64,000 bases of DNA from Rhodovarius lipocyclicus (lineage in GTDB: Bacteria > Pseudomonadota > Alphaproteobacteria > Acetobacterales > Acetobacteraceae). Positions within the stretch are counted from its first letter, which is position 1, and each line of letters starts with the position of its first letter. The stretch lies in the NCBI RefSeq assembly GCF_009900765.1, contig NZ_JAAABL010000005.1, forward strand, positions 62,001-126,000, written 5' to 3'. Below the pieces are notes generated by a model. The model was not told the DNA's origin and did no database searches. It saw only the letters and a program-made list of their open reading frames with translations. The translations under genes were made by a program, and so were the position numbers. Below are positions 1 to 64,000 of this stretch, in pieces.

Positions 1-745
1 CGTGGTCCGACAGCACGATGATGCCGATCTCGGCGGCGTCGGGCTGCGCATCGCGCCAGGCGACGACCCGGCCCAGCACGGCGTCGGCAGCTTTCAGGGC
101 CTCCAGCGTCTCCTCATGACGCAGGCCGCGATAGTGGAAGGCCACATCGGGCTCCGAGAGCCACAGCAGCGCCACGTCGGGGCGCTGCAGGGGCAGCACA
201 TGTTCCAGCAGCACGCGGCCGGCGAATTCCACCCGGGCGGTGTTGGGTACGCCGGCGGGCGGCGTGGCACCCAGGGAGGCGCGGACCTCCTCGAAAGTCT
301 CGCCCTGCGTGTCCTCGACATTCCAGCGGAAGCTGCCCAGGCGCGGGGCGACCGGATGCAGCAGGCGCGCGGCCCCCTGCGTGCCGGCGCTGACCAGGGC
401 GAAGCTGCGCCCGGCCTGGGCCAGGTGCTCGGCCAGGGAGGCGCGCTCCATCGGGGTTTCGCCGCCGAGGGCCATGGCCTCCACATCGGCCGCGAGCTTC
501 GTGCGCAGCAGCCGGTCCGGCGCGGCCTGGGCGTCGAACAGCGTGTTCGCCACCATGCCATGCCCGCCCGGGCGGCAGCCGGTGACGAGGGAGGGCGTGG
601 CCACCCGCGTCTCGGAGGGGAAGACGCTGCGGGCATTGGCGAAGCGCGTGCCGGCGGCGGTCAGGGCCGCCAGGTGCGGGGTGGTTTCGGCGCTGACCAG
701 ATCGGGCCGCAGCCCATCCAAAGCCACCATGATGAAGCGCGGCAT
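1..745 (-). CDS. Alkaline-phosphatase-superfamily phosphodiesterase / nucleotide pyrophosphatase-like, 3' end cut by window edge
   Basis: Translating the minus strand from the ATG at 745 gives a continuous frame to the window edge, beginning MPRFIMVALDGLRPD. Asp10 sits in the usual first metal-ligand motif. PSETRVATPSLVTG around residues 43-56 matches the nucleophile region of the NPP family (FPTxTFPNHxSLVTG), with Thr46 in the nucleophile position, although the conserved Asn after it is replaced. The visible part ends in a VLSDH metal motif. There is no signal peptide, so the enzyme is probably cytosolic. The start is supported by GGAAAGGG upstream. It is the last visible gene of the PMH/ABC transporter operon, 151 bases after the permease. 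The exact substrate (nucleotide diester, glycerophosphodiester or phosphonate) cannot be told from the sequence. Confidence 0.85.
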   Translation of the reverse strand, partial: MPRFIMVALDGLRPDLVSAETTPHLAALTAAGTRFANARSVFPSETRVATPSLVTGCRPGGHGMVANTLFDAQAAPDRLLRTKLAADVEAMALGGETPMERASLAEHLAQAGRSFALVSAGTQGAARLLHPVAPRLGSFRWNVEDTQGETFEEVRASLGATPPAGVPNTARVEFAGRVLLEHVLPLQRPDVALLWLSEPDVAFHYRGLRHEETLEALKAADAVLGRVVAWRDAQPDAAEIGIIVLSDH

Positions 746-896
746 ATCCCGGGCCCTTTCCGTGTGAAGCGGACCGATGCCCAGCATCGGTCCGGGAGTG
801 CGAAGCACGACCGCGCCCAGGCCGCCTGCCTGACGGGCGGGCCAGTGCGCGGCGCGCAAGCCAAGCGCCCGGATGGGCGCGCCGGCGCCTGAGGCA

Positions 897-1763
897 TTAT
901 CTCAAAGTCGGATCGAGCTTGTCGCGCAGCCAATCGCCGATCAACGAGACCGACAGGGTGGTGAACACGATGATGATGGCGGGCGAGAGCAGGATCCAGG
1001 GCGCGCGCGTCAGATACTCCCGCCCATAGCCCACCATGCTGCCCAGCGAGGTCTCTGGCGGCTGCACGCCCAGGCCGAGGAAGGACAGCCCGCTTTCCAG
1101 CAGGATGATCTCGGGGAAGGCGAGCGTCATCGACACGATCAGGGTCGAGGCGATGTTGGGCAGGATGTGCAGCAGATAGACCCTGAGCGGCGAGGCCCCG
1201 AGCTGGCGCACCGCCGCCGCATAGCCCTGGGAACCGGCCGAGATCGCCAGGCCGCGCGCGATGCGGGCGTAGCGCTCCCACGCATGCAGGCCCAGCAGGC
1301 AGATGAACAGCGGCAGCGAGTTGCCGAAGAAGGCCAGCACCGCGAGTGCGAGGATCAGGAAGGGGATGCTGGCCGAGAAATCCACCAGCATCAGCACCGC
1401 CTGCTCCACCAGCCCCCGCGCCCAGGCCGCCAGCAGCCCCAGCGTGGTGCCGATCAGCGCGCCGATGATGGTGGCGCCGAAAGCGATGGTCAGGCTCATG
1501 CGGATGGAGGAGATGAGGCGCGAGAGCACATCGCGCCCCAGCTCATCCGTGCCCAGCCAATGGGCCATGGTGCCGCCCATGCCGATGGGCGCCGAGAGCC
1601 GGTTGCGCAGGTCGAGCGCGGTGTAGGAATAGGGCGTGATCAGCGGCGCCAGCAGGGCGACGGCCAGCATCAGCGCCAGCCAGCACAGGCCGAACAGCAC
1701 CAGCGGCGGCGGCAGTTGCCAGCTGCGGCGCGCGGGGGCCGCGTTCAGGGTCGTGACACTCAT
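897..1763 (-). CDS. ABC transporter permease, DppC/OppC type
   Basis: This is the second inner-membrane permease subunit (288 aa) of a peptide/opine-type ABC importer. The OppC signature HWLGTDELGRDV lies at residues 68-79, and the ATPase-contacting EAA loop (YAAAVRQLGASPLRVYLLH) begins near residue 181. It has about six hydrophobic spans. The end, DWLRDKLDPTLR, is typical of the family. The ATG lies one base beyond the TGA of the DppB-type gene, so the two are tightly coupled. The substrate is inferred only from context: a phosphonate monoester hydrolase and a phosphodiesterase share the operon. Confidence 0.93.
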   Translation of the reverse strand: MSVTTLNAAPARRSWQLPPPLVLFGLCWLALMLAVALLAPLITPYSYTALDLRNRLSAPIGMGGTMAHWLGTDELGRDVLSRLISSIRMSLTIAFGATIIGALIGTTLGLLAAWARGLVEQAVLMLVDFSASIPFLILALAVLAFFGNSLPLFICLLGLHAWERYARIARGLAISAGSQGYAAAVRQLGASPLRVYLLHILPNIASTLIVSMTLAFPEIILLESGLSFLGLGVQPPETSLGSMVGYGREYLTRAPWILLSPAIIIVFTTLSVSLIGDWLRDKLDPTLR

Positions 1764-1764
1764 C

Positions 1765-2697
1765 TCAATGCCCCCCTTGCGCGCCGGTGCGCAGGCGCGG
1801 GTCGATCAGGCCGTAGAGCAGATCCACCGTGAAATTCGCCGCCACCATGGTGAAGGAAACCAGCAGCAGCACGCATTGCACCACCGCCAGGTCCCGGTTC
1901 GCCACCGCCACCACCATCAGCCGGCCGACGCCGGGCCAGGAGAACACGCTCTCGACCACCACCGCCCCCGCGATCAGGCTGCCGAACATGAAGCCAATGA
2001 TGGTCACGGTCGGGATGGCGGCGTTGGGGGCCGCATGGCCCGACACGACGCGCCGCCAGGGCACGCCCTTGGCGCTGGCCGTGCGGATATAGGGCTGGCC
2101 CAGCACCTCCAGCATCGCGGAGCGCGTAAAGCGCGCCAGCACCGCGGCTCCGCCGATGCCCAGGGTGATGACGGGCAGAATGGCATGGCGCCAGCTCTCC
2201 TGCCCGCCCGAGGGCAGCCAGCCGAGCTGCACGGCAAACACCAGCACCAACAGCAGCCCCAGCACGAAGGAGGGGATGGTGAAGCCCGCCACCGCCACCA
2301 GCATCACCACGCGGTCGATCGCGGAATTGCGGTGCAGGGCGGCATAGATGCCGGCGGGAATGCCGAGGCCGAGCTTGAGGAACAGCGCCGGGATGGTCAG
2401 CGCCAGGGTGGCCGGGATGCGCTCCGCCACCAGTGCCGCCGCCGGCCGGCCATCGCGCATGGACCGCCCGAGGTCGCCCGTGAAGATCGAGCCGACATAG
2501 CCCAGATACTGTTCCCACAAGGATTTATCGAGGCCCCAGGCCTGGCGGAACGCCGCCACGGCCTCATGCGGGGCATCGGCGCCCATGATGATCTGGGCGG
2601 GGTCGCCCGACAGGCGCAGCACCACGAAGGCGAAGGTGACGACCAGGAACAGGGTGATGAAGGCGCGCAGCAGGCGCCCGGCGAGGAAACGCGCCAT
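1765..2697 (-). CDS. ABC transporter permease, DppB/OppB type
   Basis: This is the first inner-membrane permease subunit, 310 aa from the start at MARFLAGRLL. A longer in-frame ATG 16 codons upstream would overlap the ATPase gene and adds non-family residues, so I rejected it. The family N-terminal segment (LRLSGDPAQ), an EAA loop (YIRTASAKGVPWRRVV) near residues 203-218 and the final DPRLR motif are present. It partners the DppC-type permease at 897 and the two ATPases at 2699 and 3688. Confidence 0.93.
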   Translation of the reverse strand: MARFLAGRLLRAFITLFLVVTFAFVVLRLSGDPAQIIMGADAPHEAVAAFRQAWGLDKSLWEQYLGYVGSIFTGDLGRSMRDGRPAAALVAERIPATLALTIPALFLKLGLGIPAGIYAALHRNSAIDRVVMLVAVAGFTIPSFVLGLLLVLVFAVQLGWLPSGGQESWRHAILPVITLGIGGAAVLARFTRSAMLEVLGQPYIRTASAKGVPWRRVVSGHAAPNAAIPTVTIIGFMFGSLIAGAVVVESVFSWPGVGRLMVVAVANRDLAVVQCVLLLVSFTMVAANFTVDLLYGLIDPRLRTGAQGGH

Positions 2698-2698
2698 C

Positions 2699-3691
2699 TC
2701 AGGCAGCCCTTTGCATCGGGGGCGAGATCTCGCCCTGCGCCACATGGCAGGCGACGAGGCGCCCGTCGCCGGGGCGGGGTTTCAGTTCCGGCACCGCCTG
2801 GCGGCACACCGGGCCCGCCAGCGGGCAGCGCGGGTGGAAGGCGCAGCCCTGCGGGCGGTCGGCCGGGTTCGGCGGGTCGCCCTGCAGGCGGATGCGCCGC
2901 ACGCCCTGCTGCCCCGGAATGGCCGAGACGAGGGCCTGGGCATAGGGGTGCGCCGGGTCGTGCAGCACGGCGTCCGGCGCGCCTTCCTCCACGATGCGGC
3001 CCAGATACATCACGGCCACCCGGTGGCTGACCTGGCGCACGGCACGCAGATCGTGGCTGATGAACAGCATGGTCAGGCCGAGCCGCGCCTGGATCTCGGT
3101 CAGCAGGTTCATCACCTGCGCCTGGATCGAGACATCGAGCGCGGAGATCGGCTCGTCGCAGACCAGCAATTCGGGGCTGGTGGCCAGGGCGCGGGCCAGC
3201 ACGGCGCGCTGCCGCTGCCCGCCCGACAGCTCATGCGGATAGCGGCCGGCATGGTCGGGGCGCAGCCCCACATCGGCCAGCAGCGCGGCGACACGCTCCG
3301 GCCGGTCGGCGCGGGTGCCGATGCCATGGATCACCAGCGGCTCGGCGACCTGGGCGCCGATGGTCAGGCGGCGGTCCAGCGCGCCCAGCGGGTCCTGGAA
3401 GACCATCTGCATGCGGGCGCGCAGCGCGCGCCAGGCGGCGGAGCCGGGGCGCGGCATGGGCTGGCCGGCGAAGGCGATGCTGCCGGCATCGGGCGCTTCC
3501 ATGCCCAGCACCATGCGGCCGGTGGTGGATTTGCCGCAGCCGGATTCCCCCACCAGACCCAGGGTGCGGCCCTGGTCCAGCGTCAGGTCCAGGCCCTCCA
3601 CCGCGGCCACGGCGGTGGGCGCGCCGAACAGGCCGCGCTTCATGGAATAGCGGCGGGCCAGGCCGCGCGCGACGAGGAGAGGAACGCTCAT
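2699..3691 (-). CDS. Oligopeptide-type ABC transporter ATPase, OppF/DppF subfamily
   Basis: A cytosolic ATP-binding subunit of 330 aa. Walker [10 protein letters not shown] is at residues 48-56, the Q-loop (VFQD) is near 97-100, the signature LSGGQ at 155-159 and Walker B LLVCDE at 175-180. The C-terminal OppD/F extension contains a GCAFHPRCP-type cysteine motif. Its ATG overlaps the TGA of the preceding ATPase gene by four bases (ATGA), which indicates translational coupling and fits an OppD-OppF heterodimer. Confidence 0.93.
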   Translation of the reverse strand: MSVPLLVARGLARRYSMKRGLFGAPTAVAAVEGLDLTLDQGRTLGLVGESGCGKSTTGRMVLGMEAPDAGSIAFAGQPMPRPGSAAWRALRARMQMVFQDPLGALDRRLTIGAQVAEPLVIHGIGTRADRPERVAALLADVGLRPDHAGRYPHELSGGQRQRAVLARALATSPELLVCDEPISALDVSIQAQVMNLLTEIQARLGLTMLFISHDLRAVRQVSHRVAVMYLGRIVEEGAPDAVLHDPAHPYAQALVSAIPGQQGVRRIRLQGDPPNPADRPQGCAFHPRCPLAGPVCRQAVPELKPRPGDGRLVACHVAQGEISPPMQRAA

Positions 3692-4650
3692 GCCGGCACC
3701 AGCGCGTCATCGGCCACAAGGCACGCGGCACGGTGGCCCGCGCCCAGCAGGCGGTCAGGCGGGATCGCCACCGAACAGGCCTCCCGCGCCAGGGCGCAGC
3801 GCGGCGCGAAGGCGCAGCCCGGCGGCAGGGCCGAGGGCTCCGGCACCGTGCCCGGAATGGCGGCGAGCGGGCGGCGCGGCCCGTCGATCGGCGGCAGGGC
3901 GGCCATCAGCCCGCGGGTGTAGGGGTGGCTGGGGGCGGCGAACAGGCGCTCCACCGGCGCTTCCTCCACGATGCGGCCGGCATACATCACGGCCACCCGC
4001 TCGCAGGTTTCCGCGATCACGCCCAGGTCGTGGGAGATCAGCACCAGCGCCATCCCCATCTCCCGCCGCAGCTCGTTCAGCAGGTCCAGGATCTGGGCCT
4101 GGATGGTCACGTCCAGCGCGGTGGTGGGTTCGTCCGCGATCAGCAATTCGGGCTGACCCGCCAGCGCCATGGCGATCATCACGCGCTGGTTCTGCCCGCC
4201 CGACAGCTCATGCGGATAGGCATCGAGGCGCCGCTGGGCGTCGGGGATGCCCACCAGCTCGAACAGGCGCTTCGCCTCGGCACGGGCGGCCGCGCTGGTC
4301 AGGCCGCGATGCAGGCCCAGCGCCTCCGTCACCTGCTTTCCGATGCGGTGCACCGGGTTCAGGGAGGAGGAAGGGTCCTGGAAGATCATCGCCACGCGCC
4401 CGCCGCGCAGCCGGTCCAGCGTGGCGGCGGGGGCGCCCAGGATTTCCTGCCCCTGCAACGTCACACTGCCCTCGATGCGCGCCTTGCCCGGCAGCAGGCC
4501 GAGGGCCGCCAGCCAGGTGACGGATTTGCCGCAGCCCGATTCCCCCACCATGCCCAGCGCCTCACCCGGGGCCACGGCGATGTCGATGCCGCGCAGCGCG
4601 GGCGCCGCGCCGAACCGCACCGTCAGGCCCGAGATCTCGACGAGGTTCAT
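3688..4650 (-). CDS. Oligopeptide-type ABC transporter ATPase, OppD/DppD subfamily
   Basis: A cytosolic ATP-binding subunit of 320 aa starting [11 protein letters not shown]. Walker A GESGCGKS is at 36-43, LSGGQ at 149-153 and Walker B LLIADE at 169-174. The OppD-type C-terminal cysteine motif ([10 protein letters not shown]) is present. The open frame runs further upstream inside the binding-protein gene, but the start at 4650 gives a four-base ATGA overlap with that gene's stop and a normal family N-terminus. It pairs with the OppF-type subunit that follows. Confidence 0.93.
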
Positions 4651-6254
4651 GCGCGGAAGCCCAAATTGCCGGCCCGGAAATCCAGCGGCCAGCCGCGCGG
4701 GGCGCGCCAGGCGATATCGCGCCGCTTGGCCGTGAAGGTCGCGGCCTGGTGCAGCACCAGATAGCCCGGGTCCTCGCGCTCGATGATGTTCAGCATGCGG
4801 GCGTGGGCGGCGCGACGCGCGCCAGGGTCGGTGCCGGTCTCCAGCACGCCGCACAGCCGGTTGAACTCCTCGTTCTTCCATTCGCCGGAGCGCTGCAGCT
4901 CCCCGTTCGGCCCCATGGCGCGCACCAGCGTGGCCACCGGGTCCGCGAAGACGGCGGTGCAGGACCAGTCGCGCACGGCGCGGTTCGGCCCCGGCTCATT
5001 CACCTGGGACCAGTTCTCGCGCATCTCGATCTGCACGTTCAGCCCGGCCGCGCGCCACATCTCCTGCAGGATCTGCGCGGTCGGCACCTGGCCGGTGTAG
5101 TAGTTGTTCAGCAGCCGGTAGGGGATGGGCTCGCCGCGATAGCCGGCCTCGCGCAGCAGGCGCTTGGCCTCGGCCACGTCGAAGCGCGGGGTCTCGTGCT
5201 CGCCCACATGCATCTGGCCGAAGGATTCCAGCTGCAGCCCCTTGGGCACCTCGGTGCGGCCGGCCCACAACGCGTCCACGATGGTGCGGCGGTCCACCGC
5301 ATGGGCCATGGCCCGGCGCACCAGCGGGTTGCGCAGGGTGGGGTGGATGGTGTCGAAGCAGATGATGCGGATGTTGTTGATCGCGCTGCCCAGCACCTCG
5401 AAGCGCGGGTGGCGCTCCACCGTGCCGATCTGGTCGGGGGGGATGTCGCAGGCGAAATCGAATTCGCCCGCCACCAGCCCGTTGATGCGCGACGACACCT
5501 CCGGCACCTCCAGCACGCGGATGCGGCGCGCGGGCGGGCGGCCGCCCCAGTATTCGTCATGCGCCTCCAGCATCAGGGAGGTATCGGGGCGGTATTCCCC
5601 CACGCGATAGGGGCCGGTGCCGACGGGCCGGCGGGCCCAGGCCAGCCAGCTCTCGGCGGCGCGGAACGCCTCGCGTGAGAAGATGGCGCCCACATTCTGC
5701 GCCATCCGCCCTTCCAGCGTCAGGTCGGGCACGCGGTTCACGAAGCGGATGGTGGTCTCGTCCACCGCCTCGATGCGCTCGAAACCCGGGAAACTGCGCC
5801 GGGCCGCGGCGACCACGTCGCCCGGCGGCTCCTTGCCGGTCGCACCCGCCAGCACGCCGCGCCCGGCATTGCCCTCGCCCGAGCCATACAGGCGCTCGGC
5901 GCCCAGGCTGAAGGCGATGTCCTCGGCCGACATCACCCGGCCGTCATGCAGCTTCACGTCGGGGCGCAGCTGGAATTCCAGCGTGCGCTCGTCGATCCGC
6001 CGCCACCCCGTCGCCAGTTCCGGCTTCGCGGACAGGTCGCCGGTCCAGTTGGTGCCGATTAGCGTCTCGCTGAACAGGCCCGACAGGCGGAAGCCCACAT
6101 TGGACTGTTCGCGCGGCGGCTCCAGCGTGTTGGAGTTGCTGATCTTCTGCACCGCCACCGTCAGCACGGGCCGGGTGTCGGCCTGTGCAAAAGCGGGGGC
6201 GGCCAAGGGAAGCGCGATGGCGGCCGGGCTGGCGAGGAGGGTGCGGCGGAGCAT
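4647..6254 (-). CDS. Periplasmic substrate-binding protein, family 5 (peptide/opine type), second copy
   Basis: A secreted SBP_bac_5-type solute-binding protein of 535 aa. An N-terminal signal peptide (MLRRTLLASPAAIALPLAAP...AFA) is probably cut before QADTRP. It is a clear paralogue of the preceding gene: the two share VQK..N.NTLE..REQSNVG near the mature N-terminus, EVPEVSSRINGL in the middle and TFTAKRRDIAW near the C-terminus, but differ elsewhere. The start lies three bases after the stop of its paralogue. Two binding proteins feeding one permease suggest two related substrates or affinities (inference). Confidence 0.92.
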   Translation of the reverse strand: MLRRTLLASPAAIALPLAAPAFAQADTRPVLTVAVQKISNSNTLEPPREQSNVGFRLSGLFSETLIGTNWTGDLSAKPELATGWRRIDERTLEFQLRPDVKLHDGRVMSAEDIAFSLGAERLYGSGEGNAGRGVLAGATGKEPPGDVVAAARRSFPGFERIEAVDETTIRFVNRVPDLTLEGRMAQNVGAIFSREAFRAAESWLAWARRPVGTGPYRVGEYRPDTSLMLEAHDEYWGGRPPARRIRVLEVPEVSSRINGLVAGEFDFACDIPPDQIGTVERHPRFEVLGSAINNIRIICFDTIHPTLRNPLVRRAMAHAVDRRTIVDALWAGRTEVPKGLQLESFGQMHVGEHETPRFDVAEAKRLLREAGYRGEPIPYRLLNNYYTGQVPTAQILQEMWRAAGLNVQIEMRENWSQVNEPGPNRAVRDWSCTAVFADPVATLVRAMGPNGELQRSGEWKNEEFNRLCGVLETGTDPGARRAAHARMLNIIEREDPGYLVLHQAATFTAKRRDIAWRAPRGWPLDFRAGNLGFRA

Positions 6255-6257
6255 GGA

Positions 6258-7826
6258 TCAGGCCCCGTAATTGCCGGGACGGAAATCCATCGCGAAGGCC
6301 GGAGCGGCCTTCCAGGCGATGTCGCGGCGCTTCGCGGTGAAGGTCGCGTTCTGGTGCAGCACCGTATAGGCGGGGTCCTCACGCTCCGCGATCTCCAGCA
6401 TGCGGCGGAAGGTGCGGCGGCGCTGCTCATGGTCGGTGCTGGTGGTCAGCACGCCGGACAGCGTGTTGAACTCGGCGTTCGTCCACTCGCCCACCTGCTG
6501 CTGCTCGCCGGCCGGCCCGTGCTGGTTCACCAGCGAGGAGACGGGATCGTTGAACGGCGCGCTGTTGGACCAGTCGCGCACGCCGCGCACGGACGAGTTG
6601 TCGAAGATCTGCGACCAGTTCTCCTTCATCTCGATCTGCACGTTCAGCCCGGCCGCGCGCCACATCTCCACCAGCACCTGCGCCGTCGGCGTCTGGTTGG
6701 TGTAGTAGTTGTTGAGCAGGCGGTAGGGGATCGGCTCGCCGCGATAGTTCGCCTCACGCAGCAGGCGCCTAGCCTCGGCCAGGTCGAAGGCGGGCACCGA
6801 CCAGTCGGACAGGAACATGTCGCCGTAATATTCCCACTGCAGGCCCTTCGGCACCACAGTGCGGCCGGCCCACAGCGCCTCCACGATCGCGTTGCGGTCG
6901 ATGGAATGGGTCATGGCGCGGCGCACCCGGGCATCGGCCAGCACCGGGTGGTTCTTGTAGAAGCAGGTCAGCCGGTGGTTCAGGATGGTGCCGCCCTGCA
7001 CCTCGAAGGCGCGGTTGCGCTCGACGGCGGCGATCTGGTCCGGCGGGATGTCGCAGGCGAACTGATACTGGCCCGACAGCAGGCCGTTGATGCGCGAGGA
7101 CACCTCGGGCACCTCCACGAAGCGGATCTGCTTCAGCGGCGGGCGGCCGCCCCAATACTGGTCATGGGCCACCAGCGTCAGGGAGACATCGGGGCGCAGC
7201 TCGGCCACCTTGTAGGCGCCGGTGGTGACCGGGGCGCGGGCCCAGTCCAGCCAGCTCGCGGCCTGCTCATAGCCGCGGCGGCTGATGATCTCGCTGCCCA
7301 GGCGGCTGATGCGGCCCTCGATGGTCACATCGGGCGTGCCGTTGATGAAGCGCACCTTGTAGCGGCCGACGGCCTCCACTTTCTCCAGCGAGGGCCAGAT
7401 GCGCCGGGCGATGGCCGGGATCTCGGGCGGCAGTTCCTTGGTGCCCGCACCGCCGAACATGCGCTCGGGGCCGAAGGTGAAGACCACGTCCTCGGCGGTC
7501 ATCTCGTCGCCATTGTGGAAGCGCACGCCCTCACGCAGGTCCAGCTCCACCACGCGGTCGCTGATGCGGCGCCAGGCGGTGGCCAGGCCCGGCACGGCCT
7601 GCAACTGGCCGCGCCAGTCGCGGTCGATCAGCCCTTCCCAGATGGAGGTCTTGAAGGCGCGCTCACCCACATTGGACTGCTCGCGCAGCACCTCCAGCGT
7701 GTTGGTGTTCACCACCTTCTGCACCGCGATGGTGATGGAGGGGCGGTTGTCGGCCTGGGCAAAGGCGGGCGTGGCGAGAGCAATGGCCGGGGTGGCCAGC
7801 ATCGTGCGGCGGGACAGCATGGGCAT
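6258..7826 (-). CDS. Periplasmic substrate-binding protein, family 5 (peptide/opine type), first copy
   Basis: A secreted solute-binding protein of 522 aa with signal peptide MPMLSRRTMLATPAIALATP...AFA. I chose the ATG at 7826 because AGGAG lies six bases upstream. An ATG six codons further up has no better support, and a third ATG two codons inside is also possible. The twin arginines followed by a hydrophobic run resemble a Tat or Sec signal. It is the paralogue of the next gene and lies 14 bases after the PMH gene, so a binding protein for PMH substrates is the natural reading, unproven. Confidence 0.92.
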   Translation of the reverse strand: MPMLSRRTMLATPAIALATPAFAQADNRPSITIAVQKVVNTNTLEVLREQSNVGERAFKTSIWEGLIDRDWRGQLQAVPGLATAWRRISDRVVELDLREGVRFHNGDEMTAEDVVFTFGPERMFGGAGTKELPPEIPAIARRIWPSLEKVEAVGRYKVRFINGTPDVTIEGRISRLGSEIISRRGYEQAASWLDWARAPVTTGAYKVAELRPDVSLTLVAHDQYWGGRPPLKQIRFVEVPEVSSRINGLLSGQYQFACDIPPDQIAAVERNRAFEVQGGTILNHRLTCFYKNHPVLADARVRRAMTHSIDRNAIVEALWAGRTVVPKGLQWEYYGDMFLSDWSVPAFDLAEARRLLREANYRGEPIPYRLLNNYYTNQTPTAQVLVEMWRAAGLNVQIEMKENWSQIFDNSSVRGVRDWSNSAPFNDPVSSLVNQHGPAGEQQQVGEWTNAEFNTLSGVLTTSTDHEQRRRTFRRMLEIAEREDPAYTVLHQNATFTAKRRDIAWKAAPAFAMDFRPGNYGA

Positions 7827-7840
7827 GGGGCGCTCCTGTC

Positions 7841-9415
7841 TCAATTGGCGGCGAGGGGGGAGATAGCGTCGGGTGCGCGCGGGGGCTCGCGTTCCTGCAA
7901 CCCCGCGGGGGAGGCGCGGAAATGCGTCAGCGTCTTTTCAGCGTGGCGCATGCGGTGGCTCAGCGCCTTCTGGGCGTATTCGCGCACCAGGGCGGCGTAT
8001 TCGGGCTTTTCGGCCAGGTTGGTGAACTGGTGCGGGTCCGCCGACAGGTCGAAGAACAGCGGCGGCAGAGCGGCGAAATGCACGTATTTGTAGTGCTCGT
8101 CCTGCACCACGCACAACGAGCACTCATCCATCGAGAGTTGCAGCTTGCTCTCGGGGCGGGAGTAGTAGACGTCCCGGAAATCATATTCGTAGAACAGGTG
8201 CTGGCGGGCATCGGGGCCGCCGCCGGGCTGCGTCAGATAGGGCAGCAGGGACGCGCCATCGGCCGCGCGCGGCGCCTCCCCGCCCAGCGCCGCCAGGATG
8301 GTCGGCATGATGTCCACGCTTTCCGTGAAGCCGTCCTCCATCTGGCCCGCGCGGGTGTTCGCGCCGGCGTTCTTGATGACGAGGGGGATGCGGAAGCTCT
8401 CGTCGAAGAAGCCCACCTTGCCCAGCAGCCAGTGGTCGCCCAGCTGCTCGCCATGGTCGGAGGTGAAGACGATCATGGTGTCGTCCCAGGCCTTGTTGTC
8501 GTCCAGCCAGGCGAAGACCTGGCCCAGGCACTGGTCGATCTCGGTCATCAGCCCGGCATAGGTCGCGCGCATCTGGCGGATCGCGCCCTCATCCAGGTTC
8601 GCGGCGGCGCCGCCGGCCCCCCGGAAGAAGGAACCCTGGCCGATCTCCTCCAGGTAATGGGCCAGCAGCGGGTGGCCGGCGGCCTCCTGCTGCCAGGTCT
8701 CGCGGCGGACGGGGCTAGGCATCTGCTCGGCGCTGTACAGCGTGTTGTAGGGCGCGGGCGCGATGAAGGGCGGGTGTGGGCGGTAGTAGCCCAGATGCAG
8801 GAACCAGGGCTTGTCGCCCTTGCCCTTGAGGTAGGTCAGCGCGCGTTCGGTGAAGAAAGCGCTGTCCGACAGGTTGGCGGGGATGCGGCAGGGGCGGTCG
8901 GTGGCGCCGGGCACCGAATCCTCGCCCTCCGGCAGCCAGATATCCTCGCGCCGGTCCGGCAGCGGATAGCCCTTATGCGCCAGCCAGCCGAAATAGCCGT
9001 CCATGTTCGGCTCGAAGCTGCCGACCGCGCGGAAGCCGTCCATGATGTCGCCCAGCGTGGTGAAGCGCGGGTCGCGCTCGCCGGTCGTGCGCGGGTCTGG
9101 CGTTGTGGTGGTGTAGCCGATCAGCGCCGGATCATAGCCGATGTTGCGCAGCGCCTTGCCCAGGTTGAAGTGGCGGGCATCCAGCGGCACGGTGTTCTGC
9201 ACCGCGCGGTGGTTCATCTCATACAACCCGGTCAGCAGGCTGGCGCGGGCCGGGCCGCAGGGCACGGCGTTGGTCACGTGGTTGCTGAAGGTCAGCCCCT
9301 CGCGGCACAGGCGCTCGATATTGGGCAGTTTCAGGAAATGCGCGCCCATGGCGGGCAGGAAATCCCACCGCCACTGGTCCACCACGATCAGCAATACATT
9401 CTTAGGGCCGGCCAT
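7841..9415 (-). CDS. Phosphonate monoester hydrolase / phosphodiesterase (sulfatase family, alkaline phosphatase superfamily)
   Basis: A hydrolase of 524 aa. It resembles the structurally known Rhizobium leguminosarum PMH and the Burkholderia PehA enzyme along its whole length, as I remember those sequences (HVTxxVPCGPARASLLTG, YTTTTPDPRT, LHLGYYRPHPPF, TSDHGEQLGDH). Cys53 in CGPAR is the formylglycine precursor. Asp13 (VVDQW) and the SDHG pair are metal ligands. This family is known for promiscuous cleavage of phosphonate monoesters, phosphodiesters and sulfate esters. No signal peptide is present, so it should act in the cytosol on imported substrate. I chose the ATG at 9415 (GGGAGAG seven bases upstream) over a GTG seven codons earlier. 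It is the first gene of the transporter operon. Confidence 0.93.
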   Translation of the reverse strand: MAGPKNVLLIVVDQWRWDFLPAMGAHFLKLPNIERLCREGLTFSNHVTNAVPCGPARASLLTGLYEMNHRAVQNTVPLDARHFNLGKALRNIGYDPALIGYTTTTPDPRTTGERDPRFTTLGDIMDGFRAVGSFEPNMDGYFGWLAHKGYPLPDRREDIWLPEGEDSVPGATDRPCRIPANLSDSAFFTERALTYLKGKGDKPWFLHLGYYRPHPPFIAPAPYNTLYSAEQMPSPVRRETWQQEAAGHPLLAHYLEEIGQGSFFRGAGGAAANLDEGAIRQMRATYAGLMTEIDQCLGQVFAWLDDNKAWDDTMIVFTSDHGEQLGDHWLLGKVGFFDESFRIPLVIKNAGANTRAGQMEDGFTESVDIMPTILAALGGEAPRAADGASLLPYLTQPGGGPDARQHLFYEYDFRDVYYSRPESKLQLSMDECSLCVVQDEHYKYVHFAALPPLFFDLSADPHQFTNLAEKPEYAALVREYAQKALSHRMRHAEKTLTHFRASPAGLQEREPPRAPDAISPLAAN

Positions 9416-9541
9416 CGAATCTCTCCCGAGGCTCACTCAGTGCGCCGGGGGCATACGCCCGCTTGCGGACAACAGCGTGACGGGATGACTGCGGTTTGAT
9501 GACACCACGCGGCGCGCGCTGGTCCAGTCCCTGGAATACAG

Positions 9542-9580
9542 ATGGGGCGGAGCCCAAGAATTACAGGGATTTCGCCCCAT
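9542..9580. promoter_or_regulatory. 8-bp inverted repeat in the divergent intergenic region
   Basis: ATGGGGCG at 9542-9549 is repeated inverted as CGCCCCAT at 9573-9580, with a 23-base spacer. It lies between the PMH operon (leftward) and the repeat-protein gene (rightward), where a regulator could act on either. No clear -35/-10 pair could be fixed for either direction. It could also be a chance GC-rich match. Confidence 0.35.
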
Positions 9581-9624
9581 TATTGCCCTGAATACCGCTA
9601 CGCTGTTACCAGGAGGAACAGGCC

Positions 9625-10071
9625 ATGGCTGACGAACCGGACGACCCAGGACTTGTCACGAAGCTGGGGCGGCGACTTCTTGTTCTGCGCGTTCTGACCA
9701 TCGGCGGCGCCGCGGGGGCGGCCGCCCCGGCCCTGGCGGCCCCGCCCCGTGCCGCCACCCCCGAGGGCGCGGCCACCCCCGCCATTCCGGTGATCACCGA
9801 CAATGACCCGTCGGACGCCGCGGGCTATGGCCGGGGCCGTGGCTATTATCCGCAACCCTATTACCGCCCGCCCCCGCCCTATCGGCGCGGCGTGACGGAC
9901 AACGACCCTTACGACGCGGCGGGCCAGGGCCGCGGCGGCTATTACCGGCCGCCCCCGCCGCCGCCGCCGCCGCCGCGCTATTACGCCCCGCCGCCCCAGC
10001 CCTATCGCGGCGTGACGGACAATGACCCCAGCGACCCGCCGGGCCGGGGCCGAGGCTGGCGCCGGTGGTGA
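9625..10071 (+). CDS. Secreted proline/tyrosine-rich protein with three TDNDP...GRGRG repeats
   Basis: A 148 aa protein with an excellent ribosome site (AGGAGGAACAGG just before the ATG). After a charged N-terminus comes a hydrophobic Ala-rich segment (about residues 20-40) that may be a signal peptide ending in ALA. The rest holds three repeats of T-D-N-D-P-[SY]-D-x2-G-x-GRG at about residues 58-72, 90-103 and 129-142, separated by PPPP/YY/R stretches. The acidic D-N-D-P-x-D pattern looks like a small cation-binding loop (inference). The protein probably sits in the envelope. No known function; similar repeat proteins are, as far as I recall, seen mainly in Acetobacteraceae. Confidence 0.8.
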   Translation: MADEPDDPGLVTKLGRRLLVLRVLTIGGAAGAAAPALAAPPRAATPEGAATPAIPVITDNDPSDAAGYGRGRGYYPQPYYRPPPPYRRGVTDNDPYDAAGQGRGGYYRPPPPPPPPPRYYAPPPQPYRGVTDNDPSDPPGRGRGWRRW

Positions 10072-10087
10072 CCGCGCGCTCCCTCGC

Positions 10088-10121
10088 CCGCGCCATGCGC
10101 CTTGACGGCATCATGGCGCGG
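10088..10121 (+). terminator. Perfect 10-bp hairpin after the repeat-protein gene
   Basis: CCGCGCCATG and CATGGCGCGG form a perfect 10-bp stem with a 14-base loop, 17 bases after the stop at 10071. It has no T-run, so it may be a weak terminator or an mRNA 3' stabiliser between this gene and the lipoprotein gene. Confidence 0.45.
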
Positions 10122-10159
10122 GCAGACATTCCGCCGAAATCCAACCCTGTGGGGATGCC

Positions 10160-11098
10160 ATGATCCGTCACCGCCTGACAGCCATCGCGCTGCCGCTGCT
10201 GCTGGCCACCGGCTGCGCCTCCACCGCGCCGGTCCGCCGGGCCGACCTGCCCGCCGGGCAGCGCTTCGCCGGCCAGATGGAAACCGCGGACACCAACGCC
10301 ACCGCCGCCATCCGCCGCGTGGCGGATTTCGAGCAGGTGGTGGTGCGTGAGGAAGCCGCGGTGGCCTATGCCACCGACGGCCGCCGCCCCGCCGACCGCC
10401 CAGGCCCCAGCGCCGCCGACGCCGCGGGCATGGTCTTCGCCCCCGCCTTCGCCGCGATCGGCGATTACGGCCATGTGATGGGCCATGTCGCCTCCGGCCT
10501 GCCGATCACGGCCAAGCCCGGCCCGAGCGGCGCCGAACTGGCCCGCCTGACCGAGGCCGGCCTGGCCGCCGTGCAGACCGCCGCCGGCGTGACCGTGACG
10601 CCAGAGGTGCGCAGCGCGGGCCTGGCCGGCATCATCGCCCTGGCCGACCTGGCCGAGACGATCAGCAAGCGCGGCGGCCCCGAGCCCGGCCTGCGGACCC
10701 TGGCCGCCGAGGCCGAGCCGCATCTGGCCGCCGTGGTGGAATTGCTGAAGCAGGTGCTGGGCGCCGAAACCGGCCAGGCCGTGCGCGGCGCCGTGCGCAG
10801 CAGCCGCAACGCGCTCGAAGCCTCCCACAACCGCCTGCTGACCGCCGCCCGCGCCACCAACCGGGATCCGGTGGCCCGCTACAGCCTGTATCGCAGCATC
10901 GTGGCACTGCGGGACAATGACCCGGTGCAAGGAACGATCGGCGCCGTGGTGACGGTGCTGAACCGCCTGCACACGGCCCATGTGGCCCTGGCGGCGGACC
11001 CGACCAGCACGGATACCGCAGGCAAGGTCGTGGCGTTCGAGAACGCGGTGAACGCGCTGGGCGAGATCGCCGGGGTGCAGCCTACGGAAGAGCAGTAA
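10160..11098 (+). CDS. Putative lipoprotein of unknown function
   Basis: A 312 aa protein whose N-terminus MIRHRLTAIALPLLLATGC ends in a lipobox with Cys19 as the likely lipidation site, so it should be membrane anchored. The mature part is Ala-rich and almost entirely alpha-helical in character (LAEAGLAAVQTAAG, ELLKQVLGAETGQAVRGAV), with no enzymatic motif I recognise. It lies 88 bases after the repeat-protein gene on the same strand and may share its transcript. Its 3' end meets the structured repeat element at 11101. Confidence 0.8.
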   Translation: MIRHRLTAIALPLLLATGCASTAPVRRADLPAGQRFAGQMETADTNATAAIRRVADFEQVVVREEAAVAYATDGRRPADRPGPSAADAAGMVFAPAFAAIGDYGHVMGHVASGLPITAKPGPSGAELARLTEAGLAAVQTAAGVTVTPEVRSAGLAGIIALADLAETISKRGGPEPGLRTLAAEAEPHLAAVVELLKQVLGAETGQAVRGAVRSSRNALEASHNRLLTAARATNRDPVARYSLYRSIVALRDNDPVQGTIGAVVTVLNRLHTAHVALAADPTSTDTAGKVVAFENAVNALGEIAGVQPTEEQ

Positions 11099-11100
11099 GC

Positions 11101-11330
11101 GAGGGCGCTGCCCTCGCGCTCCCGCTCGGGGGGAAATGACTTTCCCCCCGAGAACCCCCCATTACTTTTTGGGAGTTTGGGGGCGGACCTGGGTCCGGGA
11201 GGGTTTTTCTGATAAATTATATAATAATATCAATAATATAAAGCTATTCGCAGGGGACTGGGGAGATCTTATCTCCCCAGCGGAGGGGTCTGGGGAGGCG
11301 GCGCCTCCCCAGTCCACCTTCCCAGGAAGG
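11101..11330. repeat. Structured AT-core intergenic element, copy 1
   Basis: The whole convergent gap is filled by a modular element. It holds a GAGGGC/GCCCTC hairpin (11101-11115), a perfect 12-bp stem CTCGGGGGGAAA with loop TGAC (11125-11152), and an almost pure A/T core (11211-11248, containing ATAATAATATCAATAATATA). Two related hairpins built on CTGGGGAG/CTCCCCAG follow (11258-11280 and 11290-11312), then a CCTTCC/GGAAGG hairpin (11317-11330). A second copy lies at 23080-23295 with the same module order. No coding capacity is visible. The strongly AT core is unlike the surrounding DNA. Confidence 0.85.
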
Positions 11331-11331
11331 C

Positions 11332-12321
11332 TCACCCCCTCCCTTCCTCCACCGCATGGCAGGCCACCAGGCTTTCCCCCGCCGCCAGCGCCACGGGCCG
11401 CTCCGCCTTGCAGCGCGCGTTCGCCAGCGGGCAGCGCGGGTGGAAGGCGCAGCCGGAGGGCGGGTTGATCGGTGACGGCACTTCGCCCCCCACCGGCGTG
11501 CGGGCGCGCCCGGTCATCTCGAGGTCCGGGATCGCCTCCATCAGCGCGCGCGTGTAGGGGTGGCGCGGCGCGGTGAACAGGGTTTCCGCCGGTGCCTGCT
11601 CCACGATGCGGCCCAGGTACATCACCCCCACCCGGTCGCTGACCTGCCGCACGACGGACAGGTTGTGGGAGATGAACAGGAAGGTCAGGCCCAGCCGGCT
11701 CTGCAATTCCTTCATCAGGTTCAGGATCTGCGCCTGCACCGAGACATCGAGCGCCGAGGTCGGTTCGTCGCAGACCAGGAATTCCGGGTTGGAGGACAAG
11801 GCGCGCGCGATGGAGATGCGCTGCCGCTGCCCGCCCGAGAATTCATGCGGGAATTTCTCGCCATCGGCCGGGGCCAGGCCCACCTGGGTCAGCAACTCGC
11901 CGACCCGGGCCAGGATCGCCTCCTTGCCCTCCACCAGTTTGAAGGCGCGGATGGGCTCGGCGATGATGTCCCGCACGCGCCAGCGCGGATTCAGGCTGGC
12001 GTAGGGGTCCTGGAAGATCATCTGCATGCGCTGGCGCTGGGCGGGGTCCGCGCGCGCGACCGACAGGGGCTGGCCGTCGAACACCACCGCGCCGTCGCTG
12101 GGCGGGTACAGCCCCACCACCAGCCGCGCCACGGTGGATTTGCCGCAGCCCGATTCCCCCACCAGCGACAGGGTCTGGCCCTTGGGGATGGCGAAGGACA
12201 CCCCATCCACCGCGCGCAGGGTGCGGCGCGGTTCGCGCGCCAGCAGCCGCTGCAGCGCGGGGCGGGAGACATCGAAGTAACGGGCGAGGTCCTGCGCCTC
12301 CAGCATCGGGTTCTCAACCAT
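11332..12321 (-). CDS. Oligopeptide-type ABC transporter ATPase, OppF/DppF subfamily (second transporter)
   Basis: A cytosolic ATPase of 329 aa with Walker [10 protein letters not shown], signature FSGGQ, Walker B FLVCDE and the C-terminal GCAFHPRCPLA motif of the OppF group. It is the last gene of the second ABC operon and overlaps the OppD-type gene by eight bases. A second in-frame ATG five codons in is an equally possible start, since neither has a strong ribosome site. It is closer in type to the ATPase at 2699 than to its own partner. Confidence 0.92.
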   Translation of the reverse strand: MVENPMLEAQDLARYFDVSRPALQRLLAREPRRTLRAVDGVSFAIPKGQTLSLVGESGCGKSTVARLVVGLYPPSDGAVVFDGQPLSVARADPAQRQRMQMIFQDPYASLNPRWRVRDIIAEPIRAFKLVEGKEAILARVGELLTQVGLAPADGEKFPHEFSGGQRQRISIARALSSNPEFLVCDEPTSALDVSVQAQILNLMKELQSRLGLTFLFISHNLSVVRQVSDRVGVMYLGRIVEQAPAETLFTAPRHPYTRALMEAIPDLEMTGRARTPVGGEVPSPINPPSGCAFHPRCPLANARCKAERPVALAAGESLVACHAVEEGRG

Positions 12322-13282
12322 CGGCGTGCAACCAGCAGGCGGCCTGGGTGGTGCCGGCGTCCAGCAGCTCCGGGCGCTCGGTCAGGCAGCGGCCGAACAC
12401 CTTCGGGCAGCGCGGGTTGTAGGCGCAGCCGGGCGGAATGGCGGACAGGCGCGGCATGGAGCCCTCGATGGCGGCCAGCCGCTCCACACGGCGGTCCAGC
12501 GGCGGGATGGAGGCCATGAGCCCCTCCGTATAGGGGTGCCGGGGGTGCTTCACGATCTGGCGCACCGGGCCGATCTCGATGATCCGCCCGGCATACATCA
12601 CCGCCACGCGGTCGGCGGTTTCCGCGATCACGCCCATGTCGTGCGTGACCAGCAGCATGGCCGTGCCCTTCTCCCGCGCCAGGCGCTTCAGCAGGGCGAT
12701 GACCTGCGCCTGGATCGAGACATCGAGCGCCGTGGTGGGTTCGTCGGCGATGATCAGCCGCGGCTCGGCGCAGAGGGCCAGCGCGATCACCACCCGCTGG
12801 CGCATGCCGCCCGAGAATTCATGCGGGTAGCTGTCGATGCGCTGGCTGGCGGCGGGGATGCCCACCAGCTCCAGCCACTCGATGGCCCGGGCGCGGGCCT
12901 GGGCGGGGTTCAGCGGCAGGTGGGTGGTGATGGTCTCCACCAGCTGGCGCCCGACAGTGTAGAGCGGGTTCAGCGTCGTCAGCGGGTCCTGGAAGATGGC
13001 GCCGATCTGCCGGCCGCGCACATGGCGCATCTGGTCATAGGGCAGATTGTCGATGCGCCGGCCGCCCAGCAGCACCTGGCCGCCGGCGATGCGGCCCGGG
13101 GGCTCGATCAGGCCGATAATGGCGGCGCCGGTCATGGATTTGCCGGCACCCGATTCGCCCACCATGCCCAGCACCTCACCGGGTTGGATGGTCAGCGACA
13201 CATCGTGCAGCGCCGTCAGCGTGCCGCGGCGGGTGGGGAATTCCACCCGCAGGTTGCGGACTTCGAGGAGAGGAGCGGTCAT
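12314..13282 (-). CDS. Oligopeptide-type ABC transporter ATPase, OppD/DppD subfamily (second transporter)
   Basis: A cytosolic ATPase of 322 aa starting MTAPLLEVRNLRV. It has Walker A GESGAGKS, signature FSGGM (a Gln-to-Met variant of LSGGQ at the fifth position), Walker B LIIADE and the C-terminal GCAYNPRCPK motif. The start at 13282 overlaps the permease stop by four bases (ATGA) and is preceded by GAGGAGAGGAG, a very strong ribosome site. Longer open frame upstream belongs to the permease gene in another frame. Confidence 0.92.
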   Translation of the reverse strand: MTAPLLEVRNLRVEFPTRRGTLTALHDVSLTIQPGEVLGMVGESGAGKSMTGAAIIGLIEPPGRIAGGQVLLGGRRIDNLPYDQMRHVRGRQIGAIFQDPLTTLNPLYTVGRQLVETITTHLPLNPAQARARAIEWLELVGIPAASQRIDSYPHEFSGGMRQRVVIALALCAEPRLIIADEPTTALDVSIQAQVIALLKRLAREKGTAMLLVTHDMGVIAETADRVAVMYAGRIIEIGPVRQIVKHPRHPYTEGLMASIPPLDRRVERLAAIEGSMPRLSAIPPGCAYNPRCPKVFGRCLTERPELLDAGTTQAACWLHADG

Positions 13283-14181
13283 CGCAGCTTCGGGTTCAGG
13301 GCGTCGCGCAACCAGTCGCCCAGCAGGTTGACGGACAGCACCATCACGATGAGCGAGATGCCGGGGAAAATCGTGATCCACCACTCGCCCGAGAACAGGA
13401 AGTCGTTGCCGATCCTGATCAGGGTGCCGAGCGAAGGCTGGGTGGGCGGCACGCCCACGCCGAGGAAGGAGAGGGTCGCCTCCGCCAAGATGGCCAGCGC
13501 CAGGTTCAGCGTGCCGATCACCAGCACGGGCCCCAGCACGTTGGGCAGCACATGGCGCAGCATGATGGGCAACTTGCCGAGGCCAATCACGCGCGCGGCC
13601 AGCACATATTCCTTGTTGCGCTCCACCAGGGTGGAGCCGCGCACGGTGCGGGCGAATTTCGGCCATTCGCTGATGCCGATGGCGAAGATCACGACGAACA
13701 GCGCGATCTGGTCATGCACCTCCCGCGGCAGGGCGGCGCGCACGATGCCGTCCACCAGCAGGGCGACAAGGATGGAGGGGAAGGTCAGCTGGATATCGGC
13801 CACCCGCATCAGCACCGCATCGGTGGTGCCGCCCAGATAGCCGGCCAGCAGCCCCACCATCACCCCCAGCAGGGTGGCGAAGATGGTGGCCGAGAACCCC
13901 ACCATCAGCGACACCCGCGCGCCGTACATGATGGCCGAGAGCACATCCCGCCCCTGGTCGTCGGTGCCGAGCGGATAGGTGGCATCGCCCTCCGCCGTCC
14001 AGACCGGCGGCTTGAAGGCGTCCATGAGTTGCAGGGAGGCGAGATCGAACGGGTCATGCGGGGCCAGCAGGGGCGCCAGCGCGGAGCCCGCGATGCAGAT
14101 GAAGGCCACCACCGCCGAGGCCATGGTGATGCGGCTGCGGGTGAAGGACCACCACAGGTCGCTGTCGAAGAAGCCCCGCAT
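13279..14181 (-). CDS. ABC transporter permease, DppC/OppC type (second transporter)
   Basis: An inner-membrane permease of 300 aa starting MRGFFDSDLWWSF. The YPLGTDDQGRDVLS motif and an EAA loop (YVLAARVIGLGKLPIMLRH) identify it, and it ends DWLRDALNPKLR. The ATG shares one base with the TGA of the DppB-type gene (TGATG). The open frame continues far upstream through the permease and binding-protein region, but only the part from 14181 is family-like. Confidence 0.92.
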   Translation of the reverse strand: MRGFFDSDLWWSFTRSRITMASAVVAFICIAGSALAPLLAPHDPFDLASLQLMDAFKPPVWTAEGDATYPLGTDDQGRDVLSAIMYGARVSLMVGFSATIFATLLGVMVGLLAGYLGGTTDAVLMRVADIQLTFPSILVALLVDGIVRAALPREVHDQIALFVVIFAIGISEWPKFARTVRGSTLVERNKEYVLAARVIGLGKLPIMLRHVLPNVLGPVLVIGTLNLALAILAEATLSFLGVGVPPTQPSLGTLIRIGNDFLFSGEWWITIFPGISLIVMVLSVNLLGDWLRDALNPKLR

Positions 14182-15158
14182 CAATGCGCCCCCTTGCCGA
14201 TGCGCAGGCGCGGATCGACGGCATAGTAGAGAAGATCGACGATCAGGTTGATGGTCACGAAGACCAGCGCGATCAGCATCAGATAGGCCGCCATCACCGG
14301 CACGTCGGCCGAGCCAACGGACTGGATGAACAGCAGCCCCATGCCGGGCCATTGAAACACCGTCTCCGTCACGATGGCGAAGGCGATGATGGCGCCCAGC
14401 TGCAACCCCGCGATGGTGATGACCGGCACCAGCGTGTTCTTCAGGGCATGGCCGAAATTGATCGCGCGGTTGGACAGGCCACGCGCGCGGGCGAACTTGA
14501 TGTAGTCGGTGCGCAGCACCTCCATCATCTCCGCCCGCACCAGCCGCATGATGAGCGTGAGCTGGAACAGCCCCAGCGTGATCGCGGGCAGGATCATGGC
14601 CTTGAGGCCCGAGACGGTGAGGAAGCCCGTGGACCACCAGCCGATCTGCACCACATCCCCCCGCCCGAAGCTGGGCAGCCAGCCGAGGCCCACCGCGAAG
14701 GCCAGGATTAGCAGGATGCCGATGAGGAAGGTCGGCAGCGACACGCCGATCAGCGAGAAGGTGAGGAAGAAGCGCGACAGGATCGAGTTCCGGTAGAGCC
14801 CGGTATAGACCCCCATCGGCACGCCGACGGCCATGGCGATGAAGGCGGCGCACAGCGCGAGTTCCAGCGTGGCGGGCGCGCGCTCCGCGATCAGCTCCGC
14901 CACCGGGCGCGACAGGCGGTAGGAGAGGCCGAACTGCCCCTGCACCGCCTGGCCGATGAATTTCAGGAACTGCACGAAGAAGGGCTGATCCAGGCCCAGC
15001 TGCGCCACCAAGGCGGCGCGCTCGGCCTCCGTCGCGTCCTGGCCCAGCATGATCGAGACCGGGTCGCCCACATAGGTGAACATGGCGAAGCTGATGAAGC
15101 TGACGGTCAGCATCACCGGGATGGCCTGCAACAGGCGGGAGATGACGAAAGCGAACAT
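14181..15158 (-). CDS. ABC transporter permease, DppB/OppB type (second transporter)
   Basis: An inner-membrane permease of 325 aa starting MFAFVISRLLQAIPVM, a classical DppB N-terminus. It has the GDPVSIMLG segment, EAA loop YIKFARARGLSNRAINFGHA and terminal DPRLRIG motif. It is separated from its binding-protein gene by 171 bases of palindromic and repeated DNA (15159-15329), whereas all later gene junctions of the operon overlap. Confidence 0.93.
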   Translation of the reverse strand: MFAFVISRLLQAIPVMLTVSFISFAMFTYVGDPVSIMLGQDATEAERAALVAQLGLDQPFFVQFLKFIGQAVQGQFGLSYRLSRPVAELIAERAPATLELALCAAFIAMAVGVPMGVYTGLYRNSILSRFFLTFSLIGVSLPTFLIGILLILAFAVGLGWLPSFGRGDVVQIGWWSTGFLTVSGLKAMILPAITLGLFQLTLIMRLVRAEMMEVLRTDYIKFARARGLSNRAINFGHALKNTLVPVITIAGLQLGAIIAFAIVTETVFQWPGMGLLFIQSVGSADVPVMAAYLMLIALVFVTINLIVDLLYYAVDPRLRIGKGAH

Positions 15159-15161
15159 CTA

Positions 15162-15275
15162 GTGGTCCGATCGTTGGCGCCGATAGGCGACGGCGTGAAT
15201 CGGCCCACCGGCAATGGCGTGGTCCGATCGTTGGCGCCGGCAGGCGACGGCGTGAATCGGCCCACCAACAACGCG
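15162..15275. repeat. Two tandem 57-bp palindromic units
   Basis: A 57-base unit starting GTGGTCCGATCGTTGGCGCC at 15162 is repeated at 15219 with few changes. Each unit folds on the minus-strand transcript into an outer stem (GTGGGCCGAT with ATCGGACCAC, one mismatch) enclosing an inner stem CGCCG/CGGCG. Both stems are kept in the two copies. The place, directly between a binding-protein gene and its permease genes, is typical of REP/BIME-like elements that stabilise the upstream mRNA or attenuate downstream expression. Confidence 0.85.
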
Positions 15276-15330
15276 AATGGTGCGCCGTGGCCGGCACGGC
15301 AAGATGGGGTGAGGCATGGTGCGCACCATT
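15276..15330 (-). other. Inverted repeat straddling the binding-protein stop codon
   Basis: AATGGTGCGC (15276-15285) is inverted as GCGCACCATT (15321-15330), whose last base is the first base of the binding-protein stop complement. ATGGTGCGCACCAT (15316-15329) is in itself a perfect 14-bp palindrome. An inner CCGTG/CACGG hairpin lies between. It probably forms a 3' stem on the binding-protein message; there is no T-run for a standard terminator. Confidence 0.5.
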
Positions 15331-16907
15331 CAGTTCACCACGGCCCAGCGGAAATAGGGCTGGTTGTTGGCCATGTGCGGGATGGTGATGCTGGTGCGCA
15401 GCGCCCAGGGGATCATCTGGTGGTGCAGCGGGATCAGCGGCACGTCCTCCCGGAAGATGTGCAGCGCCTGGCGGATGGCGTCCTGGCGGGCGTCCCCGGT
15501 CTCGGTGCGCATGCGGTTGATCAGAGCGTCCATGGCCGGGTTGGAATAGCCGCCATAGTTCCAGATGCCGTCGCCCTGCTGCCCGCCGGCGCGCGACGCC
15601 AGCAGCGACTGGAAGGAATACAGCGCATCCAGCGTCGGCACGCCCCAGCCGAACAGATAGACGCTGGTGTCCTCGCGCTGGATCTTGGCGAAGAACGGGC
15701 CGAGCGGCATGGCGTTCAGCCGGGTGCGGATGCCCACGCGCGTCCACATGCTGGCGATCGCCTGGCAGATCTGCTCATCATTGATGTAGCGGTTGTTGGG
15801 GCAGTCGAGCGTGATCTCGAAGCCGTTCGGATAGCCGGCCTCGGCCAGCAGGGCGCGGGCGCGTGCGGCATCGAAGGGCAGGCGCACATCCTCCTCCCGC
15901 ACATAGCCGTTCACCTGTTCGGGGAAGAGGGTGCCGGTGGGCAGGGACTGGCCGCGCATGGTCACGCGCTGGATCGCCTGGATATCGATGGCTTGGTACA
16001 GCGCGCGCCGCACCCGCAGGTCAGCCAGCGGGTTGCGGCCGCGCACGTCGGAATACAGCAGCTCCGGCCGGGCCACATCCATGGCCAGGAAGATGGTGCG
16101 CACCTCCGGCCCCTCCAGCACGCCCACGCCGGGGGCGGCGCGCAGGCGCTGCAAATCCTGCAACGGGGGGTCCATCACGAAATCCACCTCGCCCGACAGC
16201 AGGGCGGCGATGCGCGTGGCGTCGGAGGCGATGGGGCGGAAGACGATCTCGGTCACATTGCCGGTGCCTTCCTCCCGCCAGCCCCACCAATCGGCGTTGC
16301 GGGTCAGCACGGTGCGCACATCGGGCTCCCGCAGGGACAGGCGGAAGGCGCCGGTGCCGTTGGTGTTGCGGGTGGTGTGCAGTTCCTCGCGCTGGCGGGT
16401 GTTCTGCGGGCGGGCGGCGCCATTCGCCTCGGACCAGCCGCGGCTCATGATGAACACGCTGGCGATCTTGTTGGGCAGGATGGGGTCCGGTACGCGGGTG
16501 ATGATGTCCACCGTCAGCGGGTCCACCGCCACCGCGCTCTCGATCGTGTCGACATAGATGCCGAAATTGGAGGTGGGCTGCTTCGCGCGGGTGATGCTGA
16601 ACACCACATCGTCGCTGGTGAAGGCCTGGCCTTCATGGAAGCGCACGCCCTCGCGCAGATGGAAGCGCCAGCGGTTGGGCTCCACCTGCTCCCACCGCGT
16701 GGCCAGGCCGGGGCCGAGGCCCAGCGTGCGGGTGCGCTGGATCAGCGCGTCATAGACCTGCTGCAGCACCATGGTGACGGTGCCCACATTCTGGCTGTGC
16801 GGGTCCATGGTGTTGGGATCGCCGCTGGCGGACCAGCGGACGGTGCGCGCCTCGGCGCCGAAGGAAAGGCAAAGGGCGGCAACGGCCGCGAAAAGCCTGA
16901 TTCGCAT
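15330..16907 (-). CDS. Periplasmic substrate-binding protein, family 5 (second transporter)
   Basis: A secreted solute-binding protein of 525 aa. Signal peptide MRIRLFAAVAALCLSFGAEA, then RTVRWSASGDPNTMDPHSQN, the typical SBP_bac_5 opening. LREGVRFHEGQAFTSDDVVFS is the diagnostic family motif. The start at 16907 has GGGAG upstream; the frame extends 41 codons further but with non-secretory sequence. It is the first gene of the operon 16907-11332. It is not specially similar to the two binding proteins at 4647-7826, so a different substrate is likely. Confidence 0.93.
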   Translation of the reverse strand: MRIRLFAAVAALCLSFGAEARTVRWSASGDPNTMDPHSQNVGTVTMVLQQVYDALIQRTRTLGLGPGLATRWEQVEPNRWRFHLREGVRFHEGQAFTSDDVVFSITRAKQPTSNFGIYVDTIESAVAVDPLTVDIITRVPDPILPNKIASVFIMSRGWSEANGAARPQNTRQREELHTTRNTNGTGAFRLSLREPDVRTVLTRNADWWGWREEGTGNVTEIVFRPIASDATRIAALLSGEVDFVMDPPLQDLQRLRAAPGVGVLEGPEVRTIFLAMDVARPELLYSDVRGRNPLADLRVRRALYQAIDIQAIQRVTMRGQSLPTGTLFPEQVNGYVREEDVRLPFDAARARALLAEAGYPNGFEITLDCPNNRYINDEQICQAIASMWTRVGIRTRLNAMPLGPFFAKIQREDTSVYLFGWGVPTLDALYSFQSLLASRAGGQQGDGIWNYGGYSNPAMDALINRMRTETGDARQDAIRQALHIFREDVPLIPLHHQMIPWALRTSITIPHMANNQPYFRWAVVN

Positions 16908-16982
16908 GGATGAAGCTCCCGTTACGTCCGCTATACGGCGCCAGCGCGCGGACGGGAAGCGTGCTTTGCATGGCTGGGTTGA

Positions 16983-16999
16983 CGGGGGCGCTGCCCCCG
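16983..16999 (-). terminator. GC hairpin after the AI-2E transporter gene
   Basis: CGGGGGC/GCCCCCG with loop GCT follows the stop codon at 17005 by five bases. There is no T-run. It probably marks the 3' end of the dnaE/AI-2E message ahead of the second ABC operon. Confidence 0.4.
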
Positions 17000-17004
17000 C
17001 GCGC

Positions 17005-18053
17005 TCACCCTCGCGGCGGCGCCTCCCCATTGCCGATCTCCGCCCATTCCTTGATCACCGTGAACCCCACGGCCAGCAGTACGGGCCCCAGGAACAGCCC
17101 CAGGAAGCCGAAGGCCACCACGCCCCCCAGCGCGCCGATCAGCGTCAGCAGCAGCGGCAGATCGGCGCCGCGCGCGATGAACCAGGGCCGGATCACGTTG
17201 TCGGCCGAGGAAATCCCCAAGCCCCCATACAGCAGCATGAACACGCCCCAGCCGGTAGAACCCTGCGTGAACAGCCAGATCGCGGCCGGGATCCAGACCA
17301 GCGGCGCGCCCACGGGCAGAATGGACAGGCACCCCGCCACCACCCCCAGCAGGATGGGCTGCGGCACGCCGGAGATCCAAAGCCCCGCCATGGTCATCGC
17401 CCCCTGCACGAAGGCCGTGCCCACCAGCCCGAACACCACCCCGCGCGTGACATTGGCCACCACCAGCAGCAGGTGCCGCGCCCGGTCGCCCGCCAGGCGC
17501 TGCATCAGCCCCTCCAGCGCGCGGGCGATGGCCGGGCCGTCGCGGTACAGGAAGAAGGCCAGGAAGATCGCCACCAGCAGTTCCGCCACCCCCGACAGCA
17601 CCGACAGCAGGATGGACAGCGCCGTCTGCGCGATGGTGCCGGCATAGGGGCGGACGAAGGCCAGCAACGCATCGGCGTTGCCCATGAACCGCCCATAGAA
17701 CTCCGCCAGGTAATCCCCCGCGAAGGGGATCTGCGCCAGCGTCGGCGCCAGGTCCGGCAGGCCGCCGGCCACCAGGGATTCGATGCGCTGGCTCAGCGCG
17801 TCGATGTCGGAGCGGGAGGTGGGGGCGGCCACCAGCACCGGCACCACCAGCACCAGGAAGCAGGCCAGCACCAGCAGCAGCGAGGTGAGAGTGCGCGACA
17901 GCCGCAGCTTCTCGTTCAGCAGCACGAAGACCGGCCAGGTGCAGAACACCAGGATCGAGGCCCAGAGCAGCGAGGAGATGAAGGGCCGGATGATGTAGAG
18001 GCAGCCCACCCCCAGCGCCACGGCGGCCGCGAGGCCCAGGATACGCCCTTGCA

Positions 18054-18054
<1 letters not shown>
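17005..18054 (-). CDS. AI-2E family transporter (PerM/YdiK-type membrane permease)
   Basis: An integral membrane protein of 349 aa with about eight hydrophobic segments. The family C-terminal signature is clear: PILLGVVAGCLSILPVGAPLV and then the GLGISSADNVIRPWFIARG motif, with NVIRP as the hallmark. The family includes TqsA, but most members have other or unknown roles, so no quorum signal should be assumed. The start shares one base with the dnaE stop (TGATG), so it is translated downstream of dnaE. Confidence 0.88.
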
Positions 18055-21467
<3,413 letters not shown>

Positions 21468-21590
21468 CCCCCCAACATGGCATGCCCAGCCTGATTCTGG
21501 CAGGGATATCAGCCCCCATGCATGGCGCGCATGCCGTGCCCGGCGCGAATGCCTGTTGCGGCGCGCCGCCGCCACGGGAAACCTGCGACC

Positions 21591-22796
21591 ATGAGCATTC
21601 TCACCCGCGCGACGCCGCTCTGGCTTCTCTGTCTCTGTGCCGTGCTGGCCGCCGCCCTGGCCATGGGGCTGCGACAGAGCTTCGGCCTGTTCCTGGCGCC
21701 GATGACGCTGGACCAGGGCTGGACCGCCTCGGGCTTCGCCTTCGCCATCGCGTTGCAGGTGCTGGTGAACGGCGTCAGCCAGCCCATCTGCGGCCAGCTG
21801 GCCGACCGCTACGGCGCGCGGGTGGTGCTGATGGGCGGCGCGGTGCTGTATGGGCTGGGCATTCTGGGCATGGCGCTCAGCGGCGGGCTGTGGCTGTTCA
21901 CCGCCTTCGCCGGGCTGGTGATGGGCGTCGCGGTCTCGGCCGCGGGCATGCCCATCATCAATTCCGCCCTGACGCGCCTGCTGCCGGAGGCGATGCGCGG
22001 CCGCGCGGTGGGGCTCGGCACCGCCGGTTCCTCCTTCGGGCAGTTCCTGGTGGTGCCGGCGGCGCAGCTGGGCATCCATCTGGCCGGCTGGCAGGGCGCG
22101 CTGTTCATGATGGCGGGTGCCGCGCTGCTGATGCTGCCGCTAGCCTTGCCGCTGAATGACCGAGTGGCGGTGCGGGCCGGGGCCGCGCATGAGGAAAGTG
22201 CGAGCGACGCGCTGCGCCGCGCCCTGTCCAGCCCCAGCTTCTGGTGCCTGTTCTGGGGCTTCTTCGTCTGCGGCGTGCATGTCAGCTTCCTGACCGTGCA
22301 CCTGCCGGGCTTCGTGGCCTATTGCCACCTGCCTTCCTATGTCGGTGCCGGCGCCATCTCCCTGATCGGGCTGTTCAACGTGGTGGGCAGCCTGACGGCG
22401 GGCGAGCTCACCTCCCGCTGGAAGCGGCGGGAGCTGCTGGTGCTGATCTATGCCAGCCGGGGCGTGCTGATGGCGGTGTTCATGATGCTGGAAAAGACCA
22501 CCCCCACCGTGCTGGCCTTCTCGGCCATCATGGGGGTGCTGTGGCTGTCCACCGTGCCGCCCACCGTGGCGCTCTGTGCGAGGAATTTCGGGGTGCGGTG
22601 GCTGGGCACCATCTTCGGCCTGGTCTTCATGGGCCACCAGATCGGCGGCTTCACTGGCGCCTTCCTGGGCGGGGTGATCTTCGACGCCACTGGCAGCTAC
22701 GACCTGATGTGGATCATCTCCATCGCCGCCGCCGCCTTCGCGGCGCTGGTGCACCTGCCGGTGCGCGACCCCACCCCCGTGCCGCGCCCGGCCTGA
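21591..22796 (+). CDS. MFS transporter, monocarboxylate/oxalate-formate-antiporter-like
   Basis: A 401 aa inner-membrane carrier with 12 predicted spans. Starts at MSILTRATPLWL; an earlier in-frame ATG adds an Arg-rich stretch overlapping the dnaE promoter side. The motif GQLADRYGARVVLMGG is the MFS loop 2-3 signature, and the N-terminal GLRQSFGLFLAPM pattern is common in the UhpC/OFA-like monocarboxylate group. Substrate unknown. Divergent from dnaE; followed after five bases by a small membrane protein gene. Confidence 0.88.
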   Translation: MSILTRATPLWLLCLCAVLAAALAMGLRQSFGLFLAPMTLDQGWTASGFAFAIALQVLVNGVSQPICGQLADRYGARVVLMGGAVLYGLGILGMALSGGLWLFTAFAGLVMGVAVSAAGMPIINSALTRLLPEAMRGRAVGLGTAGSSFGQFLVVPAAQLGIHLAGWQGALFMMAGAALLMLPLALPLNDRVAVRAGAAHEESASDALRRALSSPSFWCLFWGFFVCGVHVSFLTVHLPGFVAYCHLPSYVGAGAISLIGLFNVVGSLTAGELTSRWKRRELLVLIYASRGVLMAVFMMLEKTTPTVLAFSAIMGVLWLSTVPPTVALCARNFGVRWLGTIFGLVFMGHQIGGFTGAFLGGVIFDATGSYDLMWIISIAAAAFAALVHLPVRDPTPVPRPA

Positions 22797-22801
22797 CGCC
22801 G

Positions 22802-23062
22802 ATGCTGCGCCGGCTGCATGCCTTCTATCTGCGCCTGCCCCTGCCGGTGCAGCTGTTCCTGCCCGGCGTGCTGGGCGGCTTCGTCATCGCCACCCTGCTG
22901 GTGGGCGCGCTGCTGTGGAGCAATTTCGGCGGCATCGGGCAACTGATGCTGCGATCGCGCGAGCACCCCATCCCGGTGCTGCTGCTGTGGTTCTTCCTGG
23001 GGCTCAGTGCCTCCAGCGTGCAGATCGGCATCGCGGTGATGGGGATGAAGAAAGACGATTGA
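22802..23062 (+). CDS. Small membrane protein, unknown
   Basis: An 86 aa protein (MLRRLHAFYLRLPLPVQLFLP...) with two strong transmembrane segments, about residues 22-42 and 58-80, and a short cytosolic tail MGMKKDD. Five bases after the MFS stop, so probably on the same message. No family recognised. The stop lies just before copy 2 of the structured AT-core element. Confidence 0.7.
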   Translation: MLRRLHAFYLRLPLPVQLFLPGVLGGFVIATLLVGALLWSNFGGIGQLMLRSREHPIPVLLLWFFLGLSASSVQIGIAVMGMKKDD

Positions 23063-23079
23063 GGCGCTGCCCTGGAGAT

Positions 23080-23295
23080 TAAGGTTGAGGGGGAAATGAC
23101 TTTCCCCCTCGTCAAACGCGATGCGTTTGCCCCCCCATTACTTTCCATCAGTTTTGGGACAGCCCTGAGCCTGCGAAGGCTTCTCTGGTAAATTTATATA
23201 ATAATATCAATAATATAAAACTATTCGCAGGGGCCTGGGGAGATCTTATCTCCCCAGCGGATGGGGTCTGGGGAAGGCGGCGCCTTCCCCAGCCT
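23080..23295. repeat. Structured AT-core intergenic element, copy 2
   Basis: Same module order as 11101-11330: hairpin GAGGGGGAAA-TGAC-TTTCCCCCTC (23087-23110), an extra CAAACGC/GCGTTTG hairpin (23113-23129), an A/T core (23187-23227) sharing ATAATAATATCAATAATATA with copy 1, CTGGGGAGAT-CTT-ATCTCCCCAG (23235-23257), and CTGGGGAAGGC-GGC-GCCTTCCCCAG (23268-23292). Both stems that differ between copies change on both sides, keeping the pairing. It fills the gap between two convergent genes, as copy 1 does. Confidence 0.85.
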
Positions 23296-23296
23296 T

Positions 23297-25024
23297 CTAC
23301 TTCTCCGCCAGGATCGCCGCCGCCATCTTCTCCGCCACCATCAGCGTCGGGAAGTTCGTATTCGCGCTCGGCACGAACGGAAACACCGAGGCATCGCACA
23401 CCCTCAGCCCGGGCGTGCCGTGCACGCGGCCCGCGCTGTCGGTCACGGCCATCGGGTCGTCTTCGCGCCCCATGCGGCAGGTGCAGCTGACATGCCATTG
23501 CCCGGTGGCGTTGGCGCGCACGAAGGCTTCCAGCTTGTCCTCGTCGGCCAGCAGTGCCGCGATGGGCGGGGCCTCGGTGATGAAGGCATGGACGGCGGCG
23601 CGGTGCACGGCGCCCGGCAATTCCAGGATGGGCGCCAGCAGGCGCGTCATCACATCGTTCTTCAGGCCGCGCACCGCCACCTTGCGCACCGCCTCGTTGT
23701 ACACGGCCGGAAAGGCATAGCGGATGGCCCCGCGCAGGGCGGGCATGGCGTGCCACAGCGCGATGCGGCGCAGCGCATCCATCAGGCGCTCCGCGTCCCG
23801 CGCATCCGACAGCAGGTTGAGGTTCACCTCCGGGTGCAGGGCGGGGTCTGCGCCCTGGATGCGCACGCTGCCCTGGCTATAGCTGCGGTTGACCCAGGCC
23901 TGGATCGCCCCCAGCCGCGCGCCCACCGCGTGCCAGGAGGGGCGCGCGATCGCCAGCGCGAACATGTCGCCCCCCGCCACGCCCGGCAGGCCGGAGGACC
24001 AGCGCACCCCGGCATGGATGTTGCGCTGGGTCAGCGCGCCGGGCATGCGGCTGGCGGCTGGCAGCAGGGCGGCCATGCCCATGGTCGGGTGTTCCTGCAG
24101 ATTGCGCCCCACGCCCGGGCGGTGGTTGCGCAGGGCGATGCCATGGGGGGAGAAATCCTCCGGCGCGCCGATACCCTGGCTTTGCAGGAAGGCCGGTGAA
24201 CGGATGGCGCCCATGGAGAGGATGATGTCCCGCCGCACCTCCAGCCGGCGGGTGTCGCCGTCGGGCGCGCGCAGGCGCACGGCGATGGCGCGGCCCTGCG
24301 CGTCGAAATCCAGCCCCAGCACCAGGTGGCGGGCCAGGATGGTCAGGTTGGACCGCGCGCGCACCGCCGCGGTCAGATAGCCCATGGCGGCCGAAACCCG
24401 ATGGTCGGCCGCGGCATTGGCGGTGGTCAGGGCGAACCAGCCATCGCGGAAATCCCCGTTCTGGTCCGCCAGATAGGGCAGGCCCGAGGCCTGCCAGGTC
24501 GCGGCCGCCGCCTGGCTGTAGCCGGGCCAGGATTCGCGCGGGATGCGCCGCACCGGGATGGGCCCGCCGCCACCATGCAGCGGGGTCTCGCCGAAATCCA
24601 GGTCGGTCTCCAGCTTGCGGAAGAAGGGCAGAACCTCGGCCCAGCTCCAGCCCTCGGCCCCCTCACGCGACCAATCGTCGTAGTCGCTGGGCACACCCCG
24701 GTTGCCGAGCTGCCCGTTGATGGAACTGCCGCCACCCATCACCCGCGCCTGCTCATAGCTGCGGGGCTTGGGCGGGGGCTCGGGCCGGTTATGCGGGCGG
24801 TGCGGCAGCGTGACCTTCAGCCCGCGCCACAGGAAGTCCGGGTTGTAGACCGCATGGCCGTGATAGCTGAGGCGGATATCCGCCGGCACGGCCTCGGGCG
24901 GGGTGTCGGGCCCGGCCTCCACCAGGCAGACGCGGCGGGAGGGATCCTCCGACAGCCGGGCGGCCAGGACGGAGCCCGCGGAGCCACCCCCGCAGATCAC
25001 ATGGTCGAACAGGTTCTCGGACAA
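23297..25024 (-). CDS. GMC-family FAD-dependent oxidoreductase (choline/alcohol dehydrogenase-like)
   Basis: A flavoprotein of 575 aa. FAD-binding GGGSAGSVLAARLSED lies near the N-terminus, followed by GMC signature 1 (GGGSSINGQLGNRG) and signature 2 (GAIRSPAFLQSQGIG). The C-terminal HVSCTCRMG and SANTNFPTLMVAEKMA segments hold the catalytic His/Asn pair region. I prefer a TTG start at 25024: GAGGAAG lies six bases upstream and the FAD motif then falls at the usual distance. An ATG at 25108 would add 28 basic residues and reach into the divergent promoter. Substrate unknown (alcohol, choline or sugar alcohol). Divergent from a TonB-dependent receptor. Confidence 0.9.
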   Translation of the reverse strand: MSENLFDHVICGGGSAGSVLAARLSEDPSRRVCLVEAGPDTPPEAVPADIRLSYHGHAVYNPDFLWRGLKVTLPHRPHNRPEPPPKPRSYEQARVMGGGSSINGQLGNRGVPSDYDDWSREGAEGWSWAEVLPFFRKLETDLDFGETPLHGGGGPIPVRRIPRESWPGYSQAAAATWQASGLPYLADQNGDFRDGWFALTTANAAADHRVSAAMGYLTAAVRARSNLTILARHLVLGLDFDAQGRAIAVRLRAPDGDTRRLEVRRDIILSMGAIRSPAFLQSQGIGAPEDFSPHGIALRNHRPGVGRNLQEHPTMGMAALLPAASRMPGALTQRNIHAGVRWSSGLPGVAGGDMFALAIARPSWHAVGARLGAIQAWVNRSYSQGSVRIQGADPALHPEVNLNLLSDARDAERLMDALRRIALWHAMPALRGAIRYAFPAVYNEAVRKVAVRGLKNDVMTRLLAPILELPGAVHRAAVHAFITEAPPIAALLADEDKLEAFVRANATGQWHVSCTCRMGREDDPMAVTDSAGRVHGTPGLRVCDASVFPFVPSANTNFPTLMVAEKMAAAILAEK

Positions 25025-25098
25025 GCCGCGCTTCCTCGTTTTCTTGGGCGCGATCTTGGCATTCGTTTCTGCCCCGGGCCAAGCACGCAGTTGCGCGC

Positions 25099-25132
25099 TT
25101 GACAGCATCGCTGCCGCACACCTTCATAACAT
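25099..25132 (+). promoter_or_regulatory. Candidate promoter for the TonB-dependent receptor
   Basis: TTGACA at 25099-25104 is a perfect -35 sequence, in an unusually AT-rich 60-base stretch directly before the receptor gene. The best -10-like words (CATAAC, TAACAT) stand 20-22 bases away, wider than the normal 16-18, so either an activator is needed or the match is partial. Confidence 0.3.
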
Positions 25133-25151
25133 ATTGAAAAACAACGATTAT

Positions 25152-27263
25152 ATGAAGGAATGCAAAGCTGTGCAGTCACTGAACCTATACATATGTAGGC
25201 CTGTTCAGCTGTTGGTGCTGGGCCTGCCCATCGCGGCCCTGGCGCAGGATGGCGCTGTGATGGCCGAACTGCCGGAGCTGGTGGTGGAATCCGCCCGCGC
25301 GGCCGCCACCCGCACCGGGCAGGACCCGTCCTCCGGCGCCTCCGTCACGCGCTTCGGGCGGGAGGAGATCACCGCCCTGCCCCAGGGCGAGGCCGCGACG
25401 CTGAACCAGGTGCTGCTGCACGCGCCGGGCGTGGTGCAGGAGGCCGCGGGCGACCTGCATGTGCGCGGCGACCACCGCAACCTGCAATACCGCATCGAGG
25501 GCATCGCCATCCCCGAGGGCATCAGCGGCTTCGGCGCGCTGCTGGAGGGGCGGTCGGTCTCCTCCGTCTCGCTGATCACCGGGGCCCTGCCGGCGCAATA
25601 CGGGCAGCGCACGGCGGCCGTGGTGGATGTGCGCCTGCGCGACGGCGCGGTGGACCCGGGCGGCAGCGCGGGGATCTCGGGCGGCTCCAACAGCCTGATC
25701 CAGCCCGGGGGCAGCTATGGCGGCGCGCTGGGGGGGCTGCGCTATTTCCTCAGCGGCAGCCTGCTATTCAGCGATCGCGGCTTCGAGAACCCGACCGGCG
25801 GGGTGAATGCCCTGCACAACGCCACCCGGCAGGGGCGCGGGGTGGTCCAGCTTTCCTACCCCGTCACGGAGACGACGCGCGCCATCCTGGTGGCGGGCAC
25901 GGTGCAGCAGCGCTTCCAGATCCCGAATGTCCCAGGGCAGCCCGCGGCCTATTCCGTGCTGGGGGACGCGCTGCTGGACAGCGCCACCCTGCGCGCCCGG
26001 CAATGGAACCGCAGCCAGTTCGCCATCGCGGGGCTGCGGCATGAGAGCGGGCCGTGGGAGGCGACGCTGGCGCTGTCCGCCCGGCAGACCTCCCTCAGCT
26101 ATCTGCCGGATGTGCGCGGCGAATTGCTGGCCAGCGGCGTGGCGGCGCGGGTGCTGCGGGAAAACCTGTCGCTGGGGCTGCAGGGCGATGCGCAATACCG
26201 GCTGAACGCCGCCCACACGCTGCGCACCGGCTTTTCCGCCAGCCACGACATGACGCGCAACGCGACGGACAGCGCGGTGCTGCCGCTCTCGGGGCCCGAC
26301 ACGCCGTTTACCATCAGCGAGCGCGGGCGCATCGCCACCCGGCTGTTCGGGTTCTACGCGCTGGACGAATGGCGGCTGAGCGAGGCGCTGACCCTGAACC
26401 TGGGCGCACGCTTCGACGCGATGGACCAGCAGGTGAGCGCCTCGCAGCTGTCGCCCCGTGCCTCCCTGGTGTGGCAGGCGAGCGAGGCGACCAGTGTCTC
26501 GCTGGGCTATGCCCGCACCTTCACCCCCGCGCCGGCGGAGCTGCTGGCCCTGCCGGCCCTGTCCCGCTACGCCGGCACCACATTGGCACCCGAGGTGAAC
26601 CGCAACGACCCGGTGCGGCCGGAGCGCGCGCATTACGTGAACCTCGGCCTGCGCCACCGGCTGAGCGAGGAGATCACGCTGGGGGTGGAGCTGTATCACC
26701 GCACGGTGCGGGACATGCAGGATCTGGGGCAGTTCGGCCGCGCCTATGTGTTCAGCCCCTATAACTACCAACGCGGGCGGGCCTATGGGGTGGAGCTGTC
26801 GGCCGGGTGGCGGCGGGGAGCGCTGTCGGCGCAGGCGAGCCTGGCGGTCTCACGCTCCGAGGGGCGGGGGCTGATGTCCAGCCAATATGTGTGGAGTGCC
26901 GCGGAGCTGGCGCAGGTGGCGCGGAAATACGTGCGCACGGACCATGACCAGCTGCTGACCGGCAGCGCGAGCACGAGCTGGCAGGGGTGGGAGGGCGGCA
27001 CGCTGAACGCCAGCCTGCTGTATGGCAGCGGGATGCGGCGGGGCTTCGCCAACAGCCAGTCGGTGACGCCCTATGTGACGGTGAACCTGGGGGTGAGCCA
27101 ACGCTTCAGCCTGCCGCGCGCGGGGGAATGGGTGGCGCGGGTGGATGTGATCAACCTGTTCGACCGGAACTATATGCTGCGGGATGGGACGGGGATTGGC
27201 GTGGGGGCGCCGCAATACGGGCTGCGGCGGGCGGTGCTGGCGGGGGTGAGCCGGGAGTTTTGA
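25152..27263 (+). CDS. TonB-dependent outer-membrane receptor
   Basis: A 703 aa outer-membrane receptor. The N-terminal hydrophobic segment VQLLVLGLPIAALAQ is the signal peptide. A plug domain follows (LPELVVESARA..., then TLNQVLLHAPGVVQEAAGDLHVRGDHRNLQYRIEG split over residues about 75-115), then a beta-barrel ending VSREF with the terminal Phe needed for outer-membrane insertion. The ATG at 25152 has almost no ribosome site; a GTG at 25170 preceded by AAGGA is a possible alternative start. The first codons are AT-rich compared with the rest. Ligand unknown; no TonB, siderophore or sensor genes are adjacent, only the divergent GMC oxidoreductase. Confidence 0.9.
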   Translation: MKECKAVQSLNLYICRPVQLLVLGLPIAALAQDGAVMAELPELVVESARAAATRTGQDPSSGASVTRFGREEITALPQGEAATLNQVLLHAPGVVQEAAGDLHVRGDHRNLQYRIEGIAIPEGISGFGALLEGRSVSSVSLITGALPAQYGQRTAAVVDVRLRDGAVDPGGSAGISGGSNSLIQPGGSYGGALGGLRYFLSGSLLFSDRGFENPTGGVNALHNATRQGRGVVQLSYPVTETTRAILVAGTVQQRFQIPNVPGQPAAYSVLGDALLDSATLRARQWNRSQFAIAGLRHESGPWEATLALSARQTSLSYLPDVRGELLASGVAARVLRENLSLGLQGDAQYRLNAAHTLRTGFSASHDMTRNATDSAVLPLSGPDTPFTISERGRIATRLFGFYALDEWRLSEALTLNLGARFDAMDQQVSASQLSPRASLVWQASEATSVSLGYARTFTPAPAELLALPALSRYAGTTLAPEVNRNDPVRPERAHYVNLGLRHRLSEEITLGVELYHRTVRDMQDLGQFGRAYVFSPYNYQRGRAYGVELSAGWRRGALSAQASLAVSRSEGRGLMSSQYVWSAAELAQVARKYVRTDHDQLLTGSASTSWQGWEGGTLNASLLYGSGMRRGFANSQSVTPYVTVNLGVSQRFSLPRAGEWVARVDVINLFDRNYMLRDGTGIGVGAPQYGLRRAVLAGVSREF

Positions 27264-27271
27264 GGGGATGC

Positions 27272-27472
27272 CTACAGCTTCGCGGCCAGCTTCCGCGCCA
27301 GCACATAGCCCAGCAGCCCCGCCACCGGCCCCGCCGGCAGCACCAGCACCCAGCCGGCATGCGCCCCGTTGACCACCAGCCCCAGCCCAATGCCCAGCAT
27401 CAGCCCGCCCACCAGGCTGCCCACCACACCGGCCGAAAGGCCCAGGACCAGGATCTCTTCGCGCGTCACCAT
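27272..27472 (-). CDS. Small Gly-rich membrane protein, unknown
   Basis: A 66 aa protein (MVTREEILVLGLSAGVVGSL...) with two hydrophobic segments rich in Gly, ending in a basic tail ARKLAAKL. Its 3' end lies eight bases from the 3' end of the TonB receptor gene, and its start is divergent from the rpsD promoter. Codon usage looks coding in this frame. The family is not recognised; upstream ATGs were rejected because they would cover the rpsD promoter. Confidence 0.6.
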   Translation of the reverse strand: MVTREEILVLGLSAGVVGSLVGGLMLGIGLGLVVNGAHAGWVLVLPAGPVAGLLGYVLARKLAAKL

Positions 27473-27514
27473 GGCCCGCAACTGAACCGCCCGGCCCGGT
27501 TTGGCAAGCCGGTT

Positions 27515-27543
27515 TTGACAAAGCCGCCCCCCGCCCCTATACG
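27515..27543 (+). promoter_or_regulatory. Sigma-70-type promoter of rpsD
   Basis: TTGACA (27515-27520), a 17-base spacer and TATACG (27538-27543) form a near-consensus housekeeping promoter pointing towards rpsD. Transcription from about 27550 would give a leader of roughly 185 bases. Confidence 0.8.
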
Positions 27544-27611
27544 CCCCCCATTCCTGGGAACGCGGCTGCACAAGCCTCGCGCCAATAAGCGCGCGAAACT
27601 GTGTGCGGCAC

Positions 27612-27722
27612 GCCCGCCTGGTGGTGCTATACCACCGGGGCGGGACTACCGGGACAACCCGCGGTGGCACCGAGCCGGGCCATACCGCACGATGAAGAAG
27701 GATCGCCCCGCATCCCGGGGCG
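27612..27722 (+). promoter_or_regulatory. Structured rpsD 5' leader with two stable hairpins
   Basis: Hairpin 1 (27612-27643) pairs CCCGCC with GGCGGG and GGTGGT with ACCACC around loop GCTAT. Hairpin 2 (27704-27722) pairs CGCCCCG with CGGGGCG and ends one base into the GAGG word (27722-27725) that is the only ribosome-site candidate before the ATG at 27736. S4 is a known translational autoregulator in other bacteria, so this leader is a candidate control site (inference). Confidence 0.5.
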
Positions 27723-27735
27723 AGGCAGTCGTTCT

Positions 27736-28353
27736 ATGACGAAGCGCGCAGAATCCAAGTACAAGATCAACCGCCGCCTTGGCGTGAACCTGTGGGGCCG
27801 TGCCAAGTCCCCGGTCAACAAGCGCGAGTATGGTCCCGGTCAGCACGGCCAGCGCCGCAAGAACAAGCCCACGGACTTCGGCGTGCAGCTGATGGCCAAG
27901 CAGAAGCTCAAGGGCTACTACGGCAACATCGGTGAGAAGCAGTTCCGCAAGTATTATGAGGAGGCCGTGCGCCGCAAGGGCGACACCTCCGAGAACCTGA
28001 TCGAGCTGCTGGAGCGCCGCCTGGACAGCGTAGTGTACCGCATGAAGCTGGCCGTCACGCCCTTCGCCGCCCGCCAGTTCGTGAACCACGGCCATGTGCT
28101 GGTGAACGGCAAGCGCCTCAACATCTCCTCCTACATCGTGAAGGACGGGGACCTGATCGAGGTGAAGGAAAAGTCCAAGCAGCTGACCATGGTGCTGGAC
28201 GCGGCCCAGAGCGGCGAGCGCGACGTGCCCGAATACATCGAGGTGGATCACCGCGCCATGCGCGGCAAGTTCCTCCGCGCCCCGAAGGTCAGCGACGTGC
28301 CCTACCCGGTGCAGATGGAACCCAACCTCGTGGTTGAGTTCTACTCGCGGTGA
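27736..28353 (+). CDS. rpsD: 30S ribosomal protein S4
   Basis: A primary 16S rRNA-binding protein of the small subunit, 205 aa. N-terminal [20 protein letters not shown] and GPGQHGQRR are alphaproteobacterial S4 signatures. The S4 RNA-binding domain follows ([15 protein letters not shown]...[14 protein letters not shown]), and the C-terminus [12 protein letters not shown] is canonical. It stands alone here, outside the rpsM-rpsK-rpoA cluster, which is usual in alphaproteobacteria. The stop overlaps the next start (GTGA). Confidence 0.98.
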
Positions 28354-29612
28354 ACGACAAGGTGGCGGGAGAGGATCTGGCTCCCGCTACCGTTCCGGCG
28401 GACACGCCGGAACCCGCGCCCATGCGCGCCGATACGCCGGATGGGGCGGCCCCCGCCCCTTCGGCTACCGCCCCCACAGCTATCGCCAGCGAGGCACACA
28501 GCCCCGCCCTGGCCCTTTCCCTGCTGACCGGCGCCGTCAAGGGCCTGACCGGGCAGGATGTCTCCCCCCGCGAATACGGCACCGAACTGCCCCGGCTGAT
28601 CGCCCGCCTGCGTGAGGCCCCGCTGGAGGATGCGCTGGCCGAGCTGGTCGGCCGCCTCTCCATGCGCCTCGGCCATTCCACCCAGGCCCCCGCCGTCACC
28701 CGGCTGGGCATGAGCGACGAGGAACTGTTCGCGGAAATCGTGAACGGCTGCTTCCGCGCCCTGCTGGGCCGCGACGCCGGCGCGCAGGGCATCGAGTACT
28801 GGATGAAGGACCGCTTCCAGGATTTCCTGGTGCAGGGCCCCGACGAATTCCTGCTGAAATTCATGCCGATGATCGTCGGCAGCCAGGAATGGTACCAGCG
28901 CCACATGGCCACCGCCATGGACGCGGTGCGCGCCCAGCTGCTGCAGCCCCATTACGGCGGCGCGAACTCCCCGCTCATCATCAGCCTGGGCAGCACCGGC
29001 TACACCGCCGCCATGCTGAAGCGCTTCAGCATGCGCCGCTGGAGCGGGCCCTTCGACTGGCTCTCCGCCACGCCGGACATGGTGCGGGAGATCCTGAGCG
29101 AGGATTTCGCCCCGCTGCTGGCCCCGGAGGGCTGGGAGAGCATCAACGCCGCGGACCGCCCGGACGAGCGCTGGTACCGCAGCCGCAACCACGCGCTGGA
29201 GGTCCGCCACGGCGCCCCCTGCATCCTGCACAGCGCGGACATGACGACGGAAGACGGCCTGCAATACATGGCCCGCTGCGTGCAGCGCTTCCAGGACGCG
29301 ATGCGCGGCGTGGGCAACAAGCTGGTGCTGCAGGTGATCCAGGAGGATGGCGAGGCCGAGCGCCATTTCCAGGAAACCGCGCTGCTGCTGAACGCCATGG
29401 GCCGGCACTTCCAGTACGTGCTGGTCAGCGTGCTGCCCGAGGATCAGGAAGCGCCCTTCCCGCAGATGGAACCTGTCCTGGCGGCAGGGCCCCACCGGAT
29501 GATGCGCTTCCAGCCCATCTCCCGCATCCAGGCCGCGCAATCGGCGGACATGATGGATGAGGTGGTGCTGCTGCGCGCCGCCTTCGCCAGCGTGCGGATG
29601 CCCGCAACCTGA
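28350..29612 (+). CDS. Unknown protein with DUF4214-like and DUF1796-like segments, coupled to rpsD
   Basis: A 420 aa cytosolic protein starting at a GTG whose bases overlap the rpsD stop (GTGA). The first 45 residues are a disordered Pro/Ala stretch. [19 protein letters not shown] (about 125-143) resembles the DUF4214 repeat (FYRALLGRDPD). [15 protein letters not shown] with SGPFDWLSA (about 201-230) resembles the opening of DUF1796, a putative papain-like cysteine peptidase family, but the Cys normally near the start is absent here (STGY). So it may have lost peptidase activity, or the resemblance may be structural only. Function unknown. The coupling makes its expression follow S4. Confidence 0.8.
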
Positions 29613-29650
29613 CAGCACGCCGCCCGTTCTTCCGATGAGGAGAACGGATC

Positions 29651-29842
29651 ATGGCAGTGAAGAAGACCCCGCCCGACGGCACCGAATCCAAGGGATTGCC
29701 GGATAACGGCCGGGAGCGCACGGAAACCGTGCTGGAACAGGGCCTGCCCGCGCATCTGCGGCGGCGCGGAACCGAAGGCCCCGCGCCACCGCGCGCGGCG
29801 CCGGTCAGTCCTCGTCCACGTAAGGGTTCTCGGTCCCCTTGA
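29651..29842 (+). CDS. Small hypothetical protein overlapping the 3' end of der
   Basis: A 63 aa frame (MAVKKTPPDGTESKGLP...) preceded by GAGGAGAACGGATC, a good ribosome site eight bases from the ATG. The product is hydrophilic, Pro/Arg-rich and probably disordered. The last 38 bases overlap the tail of der on the other strand. No family recognised. The ribosome site and the start directly after the upstream gene favour it being real; composition alone does not. Confidence 0.5.
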   Translation: MAVKKTPPDGTESKGLPDNGRERTETVLEQGLPAHLRRRGTEGPAPPRAAPVSPRPRKGSRSP

Positions 29843-31163
29843 AGCTCAGCCGCACGGGCACGCCCGGCATGTCGAAGGCCTCGCGGAAGCTGTTCACCAG
29901 ATAGCGCTGGTAATCCTGCGGGGTCTGCTCGGCGCGGGTGCCGAACACCACGATCGTGGGCGGCCGGGCCTTGGGCATGGTGGCGTAGCGCAGCTTCAAC
30001 CGCTTGCCGGAGACCAGCGGCGGCTGATGGCGGGACAGCGCGTCCTCGAACCAGCGGTTCAGGGCGCCGGTGGGGATGCGGCGGTTCCACAGCTCCACCA
30101 CCTTGCGCACGGCGGGCATCAGCTTGTCCACGCCGCGCCCGTTGGCGGCCGAGATCGGCACCACCGTCACACCCTTCATCTGCGCCAGAGAGGCCGTCAG
30201 CGTGTCGTCCAGCCGCTTGCGGGCGGCCGGGCGGTCCTCGATCGCGTCCCACTTGTTCAGCGCGATGACCAGCGCCCGGCCCTCGCGCTCCGCGAGGCGG
30301 GCGATGCGGATGTCCTGCTCCTCCATCCCCAGCTGTGCGTCGAGGACGAGGATGATCGCCTCCGCCTGCTTCAGCGCCTCGATGGAGGAATAGGTCGAGA
30401 GCTGCTCCAGCTTCTCATGGATGCGGGCCTTGCGGCGCAGGCCGGCGGTATCGACCAGCCGCACCGGGCCCTGGCCGTCGTTCCATTCCACCGGGATGGC
30501 GTCGCGCGTCAGCCCGGGCTCGGGGCCGGTGATCATGCGCTCCTCGCCCACCAGCGTGTTCAGCAGGGTGGATTTGCCGGCATTGGGCCGGCCCAGGATC
30601 GCCAGACGCAGAGGGCGGTTGGCGCGGTCGTCCTCGTCCTCCTGGTCATAGTCCCGGGCCTCGGGGTCGGGGGGCAGCGCCTCGGCCACGGCCTCATGCA
30701 GCTCGCCGAAGCCCTCGCCATGCTCAGCCGAGACCGGCAGCGGGTCGCCGAGGCCCAGCTCATAGGCCTCCATGGCGGAGGTGGCGCCGGCGCGGCCCTC
30801 GGCCTTGTTGGCCACCAGGATCACGGGCTTGTTCGCGCGGCGCAGGATGTCGGCGAAGGTCTTGTCCACCGGCGTCAGGCCGAAGCGGGCGTCGATCACC
30901 AGCAGCACCACATCGGCCATGTCCAGCGCCGTGTCGGTGCTTTGGCGCATGCGGCCGGGGATGGTCTCGGGGGGCGCTTCCTCCAGGCCCGCGGTGTCCA
31001 TCAGGCGCACCTTGCGGCCGCCGATCTCGGTTTCCACCTCCCGCCGGTCGCGCGTGACGCCGGGCGTATCGTCCACGATGGCGATCCGGCGCCGGGCCAG
31101 GCGGTTGAACAGGGTGGATTTGCCGACATTGGGCCGGCCAAGAATGGCAACGAGCGGGAGCAC
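29805..31163 (-). CDS. der: Ribosome-assembly GTPase Der (EngA)
   Basis: A 452 aa protein with two consecutive GTPase domains: GRPNVGKST with DTPGVTRD, DTAG and NKAE in the first, GRPNAGKST with DTAG and NKWD in the second, then a C-terminal KH-like domain (LKLRYATMPKARPPT). It acts in 50S subunit maturation. I chose the GTG at 31163: TGAGG lies eight bases before it and the protein then opens LPLVAILGRPNVGKS like its family. The frame is open for another 330 codons inside comEC, which is a shadow. Confidence 0.96.
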   Translation of the reverse strand: MLPLVAILGRPNVGKSTLFNRLARRRIAIVDDTPGVTRDRREVETEIGGRKVRLMDTAGLEEAPPETIPGRMRQSTDTALDMADVVLLVIDARFGLTPVDKTFADILRRANKPVILVANKAEGRAGATSAMEAYELGLGDPLPVSAEHGEGFGELHEAVAEALPPDPEARDYDQEDEDDRANRPLRLAILGRPNAGKSTLLNTLVGEERMITGPEPGLTRDAIPVEWNDGQGPVRLVDTAGLRRKARIHEKLEQLSTYSSIEALKQAEAIILVLDAQLGMEEQDIRIARLAEREGRALVIALNKWDAIEDRPAARKRLDDTLTASLAQMKGVTVVPISAANGRGVDKLMPAVRKVVELWNRRIPTGALNRWFEDALSRHQPPLVSGKRLKLRYATMPKARPPTIVVFGTRAEQTPQDYQRYLVNSFREAFDMPGVPVRLSFKGTENPYVDED

Positions 31164-31216
31164 GGGCGGAACCTCAGGCGCGGGGGGTGTGCGCCAAATA
31201 TACAGGGAAGCGGCCG

Positions 31217-33421
31217 CTATTCGATGCTGGCGACCGGAAGGGATTCCGCCTGATAGCGCGGCGTGGGGCGCGGGGGAACCCATGGCCTGTCGCCGCGATG
31301 CGCGCGGTCGCTCAGAACCCGCACCCCGCCATCGGCCGTCAGCCACACGGCATGGGCGCCGTCGCGCCACACGGTGAAGCGGTCGATCACCCGGCTGCCC
31401 TCGCACTGGCCGCGCACGGGCTCGGGCGAGATGATCAGCGCGGCCTGGCCGCAAGGCGCCTCGGGCATCGCGGCCCGGGTGCGGCCGCGCTGGCCAGCGG
31501 ACGGAGCGGCGGGCGGGCGCAGCAGGGCGATGCGGTCCGACAGGCGGCAGGAGGCACCATCGCAGGCCAGCCCCGGCGGGCCGCCGGCCACGGGCAGCGG
31601 GCGCGCGGCGTCCTCCGCCCAGCCGCGCAGCCAGGCATCGGCGGTGAAGCGCTGCGCGCCGGAGGCCCGCTGCACGAACACCTCGCCCCCCGCGCGCAGG
31701 GCGATCAGCCGCCCATCGGCGGACACCAGCGCATCGGGCGTGGGGCTCACCATGCCCGCCAGCAGCCCGCAGGCCAGCATGGGCAGGGCCAGCGCCCGCA
31801 GCCAGCCACGCCACAGCGCCAGCCAGCACAGGCCGAGCGCCACCAGGGCGGCGCCCCAGGCCGGCAAGGGCTCTGAGGCCAGGGTCGCGCCAGGCCAGGC
31901 GGCGACGGCCTGCGCGATGCCCAGCACCGCCTGCACGCCCCAGCCCATGACGGTCAGCGGCAGGGCCTCCAGCCCCAGGGGCATGGCCAGCACGGCGGCG
32001 AGCCCCGCCGGCATCACCAGGAAGGTGGTCAGCGGCACCGCGACCATGTTCGCCGCCACCCCATACAATTGCAGCCGCCCGAAATACGCCAGGCCAAAGG
32101 GCATGGTCGCCAGCCCCGCGATCAGGGATGTGGCGGCCAGCCCCGCCAGCACCAGCAGCGGCCGGCGCCACCAGCGCGGGTTCTCGGGCACGCTCAGATG
32201 CGGGCGCAGCGCCTCATGGGCGGCCACCAGGGCCAGCACGGCGGCGAAGCTCATCTGGAAGGAAGGGCCGAGGATCGCGGCCGGGTCGATCAGCAGCACG
32301 ATCAGCGCGGCGATGGCGACACCGCGCAGGGTGATCGCGCGCCGCCCCGCCAGCAGCGCGGCCGTGACGAGGGCCGCCATGGCGAAGCTGCGCAGCATCG
32401 GGATCTGGTTGCCCGACAGCACCAGATAGAAGCCCCCCGCCGCCAGCGCCCCCAGCGCCGCGGGCAGCTTCACATCCAGCCGCAGCGCCAGCCAGGGGCA
32501 CAGCGCCAGCCCGCCCCGCAGCAGCGCATAGACCAGCCCCACCACGATGGTCATGTGCAGACCGGAGACGGAGAGCAGATGCGCGAGGCCGCTGTCGCGC
32601 ATCGCGGCCATCTCGGCGGGCGGGATGACGGATTGGCCGCCAGTGATCAGCGCGGCGGCGACAGCCCCGGGCGCGCCCGGCAGCACGGCGGCGATGCGGC
32701 TTTCCATCGCGCGGCGGGTGGCGGCCAGGGCGGGCGCCCTGCCCTCCCCCGGCAGCAAGCTGGCATGGCCGAGCGCATAGCCGGAGGCCCCGAGCCCCGA
32801 GAACCAGGCGGCGCGCTGGAAATCCCAGGCGCCCGGATGGGTGGGGGCGGAGGGCGCGCGCAGCATGGCGCGCAGCGCGATGCGCTGGCCGGGCACGGGA
32901 TGTAGCGGGTCATCCGCCTTCAGCCGCACGCGCACCAGCCGCCCGGCGGGTTCGGCCAGCCCCGGCCAGACGGCGCCCGACAGGGTGATCCGCAGCCCGT
33001 CGGGCAGGGCCTCGACAGCGGCGATCGTCCCCTCGGCCCGCACGGCGTTGCGGGGCAGTTCCAGGGCGGCGGGCATGCGGGCGCTGTGCAGCGCGGCCAA
33101 CCCCAGCCCCAGCCAGGCGGCGCCCAGCAGCCCCAGCAGCCAGGCCAGGGCCGGCCGGCGCGGCGCGGCCCAGACGGCGACACCCAACGGCGCGAAAGCC
33201 CCGAGCCCCAGCCACAGCGGCGGCTCCACCGGCGAGGCGAAATAGGCGAGCACCCCGGCGCCGAGCGCCACCGGCAGCCACAGCAGCCAGCGCCCGTGCT
33301 GGGCGCCCAGCATGGCCCGGAACAGGACGGCCCAATGGACGAACAGCGGCGCGCCGCGCCCGGCGGCGAGGCCGGCCGGAGCGAGATCGGACCCGGGTGA
33401 TGCAACCCAAGCGTGCGCCAT
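31217..33421 (-). CDS. comEC: ComEC/Rec2-family DNA-uptake channel protein
   Basis: A 734 aa polytopic inner-membrane protein. The N-terminal DUF4131 region has an OB-like segment (RAEGTIAAVEALPDG) and the competence domain carries the signature LAHLLSVSGLHM followed by many spans. The C-terminus has no HxHxDH zinc motif, so the metallo-beta-lactamase-like domain is short or degenerate, as in other alphaproteobacteria. It translocates one DNA strand across the inner membrane in competent cells. Located between der and gltX, divergent from gltX. No other competence genes are in the window. Confidence 0.9.
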   Translation of the reverse strand: MAHAWVASPGSDLAPAGLAAGRGAPLFVHWAVLFRAMLGAQHGRWLLWLPVALGAGVLAYFASPVEPPLWLGLGAFAPLGVAVWAAPRRPALAWLLGLLGAAWLGLGLAALHSARMPAALELPRNAVRAEGTIAAVEALPDGLRITLSGAVWPGLAEPAGRLVRVRLKADDPLHPVPGQRIALRAMLRAPSAPTHPGAWDFQRAAWFSGLGASGYALGHASLLPGEGRAPALAATRRAMESRIAAVLPGAPGAVAAALITGGQSVIPPAEMAAMRDSGLAHLLSVSGLHMTIVVGLVYALLRGGLALCPWLALRLDVKLPAALGALAAGGFYLVLSGNQIPMLRSFAMAALVTAALLAGRRAITLRGVAIAALIVLLIDPAAILGPSFQMSFAAVLALVAAHEALRPHLSVPENPRWWRRPLLVLAGLAATSLIAGLATMPFGLAYFGRLQLYGVAANMVAVPLTTFLVMPAGLAAVLAMPLGLEALPLTVMGWGVQAVLGIAQAVAAWPGATLASEPLPAWGAALVALGLCWLALWRGWLRALALPMLACGLLAGMVSPTPDALVSADGRLIALRAGGEVFVQRASGAQRFTADAWLRGWAEDAARPLPVAGGPPGLACDGASCRLSDRIALLRPPAAPSAGQRGRTRAAMPEAPCGQAALIISPEPVRGQCEGSRVIDRFTVWRDGAHAVWLTADGGVRVLSDRAHRGDRPWVPPRPTPRYQAESLPVASIE

Positions 33422-33692
33422 CTCGATTCTTTCGCGCGAATCCGAGTCAAGTCACAAGCCTCGAGTCATCTCTTTCCGCAAACGGAATGTTAACGAGTCG
33501 TCCACAGATTTCTCGCGATCCCGGCCCGCCTCCACCCCCACCCCACGATGCGGTATGCGAAGCCGCGGCCAGCCACTACAATTGGTGGTTGAATCGCCCG
33601 CTGCCCCTCACGGCCCGCCTGCCGGAAAAACGCGCCCCAGACACGAGAGGAACCCTCTGGACGAAGCGCGCGCGGCGGCGGATATCGGCCCC
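33422..33692. promoter_or_regulatory. Divergent comEC/gltX promoter region with five GANTC sites
   Basis: This 271-base gap holds no gene. GANTC words occur at 33425 (GATTC), 33438 (GAATC), 33444, 33463 and 33495 (GAGTC), five within 75 bases. GANTC is the target of the cell-cycle DNA methyltransferase CcrM in alphaproteobacteria. The first site lies immediately beside the comEC start. A TTAACG word at 33490 could be part of a gltX promoter, without a convincing partner. Confidence 0.5.
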
Positions 33693-35072
33693 ATGACCGT
33701 CCGCACCCGTTTCGCGCCCTCCCCCACCGGCTTCCTGCATGTGGGGGGCGCCCGCACCGCCTATTTCAACGCCCTCTACGCGCGCCGGAACGGGGGCGAA
33801 TACCTGCTGCGCATCGAGGACACCGACAAGTCCCGTTCCACCCAGGCCGCGGTGGACCAGATCAAGGAAAGCCTGGCCTGGCTCGGCCTGTCGCCCGACC
33901 GCGAACCCATCCTGCAATCGACGCGGGAGGCCCGGCACGCCGAGGTCGCGCACGAGCTGCTGGCCAAGGGTGCCGCCTATCGCGCCTATGAGACGGCCGA
34001 GGAGCTGGACGCCATGCGCGCCGCCGCGATGGCCGAGAAGCGCCCCCCCCGCTACAACGGCTTCTGGCGCGACCGCGCGCCCGGCCCCGAGCAGGAGGGC
34101 AAGCCCTACGCCATCCGCATCAAGGCCCCGCGTGAGGGCACGATGGTCGTGGAGGACCTGGTGCAGGGCCGCGTGGAGGTGAAGAACGAGGAGCTGGATG
34201 ACCTGATCATCCTGCGCTCGGACGGCACGCCCACCTATCTGCACGCGGTGGTGGTGGACGACCACGACATGGAGATCACCCATGTCATCCGTGGCGACGA
34301 CCACCTGACCAACACCTTCCGCCAGTGCCTGGTGTTCGACGCCATGGGCTGGGAGCGGCCGCGCTTCGCCCATATCCCGCTGATCCATGGCGCGGATGGC
34401 GCCAAGCTCTCCAAGCGCCACGGCGCCGTCAGCGTGCTGGAATGGCGCGACCAGGGCATTCTGCCCGAGGCCGCGCTGAACGCGCTGCTGCGCCTGGGCT
34501 GGGGCCATGGCGACGAGGAAATCGTCCCCCGCGAGCGCGCGGAGCAGATCTTCGACCTGTCCGATGTGGGCCGGGGCGCCTCGCGCATGGACTACGCCAA
34601 GCTCATGCACATCAACGGCGTCTATATCCGCCAGGCGGACCCCGCGCGGCTGGCCGCCGATGTCAGCGCCCGGCTGGGTGCCGATGAGACCGCACAGGCC
34701 CGCATCCTGGCCCTGATGCCCGCCATGCAGGAACGCGCCAAGACCGTGCTGGAACTGGCGGAGGGCGCGAAATTCGCCCTCGGCCACGGCGCGCCGGCGC
34801 CCGACGCCAAGGCGCAGGGCCAGCTGAACGAGGAAGGCCGCGCGCGCCTGGCCCGCCTGGCCGAGGCGCTGGCCGGCGGCGACTGGTCCCGCGCCGGGCT
34901 GGAGCCCCGCATCAAGGCCTTCGCCGAGGCGGAGGGCGTGAAGCTCGGCGCCGTGGCGCAGCCGCTGCGGGCCGCGCTGACCGGCACGCTGGTCTCCCCG
35001 CCCATCGACGCCGTGCTGGCCGCGCTGGGCGAGGACGAGGCGCTGTTCCGCATCCGCGCCGCCGCCGGGTAA
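33693..35072 (+). CDS. gltX: Glutamyl-tRNA synthetase
   Basis: A class I aminoacyl-tRNA synthetase of 459 aa that charges tRNA-Glu (and, in many alphaproteobacteria, tRNA-Gln). The HIGH-type motif reads PTGFLHVGGART, the KMSKS-type loop KLSKRHGA. RIEDTDKSRS is a standard discriminating segment. The start MTVRTRFAPSPTG at 33693 fits the family; the frame extends upstream through the promoter region and was cut there. Confidence 0.97.
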   Translation: MTVRTRFAPSPTGFLHVGGARTAYFNALYARRNGGEYLLRIEDTDKSRSTQAAVDQIKESLAWLGLSPDREPILQSTREARHAEVAHELLAKGAAYRAYETAEELDAMRAAAMAEKRPPRYNGFWRDRAPGPEQEGKPYAIRIKAPREGTMVVEDLVQGRVEVKNEELDDLIILRSDGTPTYLHAVVVDDHDMEITHVIRGDDHLTNTFRQCLVFDAMGWERPRFAHIPLIHGADGAKLSKRHGAVSVLEWRDQGILPEAALNALLRLGWGHGDEEIVPRERAEQIFDLSDVGRGASRMDYAKLMHINGVYIRQADPARLAADVSARLGADETAQARILALMPAMQERAKTVLELAEGAKFALGHGAPAPDAKAQGQLNEEGRARLARLAEALAGGDWSRAGLEPRIKAFAEAEGVKLGAVAQPLRAALTGTLVSPPIDAVLAALGEDEALFRIRAAAG

Positions 35073-35144
35073 GGATTGGTCAACCGCCACCCGGCTACGC
35101 CTGCCCAGGCCCTTGGGGCCCGGCCGAGGCATGGGTGAGGTGGC

Positions 35145-36071
35145 ATGAAGATACTTCTGGTGGAGCCTGGCCGTCTGGCGCAGCGCCTGGTCCGCGCCAT
35201 GCTAGAGGCCGCGGGCCATACCGTGGTGGCGGAGGGGCATGGCCTGCATGCGCTGGACACCCTGCGCGCCGATGCCTCCGTCGACGTTCTGCTGACCAGC
35301 TTCGAGCTGCCGGGCATGCCGGGGATGGAACTGTGCTGGCATGCCCGCCTGCTCTCCCGCTCCGGCCGGCCGCCGCTCTATCTCATCGCCATGTCCTCCA
35401 GCCTCGACGATGCCCATGTCGCGGAGGCGCTGGACGCCGGCGCCGATGACTTCGTGTTCAAACCGCCCTCCGTCATCGAGCTGACGGCGCGCCTGCGCGC
35501 GGCCGAACGCCTGCTCCATGCCCAGCGCGCGCTGATCGAACAGGCGACGACCGATGCCATGACCGGCCTGCCCAACCGCCGGCAGCTGCTGGAGAATGCC
35601 CGGCGCATGCCCGGCGCCGCGCTGGCGCTGCTGGACATCGACCATTTCAAGGCGGTGAACGACACCCATGGCCATGAGGCCGGGGACGCGGTGCTGGTGG
35701 CGGTCGCCAGGCTGCTGCTGCATCAGCCTTGCTTCGCCGCCCGGCTGGGGGGTGAGGAATTCGCCCTGCTGCTGCCCGGCCCCGACCAGGCCGAGCCCCG
35801 GATGGAGCAGCTGCGCCAGGACATCGCGGCCCTGCGCGTGCCCCTGCGTTCGGGGACGGAGCTGGCGGTCACCGTCAGCATCGGCATCGCCCCGCCCCGT
35901 TACGATGCCGGCATGGACCAGCTGCTGCGGGAGGCGGATCTGGCGCTTTACGCCGCCAAGCGCGCGGGACGCGACCGTGTCGTCCTCGCGGAGCCGTCGA
36001 TGGAACCGGCGGAGCAGCCCCAGGCGCGCCATGTCAGGTCCGGCTCGCGGCAGGCGGAGCCGATCATGTAA
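35145..36071 (+). CDS. Receiver-GGDEF protein (diguanylate cyclase) with a degenerate receiver domain
   Basis: A 308 aa cytosolic signalling protein. Residues 1-120 form a receiver domain, but the phospho-acceptor Asp position is Ser52 (LLTSFELPGMPG) and one acidic-pocket residue is also lost (LLVEPGR). Lys106 (FKPP) is kept. The GGDEF domain has the DAMTGLPNRR entry motif and an intact active site GGEEF at 202-206. The RxxD product-inhibition site expected just before it is absent. So a phosphorylation-independent cyclase without feedback inhibition is predicted. 72 bases after gltX, probably own promoter. Confidence 0.9.
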   Translation: MKILLVEPGRLAQRLVRAMLEAAGHTVVAEGHGLHALDTLRADASVDVLLTSFELPGMPGMELCWHARLLSRSGRPPLYLIAMSSSLDDAHVAEALDAGADDFVFKPPSVIELTARLRAAERLLHAQRALIEQATTDAMTGLPNRRQLLENARRMPGAALALLDIDHFKAVNDTHGHEAGDAVLVAVARLLLHQPCFAARLGGEEFALLLPGPDQAEPRMEQLRQDIAALRVPLRSGTELAVTVSIGIAPPRYDAGMDQLLREADLALYAAKRAGRDRVVLAEPSMEPAEQPQARHVRSGSRQAEPIM

Positions 36072-36120
36072 CCTTCGGGCGGCGCCGGGCGAAGAACCGG
36101 TGTCACAGAGGGGCTCCGCC

Positions 36121-36585
36121 ATGCATCCCAACCTGCCCATTGCCGGACGCTGCGCCCAGCGCCTGGCCCATGCCGTCTCCTGGCTCGCGGCCGGGTGGAT
36201 CGCGTGGGAGTTCTTCTACTACGAACAGTTCAAGCTGAACGGCGCCGAGGGCTCCGTGCAGGGGGTGTTCCAGCCGCTGGCCGACTGGCTGTTCCTGCCG
36301 GCCTTCGAGCCGCAGGTCCGCTGGACCGTGGCCCTGCTGGAGATCGCGGCGGCCACCCTGGTGCTGAACCAGCCCACCCGCCTGTTCGGCGCGGTCATGA
36401 CCATGGGGCTGATGGGCGGGGCCATCTTCCTGCACACGCTGGGGCCGATCGGAATCGACCCCTACAATGACGGCGCCATGCTGTTCAAGGAAGCCTGCTT
36501 CACCTTCCTGGTCGCGGCCTTCCTGGCGTGGCTGCACCGCCAGGAACTGCCCGTGCTGGCCTTCCGGCAATGGCGGCGCGCATGA
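36121..36585 (+). CDS. DoxX-like small integral membrane protein
   Basis: A 154 aa protein with four hydrophobic segments and the family pattern of WIAWEFFYYEQFKLNG after the first span and MTMGLMGGAIFLHTLGP before the last pair. DoxX-like proteins are quinone- or redox-associated in some cases, mostly unknown. The stop overlaps the opgC start (ATGA), so the two are coupled. The start at 36121 follows the GGDEF gene by 49 bases with GAGGGG upstream. Confidence 0.8.
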   Translation: MHPNLPIAGRCAQRLAHAVSWLAAGWIAWEFFYYEQFKLNGAEGSVQGVFQPLADWLFLPAFEPQVRWTVALLEIAAATLVLNQPTRLFGAVMTMGLMGGAIFLHTLGPIGIDPYNDGAMLFKEACFTFLVAAFLAWLHRQELPVLAFRQWRRA

Positions 36586-37679
36586 GCGCACCGCTCAAGC
36601 CCCCCAGCCGGGACGCCCGGCTGGATGCCATCCGCGGTTGGCTGCAGCTGTCCATCTTCGCCTCCCACATGGGGGGCAGCATCACGGGCGGCTGGTTGAT
36701 CCATGCGGCCTGGGGCGTGTCCGACAGTTCCGAGCAGTTCGTCTTCCTGTCTGGCTTCGGGCTGGGGTCGGTGTTCCTGTACAAGCAGGCGCGGCAGGGT
36801 TTCCTGGCCGCCTGCCGGGACATGGCCGGGCGCTTCGGCAAGCTGTGGCGCATGCACATGCTGGTGTTCCTGGGCTTCGGCGTGATGGTCACGGGGGCCG
36901 CCGCCCTGCTGGGCACGCCGGGCTGGAGCTATGCCATGGCCCACCCGGTGCTGGCCGCGATCGGCGGCACGCTGCTGCTGTACCAGCCGCCCTTCATGGG
37001 CATCCTGCCCATGTTCCTGCTGGGGATGGCGGCGCTGGTGCCCTTTCTGTGGCTGGTCGGGCGCTGGGGCGCCTGGGCACTGCTGGTGCCGGCCATCCTG
37101 TATGCCGCGGCCCAGGTGCTGCCCGCGGAATGGCCCGCGCTGGGCGGCACCCATATCGCCTTCAGCCCGGCAGGCTGGGTGCCGCTGTTCCTGCTGGGCG
37201 CCTGGTTCGGCCGCCGCGTGCTGTTCACCGGCCGCGCCGTGCGCCCCACCCCCTGGCTGATCGCCGGCGCGCTGGGCGTGGTGGCGCTGGGGCTGGCGGC
37301 CAAGCTGACCGGCACCCTGCCCGCCTGGCTGGACGGCAAGGAGCAGCTGGCCCCGCTGCGCGCCCTGCACGCGCTCAGCCTGGCCTATCTGGTCGCGGCG
37401 CTGGTGCCGCGCGACGCCGCCTGGGCCCGCACGCCTCTGGCCGGGGCGCTGGGCCGCATCGGGCGCAACAGCCTGCATGTGTTCAGCCTGGGGCTGTTCC
37501 TGTCCTGGACGGGCACCGTGGCGCTGGCCCGCCACCCGGCGCTGGAGCTGCTGCTGATCCCCGGCGGCGCGCTGATCCTCTGGGCTTTCGCCCGCCATCT
37601 CGAGAACCGCCGCATCGCCGCTAGCGCCGGCACCGGCAGCGCCCATATGCTGGCGGCAGGAAAAGGGCCTTCCGCATGA
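36582..37679 (+). CDS. opgC: OpgC-type membrane acyltransferase
   Basis: A 365 aa protein with about ten spans. RLDAIRGWLQLSIFASHMGG at the N-terminus and LSGFGLGSVF after span 2 are hallmarks of OpgC, the acyltransferase_3 relative that succinylates periplasmic glucans. ATGA overlaps at both ends bind it to the DoxX-like gene before and msrP after. No glucan synthase gene (opgG/opgH/ndvB) is in the window, so the acceptor is not shown. Confidence 0.88.
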   Translation: MSAPLKPPSRDARLDAIRGWLQLSIFASHMGGSITGGWLIHAAWGVSDSSEQFVFLSGFGLGSVFLYKQARQGFLAACRDMAGRFGKLWRMHMLVFLGFGVMVTGAAALLGTPGWSYAMAHPVLAAIGGTLLLYQPPFMGILPMFLLGMAALVPFLWLVGRWGAWALLVPAILYAAAQVLPAEWPALGGTHIAFSPAGWVPLFLLGAWFGRRVLFTGRAVRPTPWLIAGALGVVALGLAAKLTGTLPAWLDGKEQLAPLRALHALSLAYLVAALVPRDAAWARTPLAGALGRIGRNSLHVFSLGLFLSWTGTVALARHPALELLLIPGGALILWAFARHLENRRIAASAGTGSAHMLAAGKGPSA

Positions 37680-38614
37680 ACATCATCCGCCGCAAGGGCT
37701 GGGCGCTGCCCGACAGCGCCGCCACATCGCAGGCATTCGTCCTGAACCGCCGCGCGCTGATGGGCGCCCCCGCCCTGCTGGCGGCCACGCCGGCGCTGGC
37801 CCAGCAAGGCGCCATCCCCGCCCTGCCGGAGCATCAGCGCAACCCGGCCTATCCGGGCGGGCGCGCCATCACCGCCGAGCGCGAGGCCACCAACTACAAC
37901 AATTTCTATGAATTCGGCACCTACAAGGGCATCGCGCGGGACGCCCAGCGCATGCCCCGCCGCCCTTGGCGGCTGAAGGTGGAAGGGCTGGTCGAGAACC
38001 CGCGCGAATTCGACATCGATGACCTGATCCGGATGATGCCGATCGAGGAGCGCGTGCTGCGCCTGCGCTGTGTCGAGGCCTGGGCGATGACCGTGCCCTG
38101 GTCCGGCTTCGCGCTGAAGGCGCTGCTGGATGTGGTGAAGCCCATGGCGAGCGCGAAATACCTCGCCTTCCAGACCGCCGCCCTACCCGCCGTCATGCCC
38201 GGCCTGCGCCAGAGCTGGTACCCCTGGCCCCACCAGGAGGCCTGCACCATCCAGGAGGCCGGCAACGAGTTGGCCTTCATGGCGGTCGGCATGTACGGCA
38301 ACCCGCTGCCGGCCCAGAACGGCGCCCCGGTGCGGGTTCTGTTCCCGTGGAAATACGGCTTCAAATCAGGCAAGTCCCTGGTGCGGATCACCTTCCAGGA
38401 GGAACGCCCGGCCACCTTCTGGGGCACCATCCAGCCCCAGGAATACGGGTTCTGGGCCAATGTGAACCCCGAAGTGCCCCATCCGCGCTGGAGCCAGGCC
38501 ACCGAACGCCTGATCGGTAGCGGCGAGCGCGTGCCGACCCAGATCTGGAACGGCTATGGCGAGCAGGTGGCCGCGATGTACCAGGGGCTGGGGAGCGAGC
38601 GGCTGTTCACCTGA
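37676..38614 (+). CDS. msrP: Protein-methionine-sulfoxide reductase catalytic subunit MsrP (YedY)
   Basis: A periplasmic molybdopterin enzyme of 312 aa that repairs oxidised methionines in envelope proteins. The Mo ligand is Cys132 in LRLRCVEAWAMTVPWSG. Other family segments: NNFYEFGTYKG, PRQSWYPWPHQE-like stretch and LFPWKYGFKSGKS. The N-terminal NRRALMGAPALL is a Tat-type signal although it begins after some 20 residues. The haem partner msrQ is not adjacent; instead the gene overlaps opgC by four bases, an unusual partnership. Confidence 0.95.
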   Translation: MNIIRRKGWALPDSAATSQAFVLNRRALMGAPALLAATPALAQQGAIPALPEHQRNPAYPGGRAITAEREATNYNNFYEFGTYKGIARDAQRMPRRPWRLKVEGLVENPREFDIDDLIRMMPIEERVLRLRCVEAWAMTVPWSGFALKALLDVVKPMASAKYLAFQTAALPAVMPGLRQSWYPWPHQEACTIQEAGNELAFMAVGMYGNPLPAQNGAPVRVLFPWKYGFKSGKSLVRITFQEERPATFWGTIQPQEYGFWANVNPEVPHPRWSQATERLIGSGERVPTQIWNGYGEQVAAMYQGLGSERLFT

Positions 38615-38624
38615 GGCGCCGGGG

Positions 38625-38880
38625 GGCAGGCACTCAGGGGCTCCGCCCCCGACACCCCCGCCAGGACCGTGCTCGGTCCTGGACCTAGATCAGTTTGGCG
38701 CTGATCCTGGGAAGGTATCTGCCATTGATTTTTATAATGAAAATGGCGCCTCTGATGGGTTCCAAGGGCCTTTCGGCCTTTGGCGGGGAGCCGAGGGGCA
38801 GAGCCCCTCGGTCTTTTGCACCCTTGGGGGCAGAGCCCCTCGGTGCGGGTTCGGGGGCGAAGCCCCTGAAAAAGACCGCC
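38625..38880. repeat. Cluster of palindromes in a convergent gap (REP-like)
   Basis: Six or more hairpins follow one another: CCAGGACC/GGTCCTGG (38661-38682), GATCAG/CTGATC (38688-38706), GCCATT/AATGGC around an AT-rich loop (38721-38747), CCAAGGGCC/GGCCTTTGG (38762-38783), CCGAGGGGC-AGA-GCCCCTCGG (38791-38811) and GGGGC-AGA-GCCCC / GGGGC-GAA-GCCCC further on. GGGGCAGAGCCCCTCGGT occurs twice (38795 and 38827). TCTTTT after 38811 makes that hairpin a possible terminator for msrP. No coding evidence. Confidence 0.7.
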
Positions 38881-38884
38881 CGCC

Positions 38885-40048
38885 TCAATCCCTCGCCTTT
38901 CCGGCGATGAAGAAGGTCGCCTGGGAGATCACCCCGGCGACCGTGAGCACCACCGCGGCGGCCAGGGCGGGGTTGCCGCCCACCCCCGCCAGGGCCGCGC
39001 ACAGCGCGCCGATCGCCATCTGCGTGCAGCCATAGAGGCCCGAGGAGGAGCCCGCCATGGTGGGGTTCACCGCCATTGCCTCCGACAGTGCCATGGGTGA
39101 GGCGATGCCCGCGCCGAAGCTGACCAGCATCATCGGCAGCACGGTGCCGGGCACGCTCAGGCCGCCCGTCAGCACCACCCCCAGGAACACCACGGCGCCC
39201 AGGCAGGTGATGAGGTTGCTGCCCACCATCAGCAGCCGCGGCTGCACCCGCCCGGCCAGCCGGCTGGTCGCCAGGCTGCCGAACCAGGTGCCCAGGAAGT
39301 TGATGGCCAGATACACCCCCACCTCCTGCGTCGGGCGGCCAAGCTGCTCAATGTAGATGAAGGGCGCCGCGCTGACGAAGGCGTACATGGAGGTGGAGGC
39401 GAAGCCGCCGCCGAAGACATAGGCCAGGAAGCGCACCGAGCGCAGCATCCGCCCGTAATTGCGCAGGATGGTCCAGCCGGTCTGGCCGGTGTTGAGCGGC
39501 ACGGCCGGCAGGCGCCGGATCACCAGCCACAGGTTCAGCACGCCGAGCCCGGCCAGCGCCACGAAGATCGCCCGCCAGCCCGCGACATCCGCGATGGCCG
39601 CCCCCAGCATGGGCGACAGGCCGGGCCCGGCCATCACCATCAGGTTCAGCAGGGACAGCCGCCGCGCCGCCTCATACCCCGAACTGCCGTCGCGGATGAT
39701 GGCGCGGCCCAGCACCAGCCCGGCGCCGCCGCCCAGCGCCTCGAAGAAGCGCACGACGATCAGCATCTCGATCGAGACCGAGGAGAGCGCCACCATGCTG
39801 GACAGCGCGTAGATCACCATGCCGAGGATCAGCACCGGCCGGCGGCCATAGCGGTCCGAGATCGGGCCATAGGCGATCTGCGCCACCGCCAGCCCGATGA
39901 CATAGGCGCTGAGCGTCATCTGCGCGGCGCCGGCGCTGGCCCCGAAATGCCGGGCGACCAGCGGCAGGGTCGGCACGAAGATGTGCATGGCCAGCGTGCC
40001 GGTCAGGGTGATCAGCGCCAGGAACCACAGCGGCGGTGGCCTGGTCAT
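38885..40048 (-). CDS. MFS drug-resistance transporter, Bcr/CflA family
   Basis: A 387 aa proton antiporter with 12 spans. The N-terminal TLPLVARHFGASAGAAQMTL and GPISDRYGRRPVLILG loop are diagnostic of Bcr/CflA. I chose ATG 40048, with GGAG eight bases before it; the upstream ATG at 40132 adds 28 polar residues. Substrate not predictable (bicyclomycin, chloramphenicol or sulfonamide types are known for the family). Confidence 0.9.
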   Translation of the reverse strand: MTRPPPLWFLALITLTGTLAMHIFVPTLPLVARHFGASAGAAQMTLSAYVIGLAVAQIAYGPISDRYGRRPVLILGMVIYALSSMVALSSVSIEMLIVVRFFEALGGGAGLVLGRAIIRDGSSGYEAARRLSLLNLMVMAGPGLSPMLGAAIADVAGWRAIFVALAGLGVLNLWLVIRRLPAVPLNTGQTGWTILRNYGRMLRSVRFLAYVFGGGFASTSMYAFVSAAPFIYIEQLGRPTQEVGVYLAINFLGTWFGSLATSRLAGRVQPRLLMVGSNLITCLGAVVFLGVVLTGGLSVPGTVLPMMLVSFGAGIASPMALSEAMAVNPTMAGSSSGLYGCTQMAIGALCAALAGVGGNPALAAAVVLTVAGVISQATFFIAGKARD

Positions 40049-40195
40049 GCCGTCAGCTCCGCCAGCCGGCCGGAAAGGCGGGCGAAACGCATGAGTTGAT
40101 CTGTCACGCCACAAAGGTGGCATGGCATGCAAACGGGTGCAAACAGGGCTTCGCCCCGCTGGCGCCCGTTATCCGAGCGCCAGGGTCATGCCCTG

Positions 40196-40868
<673 letters not shown>

Positions 40869-40876
<8 letters not shown>

Positions 40877-42122
40877 TGCGCAGCATCACCACGGGGTCGG
40901 TGCGGGCGGCCCGCCAGCTGGGATAGAGGGTGGCGAGCAGCGAGGTGACGAGGCCCATGCCCACGGCCTGCACCACATCCATCGGGTCCACCACCGCCGG
41001 CAGCTGCGCCAGGAAATACACCTCCGGGCTGAACAGCTCCGTCCCCGACAGGGATTGGATGAACTGGCGGATGCTCTCGATATTGGCGCAGAACACCATG
41101 CCCAGGGCGAAGCCGATCAGCGTGCCGAGAATGCCCACCGAGGCACCGGCGAGCAGGAAGATGCGCATGATCGCCCCCTGCGTGGCACCCACCGTGCGCA
41201 GGATGGCGATGTCCCGCCCCTTGTCCTTCACCAGCATGATCAGGCTGCTGATGATGTTGAAGGCGGCGACGATGATGATCAGCGTCAGGATCAGGAACAT
41301 CACGTTGCGCTGCACCTGCACCGCGCCGAAGAAGCTGCTGTTCAGGCTCTGCCAGTCCAGGATGCGGAAGTTCTGCGCGCCCAGCGCCTCGCGGATGGCC
41401 CGCGTGGTGGCCGCGACCCGGCTGGGGTCGGAGACGAAGACCTCCACCTGGCTGACGGTGCCGGGCATCTGGAAATAGGTCTGGGCCGAGGCGAGGGGCA
41501 GGAAGACGAAGGTGCTGTCGTATTCGTGCATCCCGATCTCGAACAGCGCCACCACGCGATAGGCGCGCAGGCGCGGCACGGTGCCCAGCACGGTGGCACG
41601 GCCCTGGGGCGAGACCAGGGTGATGCGGTCGCCCACGGTCAGCCCCATGCGGTTGGCCAGCCGGGTGCCGATGACGATGGTGTCGTCGCCGCCGAAATCG
41701 GCCAGCCGCCCCGCGCGGATATTGCTGGCGACCAGGGCGCGCGCCCGCAGATCCTCGGGCGAGATCCCGCGCGCGAGGCCGCCGCCGGCCCCGCCGCGGT
41801 CACTGGTCAGCAGCACCTGGCCCTCGATGATGGGGGCGGCCTGCACCACGCCGGGCACGGCGCGGATGCGCGCCGTCAGCGCATCATAGTCGGGCAGCGG
41901 GCCGCCCTGGATGCTGTGCACGCCCAGATGCCCGTTCAGGCCCAGGATGCGCGTCAGCAATTCCTGCCGGAAGCCGTTCATCACCGACATGACGATGATG
42001 AGGGTGGCCACCCCGAGCGCGATACCCACCAGCGAGAAGATGGCGATGACGGAGACGAACCGCTCGCCCTTCCTGGCGCGCAGGTAGCGGAAAGCCACCA
42101 TGCGCTCGAAGGCGCCGAACAT
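40869..42122 (-). CDS. lolC: Lipoprotein-releasing system permease LolC/LolE
   Basis: A 417 aa inner-membrane protein with one N-terminal span, a large periplasmic domain and three C-terminal spans. [19 protein letters not shown] at the N-terminus and the FtsX-type C-terminal region ([23 protein letters not shown], split) identify the family. Only one permease gene is present, so it probably acts as a homodimer with LolD, as in other species with a single Lol permease. It follows proS by three bases. Confidence 0.94.
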
Positions 42123-42125
42123 GCG

Positions 42126-43433
42126 TTATCCCTTGATCTTGGCCAGAGCGTCCTCGAGGGAAAGCTCGAACCGCTCGCCGGTTGCGCGGCGCTTCAGTTC
42201 CACCTTGCCGGCGGCCGCCCCGCGCGGGCCGATGATGGCCTGCCAGGGCATGCCCATCAGGTCCGCATCGGCGAATTTGGCGCCCGGGCGCTCGTCGCGG
42301 TCATCCAGCAGCGCCTGGTCGGGCAGCGCGGCATACAACTGGCCGCACAGCGCGTCGGTGCCGGCGTCGCCGGGCTTCAGGTTCAGGATCGAAACCTTCC
42401 AGGGGGCCACGGAATCCGGCCAGATGATGCCGTTGTCGTCATGGCTCGCCTCGATCAGCGCACCCAGCAGGCGGGAGACGCCGATGCCGTAGCTGCCCAT
42501 CTCCGGGTGCACGGGCTTGCCGTCCGGCCCCGGCACCGACAGGCCCATGGAGGCGCTGTACTTGGTGCCGAAATAGAAGATGTGCCCCACCTCGATGCCG
42601 CGGGCGGAGACGCGCTCGCCCTCCGGGATCGCGTTCCAGGCGGCCTCGTCGTGCATCTCGTCGGTCGCGGCGTAGCGGCTGGTCCAGCGATCGGTGATGG
42701 GCGTCAGGTCGCCGTCGAAATCCGGCAACTCGGCCAGCGGGTCGAAGTTCAGGAAATCCCGGTGCAGATAGACCTGGCTCTCGCCCGTCTCGGCCAGGAT
42801 GATGAATTCATGGGACAGGTTGCCGCCGATGGGGCCGGTGTCGGCCGCCATCGGGATGGCCTTCAGCCCCATCCGCGCGAAGGTGCGCAAATAGGCCACG
42901 AACATCTGGCGGTAGGAATGCTGGGCGGCTTCCTGCGTCAGGTCGAAGGAGTAGCCGTCCTTCATCAGGAATTCGCGGCCGCGCATCACGCCGAAGCGCG
43001 GGCGCACCTCGTCACGGAACTTCCACTGGATGTGGTACAGGTTGCGCGGCAGGTCGCGGTAGCTGCGGGCATAGCTCTTGAAGATGTCGGTGACCATTTC
43101 CTCGTTGGTCGGGCCGTACAGCATCTCACGGTCATGCCGGTCGGTAATGCGCAGCATCTCCTTGCCGTAATCGTCATAGCGGCCGGACTGGCGCCACAGA
43201 TCGGCGGACTGGATGGTGGGCATCAGGATTTCCTGCGCCCCGGCGCGGTCCTGCTCCTCGCGCACGATCTGGCCCACATTGCGCAGCACGCGCAGGCCGG
43301 CCGGCAGCCAGGCATAGATGCCGGCGGAGGTCTGGCGGACCAGACCCGCGCGCAGCATCAGCCGGTGCGAGACGATCTGCGCCTCGGCGGGGGTTTCTTT
43401 CAGCGTGGGCAGGAAGGCGCGGGACAGGCGCAA
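42126..43433 (-). CDS. proS: Prolyl-tRNA synthetase (short alphaproteobacterial type)
   Basis: A class II synthetase of 435 aa: motif 2 [22 protein letters not shown] is split by fewer residues than in the long bacterial type, and there is no large editing insertion. TNEEM and [14 protein letters not shown] belong to motifs 2/3. I chose a TTG at 43433, giving [13 protein letters not shown] as in relatives, with GGAG eight bases upstream; a second TTG ten codons earlier is possible. It heads a proS-lolC-lolD operon. Confidence 0.95.
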
Positions 43434-43715
43434 GGCAGTGGCTCCGGTAATCTTCGGGCGCAAACTAGAGCATCGCCCGGGCGGGCGAAATCACCCGAAG
43501 GGCAAAGAAGGCGGCGGAAATCCGTGCCTGGGGGCGATTCCCCCGCCGGGGCGCCCGGAAACAGGAACAGTGTTGCGATTTGGAGGGGGTGGATGACCCC
43601 GAAATCGCTGCGTCGCAATAGATTGCTGCGCCGCAACAGCCCTTCACGAAACTTTTTAACAGGATCTGGCCAATGAAGATGCGGAAATTGCTTCCACATT
43701 GATCAGCCCTGGGCT
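43434..43715. other. Gene-free upstream region of proS with a pair of direct repeats
   Basis: No gene is seen. GCTGCGTCGCAA (43607-43618) and GCTGCGCCGCAA (43625-43636) are direct repeats 18 bases apart, each partly palindromic (TGCGRCGCA). They lie about 170 bases ahead of the proS start. They could be operator half-sites or simply remains of a duplication. Confidence 0.4.
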
Positions 43716-43805
43716 AAAAAAAAGGCCGCCCCAGAGAGGGCGGCCAAGTTTAGGGAGGAAACGCCAGTCACACGGCAGAAAGAGGACCAACCTCTCTCTG
43801 ACGAA
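43716..43805 (-). ncRNA. Candidate alpha-r8 (MmgR/suhB-type) small RNA
   Basis: Read on the minus strand, a hairpin (43778-43799) is followed by an unpaired stretch with UUUCCUCCCU (complement of 43752-43761), then a perfect 8-bp terminator stem GGCCGCCC/GGGCGGCC (43724-43745) and eight U (43716-43723). The UUUCCUCCCU word next to the terminator is, as I recall, the hallmark of the alphaproteobacterial alpha-r8 family, whose S. meliloti member MmgR is about 77 nt. The word is complementary to strong ribosome sites, so the RNA probably blocks target mRNAs. The 5' end is approximate. Confidence 0.6.
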
Positions 43806-43839
43806 GAGATTGGCAAAGGCTGCCGAGGCTCTCAACGCC

Positions 43840-43938
43840 AAACGGTGGCTTGATCAGGTGAAAAAGAGGGCGAAACGCCCCGACCTGCTTCAAGTGTAAG
43901 CGGACCATGCCTCCAGACGGCTGGTCCGCTATTTTTTT
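43840..43938 (+). ncRNA. Candidate structured small RNA ending in an intrinsic terminator
   Basis: On the plus strand GCCA/TGGC (43837-43849 region), a stem TTGA..CAGGT with ACCTG..TCAA (43850-43893) enclosing GGGCG-AAA-CGCCC (43868-43880), and a final 9-bp stem AGCGGACCA/TGGTCCGCT (43899-43930) followed by seven T (43932-43938) follow one another. No annotated gene upstream on this strand could use the terminator. A short open frame ending in the TAA at 43897-43899 exists but lacks a normal start with a ribosome site. Confidence 0.4.
43899..43938 (+). terminator. Intrinsic terminator, plus strand
   Basis: A 9-bp perfect stem AGCGGACCA/TGGTCCGCT with a 14-base loop is followed by ATTTTTTT. 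The direction is plus only: the other strand shows no T-run after the stem. It ends the candidate RNA described at 43840. Confidence 0.85.
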
Positions 43939-44015
43939 GTGCAGTGGTTTTGATCTGCCTCAAGGCTTGCAGTCGGATTCATGCGGTTTTTTACCCAAAC
44001 GGGTGATGCGCGCCC

Positions 44016-44279
44016 TCAATCCCCCTGGATCGCGAAGATGCCCTCGCGGAATCCAAACCATTCCAGCTGCATCGCGCCATAGAAGGCCAGCCACAGCACC
44101 GCCGTGATGGCGGTGGTGATCAGCGCCTTACGGCCCAGCCGCACTTCACGCGGGGCGCCGCGCCAGCCGCCGGTGGTGTCCTGGCCGGATTCGTCCGGCC
44201 GCACCCCCAGCGGCAGCACGGCGAACAGCACCGTCCACCACATGATGAAAAACAGGACGAATCCGGTAAACCAGTTCAT
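44016..44279 (-). CDS. DUF1467 family small membrane protein
   Basis: An 87 aa protein with two spans (NWFTGFVLFFIMWWTVLFAV and ALITTAITAVLWLAFYGAM) separated by a loop with LPLGVRPDE, the diagnostic motif of DUF1467. It is conserved next to rnj in many alphaproteobacteria, function unknown. The start is three bases after the rnj stop. It is the last gene of the nuo-birA-coaX-rnj transcription unit. Confidence 0.88.
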   Translation of the reverse strand: MNWFTGFVLFFIMWWTVLFAVLPLGVRPDESGQDTTGGWRGAPREVRLGRKALITTAITAVLWLAFYGAMQLEWFGFREGIFAIQGD

Positions 44280-44282
44280 CGG

Positions 44283-45941
44283 TCAGACCCTGAGCAGATG
44301 CACCTCGACATTGGGGCGCTTCTTCAGCCGCCGCCCCACCGCCTTGCGCAGCGCGGCGCGCACCGCCTCACGCAGGGCATCGTCCTCGCCACGCAGGCTG
44401 TCGGGCAGGTCCCGCACCAGCCGGGCCAACTCCCCGGACAGCTGCGCGGTTTCCTCGCCATCGGCCTCATACAGGCCGGGGGCCGAGACCTGGGGCTGGC
44501 CCAGCACCTTGCCCGCGCGGTCGACCGCCAGGCTGGCGACCACCACGCCATTGTACAGCATGCGCTTGCGCGCACCGAGCACACCGCCTTCCAGCGGCAG
44601 CAGCCGGGGCCCATCGACGGCCAGCCGCCCCACCGGGGCGCTGCCCGCCACATCGGCGCGGCCGGGCGCCAGGCGCAGCACGTCGCCATCCTCGACCAGG
44701 ATGGCATCCGCGCCGGCGTCCTCGGCCACCCCCGCGTGCTCCGACAGGTGGCGCCATTCGCCATGGGTCGGCACCGCGTATTTCGGCTTCACCAGGGCAT
44801 ACAGGCGCTGCAGCTCGGCCTTGGAGGGATGGCCCGAGCAATGCACCTTGACGCCACCGGGGGCATCGTCGGGGGTGATCACCTCGCAGCCGGCGCGGGT
44901 CAGCTCGTCCTGCATGCGCTGCACGGCGCGCTCATTGCCCGGGATCATGCGGGCCGAGAAGATCACCGTATCGCCTTCGCCCAGCGTGACGTTGGGGTGG
45001 TTGTCGGCGGCGATCTTGGCCATGGCGCTGCGTTCCTCGCCCTGGCTGCCGGTGCAGATCAGCAGCAGCTCGCGGTCCGCCAGGTACTGCGCCTCCTCCT
45101 CGGAGATGAAATCATGCACCTGGGAGAGGTAGCCGCATTCCCGGGCCGAGGTCACGGCATTGCGCAGCGAACGCCCGAACAGCGCCACCTTGCGCCCCGC
45201 GGCCTGGGCGGCCAGCGCGATGCTTTCCACCCGCGCGACATTGGTGGCGAAGCAGGTGACGGCGACGCGGCCCTTGCAGGCGGCGATCACCTTGGCCAGC
45301 CCCTCGCGCACATCGGCCTCGCTGCCGGCGGGCTTTTCCTCGAACACGTTGGTGCTGTCGCAGATCATCGCCAGCACCCCCTCCTCGCCGACCTTGGCGA
45401 AGCCCGCCTCATCGGTGGGCGGGCCCACCATCGGCCGGGGGTCCATCTTCCAGTCGCCCGTGTGCACCACCGTGCCATAGGGCGTGCGCAGCACCAGGGC
45501 CTGCGCCTCGGGGATGGAGTGGCTGACGTGCAGGAACTGGCACTCAAAGGGCGCGATCGAGAAGCTGCCGCCGGGCTGGACGGTGTTCAGCTCCACATCA
45601 TGGCCGAGCCCGACCTCCCCCAGCTTGCGCCGCAGGACGGAGATGACGAAGGGCGTGCCCCAGATCGGGCAGCCGAGCGAACGCCACAGATGCGCGACCG
45701 CGCCGATATGGTCCTCATGCGCATGGGTGATGACCATGCCCACCAGCTTCTTCCGGCGCTCCACCAGCCAGGCGGGGTCGGGCACCATCACATCCACCTC
45801 GGGGTTGTCGTTGCCCCCGAAGCCGAGCCCGCAATCGACCGCCAGATAGGCCCCGTTGCAGCGGTACACATTGAGGTTCATCCCAATCTCGCCGGTGCCG
45901 CCGAGAGGGATGAAAGCGAGATCGTGATTTGCGTCCGTCAT
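44283..45941 (-). CDS. rnj: Ribonuclease J
   Basis: A metallo-beta-lactamase/beta-CASP nuclease of 552 aa with endo- and 5'-exonuclease activity in mRNA decay and rRNA maturation. Zinc motif THAHEDHIGAV is intact; the beta-CASP part shows CDSTNV, TGSQGE and VHCSGHPS. The opening DLAFIPLGGTGEIGMNLNVY is standard. It starts 41 bases after coaX. Confidence 0.96.
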   Translation of the reverse strand: MTDANHDLAFIPLGGTGEIGMNLNVYRCNGAYLAVDCGLGFGGNDNPEVDVMVPDPAWLVERRKKLVGMVITHAHEDHIGAVAHLWRSLGCPIWGTPFVISVLRRKLGEVGLGHDVELNTVQPGGSFSIAPFECQFLHVSHSIPEAQALVLRTPYGTVVHTGDWKMDPRPMVGPPTDEAGFAKVGEEGVLAMICDSTNVFEEKPAGSEADVREGLAKVIAACKGRVAVTCFATNVARVESIALAAQAAGRKVALFGRSLRNAVTSARECGYLSQVHDFISEEEAQYLADRELLLICTGSQGEERSAMAKIAADNHPNVTLGEGDTVIFSARMIPGNERAVQRMQDELTRAGCEVITPDDAPGGVKVHCSGHPSKAELQRLYALVKPKYAVPTHGEWRHLSEHAGVAEDAGADAILVEDGDVLRLAPGRADVAGSAPVGRLAVDGPRLLPLEGGVLGARKRMLYNGVVVASLAVDRAGKVLGQPQVSAPGLYEADGEETAQLSGELARLVRDLPDSLRGEDDALREAVRAALRKAVGRRLKKRPNVEVHLLRV

Positions 45942-45982
45942 CTAGTCCTGTCCGTAAGCCGCGAAGCGGGGCGGCTGCCCGT

Positions 45983-46783
45983 CTATTCCAGTTCCACGCG
46001 GCTGCGAGGCAGCACCGGCGCGGGGTTGCGTTCCGAGAGGAGCCTGAGCCCCTCGAGCGTGATGTCGGGGTCGATCTTCTCGATGATCGTGGTCCCCTCG
46101 GCGAAGAGCGGCGCGAGGCCGCCGGTGGCGACGACCTTCAGCGGCGCCCCGTATTCGCCCCGCACGCGTGAGACGATGCCCTCTATCAGGCCCACATAGC
46201 CCCAATAGATGCCCGATTGCATGGCCGCCACGGTATTCCTGCCAATCGCGGATTGCGGGCGGCCGATACCGATGCGCGGCAGCCGCGCCGCGGCCTGGTG
46301 CAGCGCCTCGATCGAGAGGTTGATGCCCGGCGCGATCACGCCGCCCAGATAGGAGCCGTCCTTGTCCACGACATCGAATGTGGTGGCTGTGCCGAAATCC
46401 ACCACCAGCAGCGGGCCCTTGTAATGATGGTGCGCGGCCAGCGCGTTCAACAGACGGTCCGCCCCCACATCGCCCGGGCTGTCCACCTTGATGCGGAAAC
46501 CCCAGTCCAGCGGCGCGCGGGCCACCAGGGGCTCGCAGCTGAACCAGTCGCGGCACAGGCGGCGCAGGTTGTACAGCGCCGCCGGCACCACCGTGCCGAT
46601 CACGCAGCGGTCGATATGCTCGCGCTTCAGCCCCTCATACTGCATCAGCTGCAGCAGCCAGACGGCGTATTCGTCCGAGGTGCGGTCGGCGCGGGTGGCG
46701 ATGCGCCAGCGGCCGCGCCATTCCTTCCCATCATGCACCGCGAAGACCACATTCGTGTTGCCGGCATCGACAGCGAGCAGCAT
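45983..46783 (-). CDS. coaX: Type III pantothenate kinase
   Basis: A 266 aa kinase for the first step of coenzyme A synthesis. Phosphate-binding motif DAGNTN is at residues 6-11, with [10 protein letters not shown] and DFGTATTFD (near 129) as the other ASKHA-type motifs, and ATGGLA late in the protein. The ATG shares a base with the birA stop (TGATG). Confidence 0.96.
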
Positions 46784-47472
46784 CAGGCGATTTCCCCCGA
46801 ATGGAGCGCATGGATGCGCCCTTCTACAGCGAGCAACAGCCCGCCTTCCTCCGAGATTCCCTCATAGCGCCCCGTGATCCGGCTGCCAGCCCTGCTGGCC
46901 GTCACTTCGGCACCAGCATCGGGGCCTACGCGCATCCAGGCGGCCCGGATGGGGGCGAAGCCTTCGGCGATCCAGACCCCGTGCCAGTGGGCCACGGCAT
47001 CGAGCAGGCGGCGGGCGAAGAGCTCCACCGGCTCCGGGCCGAGGGCTGCGACCGCCCTGCCCGGCACCTCCGGCGCATAGGCCAGGTTGATGCCGATGCC
47101 GAAGACCAGCCAGGCGAGGTTGCCCTGGGCGTCGCTGGCGGTTTCGGTCAGCACGCCGCCCACCTTGGCGCCGTCCAGCATCAGGTCGTTGGGCCATTTC
47201 ACCCGGGTGGCGGGCCCGGCCGCCTGCTGCATGGCCAGGGCGGCGACGAAGGCCGCCTGGGATACCGCGCGCATCGGCATGGCCGGGCGCAACAGCACGG
47301 ACAGGTGCAGGTTGCCGGTCCGGGATTCCCACACGCGCCCCTGGGTGCCACGCCCGGCGGTCTGGCGCCGGGCGAGGATGGCGAGCCCCTCAGGCTCGCC
47401 CTTTTCGGCCAGTTCGGTCAGCAGCGTGGAGGTGCTGGCCAGGCTCTCATGGATCGAGAGCCGCCAGTTCAC
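46783..47472 (-). CDS. birA: Biotin--[acetyl-CoA-carboxylase] ligase
   Basis: A ligase of about 229 aa that attaches biotin to carboxylase carrier proteins. It has no N-terminal DNA-binding domain, so it is not a repressor. [27 protein letters not shown] (biotinoyl-AMP loop) and [17 protein letters not shown] are typical. The start is uncertain: I took the GTG at 47472, giving [13 protein letters not shown]; a TTG nine codons earlier is possible. It lies 13 bases after nuoN. Confidence 0.9.
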
Positions 47473-47485
47473 CCCGCGCGCGGTG

Positions 47486-48913
47486 TCATCCCGCGCCAAG
47501 GATCGCCACGACGGCGGCACGGGCCGCGGCCAGCAGCGGCGCCGGGAACAGGAACAGGAAGCCCGTGAACAGGCCCGTCCCGGCCAGCACCACGGAGACG
47601 GAGGCGGGCCGCACGTCGAAGGCCTCGGCGGGCGCGTCGAAGTACATCACCTTGATCACGCGCAGGTAATAGAAGGCCGAGACGACGGAGGACAGCACGC
47701 CCACCACCGCCAGCACCCAGAACCCCTGCTCGACCGCCGGCAGCAGCACATAGAGCTTGCCGAAGAAGCCCGCCATCGGCGGCACGCCCGCCATGGAGAA
47801 CATGAAGACCGCCATCGCCAGCGCCATCGCCGGATCGGTGCGGCCGAGGCCCGCCAGATCGTCGATGCCCTCCAGCGCGCGGCCGTTGCGGCGCATGGCC
47901 ACCAGCACCGCGAAGGTGCCGAGGTTCATGAACAGGTAGATGGCCATATAGACCAGCACGCCGCGCAGGCCGCTCTCGCCGCCCACCGCCAGGCCCATCA
48001 GCGCGAAGCCGATATGGCCGATGGAGGAATAGGCCATCAGGCGCTTGATGTTGCGCTGCCCGATCGCGGCCAGCGCACCCAGCACCATGGAGCCCAGCGC
48101 CGCCAGCACGATCACCTGCTGCCACTGGGACACCGTATCCCCGAAGGGGCCGGCCAGCACGCGCGTCAGCAGCGCCACCGCCGCCACCTTGGGGGCGGAG
48201 GCGAAGAAGGCCGTCACCGGGGTCGGCGCGCCCTCATACACGTCGGGCGTCCACATGTGGAACGGCACGGCGGAGATCTTGAAGGCCAGCGCGGCGATGA
48301 TGAACACGATGCCCACCACCACGCCCGCGGAAATCCCCTGCTGGGCGGAGAAGGCATCGGCCAGCCGGTCGAAATTCGTGGTGCCGGCGAAGCCATAGAC
48401 CAGCGAACTGCCATAGAGCAGCAGGCCGGAAGCCAGCGAGCCGAGGATGAAATACTTCAGCCCCGCTTCCGCGCTGCGGCCATTGTCGCGGTCCATCGCG
48501 GCCAGCACGTAGAGCGGCAGCGAGAGCAGCTCCAGGCCCATGTACAGCGACATCAGGTCATTGGCCGAGATCATCACCATCATGCCGATGGTGGCGAGCA
48601 GGACCAGCAACGGGAACTCGAAGCGGGCGATGCCCTGCTTGGCGTTCCAGTCCAGCGCCAGGATCAGCCCCAGCGCGGCACCGGCCAGGCAGAGCAGCTT
48701 CATGAAGGTGGAGAAGCTGTCGGCCACATACTGGCCGCCGAAGGCCGAGCCCTCACCCTGGGCCAGCACCAGCCCGCCGGCCAGCAGCAGCGCGCCGAGC
48801 ACCGCCATGGTGACGCCGAAGCTGGTGTCGCGCTTGGGCAGCACACCGGCCACCAGGATGATCAGGGCCGAGACCGCCAGGGTGATTTCGGGGAGGGCGA
48901 GCTTCCATTCCAT
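47486..48913 (-). CDS. nuoN: NADH-quinone oxidoreductase subunit N
   Basis: A 475 aa antiporter-like membrane subunit of complex I. The proton-channel region [14 protein letters not shown] and a [21 protein letters not shown] segment (shown here in part) are canonical. I chose the start [12 protein letters not shown] at 48913; the frame opens ten codons earlier with unlikely residues. Last nuo gene, one base after nuoM. Confidence 0.97.
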
Positions 48914-48914
48914 C

Positions 48915-50429
48915 TCAGTTGATCCCCGCGAGACGCGCGACATTCATCGCCGCTTCGTGCTGCTGCAACAGCGCAGCGACGGAGGCGGAGAAGAAGGAGG
49001 TGAAGGATGAGGGGTAGATGCCCATCCACAGGGTGAGCACGACCAGCGGCGCGAAGATCACGATCTCCCGCGCCGAGAGATCGGCCAGGCCGCGCAGATG
49101 CTCATGCGTGATCTTGCCGAAGGCCACCCGCTTATACAGGTAGAGCATGTAGGCGGCGCCCAGGATCATGCCCATGGCGGCACCCAGCGCCACCCAGGGG
49201 CTGACCGCCCAGGCGCCGACGATCACCAGGAACTCACCCGGGAAGCCCGCCGTGCCCGGCAGCGCGATGGAGGCCATGGTGAACAGCATGAACACCAGCG
49301 CATAGGCGGGCAGGATCTTGGCGACACCGCCGTAGCGCGCGATCTCGCGCGTGTGCTCCCGGTCGTACAGCACGCCCACGCAGAGGAAGAGCGCGCCGGC
49401 GACCACGCCATGGCTCAACATCTGGTACAGCGCGCCTTCGAGACCCTGCTGGTTGAAGGTGAAGGTGCCGATCGTCACGATGCCCATATGGGCGACCGAG
49501 GAATAGGCGATGAGCTTCTTCATGTCCTGCTGCGCCAGGGCCACCAGCGAGGTGTAGACCACCGCGATGACCGACAGCGCGAAGATGAAGGGCGCGAAAT
49601 CGGCGCTGGCCTGCGGCAGCAGCGGCAGGCTGAAGCGGATGAAGCCGTAGCCGCCCATCTTCAGCAGCACGCCCGCCAGGATGACGGAGCCCGCGGTCGG
49701 TGCCTCGACGTGGGCATCCGGCAGCCAGGTGTGCACCGGCCACATCGGCACCTTCACGGCGAAGGAGGCGAAGAAGGCCAGGAAGATGATCGGCTGCCAG
49801 GCGACGGGCACCTGGAACTGCATCAGCGCCGGGATATCCGTGGTGCCGGTCGCATACCACAGGGCGATGATCGCCAGCAGCATCAGCACGGAGCCCAGGA
49901 AGGTGTAGAGGAAGAACTTATAGGCGGCATACACCCGCCGCGGCCCGCCCCAGATCCCGATGATGAGGAACATCGGGATCAGCACGCCCTCGAAGAAGAT
50001 GTAGAACAGCATCATGTCGAGGGCGACGAACATGCCCACCATCATGGTCTCCAGGACCAGGAAGGCGATCATGTATTCGCGCACGCGGCTGGTGACGCTG
50101 ACCCAGGAGGCGAGGATGCAGATCGGCGTCAGCGCGGTGGCCAGCAGCACGAACAGCACCGAGATGCCGTCCACGCCGAGGTGATAGCCCACCCCGAAAT
50201 CCGGCAGCCAGTCGAGCTTTTCCTCGAACTGGAAGGCGGCGGTGGATTTGTCGAAGCTGATCCAGAGGATGAGCGACAGGACGAAGACGATCAGGCTGGT
50301 CCAGAGCGCGGTCCAGCGAGCGTTGCTCGCCACCACCGCCTCATCACCACGCACCAGCATGATGATGAGGGCGCCGGCCAGCGGCAGGAAGGTCAGCAGC
50401 GAGAGAAGCGGAAAGCCCGCGGCGTTCAT
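48915..50429 (-). CDS. nuoM: NADH-quinone oxidoreductase subunit M
   Basis: A 504 aa antiporter-like subunit. [32 protein letters not shown] and [11 protein letters not shown] are hallmark segments lining the proton path. [20 protein letters not shown] is a normal start. Gap of three bases after nuoL. Confidence 0.97.
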
Positions 50430-50432
50430 GGC

Positions 50433-52343
50433 TCAGCGCCCCAACAGGAAGAGCGAAACGAAAACGACGAGGCCGATGATCATGGCGAAGGCATAGCTCG
50501 CCACCCTCCCCGTCTGCAGCCGCATGGCGCTTCGCCCCATGCCGGCCGTGATCGCGGCGGCGCCGTTGGGCATGCCGTCGATGATGCGCACATCGCCGGT
50601 CTGCCACAGCCCGCGCGCCAGCCGGCGCAGCGGCTGCACGAACAGCCAGTTGTACAGTTCGTCGAAGTACCACTTGTTCAGCAGGAAGCGGTACAGGCCC
50701 GGCACGGCACCCGCCACCTTCGCGGGCAGCTTCGGCGCGCCCATGTAGATGGCGAAGGCCAGCACGATGCCCGAGAGCGCCACCGTCTTGGCGAGCGTCG
50801 CCACCCAGTGCGGGGCGTGGTGCATCGCCTCGATCATGTGCTTGGCCGGCAGGTTGAAGATCGCGCCGTTCCAGAACTCCGCCTGGTGCTCCCCGATGAA
50901 GTAGGGGGCGAAGGTGAAGCCCGTGAAGATGGCCCCCAGCGAGAGGACCAGCAGCGGGATCAGCATCACGGCCGGGCTCTCATGCACGTGTTCCATGGTG
51001 TGATGGTCCGCGCGGGGCGCGCCATGGAAGGTCAGGATGATGAGGCGCCAGGAGTAGAAGGCGGTCAGGAAGGCGGCCAGCACCATGCAGACGAAGGCAT
51101 AGGTGCCCACGCCGGAATGGGCGGCGATCGCGCCCTCCAGGATCGCGTCCTTGGAGTAGTAGCCCGCGAAGATCGGGATGCCGGCCAGCGCCAGGCTGCC
51201 GATCCAGAACATCGCGTAGGTGATGGGAATCTTCTTCCAGATCCCGCCCATCTTGCGGATGTCCTGCTCGTCGGACATGGCGTGGATCACGCTGCCCGCA
51301 CCCAGGAACAGCAGCGCCTTGAAGAAGGCGTGCGTGAACAGGTGGAACACCGAGGCCTGGTACAGGCCCACGCCGGCGGCCGCGAACATGTAGCCCAGCT
51401 GCGAGCAGGTGGAGTAGGCGATCACGCGCTTGATGTCGTTCTGCACGCAGCCGATGGTGGCCGCGAACAGCGCCGTGGAGGCGCCGACCACCGTCACGAT
51501 CGACAGCGCGACCGGCGCGTATTCCATCAGCGGCGACATGCGGGCCATCAGGAACACGCCGGCCGTCACCATGGTGGCGGCGTGGATCAGCGCGGAAACG
51601 GGCGTCGGGCCCTCCATCGCGTCCGGCAGCCAGGTGTGCAGGCCGAGCTGCGCGGACTTGCCGCAGGCGCCCAGGAAGAACAGAACGCCGATCAGCTCCA
51701 GCGCCGGCAGGCCCAGGAAGCGGTCGTTCACATGCTGGGGGACGGCGGCGAAGATCGCGCCGAACTCGACGGAGCTGAACACATAGAAGGTCAGCGCCAT
51801 GCCCAGCATGAAGAACACGTCGCCCACGCGGTTCACGATGAAGGCCTTCATCGCGGCGTTGCAGGCGCTCTCGCGCTCATACCAGTAGCCGATCAGCAGG
51901 TAGCTCGCGAGGCCGACGCCTTCCCAGCCGAAGAACAGCTGCACCAGGTTATCGGCCGTCACCAGCATCAGCATCATGAAGGTGAACAGCGAGAGGTAGG
52001 CGAAGAACCGGCTCGGCGTCTCGTCATGGGACATATAGCCGACGGAGTAGAGGTGGATGAAGGTGGAGATGAAGGTCACCATCCCCACCATCATCGCGGA
52101 CAGCGTGTCGTAGCGCAGCGCCCAGGAGAACTGCATGTCCCCCACATCGACCCAGGTGAACAGCACCTCCGTGCGCGGGGCCGAGCCGAAGCCGACCTCG
52201 AAGAAAGCGGTCACGCCGCACACGGCGGCCAGCACCATGAAGAACACGGTGGTCCACTGCGCGGCCTTGTCACCGATCAGCCGGCCGAAAAGGCCGCTGA
52301 TGATGGCTCCCAGAAGCGGGAAGAAAACGGCACCGACGAACAT
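50433..52343 (-). CDS. nuoL: NADH-quinone oxidoreductase subunit L
   Basis: The largest antiporter-like subunit, 636 aa, with the long lateral helix near its C-terminus. GWEGVGLASYLLIGYW, QLGLHTWLPDAMEGPTPVSA and AYSTCSQLGYMF are the family motifs. Start MFVGAVFFPLLGAI at 52343, three bases after nuoK. Confidence 0.97.
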   Translation of the reverse strand: MFVGAVFFPLLGAIISGLFGRLIGDKAAQWTTVFFMVLAAVCGVTAFFEVGFGSAPRTEVLFTWVDVGDMQFSWALRYDTLSAMMVGMVTFISTFIHLYSVGYMSHDETPSRFFAYLSLFTFMMLMLVTADNLVQLFFGWEGVGLASYLLIGYWYERESACNAAMKAFIVNRVGDVFFMLGMALTFYVFSSVEFGAIFAAVPQHVNDRFLGLPALELIGVLFFLGACGKSAQLGLHTWLPDAMEGPTPVSALIHAATMVTAGVFLMARMSPLMEYAPVALSIVTVVGASTALFAATIGCVQNDIKRVIAYSTCSQLGYMFAAAGVGLYQASVFHLFTHAFFKALLFLGAGSVIHAMSDEQDIRKMGGIWKKIPITYAMFWIGSLALAGIPIFAGYYSKDAILEGAIAAHSGVGTYAFVCMVLAAFLTAFYSWRLIILTFHGAPRADHHTMEHVHESPAVMLIPLLVLSLGAIFTGFTFAPYFIGEHQAEFWNGAIFNLPAKHMIEAMHHAPHWVATLAKTVALSGIVLAFAIYMGAPKLPAKVAGAVPGLYRFLLNKWYFDELYNWLFVQPLRRLARGLWQTGDVRIIDGMPNGAAAITAGMGRSAMRLQTGRVASYAFAMIIGLVVFVSLFLLGR

Positions 52344-52346
52344 CGA

Positions 52347-52658
52347 TCAGCCTTTCAGCGTCGAGATGTCCTCGACCTCGATGGAGCCGCGATTGCGGAA
52401 ATAGATGACAAGGATGGCGAGGCCGATCGCGGCTTCCGCCGCGGCGACAGTCAGGATCAGCATGGCGAAGACCTGGCCCGCCAGGTCGTCCAGCCGCGAG
52501 GAGAAGGCGACGAAGTTCAGGTTCACCGAGAGCAGGATCAGCTCGATGCTCATCAGGATGACGATGACGTTCTTGCGGTTCAGGAAGATGCCGAACACGC
52601 CGAGCACAAACAGGATGGCACTGACCGTGAGGTAGTGACCGAGGCCGATCTCAAGCAT
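52347..52658 (-). CDS. nuoK: NADH-quinone oxidoreductase subunit K
   Basis: A 103 aa membrane subunit with three spans. The glutamates of the E-channel lie in [16 protein letters not shown] and [14 protein letters not shown]. The ATG shares one base with the nuoJ stop (TGATG). Confidence 0.97.
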
Positions 52659-53359
52659 CAGTGATGCCCCCCGCCATGATGGTCGTCGTCATGGCCATGA
52701 TGGGCCACCTTCTTGGGCGCGGGCTCGGCCTTGGGCAGCCGGCGCAGGATGCCCAGGCTGCGGATGCCCTGCCCGCCCGGAATGTTCAGCACCTCGACCT
52801 TGCCTTCGCGCGCCAGCTGGTCGGGGATGCTCTGCCGCTTGGTGCCCGTGCGTTCGCGCAGGGTCAGCACGATGGCGCCCATCATGGCGACCAGCAGGAT
52901 CAGACCCGCGATCTGGAACAGGAAGACGTAGTCCGTATAGAGGATCCGCCCCAGCGCCTCGGTGTTGGTGATGCCGGCCGGCGCGGGGGAGAGCCGCAGC
53001 TCGGCGGCGTCGCCGCTGAAGCGCCAGCTGCCCAGCACCATCACCAGTTCCAGGAACAGGATGCCGCCGATGATGGCGCCGAAGGGCGCGTAGCGCTGGA
53101 AACCCTCACGCAGCTTCGTGAAGTCGATGTCGAGCATCATCACCACGAAGAGGAACAGCACGGCGACCGCGCCGACATAGACGATGACCAGGATCATCGC
53201 CAGGAACTCCGCCCCCGCCAGCAGGAACAGGCCCGCGGCGTTGAAGAAGGCCAGGATCAGGTAGAGCACCGAATGCACAGGATTGCGCGAGGTGACCACC
53301 ATGGTGGCGCAGGCGATCAGGATCGCCGCGAAGACATAAAAGGCGAGGCCAGCGATCAT
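52658..53359 (-). CDS. nuoJ: NADH-quinone oxidoreductase subunit J, with His-rich tail
   Basis: A 233 aa membrane subunit with five spans ([20 protein letters not shown] is the family signature). Beyond the usual length it carries a C-terminal extension [20 protein letters not shown]... whose last 14 residues contain seven His and three Asp. This end could bind Ni or Zn; it is not needed by known complex I chemistry. Start at 53359, overlapping nuoI by four bases. Confidence 0.96.
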
Positions 53360-53841
53360 CGATAGGGCGCATCCAGTTCGAGCCGCTTGGCGATCTCGGC
53401 TTCCCAACGGTCGCCGTTCGCCAGCAGGCGGTCCTTGTCGTACATGAGCTCCTCGCGGGTTTCGGTCGCGAACTCGAAGTTCGGCCCCTCCACGATCGCA
53501 TCCACCGGGCAGGCTTCCTCGCACATGCCGCAGTAGATGCACTTGGTCATGTCGATGTCGTAGCGCGTGGTGCGGCGGCTGCCGTCCTCACGCGGTTCGG
53601 CCTCGATCGTGATGGCCTGGGCGGGGCACACCGCCTCGCACAGCTTGCACGCGATGCAGCGTTCCTCGCCATTGGCGTAGCGGCGCAGTGCGTGCTCCCC
53701 CTTGAAGCGCGGCGATTGCGGCGTCTTCTCATAGGGATACATGATGGTGGTCTTCTTGCCGAAGAAATACCTCAGCGTCAGACCCAGACCGGAGACCAGC
53801 TCGGCGAGCAGGAAACTCCGCGCGAAACGATCGAGCCTCAT
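53356..53841 (-). CDS. nuoI: NADH-quinone oxidoreductase subunit I
   Basis: A 161 aa ferredoxin-like subunit carrying clusters N6a and N6b: cysteines 62, 65, 68, 72 ([11 protein letters not shown]) and 101, 104, 107, 111 ([11 protein letters not shown]). The N-terminal amphipathic helix [16 protein letters not shown] anchors it to the membrane arm. Overlaps nuoH by four bases. Confidence 0.97.
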
Positions 53842-54857
53842 GCCGGCAGCCACCCCATCAGCTTCAGCGTGAATGCCGTGATGATCAGCCACACCAGGCT
53901 GAACGGCAGGAAGACCTTCCAGCCCAGACGCATGAGCTGGTCGTAGCGGTAGCGCGGGAAGGTCGCGCGCACCCAGACGAAGCAGAAGAACAGCAGCCCC
54001 GCCTTCAGCATGAACCACAGCGGGCCCGGCACCCAGGTGAAGGGCTCGATGGCCATCGGCGGCAGCCAGCCACCCAGGAACAGGATCGTCGTCAGCGAGC
54101 ACATCAGCAGGATGTTCGCGTACTCGCCCAGGAAGAAGAGCGCGAAGGACATCGAGGAGTATTCGACGAAGAAGCCCGCCACCAGCTCGCTCTCGCCTTC
54201 AGGCAGGTCGAAGGGCGCTCGGTTGGTTTCCGCCAGTGTGCTGATGAAGAAGATGATCGCCATCGGGAACAGCGGGATGACGTACCACACCGTGGTCTGC
54301 GCCCGGACGATCTCGGTCAGGTTCAGCGAACCCGCGCAAAGCAGCACGGTGACGATCACGAAGCCCATCGAGACTTCGTAAGACACCATCTGCGCCGCCG
54401 AGCGCAGCGCGCCCAGGAAGGCGTATTTGGAATTGGACGCCCAGCCCGCGATGATGACACCATAGACGCCCAGCGAGCTGACCGCGAACAGGTACAGGAT
54501 GCCGACATTGATGTCGGCGATCGCCCAGCCATCATTCACCGGGATCACCGACCAGGCGATCATGGCGAGCAGGAAGGTCAGCATCGGCGCCGCGAGGAAC
54601 AGGTACCGGCTGGCACCCGTGGGCACGATGGTTTCCTTCATCAGCATCTTCAGCGCGTCGGCGAAGGGCTGCAGCATGCCGAAGGGGCCGACCACGTTCG
54701 GGCCCTTGCGCAGCTGCATCGCCGCCATGATCCGGCGCTCGGCCCAGGTCATGTAGGCCACGCAGATCAGCACCGGCACCAGCAGCGCCAGGGTCTGCGC
54801 CACCGTCAGCACCAGATGGCCGACGGGCGTGGCCAGGAAGTCTTGTAGAGCCTGCAT
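53838..54857 (-). CDS. nuoH: NADH-quinone oxidoreductase subunit H
   Basis: A 339 aa quinone-site membrane subunit with eight spans. [21 protein letters not shown] and [20 protein letters not shown] (both exactly family type) surround the quinone entry. Follows nuoG by three bases. Confidence 0.97.
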
Positions 54858-54860
54858 GGG

Positions 54861-56846
54861 TTACTCCGCCGCCAAGGCAGGAACGGCGCCCAGATACACC
54901 TTGGCGCATTCGGCCATGGTGGGGCTCGCCCGGCCAATCGGCTCAGCCTGCCAGTAATTCTTCAGCGGCAGCGCGAAGGGCTCGCTGCCCAGCGCGCCCC
55001 CCACGGGCGCGGCACCGGGTTCGGCCTTGCGCAGCCCCTCGGCGGCGAACAGCGGGTGCGCGGCGCGCAGCTGTTCCAGCGTGTCGAAGGGCACCGCCAC
55101 ATCCAGGGCGGCGGCCGCCGCGCGCAGGATGCGCCAGTCGGGCTTGGCCTCGCCCGGGGGCTGCACGGCGGTGAAGCCACGCTGCACCCGGCCCTCGGTG
55201 TTCACCCAGGTGCCGTCCTTCTCGGTATAGGCCGCACCGGGCAGGATCACATCCGCCCGGCTCGCCGCCGCCTCGCCATGATGGCCCTGATAGACCACGA
55301 AGGTGCCGGCCGGAATGCGGGAGGCCTCGAAGCCATCGGCACCCAGCAGCCACAGCGCGTCCAGCGCGCCAGGGGCCAGCATCCCCGCGAGGTCGAGCCC
55401 GCCCGGGCCGGGCAGGAAGCCCAGCTCCAGCGCGCCGACCTGGCCGCCGAAATGATGCAGCAGGTTGAAGCCGTTCCATTCGGCGCTGGGATTGGCCAGC
55501 GCCCAGGCGCGGGCCAGCACCGCCGCCGCATCCGGGCGCGTCAGCGCGCCACGGCCCAGGATCACGACGGGCTTCTGGGCACCGGCCAGGAAATCGGTGT
55601 CGAGCGCTTCCGGGCCCTCGCCCAGATGCGTGTACCTGTAGGTCAGGTCCAGGCCCTTCGGCCCGACATACCCCACCTTGAGGCCGGCCAGATACGCCTT
55701 GCGGATGCGGGCGTTGATGACCGGCGCCTCGGTGCGCGGGTTGGCGCCGATCACGATCAGCGCATCCGCTTCCTCGATCCCGGCGATGGTGGAGTTGAAC
55801 AGGTAATGCGCCCGGTTCTCGCCGGTGATGGCGGCGCCATCCTGCCGGCAATCCATGTTGGCGCTGCCGAGGCCCGCCAGCAGCGACTTCAGGGCAAAGA
55901 TGGATTCGGCATCCACCGTGTCGCCCACGATGCCGCCGACGCGGCCCTTGAAGCCCTCGGCGACGGCGATCATCGCCTCCTCCCAGGTCGCGGGCACCAG
56001 CTTGCCGTCACGGCGCAGCCAGGGGCGGTCGAGGCGCCGGCGCTTCAGCCCGTCGAAGCTGAAACGGCCGCGATCGGCCATCCATTCCTCGTTCACGTCA
56101 TCGTTCTGGCGCGGCATGATGCGCAGCACCTCGGCGGCGCGCGTGTCGATGCGGATGGGCGTGCCCGTCGCGTCCAGCACGTCGATGCCGTCGGTCTTCG
56201 TCAGCTCCCACGGCCGGGCCACGAAGGCATAGGGCCGGCTGGTCAGCGCGCCCACCGGGCAGATGTCGATCAGGTTGCCGGACAGCTCGCTGGTCAGCGC
56301 CTTCTCGACATAGGTCCCGATTTCCATGTTCTCGCCGCGGTTGGTCGCGCCCAGCTCGGGCACGCCGGCGATCTCGGCGGCGAAGCGGACGCAGCGCGTG
56401 CACTGGATGCAGCGCGTCATCACCGTCTTCACCAGCGGGCCGACATACTTGTCCTTCACCGCCCGCTTCGGCTCATGGAAGCGGCTGATGTCCTTGCCGT
56501 AGCCGAAGGCCTGGTCCTGCAGATCGCACTCGCCGCCCTGGTCGCAGATCGGGCAATCCAGCGGGTGGTTGATCAGCAGGAATTCCATCACGCCACGGCG
56601 CGCGTTGCGCACCACCGGCGTGTCGGTGAACACCTTCATCCCGTCCATGACGGGGTATGCGCAGGAGGCGACGGGCTTGGGCGCCCGCTCCACCTCGACC
56701 AGGCACATGCGGCAGTTGCCCGCCACAGAAAGGCGCTCGTGATAACAGAAGCGGGGAATTTCCTTCCCCGCCGCCTCGCAGGCCTGAAGCACGGAGGAGC
56801 CGTTCGGCACCTCCACTTCGATCCCATCGACCGTGACTTTCGCCAT
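54861..56846 (-). CDS. nuoG: NADH-quinone oxidoreductase subunit G
   Basis: The large iron-sulfur subunit, 661 aa. [2Fe-2S] N1b: Cys34, 45, 48, 62. N5: His94 with Cys98, 101, 107. N4: Cys146, 149, 152 and a later Cys in NLIDICPVGAL. The molybdopterin-oxidoreductase-like C-terminal half (GDTVDAESIFALKSLLAGLG) has no active site. The start MAKVTVDGIEVEV at 56846 replaces a longer frame overlapping nuoF. Confidence 0.97.
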   Translation of the reverse strand: MAKVTVDGIEVEVPNGSSVLQACEAAGKEIPRFCYHERLSVAGNCRMCLVEVERAPKPVASCAYPVMDGMKVFTDTPVVRNARRGVMEFLLINHPLDCPICDQGGECDLQDQAFGYGKDISRFHEPKRAVKDKYVGPLVKTVMTRCIQCTRCVRFAAEIAGVPELGATNRGENMEIGTYVEKALTSELSGNLIDICPVGALTSRPYAFVARPWELTKTDGIDVLDATGTPIRIDTRAAEVLRIMPRQNDDVNEEWMADRGRFSFDGLKRRRLDRPWLRRDGKLVPATWEEAMIAVAEGFKGRVGGIVGDTVDAESIFALKSLLAGLGSANMDCRQDGAAITGENRAHYLFNSTIAGIEEADALIVIGANPRTEAPVINARIRKAYLAGLKVGYVGPKGLDLTYRYTHLGEGPEALDTDFLAGAQKPVVILGRGALTRPDAAAVLARAWALANPSAEWNGFNLLHHFGGQVGALELGFLPGPGGLDLAGMLAPGALDALWLLGADGFEASRIPAGTFVVYQGHHGEAAASRADVILPGAAYTEKDGTWVNTEGRVQRGFTAVQPPGEAKPDWRILRAAAAALDVAVPFDTLEQLRAAHPLFAAEGLRKAEPGAAPVGGALGSEPFALPLKNYWQAEPIGRASPTMAECAKVYLGAVPALAAE

Positions 56847-56851
56847 TCCGG

Positions 56852-58147
<1,296 letters not shown>

Positions 58148-58150
58148 GCC

Positions 58151-58756
58151 TCACCCTTCCTCGCCGGTCAGAACCATGGGGCCGCCCTCGGGCGCGCTGG
58201 TCTGGCGCCCGATCACGCTGCCCGGCTTCGGCCGCTCACCGCGCTTCAGGGCTTCCAGCAGCTTCACCGCGCTGTCGTAGTCCATGTCCTCGTAATAATC
58301 GTCGTCGACCTGCAGGATCGGCGCGTTCACGCAGGCACCGAGGCACTCGACCTCGCTCAGCGTGAACAGCCCGTCCGGGCTGGTGGCGCCGTAGCCGCTC
58401 AGGTGGCCGGCATCCTTGCAGGCGCGCAGCACGTCGTCGGAGCCGCGCAGCATGCAGGGCGTGGTGCCGCAGACCTGCAGGTGATAGCGGCCCATCTTCT
58501 TCGTGTTGAACATGAAGTAGAAGGTCGCGACCTCATACACGCGCACCGGCGCGATCTCGAGGCGCTGGGCGATCACGTCCATCGCCACGCGCGGCACCCA
58601 GGCGCTGCCCGTCTGCCGGCCCATCTGCTTCTGGGCCACATAGAGCAGCGGGATCACGCCGCTCGCCTTCTTCTCAGCCGGGTAACGGGCCAGGATCTCG
58701 GCGATCTTGGTCTCGCTCTCCGCATCGAACGCGAAAGATTGGGGTTCTTCGCTCAC
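58151..58756 (-). CDS. nuoE: NADH-quinone oxidoreductase subunit E
   Basis: A 201 aa thioredoxin-fold [2Fe-2S] subunit. Cys96, 101 (VCGTTPCML) and Cys138, 142 ([10 protein letters not shown]) hold cluster N1a. A polar C-terminal extension ([16 protein letters not shown]...) follows the fold, as in other alphaproteobacteria. The start overlaps nothing; the stop of nuoD overlaps its own start by four bases. Confidence 0.97.
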
Positions 58757-59988
58757 CGGTCGATCTCCCCGAACACGACATCCAGGCTGCCGATGATCGC
58801 CACCGCGTCAGCCAGCATATGGCCCTTGGAGAGTGCCTCCGTGGCCTGAAGATGGGCGTAGCCCGGCGAACGGATCTTGCAGCGATACGGCTTGTTGCCG
58901 CCATCGGCCACCAGATAGACGCCGAACTCGCCCTTGGGCGCTTCCACCACCGAATAGGTGGCGCCCGCGGGCACGTGATAGCCCTCGGTGTACAGCTTGA
59001 AGTGATGGATCAGCGCTTCCATCGAGCTTTTCATCTCGGCGCGCTTGGGCGGCGTGATCTTGTTGTCCGCCACCTTGATCGGGCCCGGGCGCATCTGCGC
59101 CAGGCACTGCCGGATAATCTTCAGCGATTCGCGCATCTCGACGATGCGGACCAGATAGCGGTCGTAGCAGTCGCCATGCCGGCCCACCGGCACCTCGAAC
59201 TCCATGCGGTCATAGACCTCATAGGGCTGCTGGCGGCGCAAATCCCACGGCACGCCGGAGGCGCGCAGGCAGGGGCCGGAGAAGCCCCAGGCCACCGCTT
59301 CCTCGGCGCTCATCACGCCGATATCGACGGTGCGCTGCTTGAAGATGCGGTTGTTGGTGACCAGCCGCTCCAGATCGTCCACGAAGGCCGGGAAGGCGTC
59401 GGCCCAGGATTCGATCTTGGATTGCAGGTTCGCCGGGATGTCCTTCGCCACGCCGCCGGGACGGAAGTAGTTGGCGTGGTAATGGCTGCCCGAGGTCATC
59501 TCGTACATTTCGAGCAGGTGCTCGCGCTGTTCGAAGCCCCACAGCGCCGGCGTGATACCGCCGCAATCCATCACATAGGTGGTGATGTTCAGCAGGTGGT
59601 TCAGGATGCGCGTGATCTCGCTGAACAGCACGCGGATATAGCGCGCGCGTTCCGGGATATCCTGCTCGATGCCCAGCAGGCGCTCCGTGCCCAGCGCGAA
59701 GGCGTGTTCCATCGCCATCGGGCTGACGTAGTCCAGCCGGTCGAAATAGGGCAGCGCCTGCAGATAGGTCTTGTACTCGATCAGCTTCTCGGTGCCGCGA
59801 TGCAGCAGGCCGATATGCGGGTCGGCACGCTCCACCAGCTCGCCCTTCAGCTCCATGACGAGGCGCAGCACGCCATGCGCCGCGGGGTGCTGCGGGCCGA
59901 AATTGATGGTGTGGCTGTCCACCTGCACCACCCGCGTCTCCTCCACGGGAGAAGCGGGAACGGCGCCGGTTCCGGTCGTCAGGCTCAT
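58753..59988 (-). CDS. nuoD: NADH-quinone oxidoreductase subunit D
   Basis: A 411 aa hydrogenase-like subunit forming the quinone site with Nuo[17 protein letters not shown] and [16 protein letters not shown] are diagnostic (quinone-site His and Tyr region), and the C-terminal [14 protein letters not shown] is canonical. I chose the ATG at 59988; further upstream residues belong to the nuoC reading region. Confidence 0.98.
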
Positions 59989-60620
59989 GGCTTGGCCTCC
60001 TGCGGCGGGGGCGGGGGCGGCGGGAAGCGGTTCAGGTGCACCTTCTCGTCGCCCGGCAGGGTCGTGATCGCCTCCCACGGGGAGGTGAAGTCGAAGCTGC
60101 GGAAATCCTGCGTCAGCTTCACCGGCTCATAGACCACTTCCTTGAGCGTCGCGTCGTAGCGCAGCTCGACATGGCCCGAGAGCGGGAAGTCCTTGCGCAG
60201 CGGGTGCCCCTCGAAGCCGTAATCCGTCAGGAGCCGGCGCTGGTCGGCCAGCCCCTCGAAGCTCACGCCGTACATGTCCCACACTTCGCGCTCGAACCAG
60301 GTGGCGCTGGGCCACAGGCCGGTCACGCTGGGCACCGGGGTGCGCTCGGTGGCGGGCACCACCACGCGCAGGCGCCAGTTCAGCGCCAGCGACAGCAGGT
60401 TGTAGACCACCTCGAAGCGCTCCGGCCGGTCGGGCCAGTCCACGCCGCAGATGTCCATGCACTGCTCGAAGGCCAGGTCGGGGTGGTCCCGCAGCACGGC
60501 CATCACGGGCAGCAGCTTCTCCCGCCCGGCATGCAGCACCAGCTCGGCGCCGGCGCGGTCATGCGTCAGCACGGCGTCCGGCAGGGCGGCGCGCAGCGCC
60601 TGTTCCAGCTTCTCAACCAC
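59985..60620 (-). CDS. nuoC: NADH-quinone oxidoreductase subunit C
   Basis: A 211 aa peripheral-arm subunit. [34 protein letters not shown] and [10 protein letters not shown] are family motifs. GTG at 60620 starts inside the nuoB end (eight-base overlap), giving [10 protein letters not shown]; the frame upstream is out of family. The C-terminus ends in a run of seven prolines followed by QEAKP, an addition to the normal fold. NuoC and NuoD are separate here. Confidence 0.95.
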
Positions 60621-61158
60621 GCAGGATGGTCCCCGTCCGGCGAATCTTCTTCTGCAGCTGCAGGATGCCGTAGACCAGGCCTTCCGCCGTGGGCGGGCAG
60701 CCGGGCACATAGACATCGACGGGCACGATGCGGTCGCAACCGCGCACCACGCTGTAGCTATAGTGGTAGTAGCCGCCGCCATTGGCGCAGCTGCCCATGG
60801 AGATGACCCAGCGCGGCTCGCTCATCTGGTCATAGACCTTGCGCAGCGCGGGGGCCATTTTGTTGGTCAGCGTGCCGGCCACGATCATCACATCCGACTG
60901 CCGCGGCGAACCGCGCGGAATGACGCCGAAGCGGTCCAGATCGTACCGCGCCATATAAGCGTGGATCATGGGCACCGCGCAGCAGGCCAGGCCGAAGGTC
61001 ATCGGCCACAGGCTGCCCGTGCGCGCCCAGTTCACGATCTTGTCGAGGTTGGCGACGACGAAGCCCTTGTCTTCGATCTCACCCGTGATGCCCTTGATCA
61101 CCGCTTCCTGCTCCGCCCCGGGGGGCAGCGCGTCGCGGTTCCATGCGAGCTCGCTCAT
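60613..61158 (-). CDS. nuoB: NADH-quinone oxidoreductase subunit B
   Basis: A 181 aa subunit holding the terminal cluster N2, with ligands Cys59, Cys60 (GLACCAV), Cys124 (MGSCANGGG) and Cys154 ([10 protein letters not shown]). Start at MSELAWN; an in-frame ATG 13 codons upstream lies in nuoA. Gap of four bases after nuoA. Confidence 0.98.
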
Positions 61159-61162
61159 GGCG

Positions 61163-61531
61163 TCACTCCCAGTCCAGGGCGCCCTTGCGCCACTCATAGA
61201 TGAAACCCACCGTCAGCACGCCGAGGAACGCCATCATGCTGCCGAAGCCCAGCCAGCCGATATCGCCCAGCGTGATGGCCCAAGGGAACAGGAAGGCGAC
61301 CTCGAGGTCGAAGATGATGAACAGGATGGCCACGAGATAGAAGCGCACGTCGAAACGGTGCCGCGTATCCTCGAACGGCTCGAACCCGCACTCATAGGTG
61401 GAAAGCTTCTCGGCATCAGGCTTCTGACGGGCCAGGAGAAGCGCACCCGCCACCATGGCGATGGCGATTCCCGCAGCGATCCCGATGAAGACCAGGATGG
61501 GGAAATACTCCCCGAGAAGGCTGGCGCTCAT
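61163..61531 (-). CDS. nuoA: NADH-quinone oxidoreductase subunit A
   Basis: A 122 aa membrane subunit with three spans. [20 protein letters not shown] is the flexible loop near the quinone site, and [11 protein letters not shown] is canonical. Start [17 protein letters not shown] at 61531. It is the first gene of the 14-gene operon; promoter elements upstream (61532-61750) were not clear. Confidence 0.97.
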
Positions 61532-61752
61532 GCTGGCCCTACCTTGGTTACGCGTTACCTCTGGGCCCACAGACCCGGTCGGGCAAGCGGGATCCAGCCA
61601 CACAAACACCCGCCGGGTGCAGCGCAGCGTGGGCGGACCATACTCCCGCCGCCAAGCTTTCGCCATAGTCGCCACGCGCAAAAAGCGCAGGGGCTTTCGC
61701 CCCGCGCTTTGCGGTAACGCACACTGATCACATTGAAAGGGAAGAAAAAAAC

Positions 61753-61829
<77 letters not shown>

Positions 61830-61944
61830 GTGCGTTGGAGGGGCTTTTGAAGGCTGGAGCCCCAAGTGTCAACCGAGGGGGGGGAGAGAAAAATCATCCC
61901 TGCGCCACAAGCCTGTGGATCATGCGCAGGAATGAGGTCGGGAA

Positions 61945-62016
61945 TGGGCGCTGAGGGATTCGAACCCCCGGCATCCTCGGTGTAAACGAGGCGCTCTACC
62001 GCTGAGCTAAGCGCCC
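61945..62016 (-). tRNA. tRNA-Val (anticodon TAC)
   Basis: A 72-base cloverleaf on the minus strand: acceptor GGGCGCT/AGCGCCC, anticodon loop TTTACAC (TAC), TPsiC loop GGTTCGAATCC and discriminator A. CCA is not encoded, so it needs CCA addition. Confidence 0.96.
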
Positions 62017-62102
62017 TGGCCCGCCGGGCTATAGCGGCCTTTCCCTGCCCGCGCCAGTTGCGGCGCCCCGCCCTCCTCAGCGCCCCAGGGGCAGGCCGCA
62101 AT

Positions 62103-62135
62103 AAAAAAGGGCCGGTCCCTCGCGGAACCGGCCCC
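62103..62135 (-). terminator. Intrinsic terminator of hup
   Basis: On the minus strand GGGGCCGGTTCCG...GGGACCGGCCC forms a strong stem (62109-62135) followed by TTTTTT (62103-62108), 28 bases after the hup stop. Confidence 0.9.
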
Positions 62136-62162
62136 TTCGTCATCCCCCCGTGACGGGAAGGA

Positions 62163-62435
62163 TCAGTTCACGGCATCCTTCAGGCCCTTGCCGGCCTTGA
62201 AACGCACGGTGGTGGAGGCGGGGATCTTGATCTCCTCGCCCGTGCGCGGGTTGCGGCCCTTGCCGGCCTTGCGCTTGCTGGTGCTGAAGGTGCCGAAGCC
62301 CACCAGACGGACTTCCTGCTTCTTCTTCAGCGCCTTGGTGATCGCCTCGAACAGCGCGTCCAGCACCTCGCCGGCCTTGGCCTTCGAAAGTTCGCCAGAG
62401 TCGGCCACCACGGCCACCAGATCCTGCTTGTTCAT
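62163..62435 (-). CDS. hup: DNA-binding protein HU
   Basis: A 90 aa histone-like nucleoid protein. MNKQDLVAVVADSGELSKAK is the N-terminal dimer helix; VRLVGFGTFSTSKRKAGKGRNPRTGEEI carries the DNA-binding arm with the Asn-Pro pair; ending GKGLKDAVN. The upstream frame (45 codons) is unlikely. It follows lon, as in many alphaproteobacteria. Confidence 0.97.
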   Translation of the reverse strand: MNKQDLVAVVADSGELSKAKAGEVLDALFEAITKALKKKQEVRLVGFGTFSTSKRKAGKGRNPRTGEEIKIPASTTVRFKAGKGLKDAVN

Positions 62436-62575
62436 CCTGCCCCCTGCGGGAGTGCCGTGGCTGGCCGATTCCAGCCACGAAATCTGGCGGCACACTAGGT
62501 TCGCGGCTTCGAGCGCGTCAACCGCGACGGCCCTGTTATCCCCGGAAAACCGCCATTTTTCGCGGCGCACACATG

Positions 62576-62599
62576 AAAAAGGGCGCCCGGAGGCGCCCC
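62576..62599 (-). terminator. Intrinsic terminator of lon
   Basis: GGGGCGCC-TCC-GGGCGCCC (62581-62599) followed by TTTTT (62576-62580) on the minus strand, about 27 bases after the lon stop. Confidence 0.9.
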
Positions 62600-62625
62600 T
62601 TTCCGATTCGTTCCAAGGCCCGTTT

Positions 62626-64000
<1,375 letters not shown>

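Follow-up and report, generated by a model that had tools for sequence, protein, structure and literature searches.

According to our analysis, the segment at positions 11099 to 11312 of the window, the 64,000-nucleotide stretch of Rhodovarius lipocyclicus DNA studied here, is probably a lineage-specific, dispersed 3'-end element made of hairpin clusters set tail to tail, which serves the genes on both of its sides and whose copies have been shuffled by recombination. It consists of four hairpins (A, B, B', and A') around an AT-rich core in about 215 bases, with a small fifth hairpin reaching to position 11330. The family of composite 3'-end repeats to which it belongs is unnamed and lineage-specific; this family is of the REP/BIME and ERIC kind in a broad sense and lacks the features that define REPs and MITEs. 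The parts of this copy, hereafter copy 1, are as follows:

11099 to 11117, + strand: hairpin A (H1), directly 3' of the TAA stop codon of the gene at 10160 to 11098
11118 to 11124, + strand: left C-rich linker L1, 7 nt, separating hairpins A and B
11125 to 11152, + strand: hairpin B (H2), CTCGGGGGGAAATGACTTTCCCCCCGAG, whose outer pairs covary to TTGAG/CTCAA in other copies
11153 to 11183, + strand: C-rich linker CCCCCCATTACTTTTT with the conserved box GGGAGTTTGGGGG
11211 to 11242, no strand assigned: AT core GATAAATTATATAATAATATCAATAATATAAA, in other copies a landing site for insertion sequences
11245 to 11257, + strand: short right core arm TATTCGCAGGGGA
11258 to 11280, + strand: hairpin B' (H4), CTGGGGAGATCTTATCTCCCCAG
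11281 to 11289, + strand: right linker CGGAGGGGT, G-rich on this strand and C-rich on the opposite one
11290 to 11312, + strand: hairpin A' (H5), adjoining the 3' end of the reverse-strand gene at 11332 to 12321
11317 to 11330, + strand: small extra hairpin CCTTCCCAGGAAGG, immediately before the stop codon of that reverse-strand gene

GC hairpins around an AT core had been described at this place in a previous sequence-only reading, and both were confirmed, the AT content of the core reaching 97% in 30-base windows against a GC content of 68.8% in the window. Beyond what that reading had noticed, the element follows the stop codon of the gene at 10160 to 11098 without a gap; on its right it stops just short of the stop codon of a reverse-strand ABC transporter gene (11332 to 12321). 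Many other copies have a longer right core arm (...CCCCAAACTCCTCGCAGGGG), which pairs with the left box. Single-strand folding of the element is far better than that of shuffled sequences on both strands (z scores of -6.3 and -7.1). Among the copies, the linkers of the left half are rich in C on the transcript strand, and those of the right half are rich in G and hence in C on the opposite strand, so that a transcript arriving from either side meets hairpins spaced by C-rich stretches, and the layout is identical when read from either strand. There is no credible gene within copy 1, in agreement with the lack of coding potential noted earlier: the only open reading frame call inside it is a weak one of 156 nt, scoring 11.6 versus about 350 for the neighboring genes.

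Two further elements of this architecture are present in the window:

23063 to 23292, + strand: copy 2 of the element, with the same order of parts and an extra hairpin at 23111 to 23131
about 38634 to 38870, + strand: element of a second sequence family with the same A-B-core-B'-A' layout and the AT core CCATTGATTTTTATAATGAAAATGG

Copy 2, which had been reported about 12 kb away with its parts in the same order, was indeed found there, bordered by a gene ending at 23062 on one side and by a reverse-strand GMC oxidoreductase gene (23297 to 25108) on the other. The third element had not been reported and sits between the convergent genes 37676 to 38614 (+) and 38885 to 40048 (-); elsewhere in the genome, elements of the second family account for three AT islands in 320 kb of one contig (C2). 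Of the AT islands in the window, only that at 25122 to 25161 (CTTCATAACATATTGAAAAACAACGATTATATGAAGG, with complementary ends) does not belong to an element; it lies just upstream of the reverse-strand GMC gene and possibly marks a promoter region.

The sequence-only reading had named in advance two outcomes of a genome-wide search as speaking against it, namely the absence of further copies and a known element family. The search with copies 1 and 2 by BLAST returned about 45 complete or half copies, far above what chance would give, mostly with 72 to 96% identity in the part that matched, and they could be assigned to no known family. Covariance models run on the whole genome detected 42 left modules (at least 46 bits) and 51 right modules (at least 41 bits), and the AT core alone gave 19 matches with up to 3 mismatches, compared to none for the reversed control. 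Many of the half copies are found at contig ends, since insertion sequences occupy their cores.

In an alignment of 26 full copies, hairpin pairing is kept in 94.6% of pair cells and falls to 51 to 59% when partners are slid by 1 to 3 columns. Double changes occupy 81 cells, versus 31 in shuffles, and none of 500 shuffles was as good. All four hairpins are thus maintained by compensatory changes. The closing pairs of hairpin B are either CTCGG/CCGAG or TTGAG/CTCAA, the stems of hairpin A include TGAGGGC/GCCCTCA and CGAGGGC/GCCCTCG among others, and those of hairpin B' are GGGGAGAT/ATCTCCCC or GGGGACAC/GTGTCCCC. The central stem AGTTTGGGG.../...CCCCAAACT of the copies with a long right arm is more loosely conserved (82% of cells). 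The type of left hairpin is not associated with the type of right linker, each of the four possible combinations being present (7, 6, 4, and 4 copies), as recombination between copies would produce. At the right ends of five elements (L004, L010, L011, L013, and L018), a second tandem hairpin A' lies beyond the element (CTTGGGGAAGGC...GCCTTCCCCAG), which indicates that gene ends gather extra hairpins.

The placement of the copies relative to genes points to a role at transcript ends. Among the 30 copies with both flanks on a contig, to which the count was limited as insertion sequence fragments at contig ends inflate larger counts, 15 have convergent neighbors, 15 have tandem ones, and not one is flanked by divergent genes; the flanking genes were called with a simple codon model that may err in individual cases. 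Of 339 sampled background junctions, 49 (14%) are convergent and 50 (15%) divergent, which gives P values of 4e-6 for the convergent excess and 0.008 for the lack of divergent pairs. In copies whose left half lies behind a gene, the start of that half is as a rule -3 to +8 nt away from the stop codon, and many copies have the TGA stop codon inside the hairpin A stem. Between tandem genes, i.e., in half of these copies, only one half of the element abuts a gene end, which counts against the explanation preferred here.

From the viewpoint of the neighboring gene's transcript, each half of the element would be a two-hairpin cluster with C-rich linkers. With the two halves tail to tail around the AT core, a transcript entering from either side would encounter, after the stop codon, a hairpin, a C-rich linker, a second hairpin, and a second C-rich linker. 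In this way the element would most probably either end transcription from both sides or fix and protect the RNA 3' end after Rho-dependent termination, for which the C-rich linkers would also be suited, and read-through into a convergent neighbor would be stopped. A bidirectional terminator had already been proposed by the sequence-only reading, and the position of the copies fits that proposal. Canonical intrinsic termination was ruled out: the longest T run in the 10 nt that follow each hairpin is 2, so there is no U tract, and a terminator scan detected no intrinsic terminator in the element. A survey of 13 genomes reported that hairpin clusters less than 15 nt apart by the stop codon, for which no U tract is needed, are the commonest form of terminator (PMC8355165). 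The element resembles these clusters in having at least two hairpins less than 15 nt apart directly behind the stop codon and no U tract (in copy 1, hairpin A is at the stop codon and hairpin B follows 7 nt later), but they are local structures of single genes, whereas here the copies belong to one dispersed, two-sided unit. Bidirectional terminators of convergent genes share its position and two-sided layout; they usually consist of one hairpin with A and U tracts, whereas the element carries a tandem-hairpin module on each side.

When we compared the same gene ends with those of the closest congener genome, very probably Rhodovarius crocodyli CCP-6, in which the relative of a window gene is located on contig NZ_SACL01000014.1, the stop codons and last residues of the element-flanked genes were found to agree within a few codons, and an insertion that rewrote the protein ends was thereby ruled out. 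The DNA behind these stop codons differs. One gene end (L014) has in R. crocodyli a classical intrinsic terminator, GCCGGCGCCTGTCGCCGGCTTTTTTT, three others (L003, L017, and L019) have T-rich hairpins, and two (L008 and L015) have another element of the same class, while a further one (L006) has a single GC hairpin in a gap of 37 nt, versus about 240 nt in the host. That the congener has different terminator-like hairpins behind the same genes is the best evidence that the element is a stand-in for a terminator. No empty site is available for copy 1, since its left-hand gene has a different neighbor in R. crocodyli. Elements of the same class exist in that species, one of which (L183) shares CCAAACTCCTCGC with the present element. 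We also observed in R. crocodyli another repeated 3'-end element with T-rich hairpins, e.g., CTTCTTTTTCTGTAGAAAAAGAAGCAAAAAGACTTTT (L164, L184, L190, and L191).

Beyond this species, the covariance model R1, run on the host genome and 59 relatives, gave weak matches in 22 of 35 family members, part of which may be generic GC-rich hairpins, and none in 24 genomes of other families, with a best score in relatives of 43.7 bits versus 111 in the host. The matched relatives have the same layout in other letters, with hairpins A and B each followed by a CCCC stretch and then a core stem, B', and A', and the core stem of several of them carries TTTGGGGA...TCCCCAAA. It is conceivable, although we advance it tentatively, that a family-wide class of composite tail-to-tail elements seals the gene ends of this Acetobacterales family, that individual lineages expand their own versions by recombination, and that the copies largely set where chromosomes break and insertion sequences land. 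If so, terminators would turn over like interchangeable parts. The element described here joins three topics, namely the separation of convergent genes without U-tract terminators in high-GC bacteria, the turnover of intergenic repeats at fixed gene ends among sister species, and the clustering of synteny breaks and insertion sequences in few places, and its copies offer a natural allele series for asking which hairpins end transcripts.

Gene order is frequently interrupted at the copies. The block from 11332 to 23058 is collinear in R. crocodyli at 87% identity, and both of its ends fall exactly on copies 1 and 2. Among the junctions for which both flanks were found, 13 of 16 with an element are broken relative to R. 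crocodyli, compared to 2 of 11 convergent controls (P = 0.002), the controls being drawn from one long contig and having shorter gaps. Two gene ends that adjoin separate element copies in the host, the left one of L008 and that of the GMC gene next to copy 2, lie opposite one another in R. crocodyli (C22) at a distance of 254 bp, as expected from an exchange between two element sites. We infer that the copies were multiplied and shuffled by recombination from copy to copy, and for the spread of the element no transposase that fits was found. As side effects, the copies would serve as joints at which the chromosome is rearranged, and insertion sequences of this GC-rich genome land mainly in the AT cores. 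A synteny breakpoint relative to R. crocodyli also occurs at 27263 to 27274 of the window, where no element of this class is present.

Alternatively, the copies could represent a selfish, nonautonomous MITE- or REP-like element which inserts behind stop codons, is moved by an unrecognized transposase, and is seen at gene ends as these are harmless sites. Such an element would explain why the roughly 45 copies are confined to one species, no close copy being present in 8 congeners or 27 other genomes of the family, and it would account for the site at which the congener has a gap of 37 nt; yet the sequence divergence among copies (identity mostly about 73 to 93%), the independent swapping of their modules, the compensatory changes in all four hairpins, and a position fixed within a few bases of an unchanged stop codon all speak against it, and we consider it improbable. 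Several hallmarks of mobility are missing as well. No Y1 transposase (PF01797) was detected in the host genome, while 5 of 14 control genomes were positive. There are no terminal inverted repeats, as had been noted earlier, the ends being hairpins A and A' of different sequence without long inverted arms, and no target duplication is visible at the single resolved site with a shorter allele. GTAG or its complement is missing from 24 of 26 copies and present in 2; CGTC or its complement was counted in 15 of 26 at any position, regardless of its place relative to a hairpin foot, and the majority consensus has neither tag at a hairpin foot. MITEs and REPs mobilized by RAYT transposases were ruled out on account of the missing PF01797 domain and terminal repeats and the scarcity of the GTAG tag. 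The suggestion of a REP/MITE-like mobile element made in the sequence-only reading holds, then, for the dispersed REP/BIME kind in a broad sense and not for a MITE or a RAYT-mobilized repeat. A plasmid- or virus-borne repeat was likewise discarded, since plasmids gave no match to the element and viral contigs none to the stem and loop of hairpin B.

REPs and BIMEs are palindromes dispersed among the 3' ends of genes, usually in the gaps of convergent or tandem pairs and often less than 20 bp from stop codons; they form mosaics of modules and are known targets of insertion sequences (PMC3733652, PMC1525189). The element is similar in all these respects, including its absence between divergent genes. 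However, REPs are 20 to 40 bp long and carry a GTAG or CGTC tag, the GTAG types being accompanied by a RAYT transposase, whereas the element is a fixed hairpin block of about 215 bp, mostly without GTAG, in a genome without a Y1 transposase; CGTC REPs are missing from Acetobacteraceae according to the REP survey cited (PMC3733652/PMC1525189). ERIC, YPAL, and NEMIS sequences (PMC2267715) are comparable in size (about 100 to 250 bp), intergenic location, copy number (tens), and strong common secondary structure, but ERIC forms one long stem-loop, whereas the element forms four separate hairpins plus a central stem around its AT core. In the literature searched, which was not exhaustive, no description of this element was found.

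Slightly less probable than a selfish element is a site acting at the DNA level, with IHF or another nucleoid protein bound at the AT core and the hairpins working as cruciforms or gyrase sites, a role that would be compatible with one at 3' ends. A nucleoid-protein site had also been among the suggestions of the sequence-only reading. AT islands are scarce in this genome, 6 of 8 in 384 kb being element cores, and the core keeps ATAATATCAAT nearly unchanged. The IHF consensus WATCAANNNNTTR is exact in 4 copies and has one mismatch in 16 more (20 of 26), but one-mismatch matches arise in about one-fifth of shuffles of the same cores, and the copies are not independent. Moreover, the cores of the second family do not keep the full motif, and in L059 and L062 the place of the core is taken by a GC hairpin or is not AT-rich. 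Among known systems, the RIB/RIP clusters of E. coli are IHF-binding REP clusters in which palindromes surround an AT-rich, IHF-type site where a transcription unit ends. The palindromes of the element likewise flank an AT-rich, IHF-type candidate site at a 3' end; its IHF site is a candidate by motif, and the likeness is one of layout.

The AT cores also receive insertion sequences. Of the 29 detected ends of two insertion sequence types, 27 lie inside AT cores of either family (L193 to L221, host contig ends), while length alone would predict about 0.03 if the cores number about 100 and measure 45 bp. One type is represented by a DDE_Tnp_1_2 fragment below the curated cutoff, and the other leaves 8-base repeats, TTATACAA or TCAATTAT. 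Insertion sequences in the cores explain many contig ends of the assembly. Given the scarcity of other AT islands, a preference for AT-rich targets explains most of this concentration, 27 of 29 being not significantly above the 6 of 8 share of islands (P = 0.2), and targeting of the element as such is inseparable from it. That the cores persist by drawing insertion sequences into harmless places is for the same reason quite unlikely, although the excess over the expectation by length is what such havens would produce. Equally doubtful is a structured noncoding RNA with a function of its own, which would agree with the strong conserved structure and with letters conserved in loops and linkers, e.g., GAAATGACTTTC and CCATTACTTT, as the modules swap freely, the core is replaceable, and Rfam gave only noise, with no match of the element above the gathering score, so that a known RNA family was ruled out. 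Elsewhere in the window, positions 43709 to 43783 (- strand) match the suhB/mmgR small RNA family of Rfam above the gathering score.

Follow-up and report, generated by a model that had tools for sequence, protein, structure and literature searches.

Two gaps between convergent genes in the stretch analysed here (64,000 nucleotides of Rhodovarius lipocyclicus, hereafter the window) are each occupied by a copy of the same hairpin-rich element, and the two copies differ in the letters of their stems while keeping the stems paired. The locus thus raises the question of whether the fold itself is maintained and what a folded element might do between the 3' ends of two genes.

Anatomy of the element and its copies in the source genome

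The preliminary description compared copy 1 with copy 2 (Table 1) and held that their stems carry compensatory changes. Pairs 9 and 10 from the loop of hairpin 1 do differ on both arms and are still paired, hairpin 3 of copy 2 gains one A–T pair, and the loops TGAC, GGC and CTT are identical in both copies. The AT core, also claimed to be constant, is an exact match over 20 bases (11221–11240 vs 23198–23217; 0 expected by chance). What has to be qualified is the word compensatory: the changes are two-sided and keep the pairing, but they mostly distinguish whole-stem alleles and are not single compensatory mutations. Since the letters flanking hairpin 1 are linked to its stem allele, the difference between copies 1 and 2 is mainly that of a block.

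Table 1. Coordinates of the three elements in the window and of their parts.
Feature	Position	Strand	Description
Copy 1, entire convergent gap	11099–11331	.	+ gene ends at 11098, − gene (dipeptide ABC transporter ATPase) ends at 11332
Copy 1, left outer hairpin	11099–11117	+	GCGAGGGC-GCT-GCCCTCGC; immediately 3' of the stop codon
Copy 1, hairpin 1 (left inner)	11125–11152	+	12 bp; CTCGGGGGGAAA-TGAC-TTTCCCCCCGAG
Copy 1, hairpin 2 (right inner)	11258–11280	+	
Copy 1, hairpin 3 (right outer)	11290–11312	+	10 bp; GGGGAGGC/GCCTCCCC
Copy 2, entire convergent gap	23063–23296	.	+ gene ends at 23062, − gene (GMC oxidoreductase) ends at 23297
Copy 2, hairpin 1 (left inner)	23087–23110	+	10 bp, loop TGAC; GAGGGGGAAA-TGAC-TTTCCCCCTC; outer two pairs gone
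Copy 2, extra hairpin	23113–23129	+	CAAACGC-GAT-GCGTTTG (CAAACGCGATGCGTTTG); beside hairpin 1
Copy 2, AT-rich centre	23197–23217	.	TATAATAATATCAATAATATA; without the right arm of the central stem found in other copies
Copy 2, hairpin 2 (right inner)	23235–23257	+	10 bp, loop CTT
Copy 2, linker	23258–23267	+	CGGATGGGGT
Copy 2, hairpin 3 (right outer)	23268–23292	+	11 bp, loop GGC; GGGGAAGGC/GCCTTCCCC
Third element	38633–38811	.	second subfamily, sequence-diverged; inside convergent gap 38615–38884
Third element, left half	38633–38690	−	
Third element, right half	38754–38811	+	

The two copies also differ in their left parts. The left outer hairpin of copy 1 is gone from copy 2, and pairs 11 and 12 from the loop of hairpin 1 in copy 2 are T-G and T-T and so are lost, at a point where extra sequence with its own hairpin follows; this extra hairpin is shared with locus L002 alone among the copies listed. 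Both copies lack the right-hand arm that the central stem has in other copies. Folded as RNA, both outdo their dinucleotide shuffles (z values of −6.08 and −4.33), none of 200 shuffles doing as well.

A blastn search of the source genome with copy 2 gives 52 matches, spread over about 40 places. From left to right, a copy usually consists of an outer hairpin, an inner hairpin, CCCCCATTACTTT, a left arm AGTTTGGGGAC, the AT core, a right arm GTCCCCAAACT, an inner hairpin, the linker CGGATGGGGT and an outer hairpin. After removal of short reverse-strand palindrome matches and duplicates, hairpin 1 falls into discrete stem alleles: TTGAGGGGG in 16 of 31 copies, CTCGGGGGG in 13 and CCGGGGG in 2. 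One-sided changes that break the stems, which the preliminary description had named as the observation to look for against a conserved fold, are rare; among copies selected by patterns that include stem letters, pairing is complete in 25/31 for hairpin 1 (over 12 bp), 29/32 for hairpin 2 (over 10 bp) and 24/32 for hairpin 3 (over 10 bp). Hairpin 1 of L034 is a clear case of compensation at one pair, where a two-sided change turns G–C into A–T. Halves are also mixed among copies, as in the mosaic copy L040, whose left half is joined to another centre. Flanks tied to the stem allele and halves mixed between copies together indicate that block exchange contributes to the variation.

A second large subfamily, to which the third window element belongs, has many copies in the same genome, and ATCAAT or its complement recurs in the AT-rich centres of both subfamilies. 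In the second subfamily and in the relative G005, the loops of the outer hairpins, when read outward from the centre, are purine-rich triplets (AGA, AGG, GGA, AGC, GGC) on both sides while the stems vary, and these triplets may be a strand signature. In 11 contig-end copies (L021–L024, L027, L028, L030, L033, L034, L036, L037), the AT core is joined to either of two ends resembling those of insertion sequences (IS), GGGTCTCGACTAG or GGGCTTGTTGAGAT. Six right and five left junctions correspond to about 5–6 insertions, all within the AT-rich centre; a second-subfamily element (C2:58950–59124) carries a further IS-like end, CTAGTCGAGACCC, within its AT-rich centre. These junctions raise the possibility that IS target the AT core in this otherwise GC-rich genome. 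Insertion of IS into REPs has been described (PMC1525189) and resembles the junctions inside several copies here; in the available text of that paper the insertions are targeted to the REP sequence proper, whereas here the junctions lie in the AT-rich centre. A plasmid-borne repeat was rejected, as two window copies have no match in the plasmid collection.

Pairing, covariation and strand asymmetry

Each element is mirror-symmetric about a centre that is flanked on either side first by an inner hairpin, then by a linker and finally by an outer hairpin. One such flank is called a half-element here; in this outward direction its linker is G-rich. R1, a covariance model of a single half-element, was built from 31 half-elements carrying the G-rich linker; double hairpins inside genes or lacking that linker were excluded, and the two halves of the third window element were included. 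Matches to R1 occur as pairs, a − half followed by a + half.

The covariance test proposed in the preliminary description was run on 128 distinct half-elements. Standard pairs make up 98.6% of 2203 pair cells, and two-sided change is seen in 16 of 18 pairs. The covariation score is 0.588, as against 0.210 in shuffles and at most 0.196 when partners are slid by 1 to 3 columns, in an alignment fitted to the R1 structure, which favours pairing. Pairing is thus strongly kept and covariation lies far above both controls; the count of further pair types stands out less, being reached by 20 of 500 shuffles. The idea that the fold matters is upheld, though by the whole repeat family and not by copies 1 and 2 themselves.

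The non-Watson-Crick cells of the stems, read from the centre outward, are asymmetric. Unique stems, with cells taken from the structure-aware search, contain G-T 21 times and A-C 6 times (binomial p 0.006). Copies of the source genome contain G-T 12 times and A-C 3 times (binomial p 0.035), a count that omits two insertion-broken outer pairs of copy 2 and L002 and becomes 12 vs 5 when they are included. This excess of G-T would fit an RNA transcribed toward the far gene; a strand bias of C-to-T mutation would equally give it.

Distribution, placement and turnover

In same-genus relatives, most matches span the outer hairpin alone, and the surroundings keep the layout with other letters: two outer hairpins enclose two inner ones, the left linker is C-rich and the right one G-rich, and the centre consists either of AT-rich sequence or of a long GC-rich stem. 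R1 finds at least 153 half-elements in the source genome, at least 148 in G005 and at least 123 in G007, and none among the candidates scored in G002. With the same model, the element is matched in at least 49 of 80 genomes of the family Acetobacteraceae and, in a sample of the class, in at least 3 of 114 further genomes (two of the three with a single match; at least 4 of 115 including the source genome). Stems from 48 of 79 genera within the family have a common architecture and different letters. An exact half-element is found in public contigs of, among others, Rhodovarius crocodyli, Roseococcus, Paracraurococcus and Neoroseomonas. The element is restricted to this lineage, and from the literature searched both its architecture and the family look undescribed; no paper describing the composite element is among the open-licence matches listed.

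Placement was scored against genes called by a custom codon-usage script instead of a standard tool. All 17 complete elements found with R1 lie between convergent (13) or codirectional (4) genes and none between divergent genes, and 11 lone halves are distributed 7, 3 and 1 over the same three gap types; these counts use the 45 best of 56 R1 matches (E up to about 1e-4). None of the 28 elements or halves is inside a called gene, and an element between convergent genes is usually separated from each of the two stop codons by some tens of bases. Hairpins in general show the same preference in 864 kb from five genomes. Among gaps of at least 100 bp, double hairpins occupy 12/33 convergent, 7/135 codirectional and 2/80 divergent gaps (convergent vs rest, p 5.5e-7), and among gaps of 20–99 bp, at least one hairpin is present in 15/23 convergent, 16/125 codirectional and 0/24 divergent ones.

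The occupants of given gene ends change between relatives. For the ABC transporter gene beside copy 1, the orthologues in G005 and G008 carry an element of different letters, and G001, G002 and G004 have a convergent gap free of it, so the element is not required there; the neighbour in G007 is not convergent, and G003 and G006 gave no full match. The GMC oxidoreductase gene beside copy 2 has a differently lettered element in G005, next to a different partner gene. At the left gene of the third window element, none of eight relatives has the element, and G005 has a U-tract hairpin repeat instead. The 239-bp element at C2:127043 of the source genome corresponds in G005 to a single hairpin in a 37-bp gap between the same two adjacent genes, and the left gene of the element at C2:47233 is followed in G005 by a gap of only 10 bases. 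The same gene ends can thus hold the element, a single hairpin, another repeat or nothing, which indicates that the element turns over; in G005, most examined gene ends carry some hairpin.

Two further observations concern these sites. Three loci of G005 (L164, L172, L241) carry a gene-end repeat with long T and A runs (e.g. AAAAGTCTTTTTGCTTCTTTTTCTTCAGAAAAAGAAGA) where the source genome has elements. At 5 of 6 element junctions (L077, L073 and the window elements), the flanking genes are not neighbours in G005; synteny often breaks at elements, which may reflect operon ends only.

A possible role at transcript ends

In the broad sense, the element belongs with REP/BIME sequences, being a dispersed extragenic palindrome arranged in inverted pairs at gene 3' ends, and a kind of element already known at such sites. 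The REP/BIME sequences of E. coli and Pseudomonas are likewise dispersed extragenic palindromes, form inverted pairs around a spacer, are enriched between convergent genes and lie near both stop codons (PMC3733652). According to the available text of that paper, conv-REPs mostly lie within 20 bp of both 3' ends, form heterodimers with different stems and have structured spacers, and CGTC repeats are missing from Acetobacteraceae. In the element described here, by contrast, each half comprises two hairpins with a G-rich linker between them. Among 121 unique half-elements, a GTAG tag occurs in none, either in the first 12 nt or in the linker, and a CGTC tag occurs in the first 12 nt of none and in the linker of one. 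The RAYT gene (Y1 tyrosine transposase, PF01797), which accompanies REPs of the GTAG type, is found in none of nine genomes of the genus, and controls match in 5 of 14. A RAYT-driven REP of the GTAG type was thus rejected, as the half-elements lack the tag and the genus lacks the gene. RepRanger includes palindromes without a U-tail among its putative REPs and reports 1,369 of them for Lichenicola cladoniae (Acetobacteraceae), some of which may be halves of the present family (PMC12306157). The available text gives counts and motifs and does not treat a composite element or convergent genes, the word 'convergent' occurring 0 times.

Kept pairing with changing letters, in gaps between convergent genes, suggests a job at transcript ends. 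We give slightly better than even credence to a dispersed, mirror-symmetric palindromic element of the REP/BIME kind that works at transcript 3' ends. The hairpins would act in RNA and would bound the 3' ends of both convergent mRNAs, protecting them against exonucleases or operating together with Rho, and they would stop read-through of one gene from turning into antisense RNA of the other. Partnership with Rho or exonucleases is probable from what is generally known of transcript ends; a literature search on both returned no match. Since the outer hairpin is not followed by a U-tract, the elements are not canonical intrinsic terminators. They do place a GC-rich hairpin at the gene end, as such terminators do; however, TTT occurs within 12 nt past the outer hairpin in just 10 of 138 halves, which makes that identity unlikely, and T makes up 7–22% of the first 8 positions. 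A lax scan for U-tracts (at least 5 T in 8) passes copy 2 alone and finds 8 sites, against 5.4 expected in shuffles. Bidirectional intrinsic terminators also have hairpins that evolve by compensatory pair switches, passing between Watson-Crick pairs in two steps with G-U as the commonest intermediate (PMC5381666, available text); in contrast to them, the present element has no U-tract after its outer hairpin, comprises several hairpins each time and forms a repeated family. A known Rfam RNA was rejected, since no element reaches a gathering score: the whole window gives three Rfam matches, none at the elements, and a search of 22900–23450 down to E 1 gives two, both far below gathering. Elsewhere in the window, positions 43709–43783 (−) match the suhB/mmgR sRNA (RF00519) with 54.5 bits.

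A selfish element, too, would be safest in a gap between convergent genes, and the repeat could be a non-autonomous mobile palindrome that persists where insertion harms neither promoter nor coding sequence. Its hairpins would then serve mobilisation, and pairing would be kept by the needs of the mobilising enzyme. The copy number in one genome, with the 52 matches to one subfamily joined by a second large one, the presence and absence at orthologous gaps and the species-specific subfamilies all favour such an origin. Yet the one transposase looked for, Y1/RAYT, is missing from the genus although the control genomes match, single-hairpin convergent gaps are common, and other hairpin repeats substitute at the same gene ends, which a function fits better; we regard mere selfishness as unlikely. 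The element might also work at the level of DNA, its hairpins extruded as cruciforms, as a site for gyrase or a nucleoid protein (e.g. IHF) that relieves positive supercoiling between convergent genes, as has been proposed for E. coli BIMEs. The convergent placement, the AT-rich centre with its recurrent ATCAAT between inverted hairpin pairs and a reported link of REPs between convergent genes to supercoiling (PMC1525189, available text) point in this direction. An excess of G-T over A-C is unexpected for pairing in DNA, however, and the full IHF consensus was not found in the centres by eye. In the second subfamily, the left and right outer stems have the same allele in only 2 of 26 copies (by eye), so the element is not paired as one large cruciform, which was rejected on this ground. 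Overall, a DNA-level role appears quite improbable. A further possibility is that the two-sided changes are unselected, template switching at quasipalindromes or block replacement by recombination preserving the pairing with no function involved. Stem alleles that behave as blocks with linked flanks, and mosaics such as L040 (the left half of one copy with the centre of another), are what such processes would leave. A common architecture with no common letters over 48 of 79 genera and a placement that tracks gene 3' ends go beyond what repair alone would produce, and this account is the least credible of those considered.

Returning to a role at transcript ends, halves and stems are combined differently from copy to copy, as though exchanged as modules, and the simplest guess is that copies spread by recombination or gene conversion between copies. 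A more specific proposal, which we offer tentatively and with more doubt than belief, is that the tail-less hairpin pairs constitute a transcript-end system specific to Acetobacteraceae. Each half would act on the RNA of the opposite gene and shield its own gene from antisense read-through; units would be copied and shuffled between gene ends as modules, with letters rewritten species by species and the fold and place kept.

In the draft genome of R. lipocyclicus, many contig breaks fall at the element. Several genomes hold over 100 half-units, roughly half of the family members sampled have the repeat and Rfam does not match it, which makes it a natural system in which to ask how convergent transcripts end in GC-rich bacteria when there is no U-tract. 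Its two-sided changes, both block-wise and point-wise, and its strand-specific G-U bias make a function in RNA or in DNA testable.
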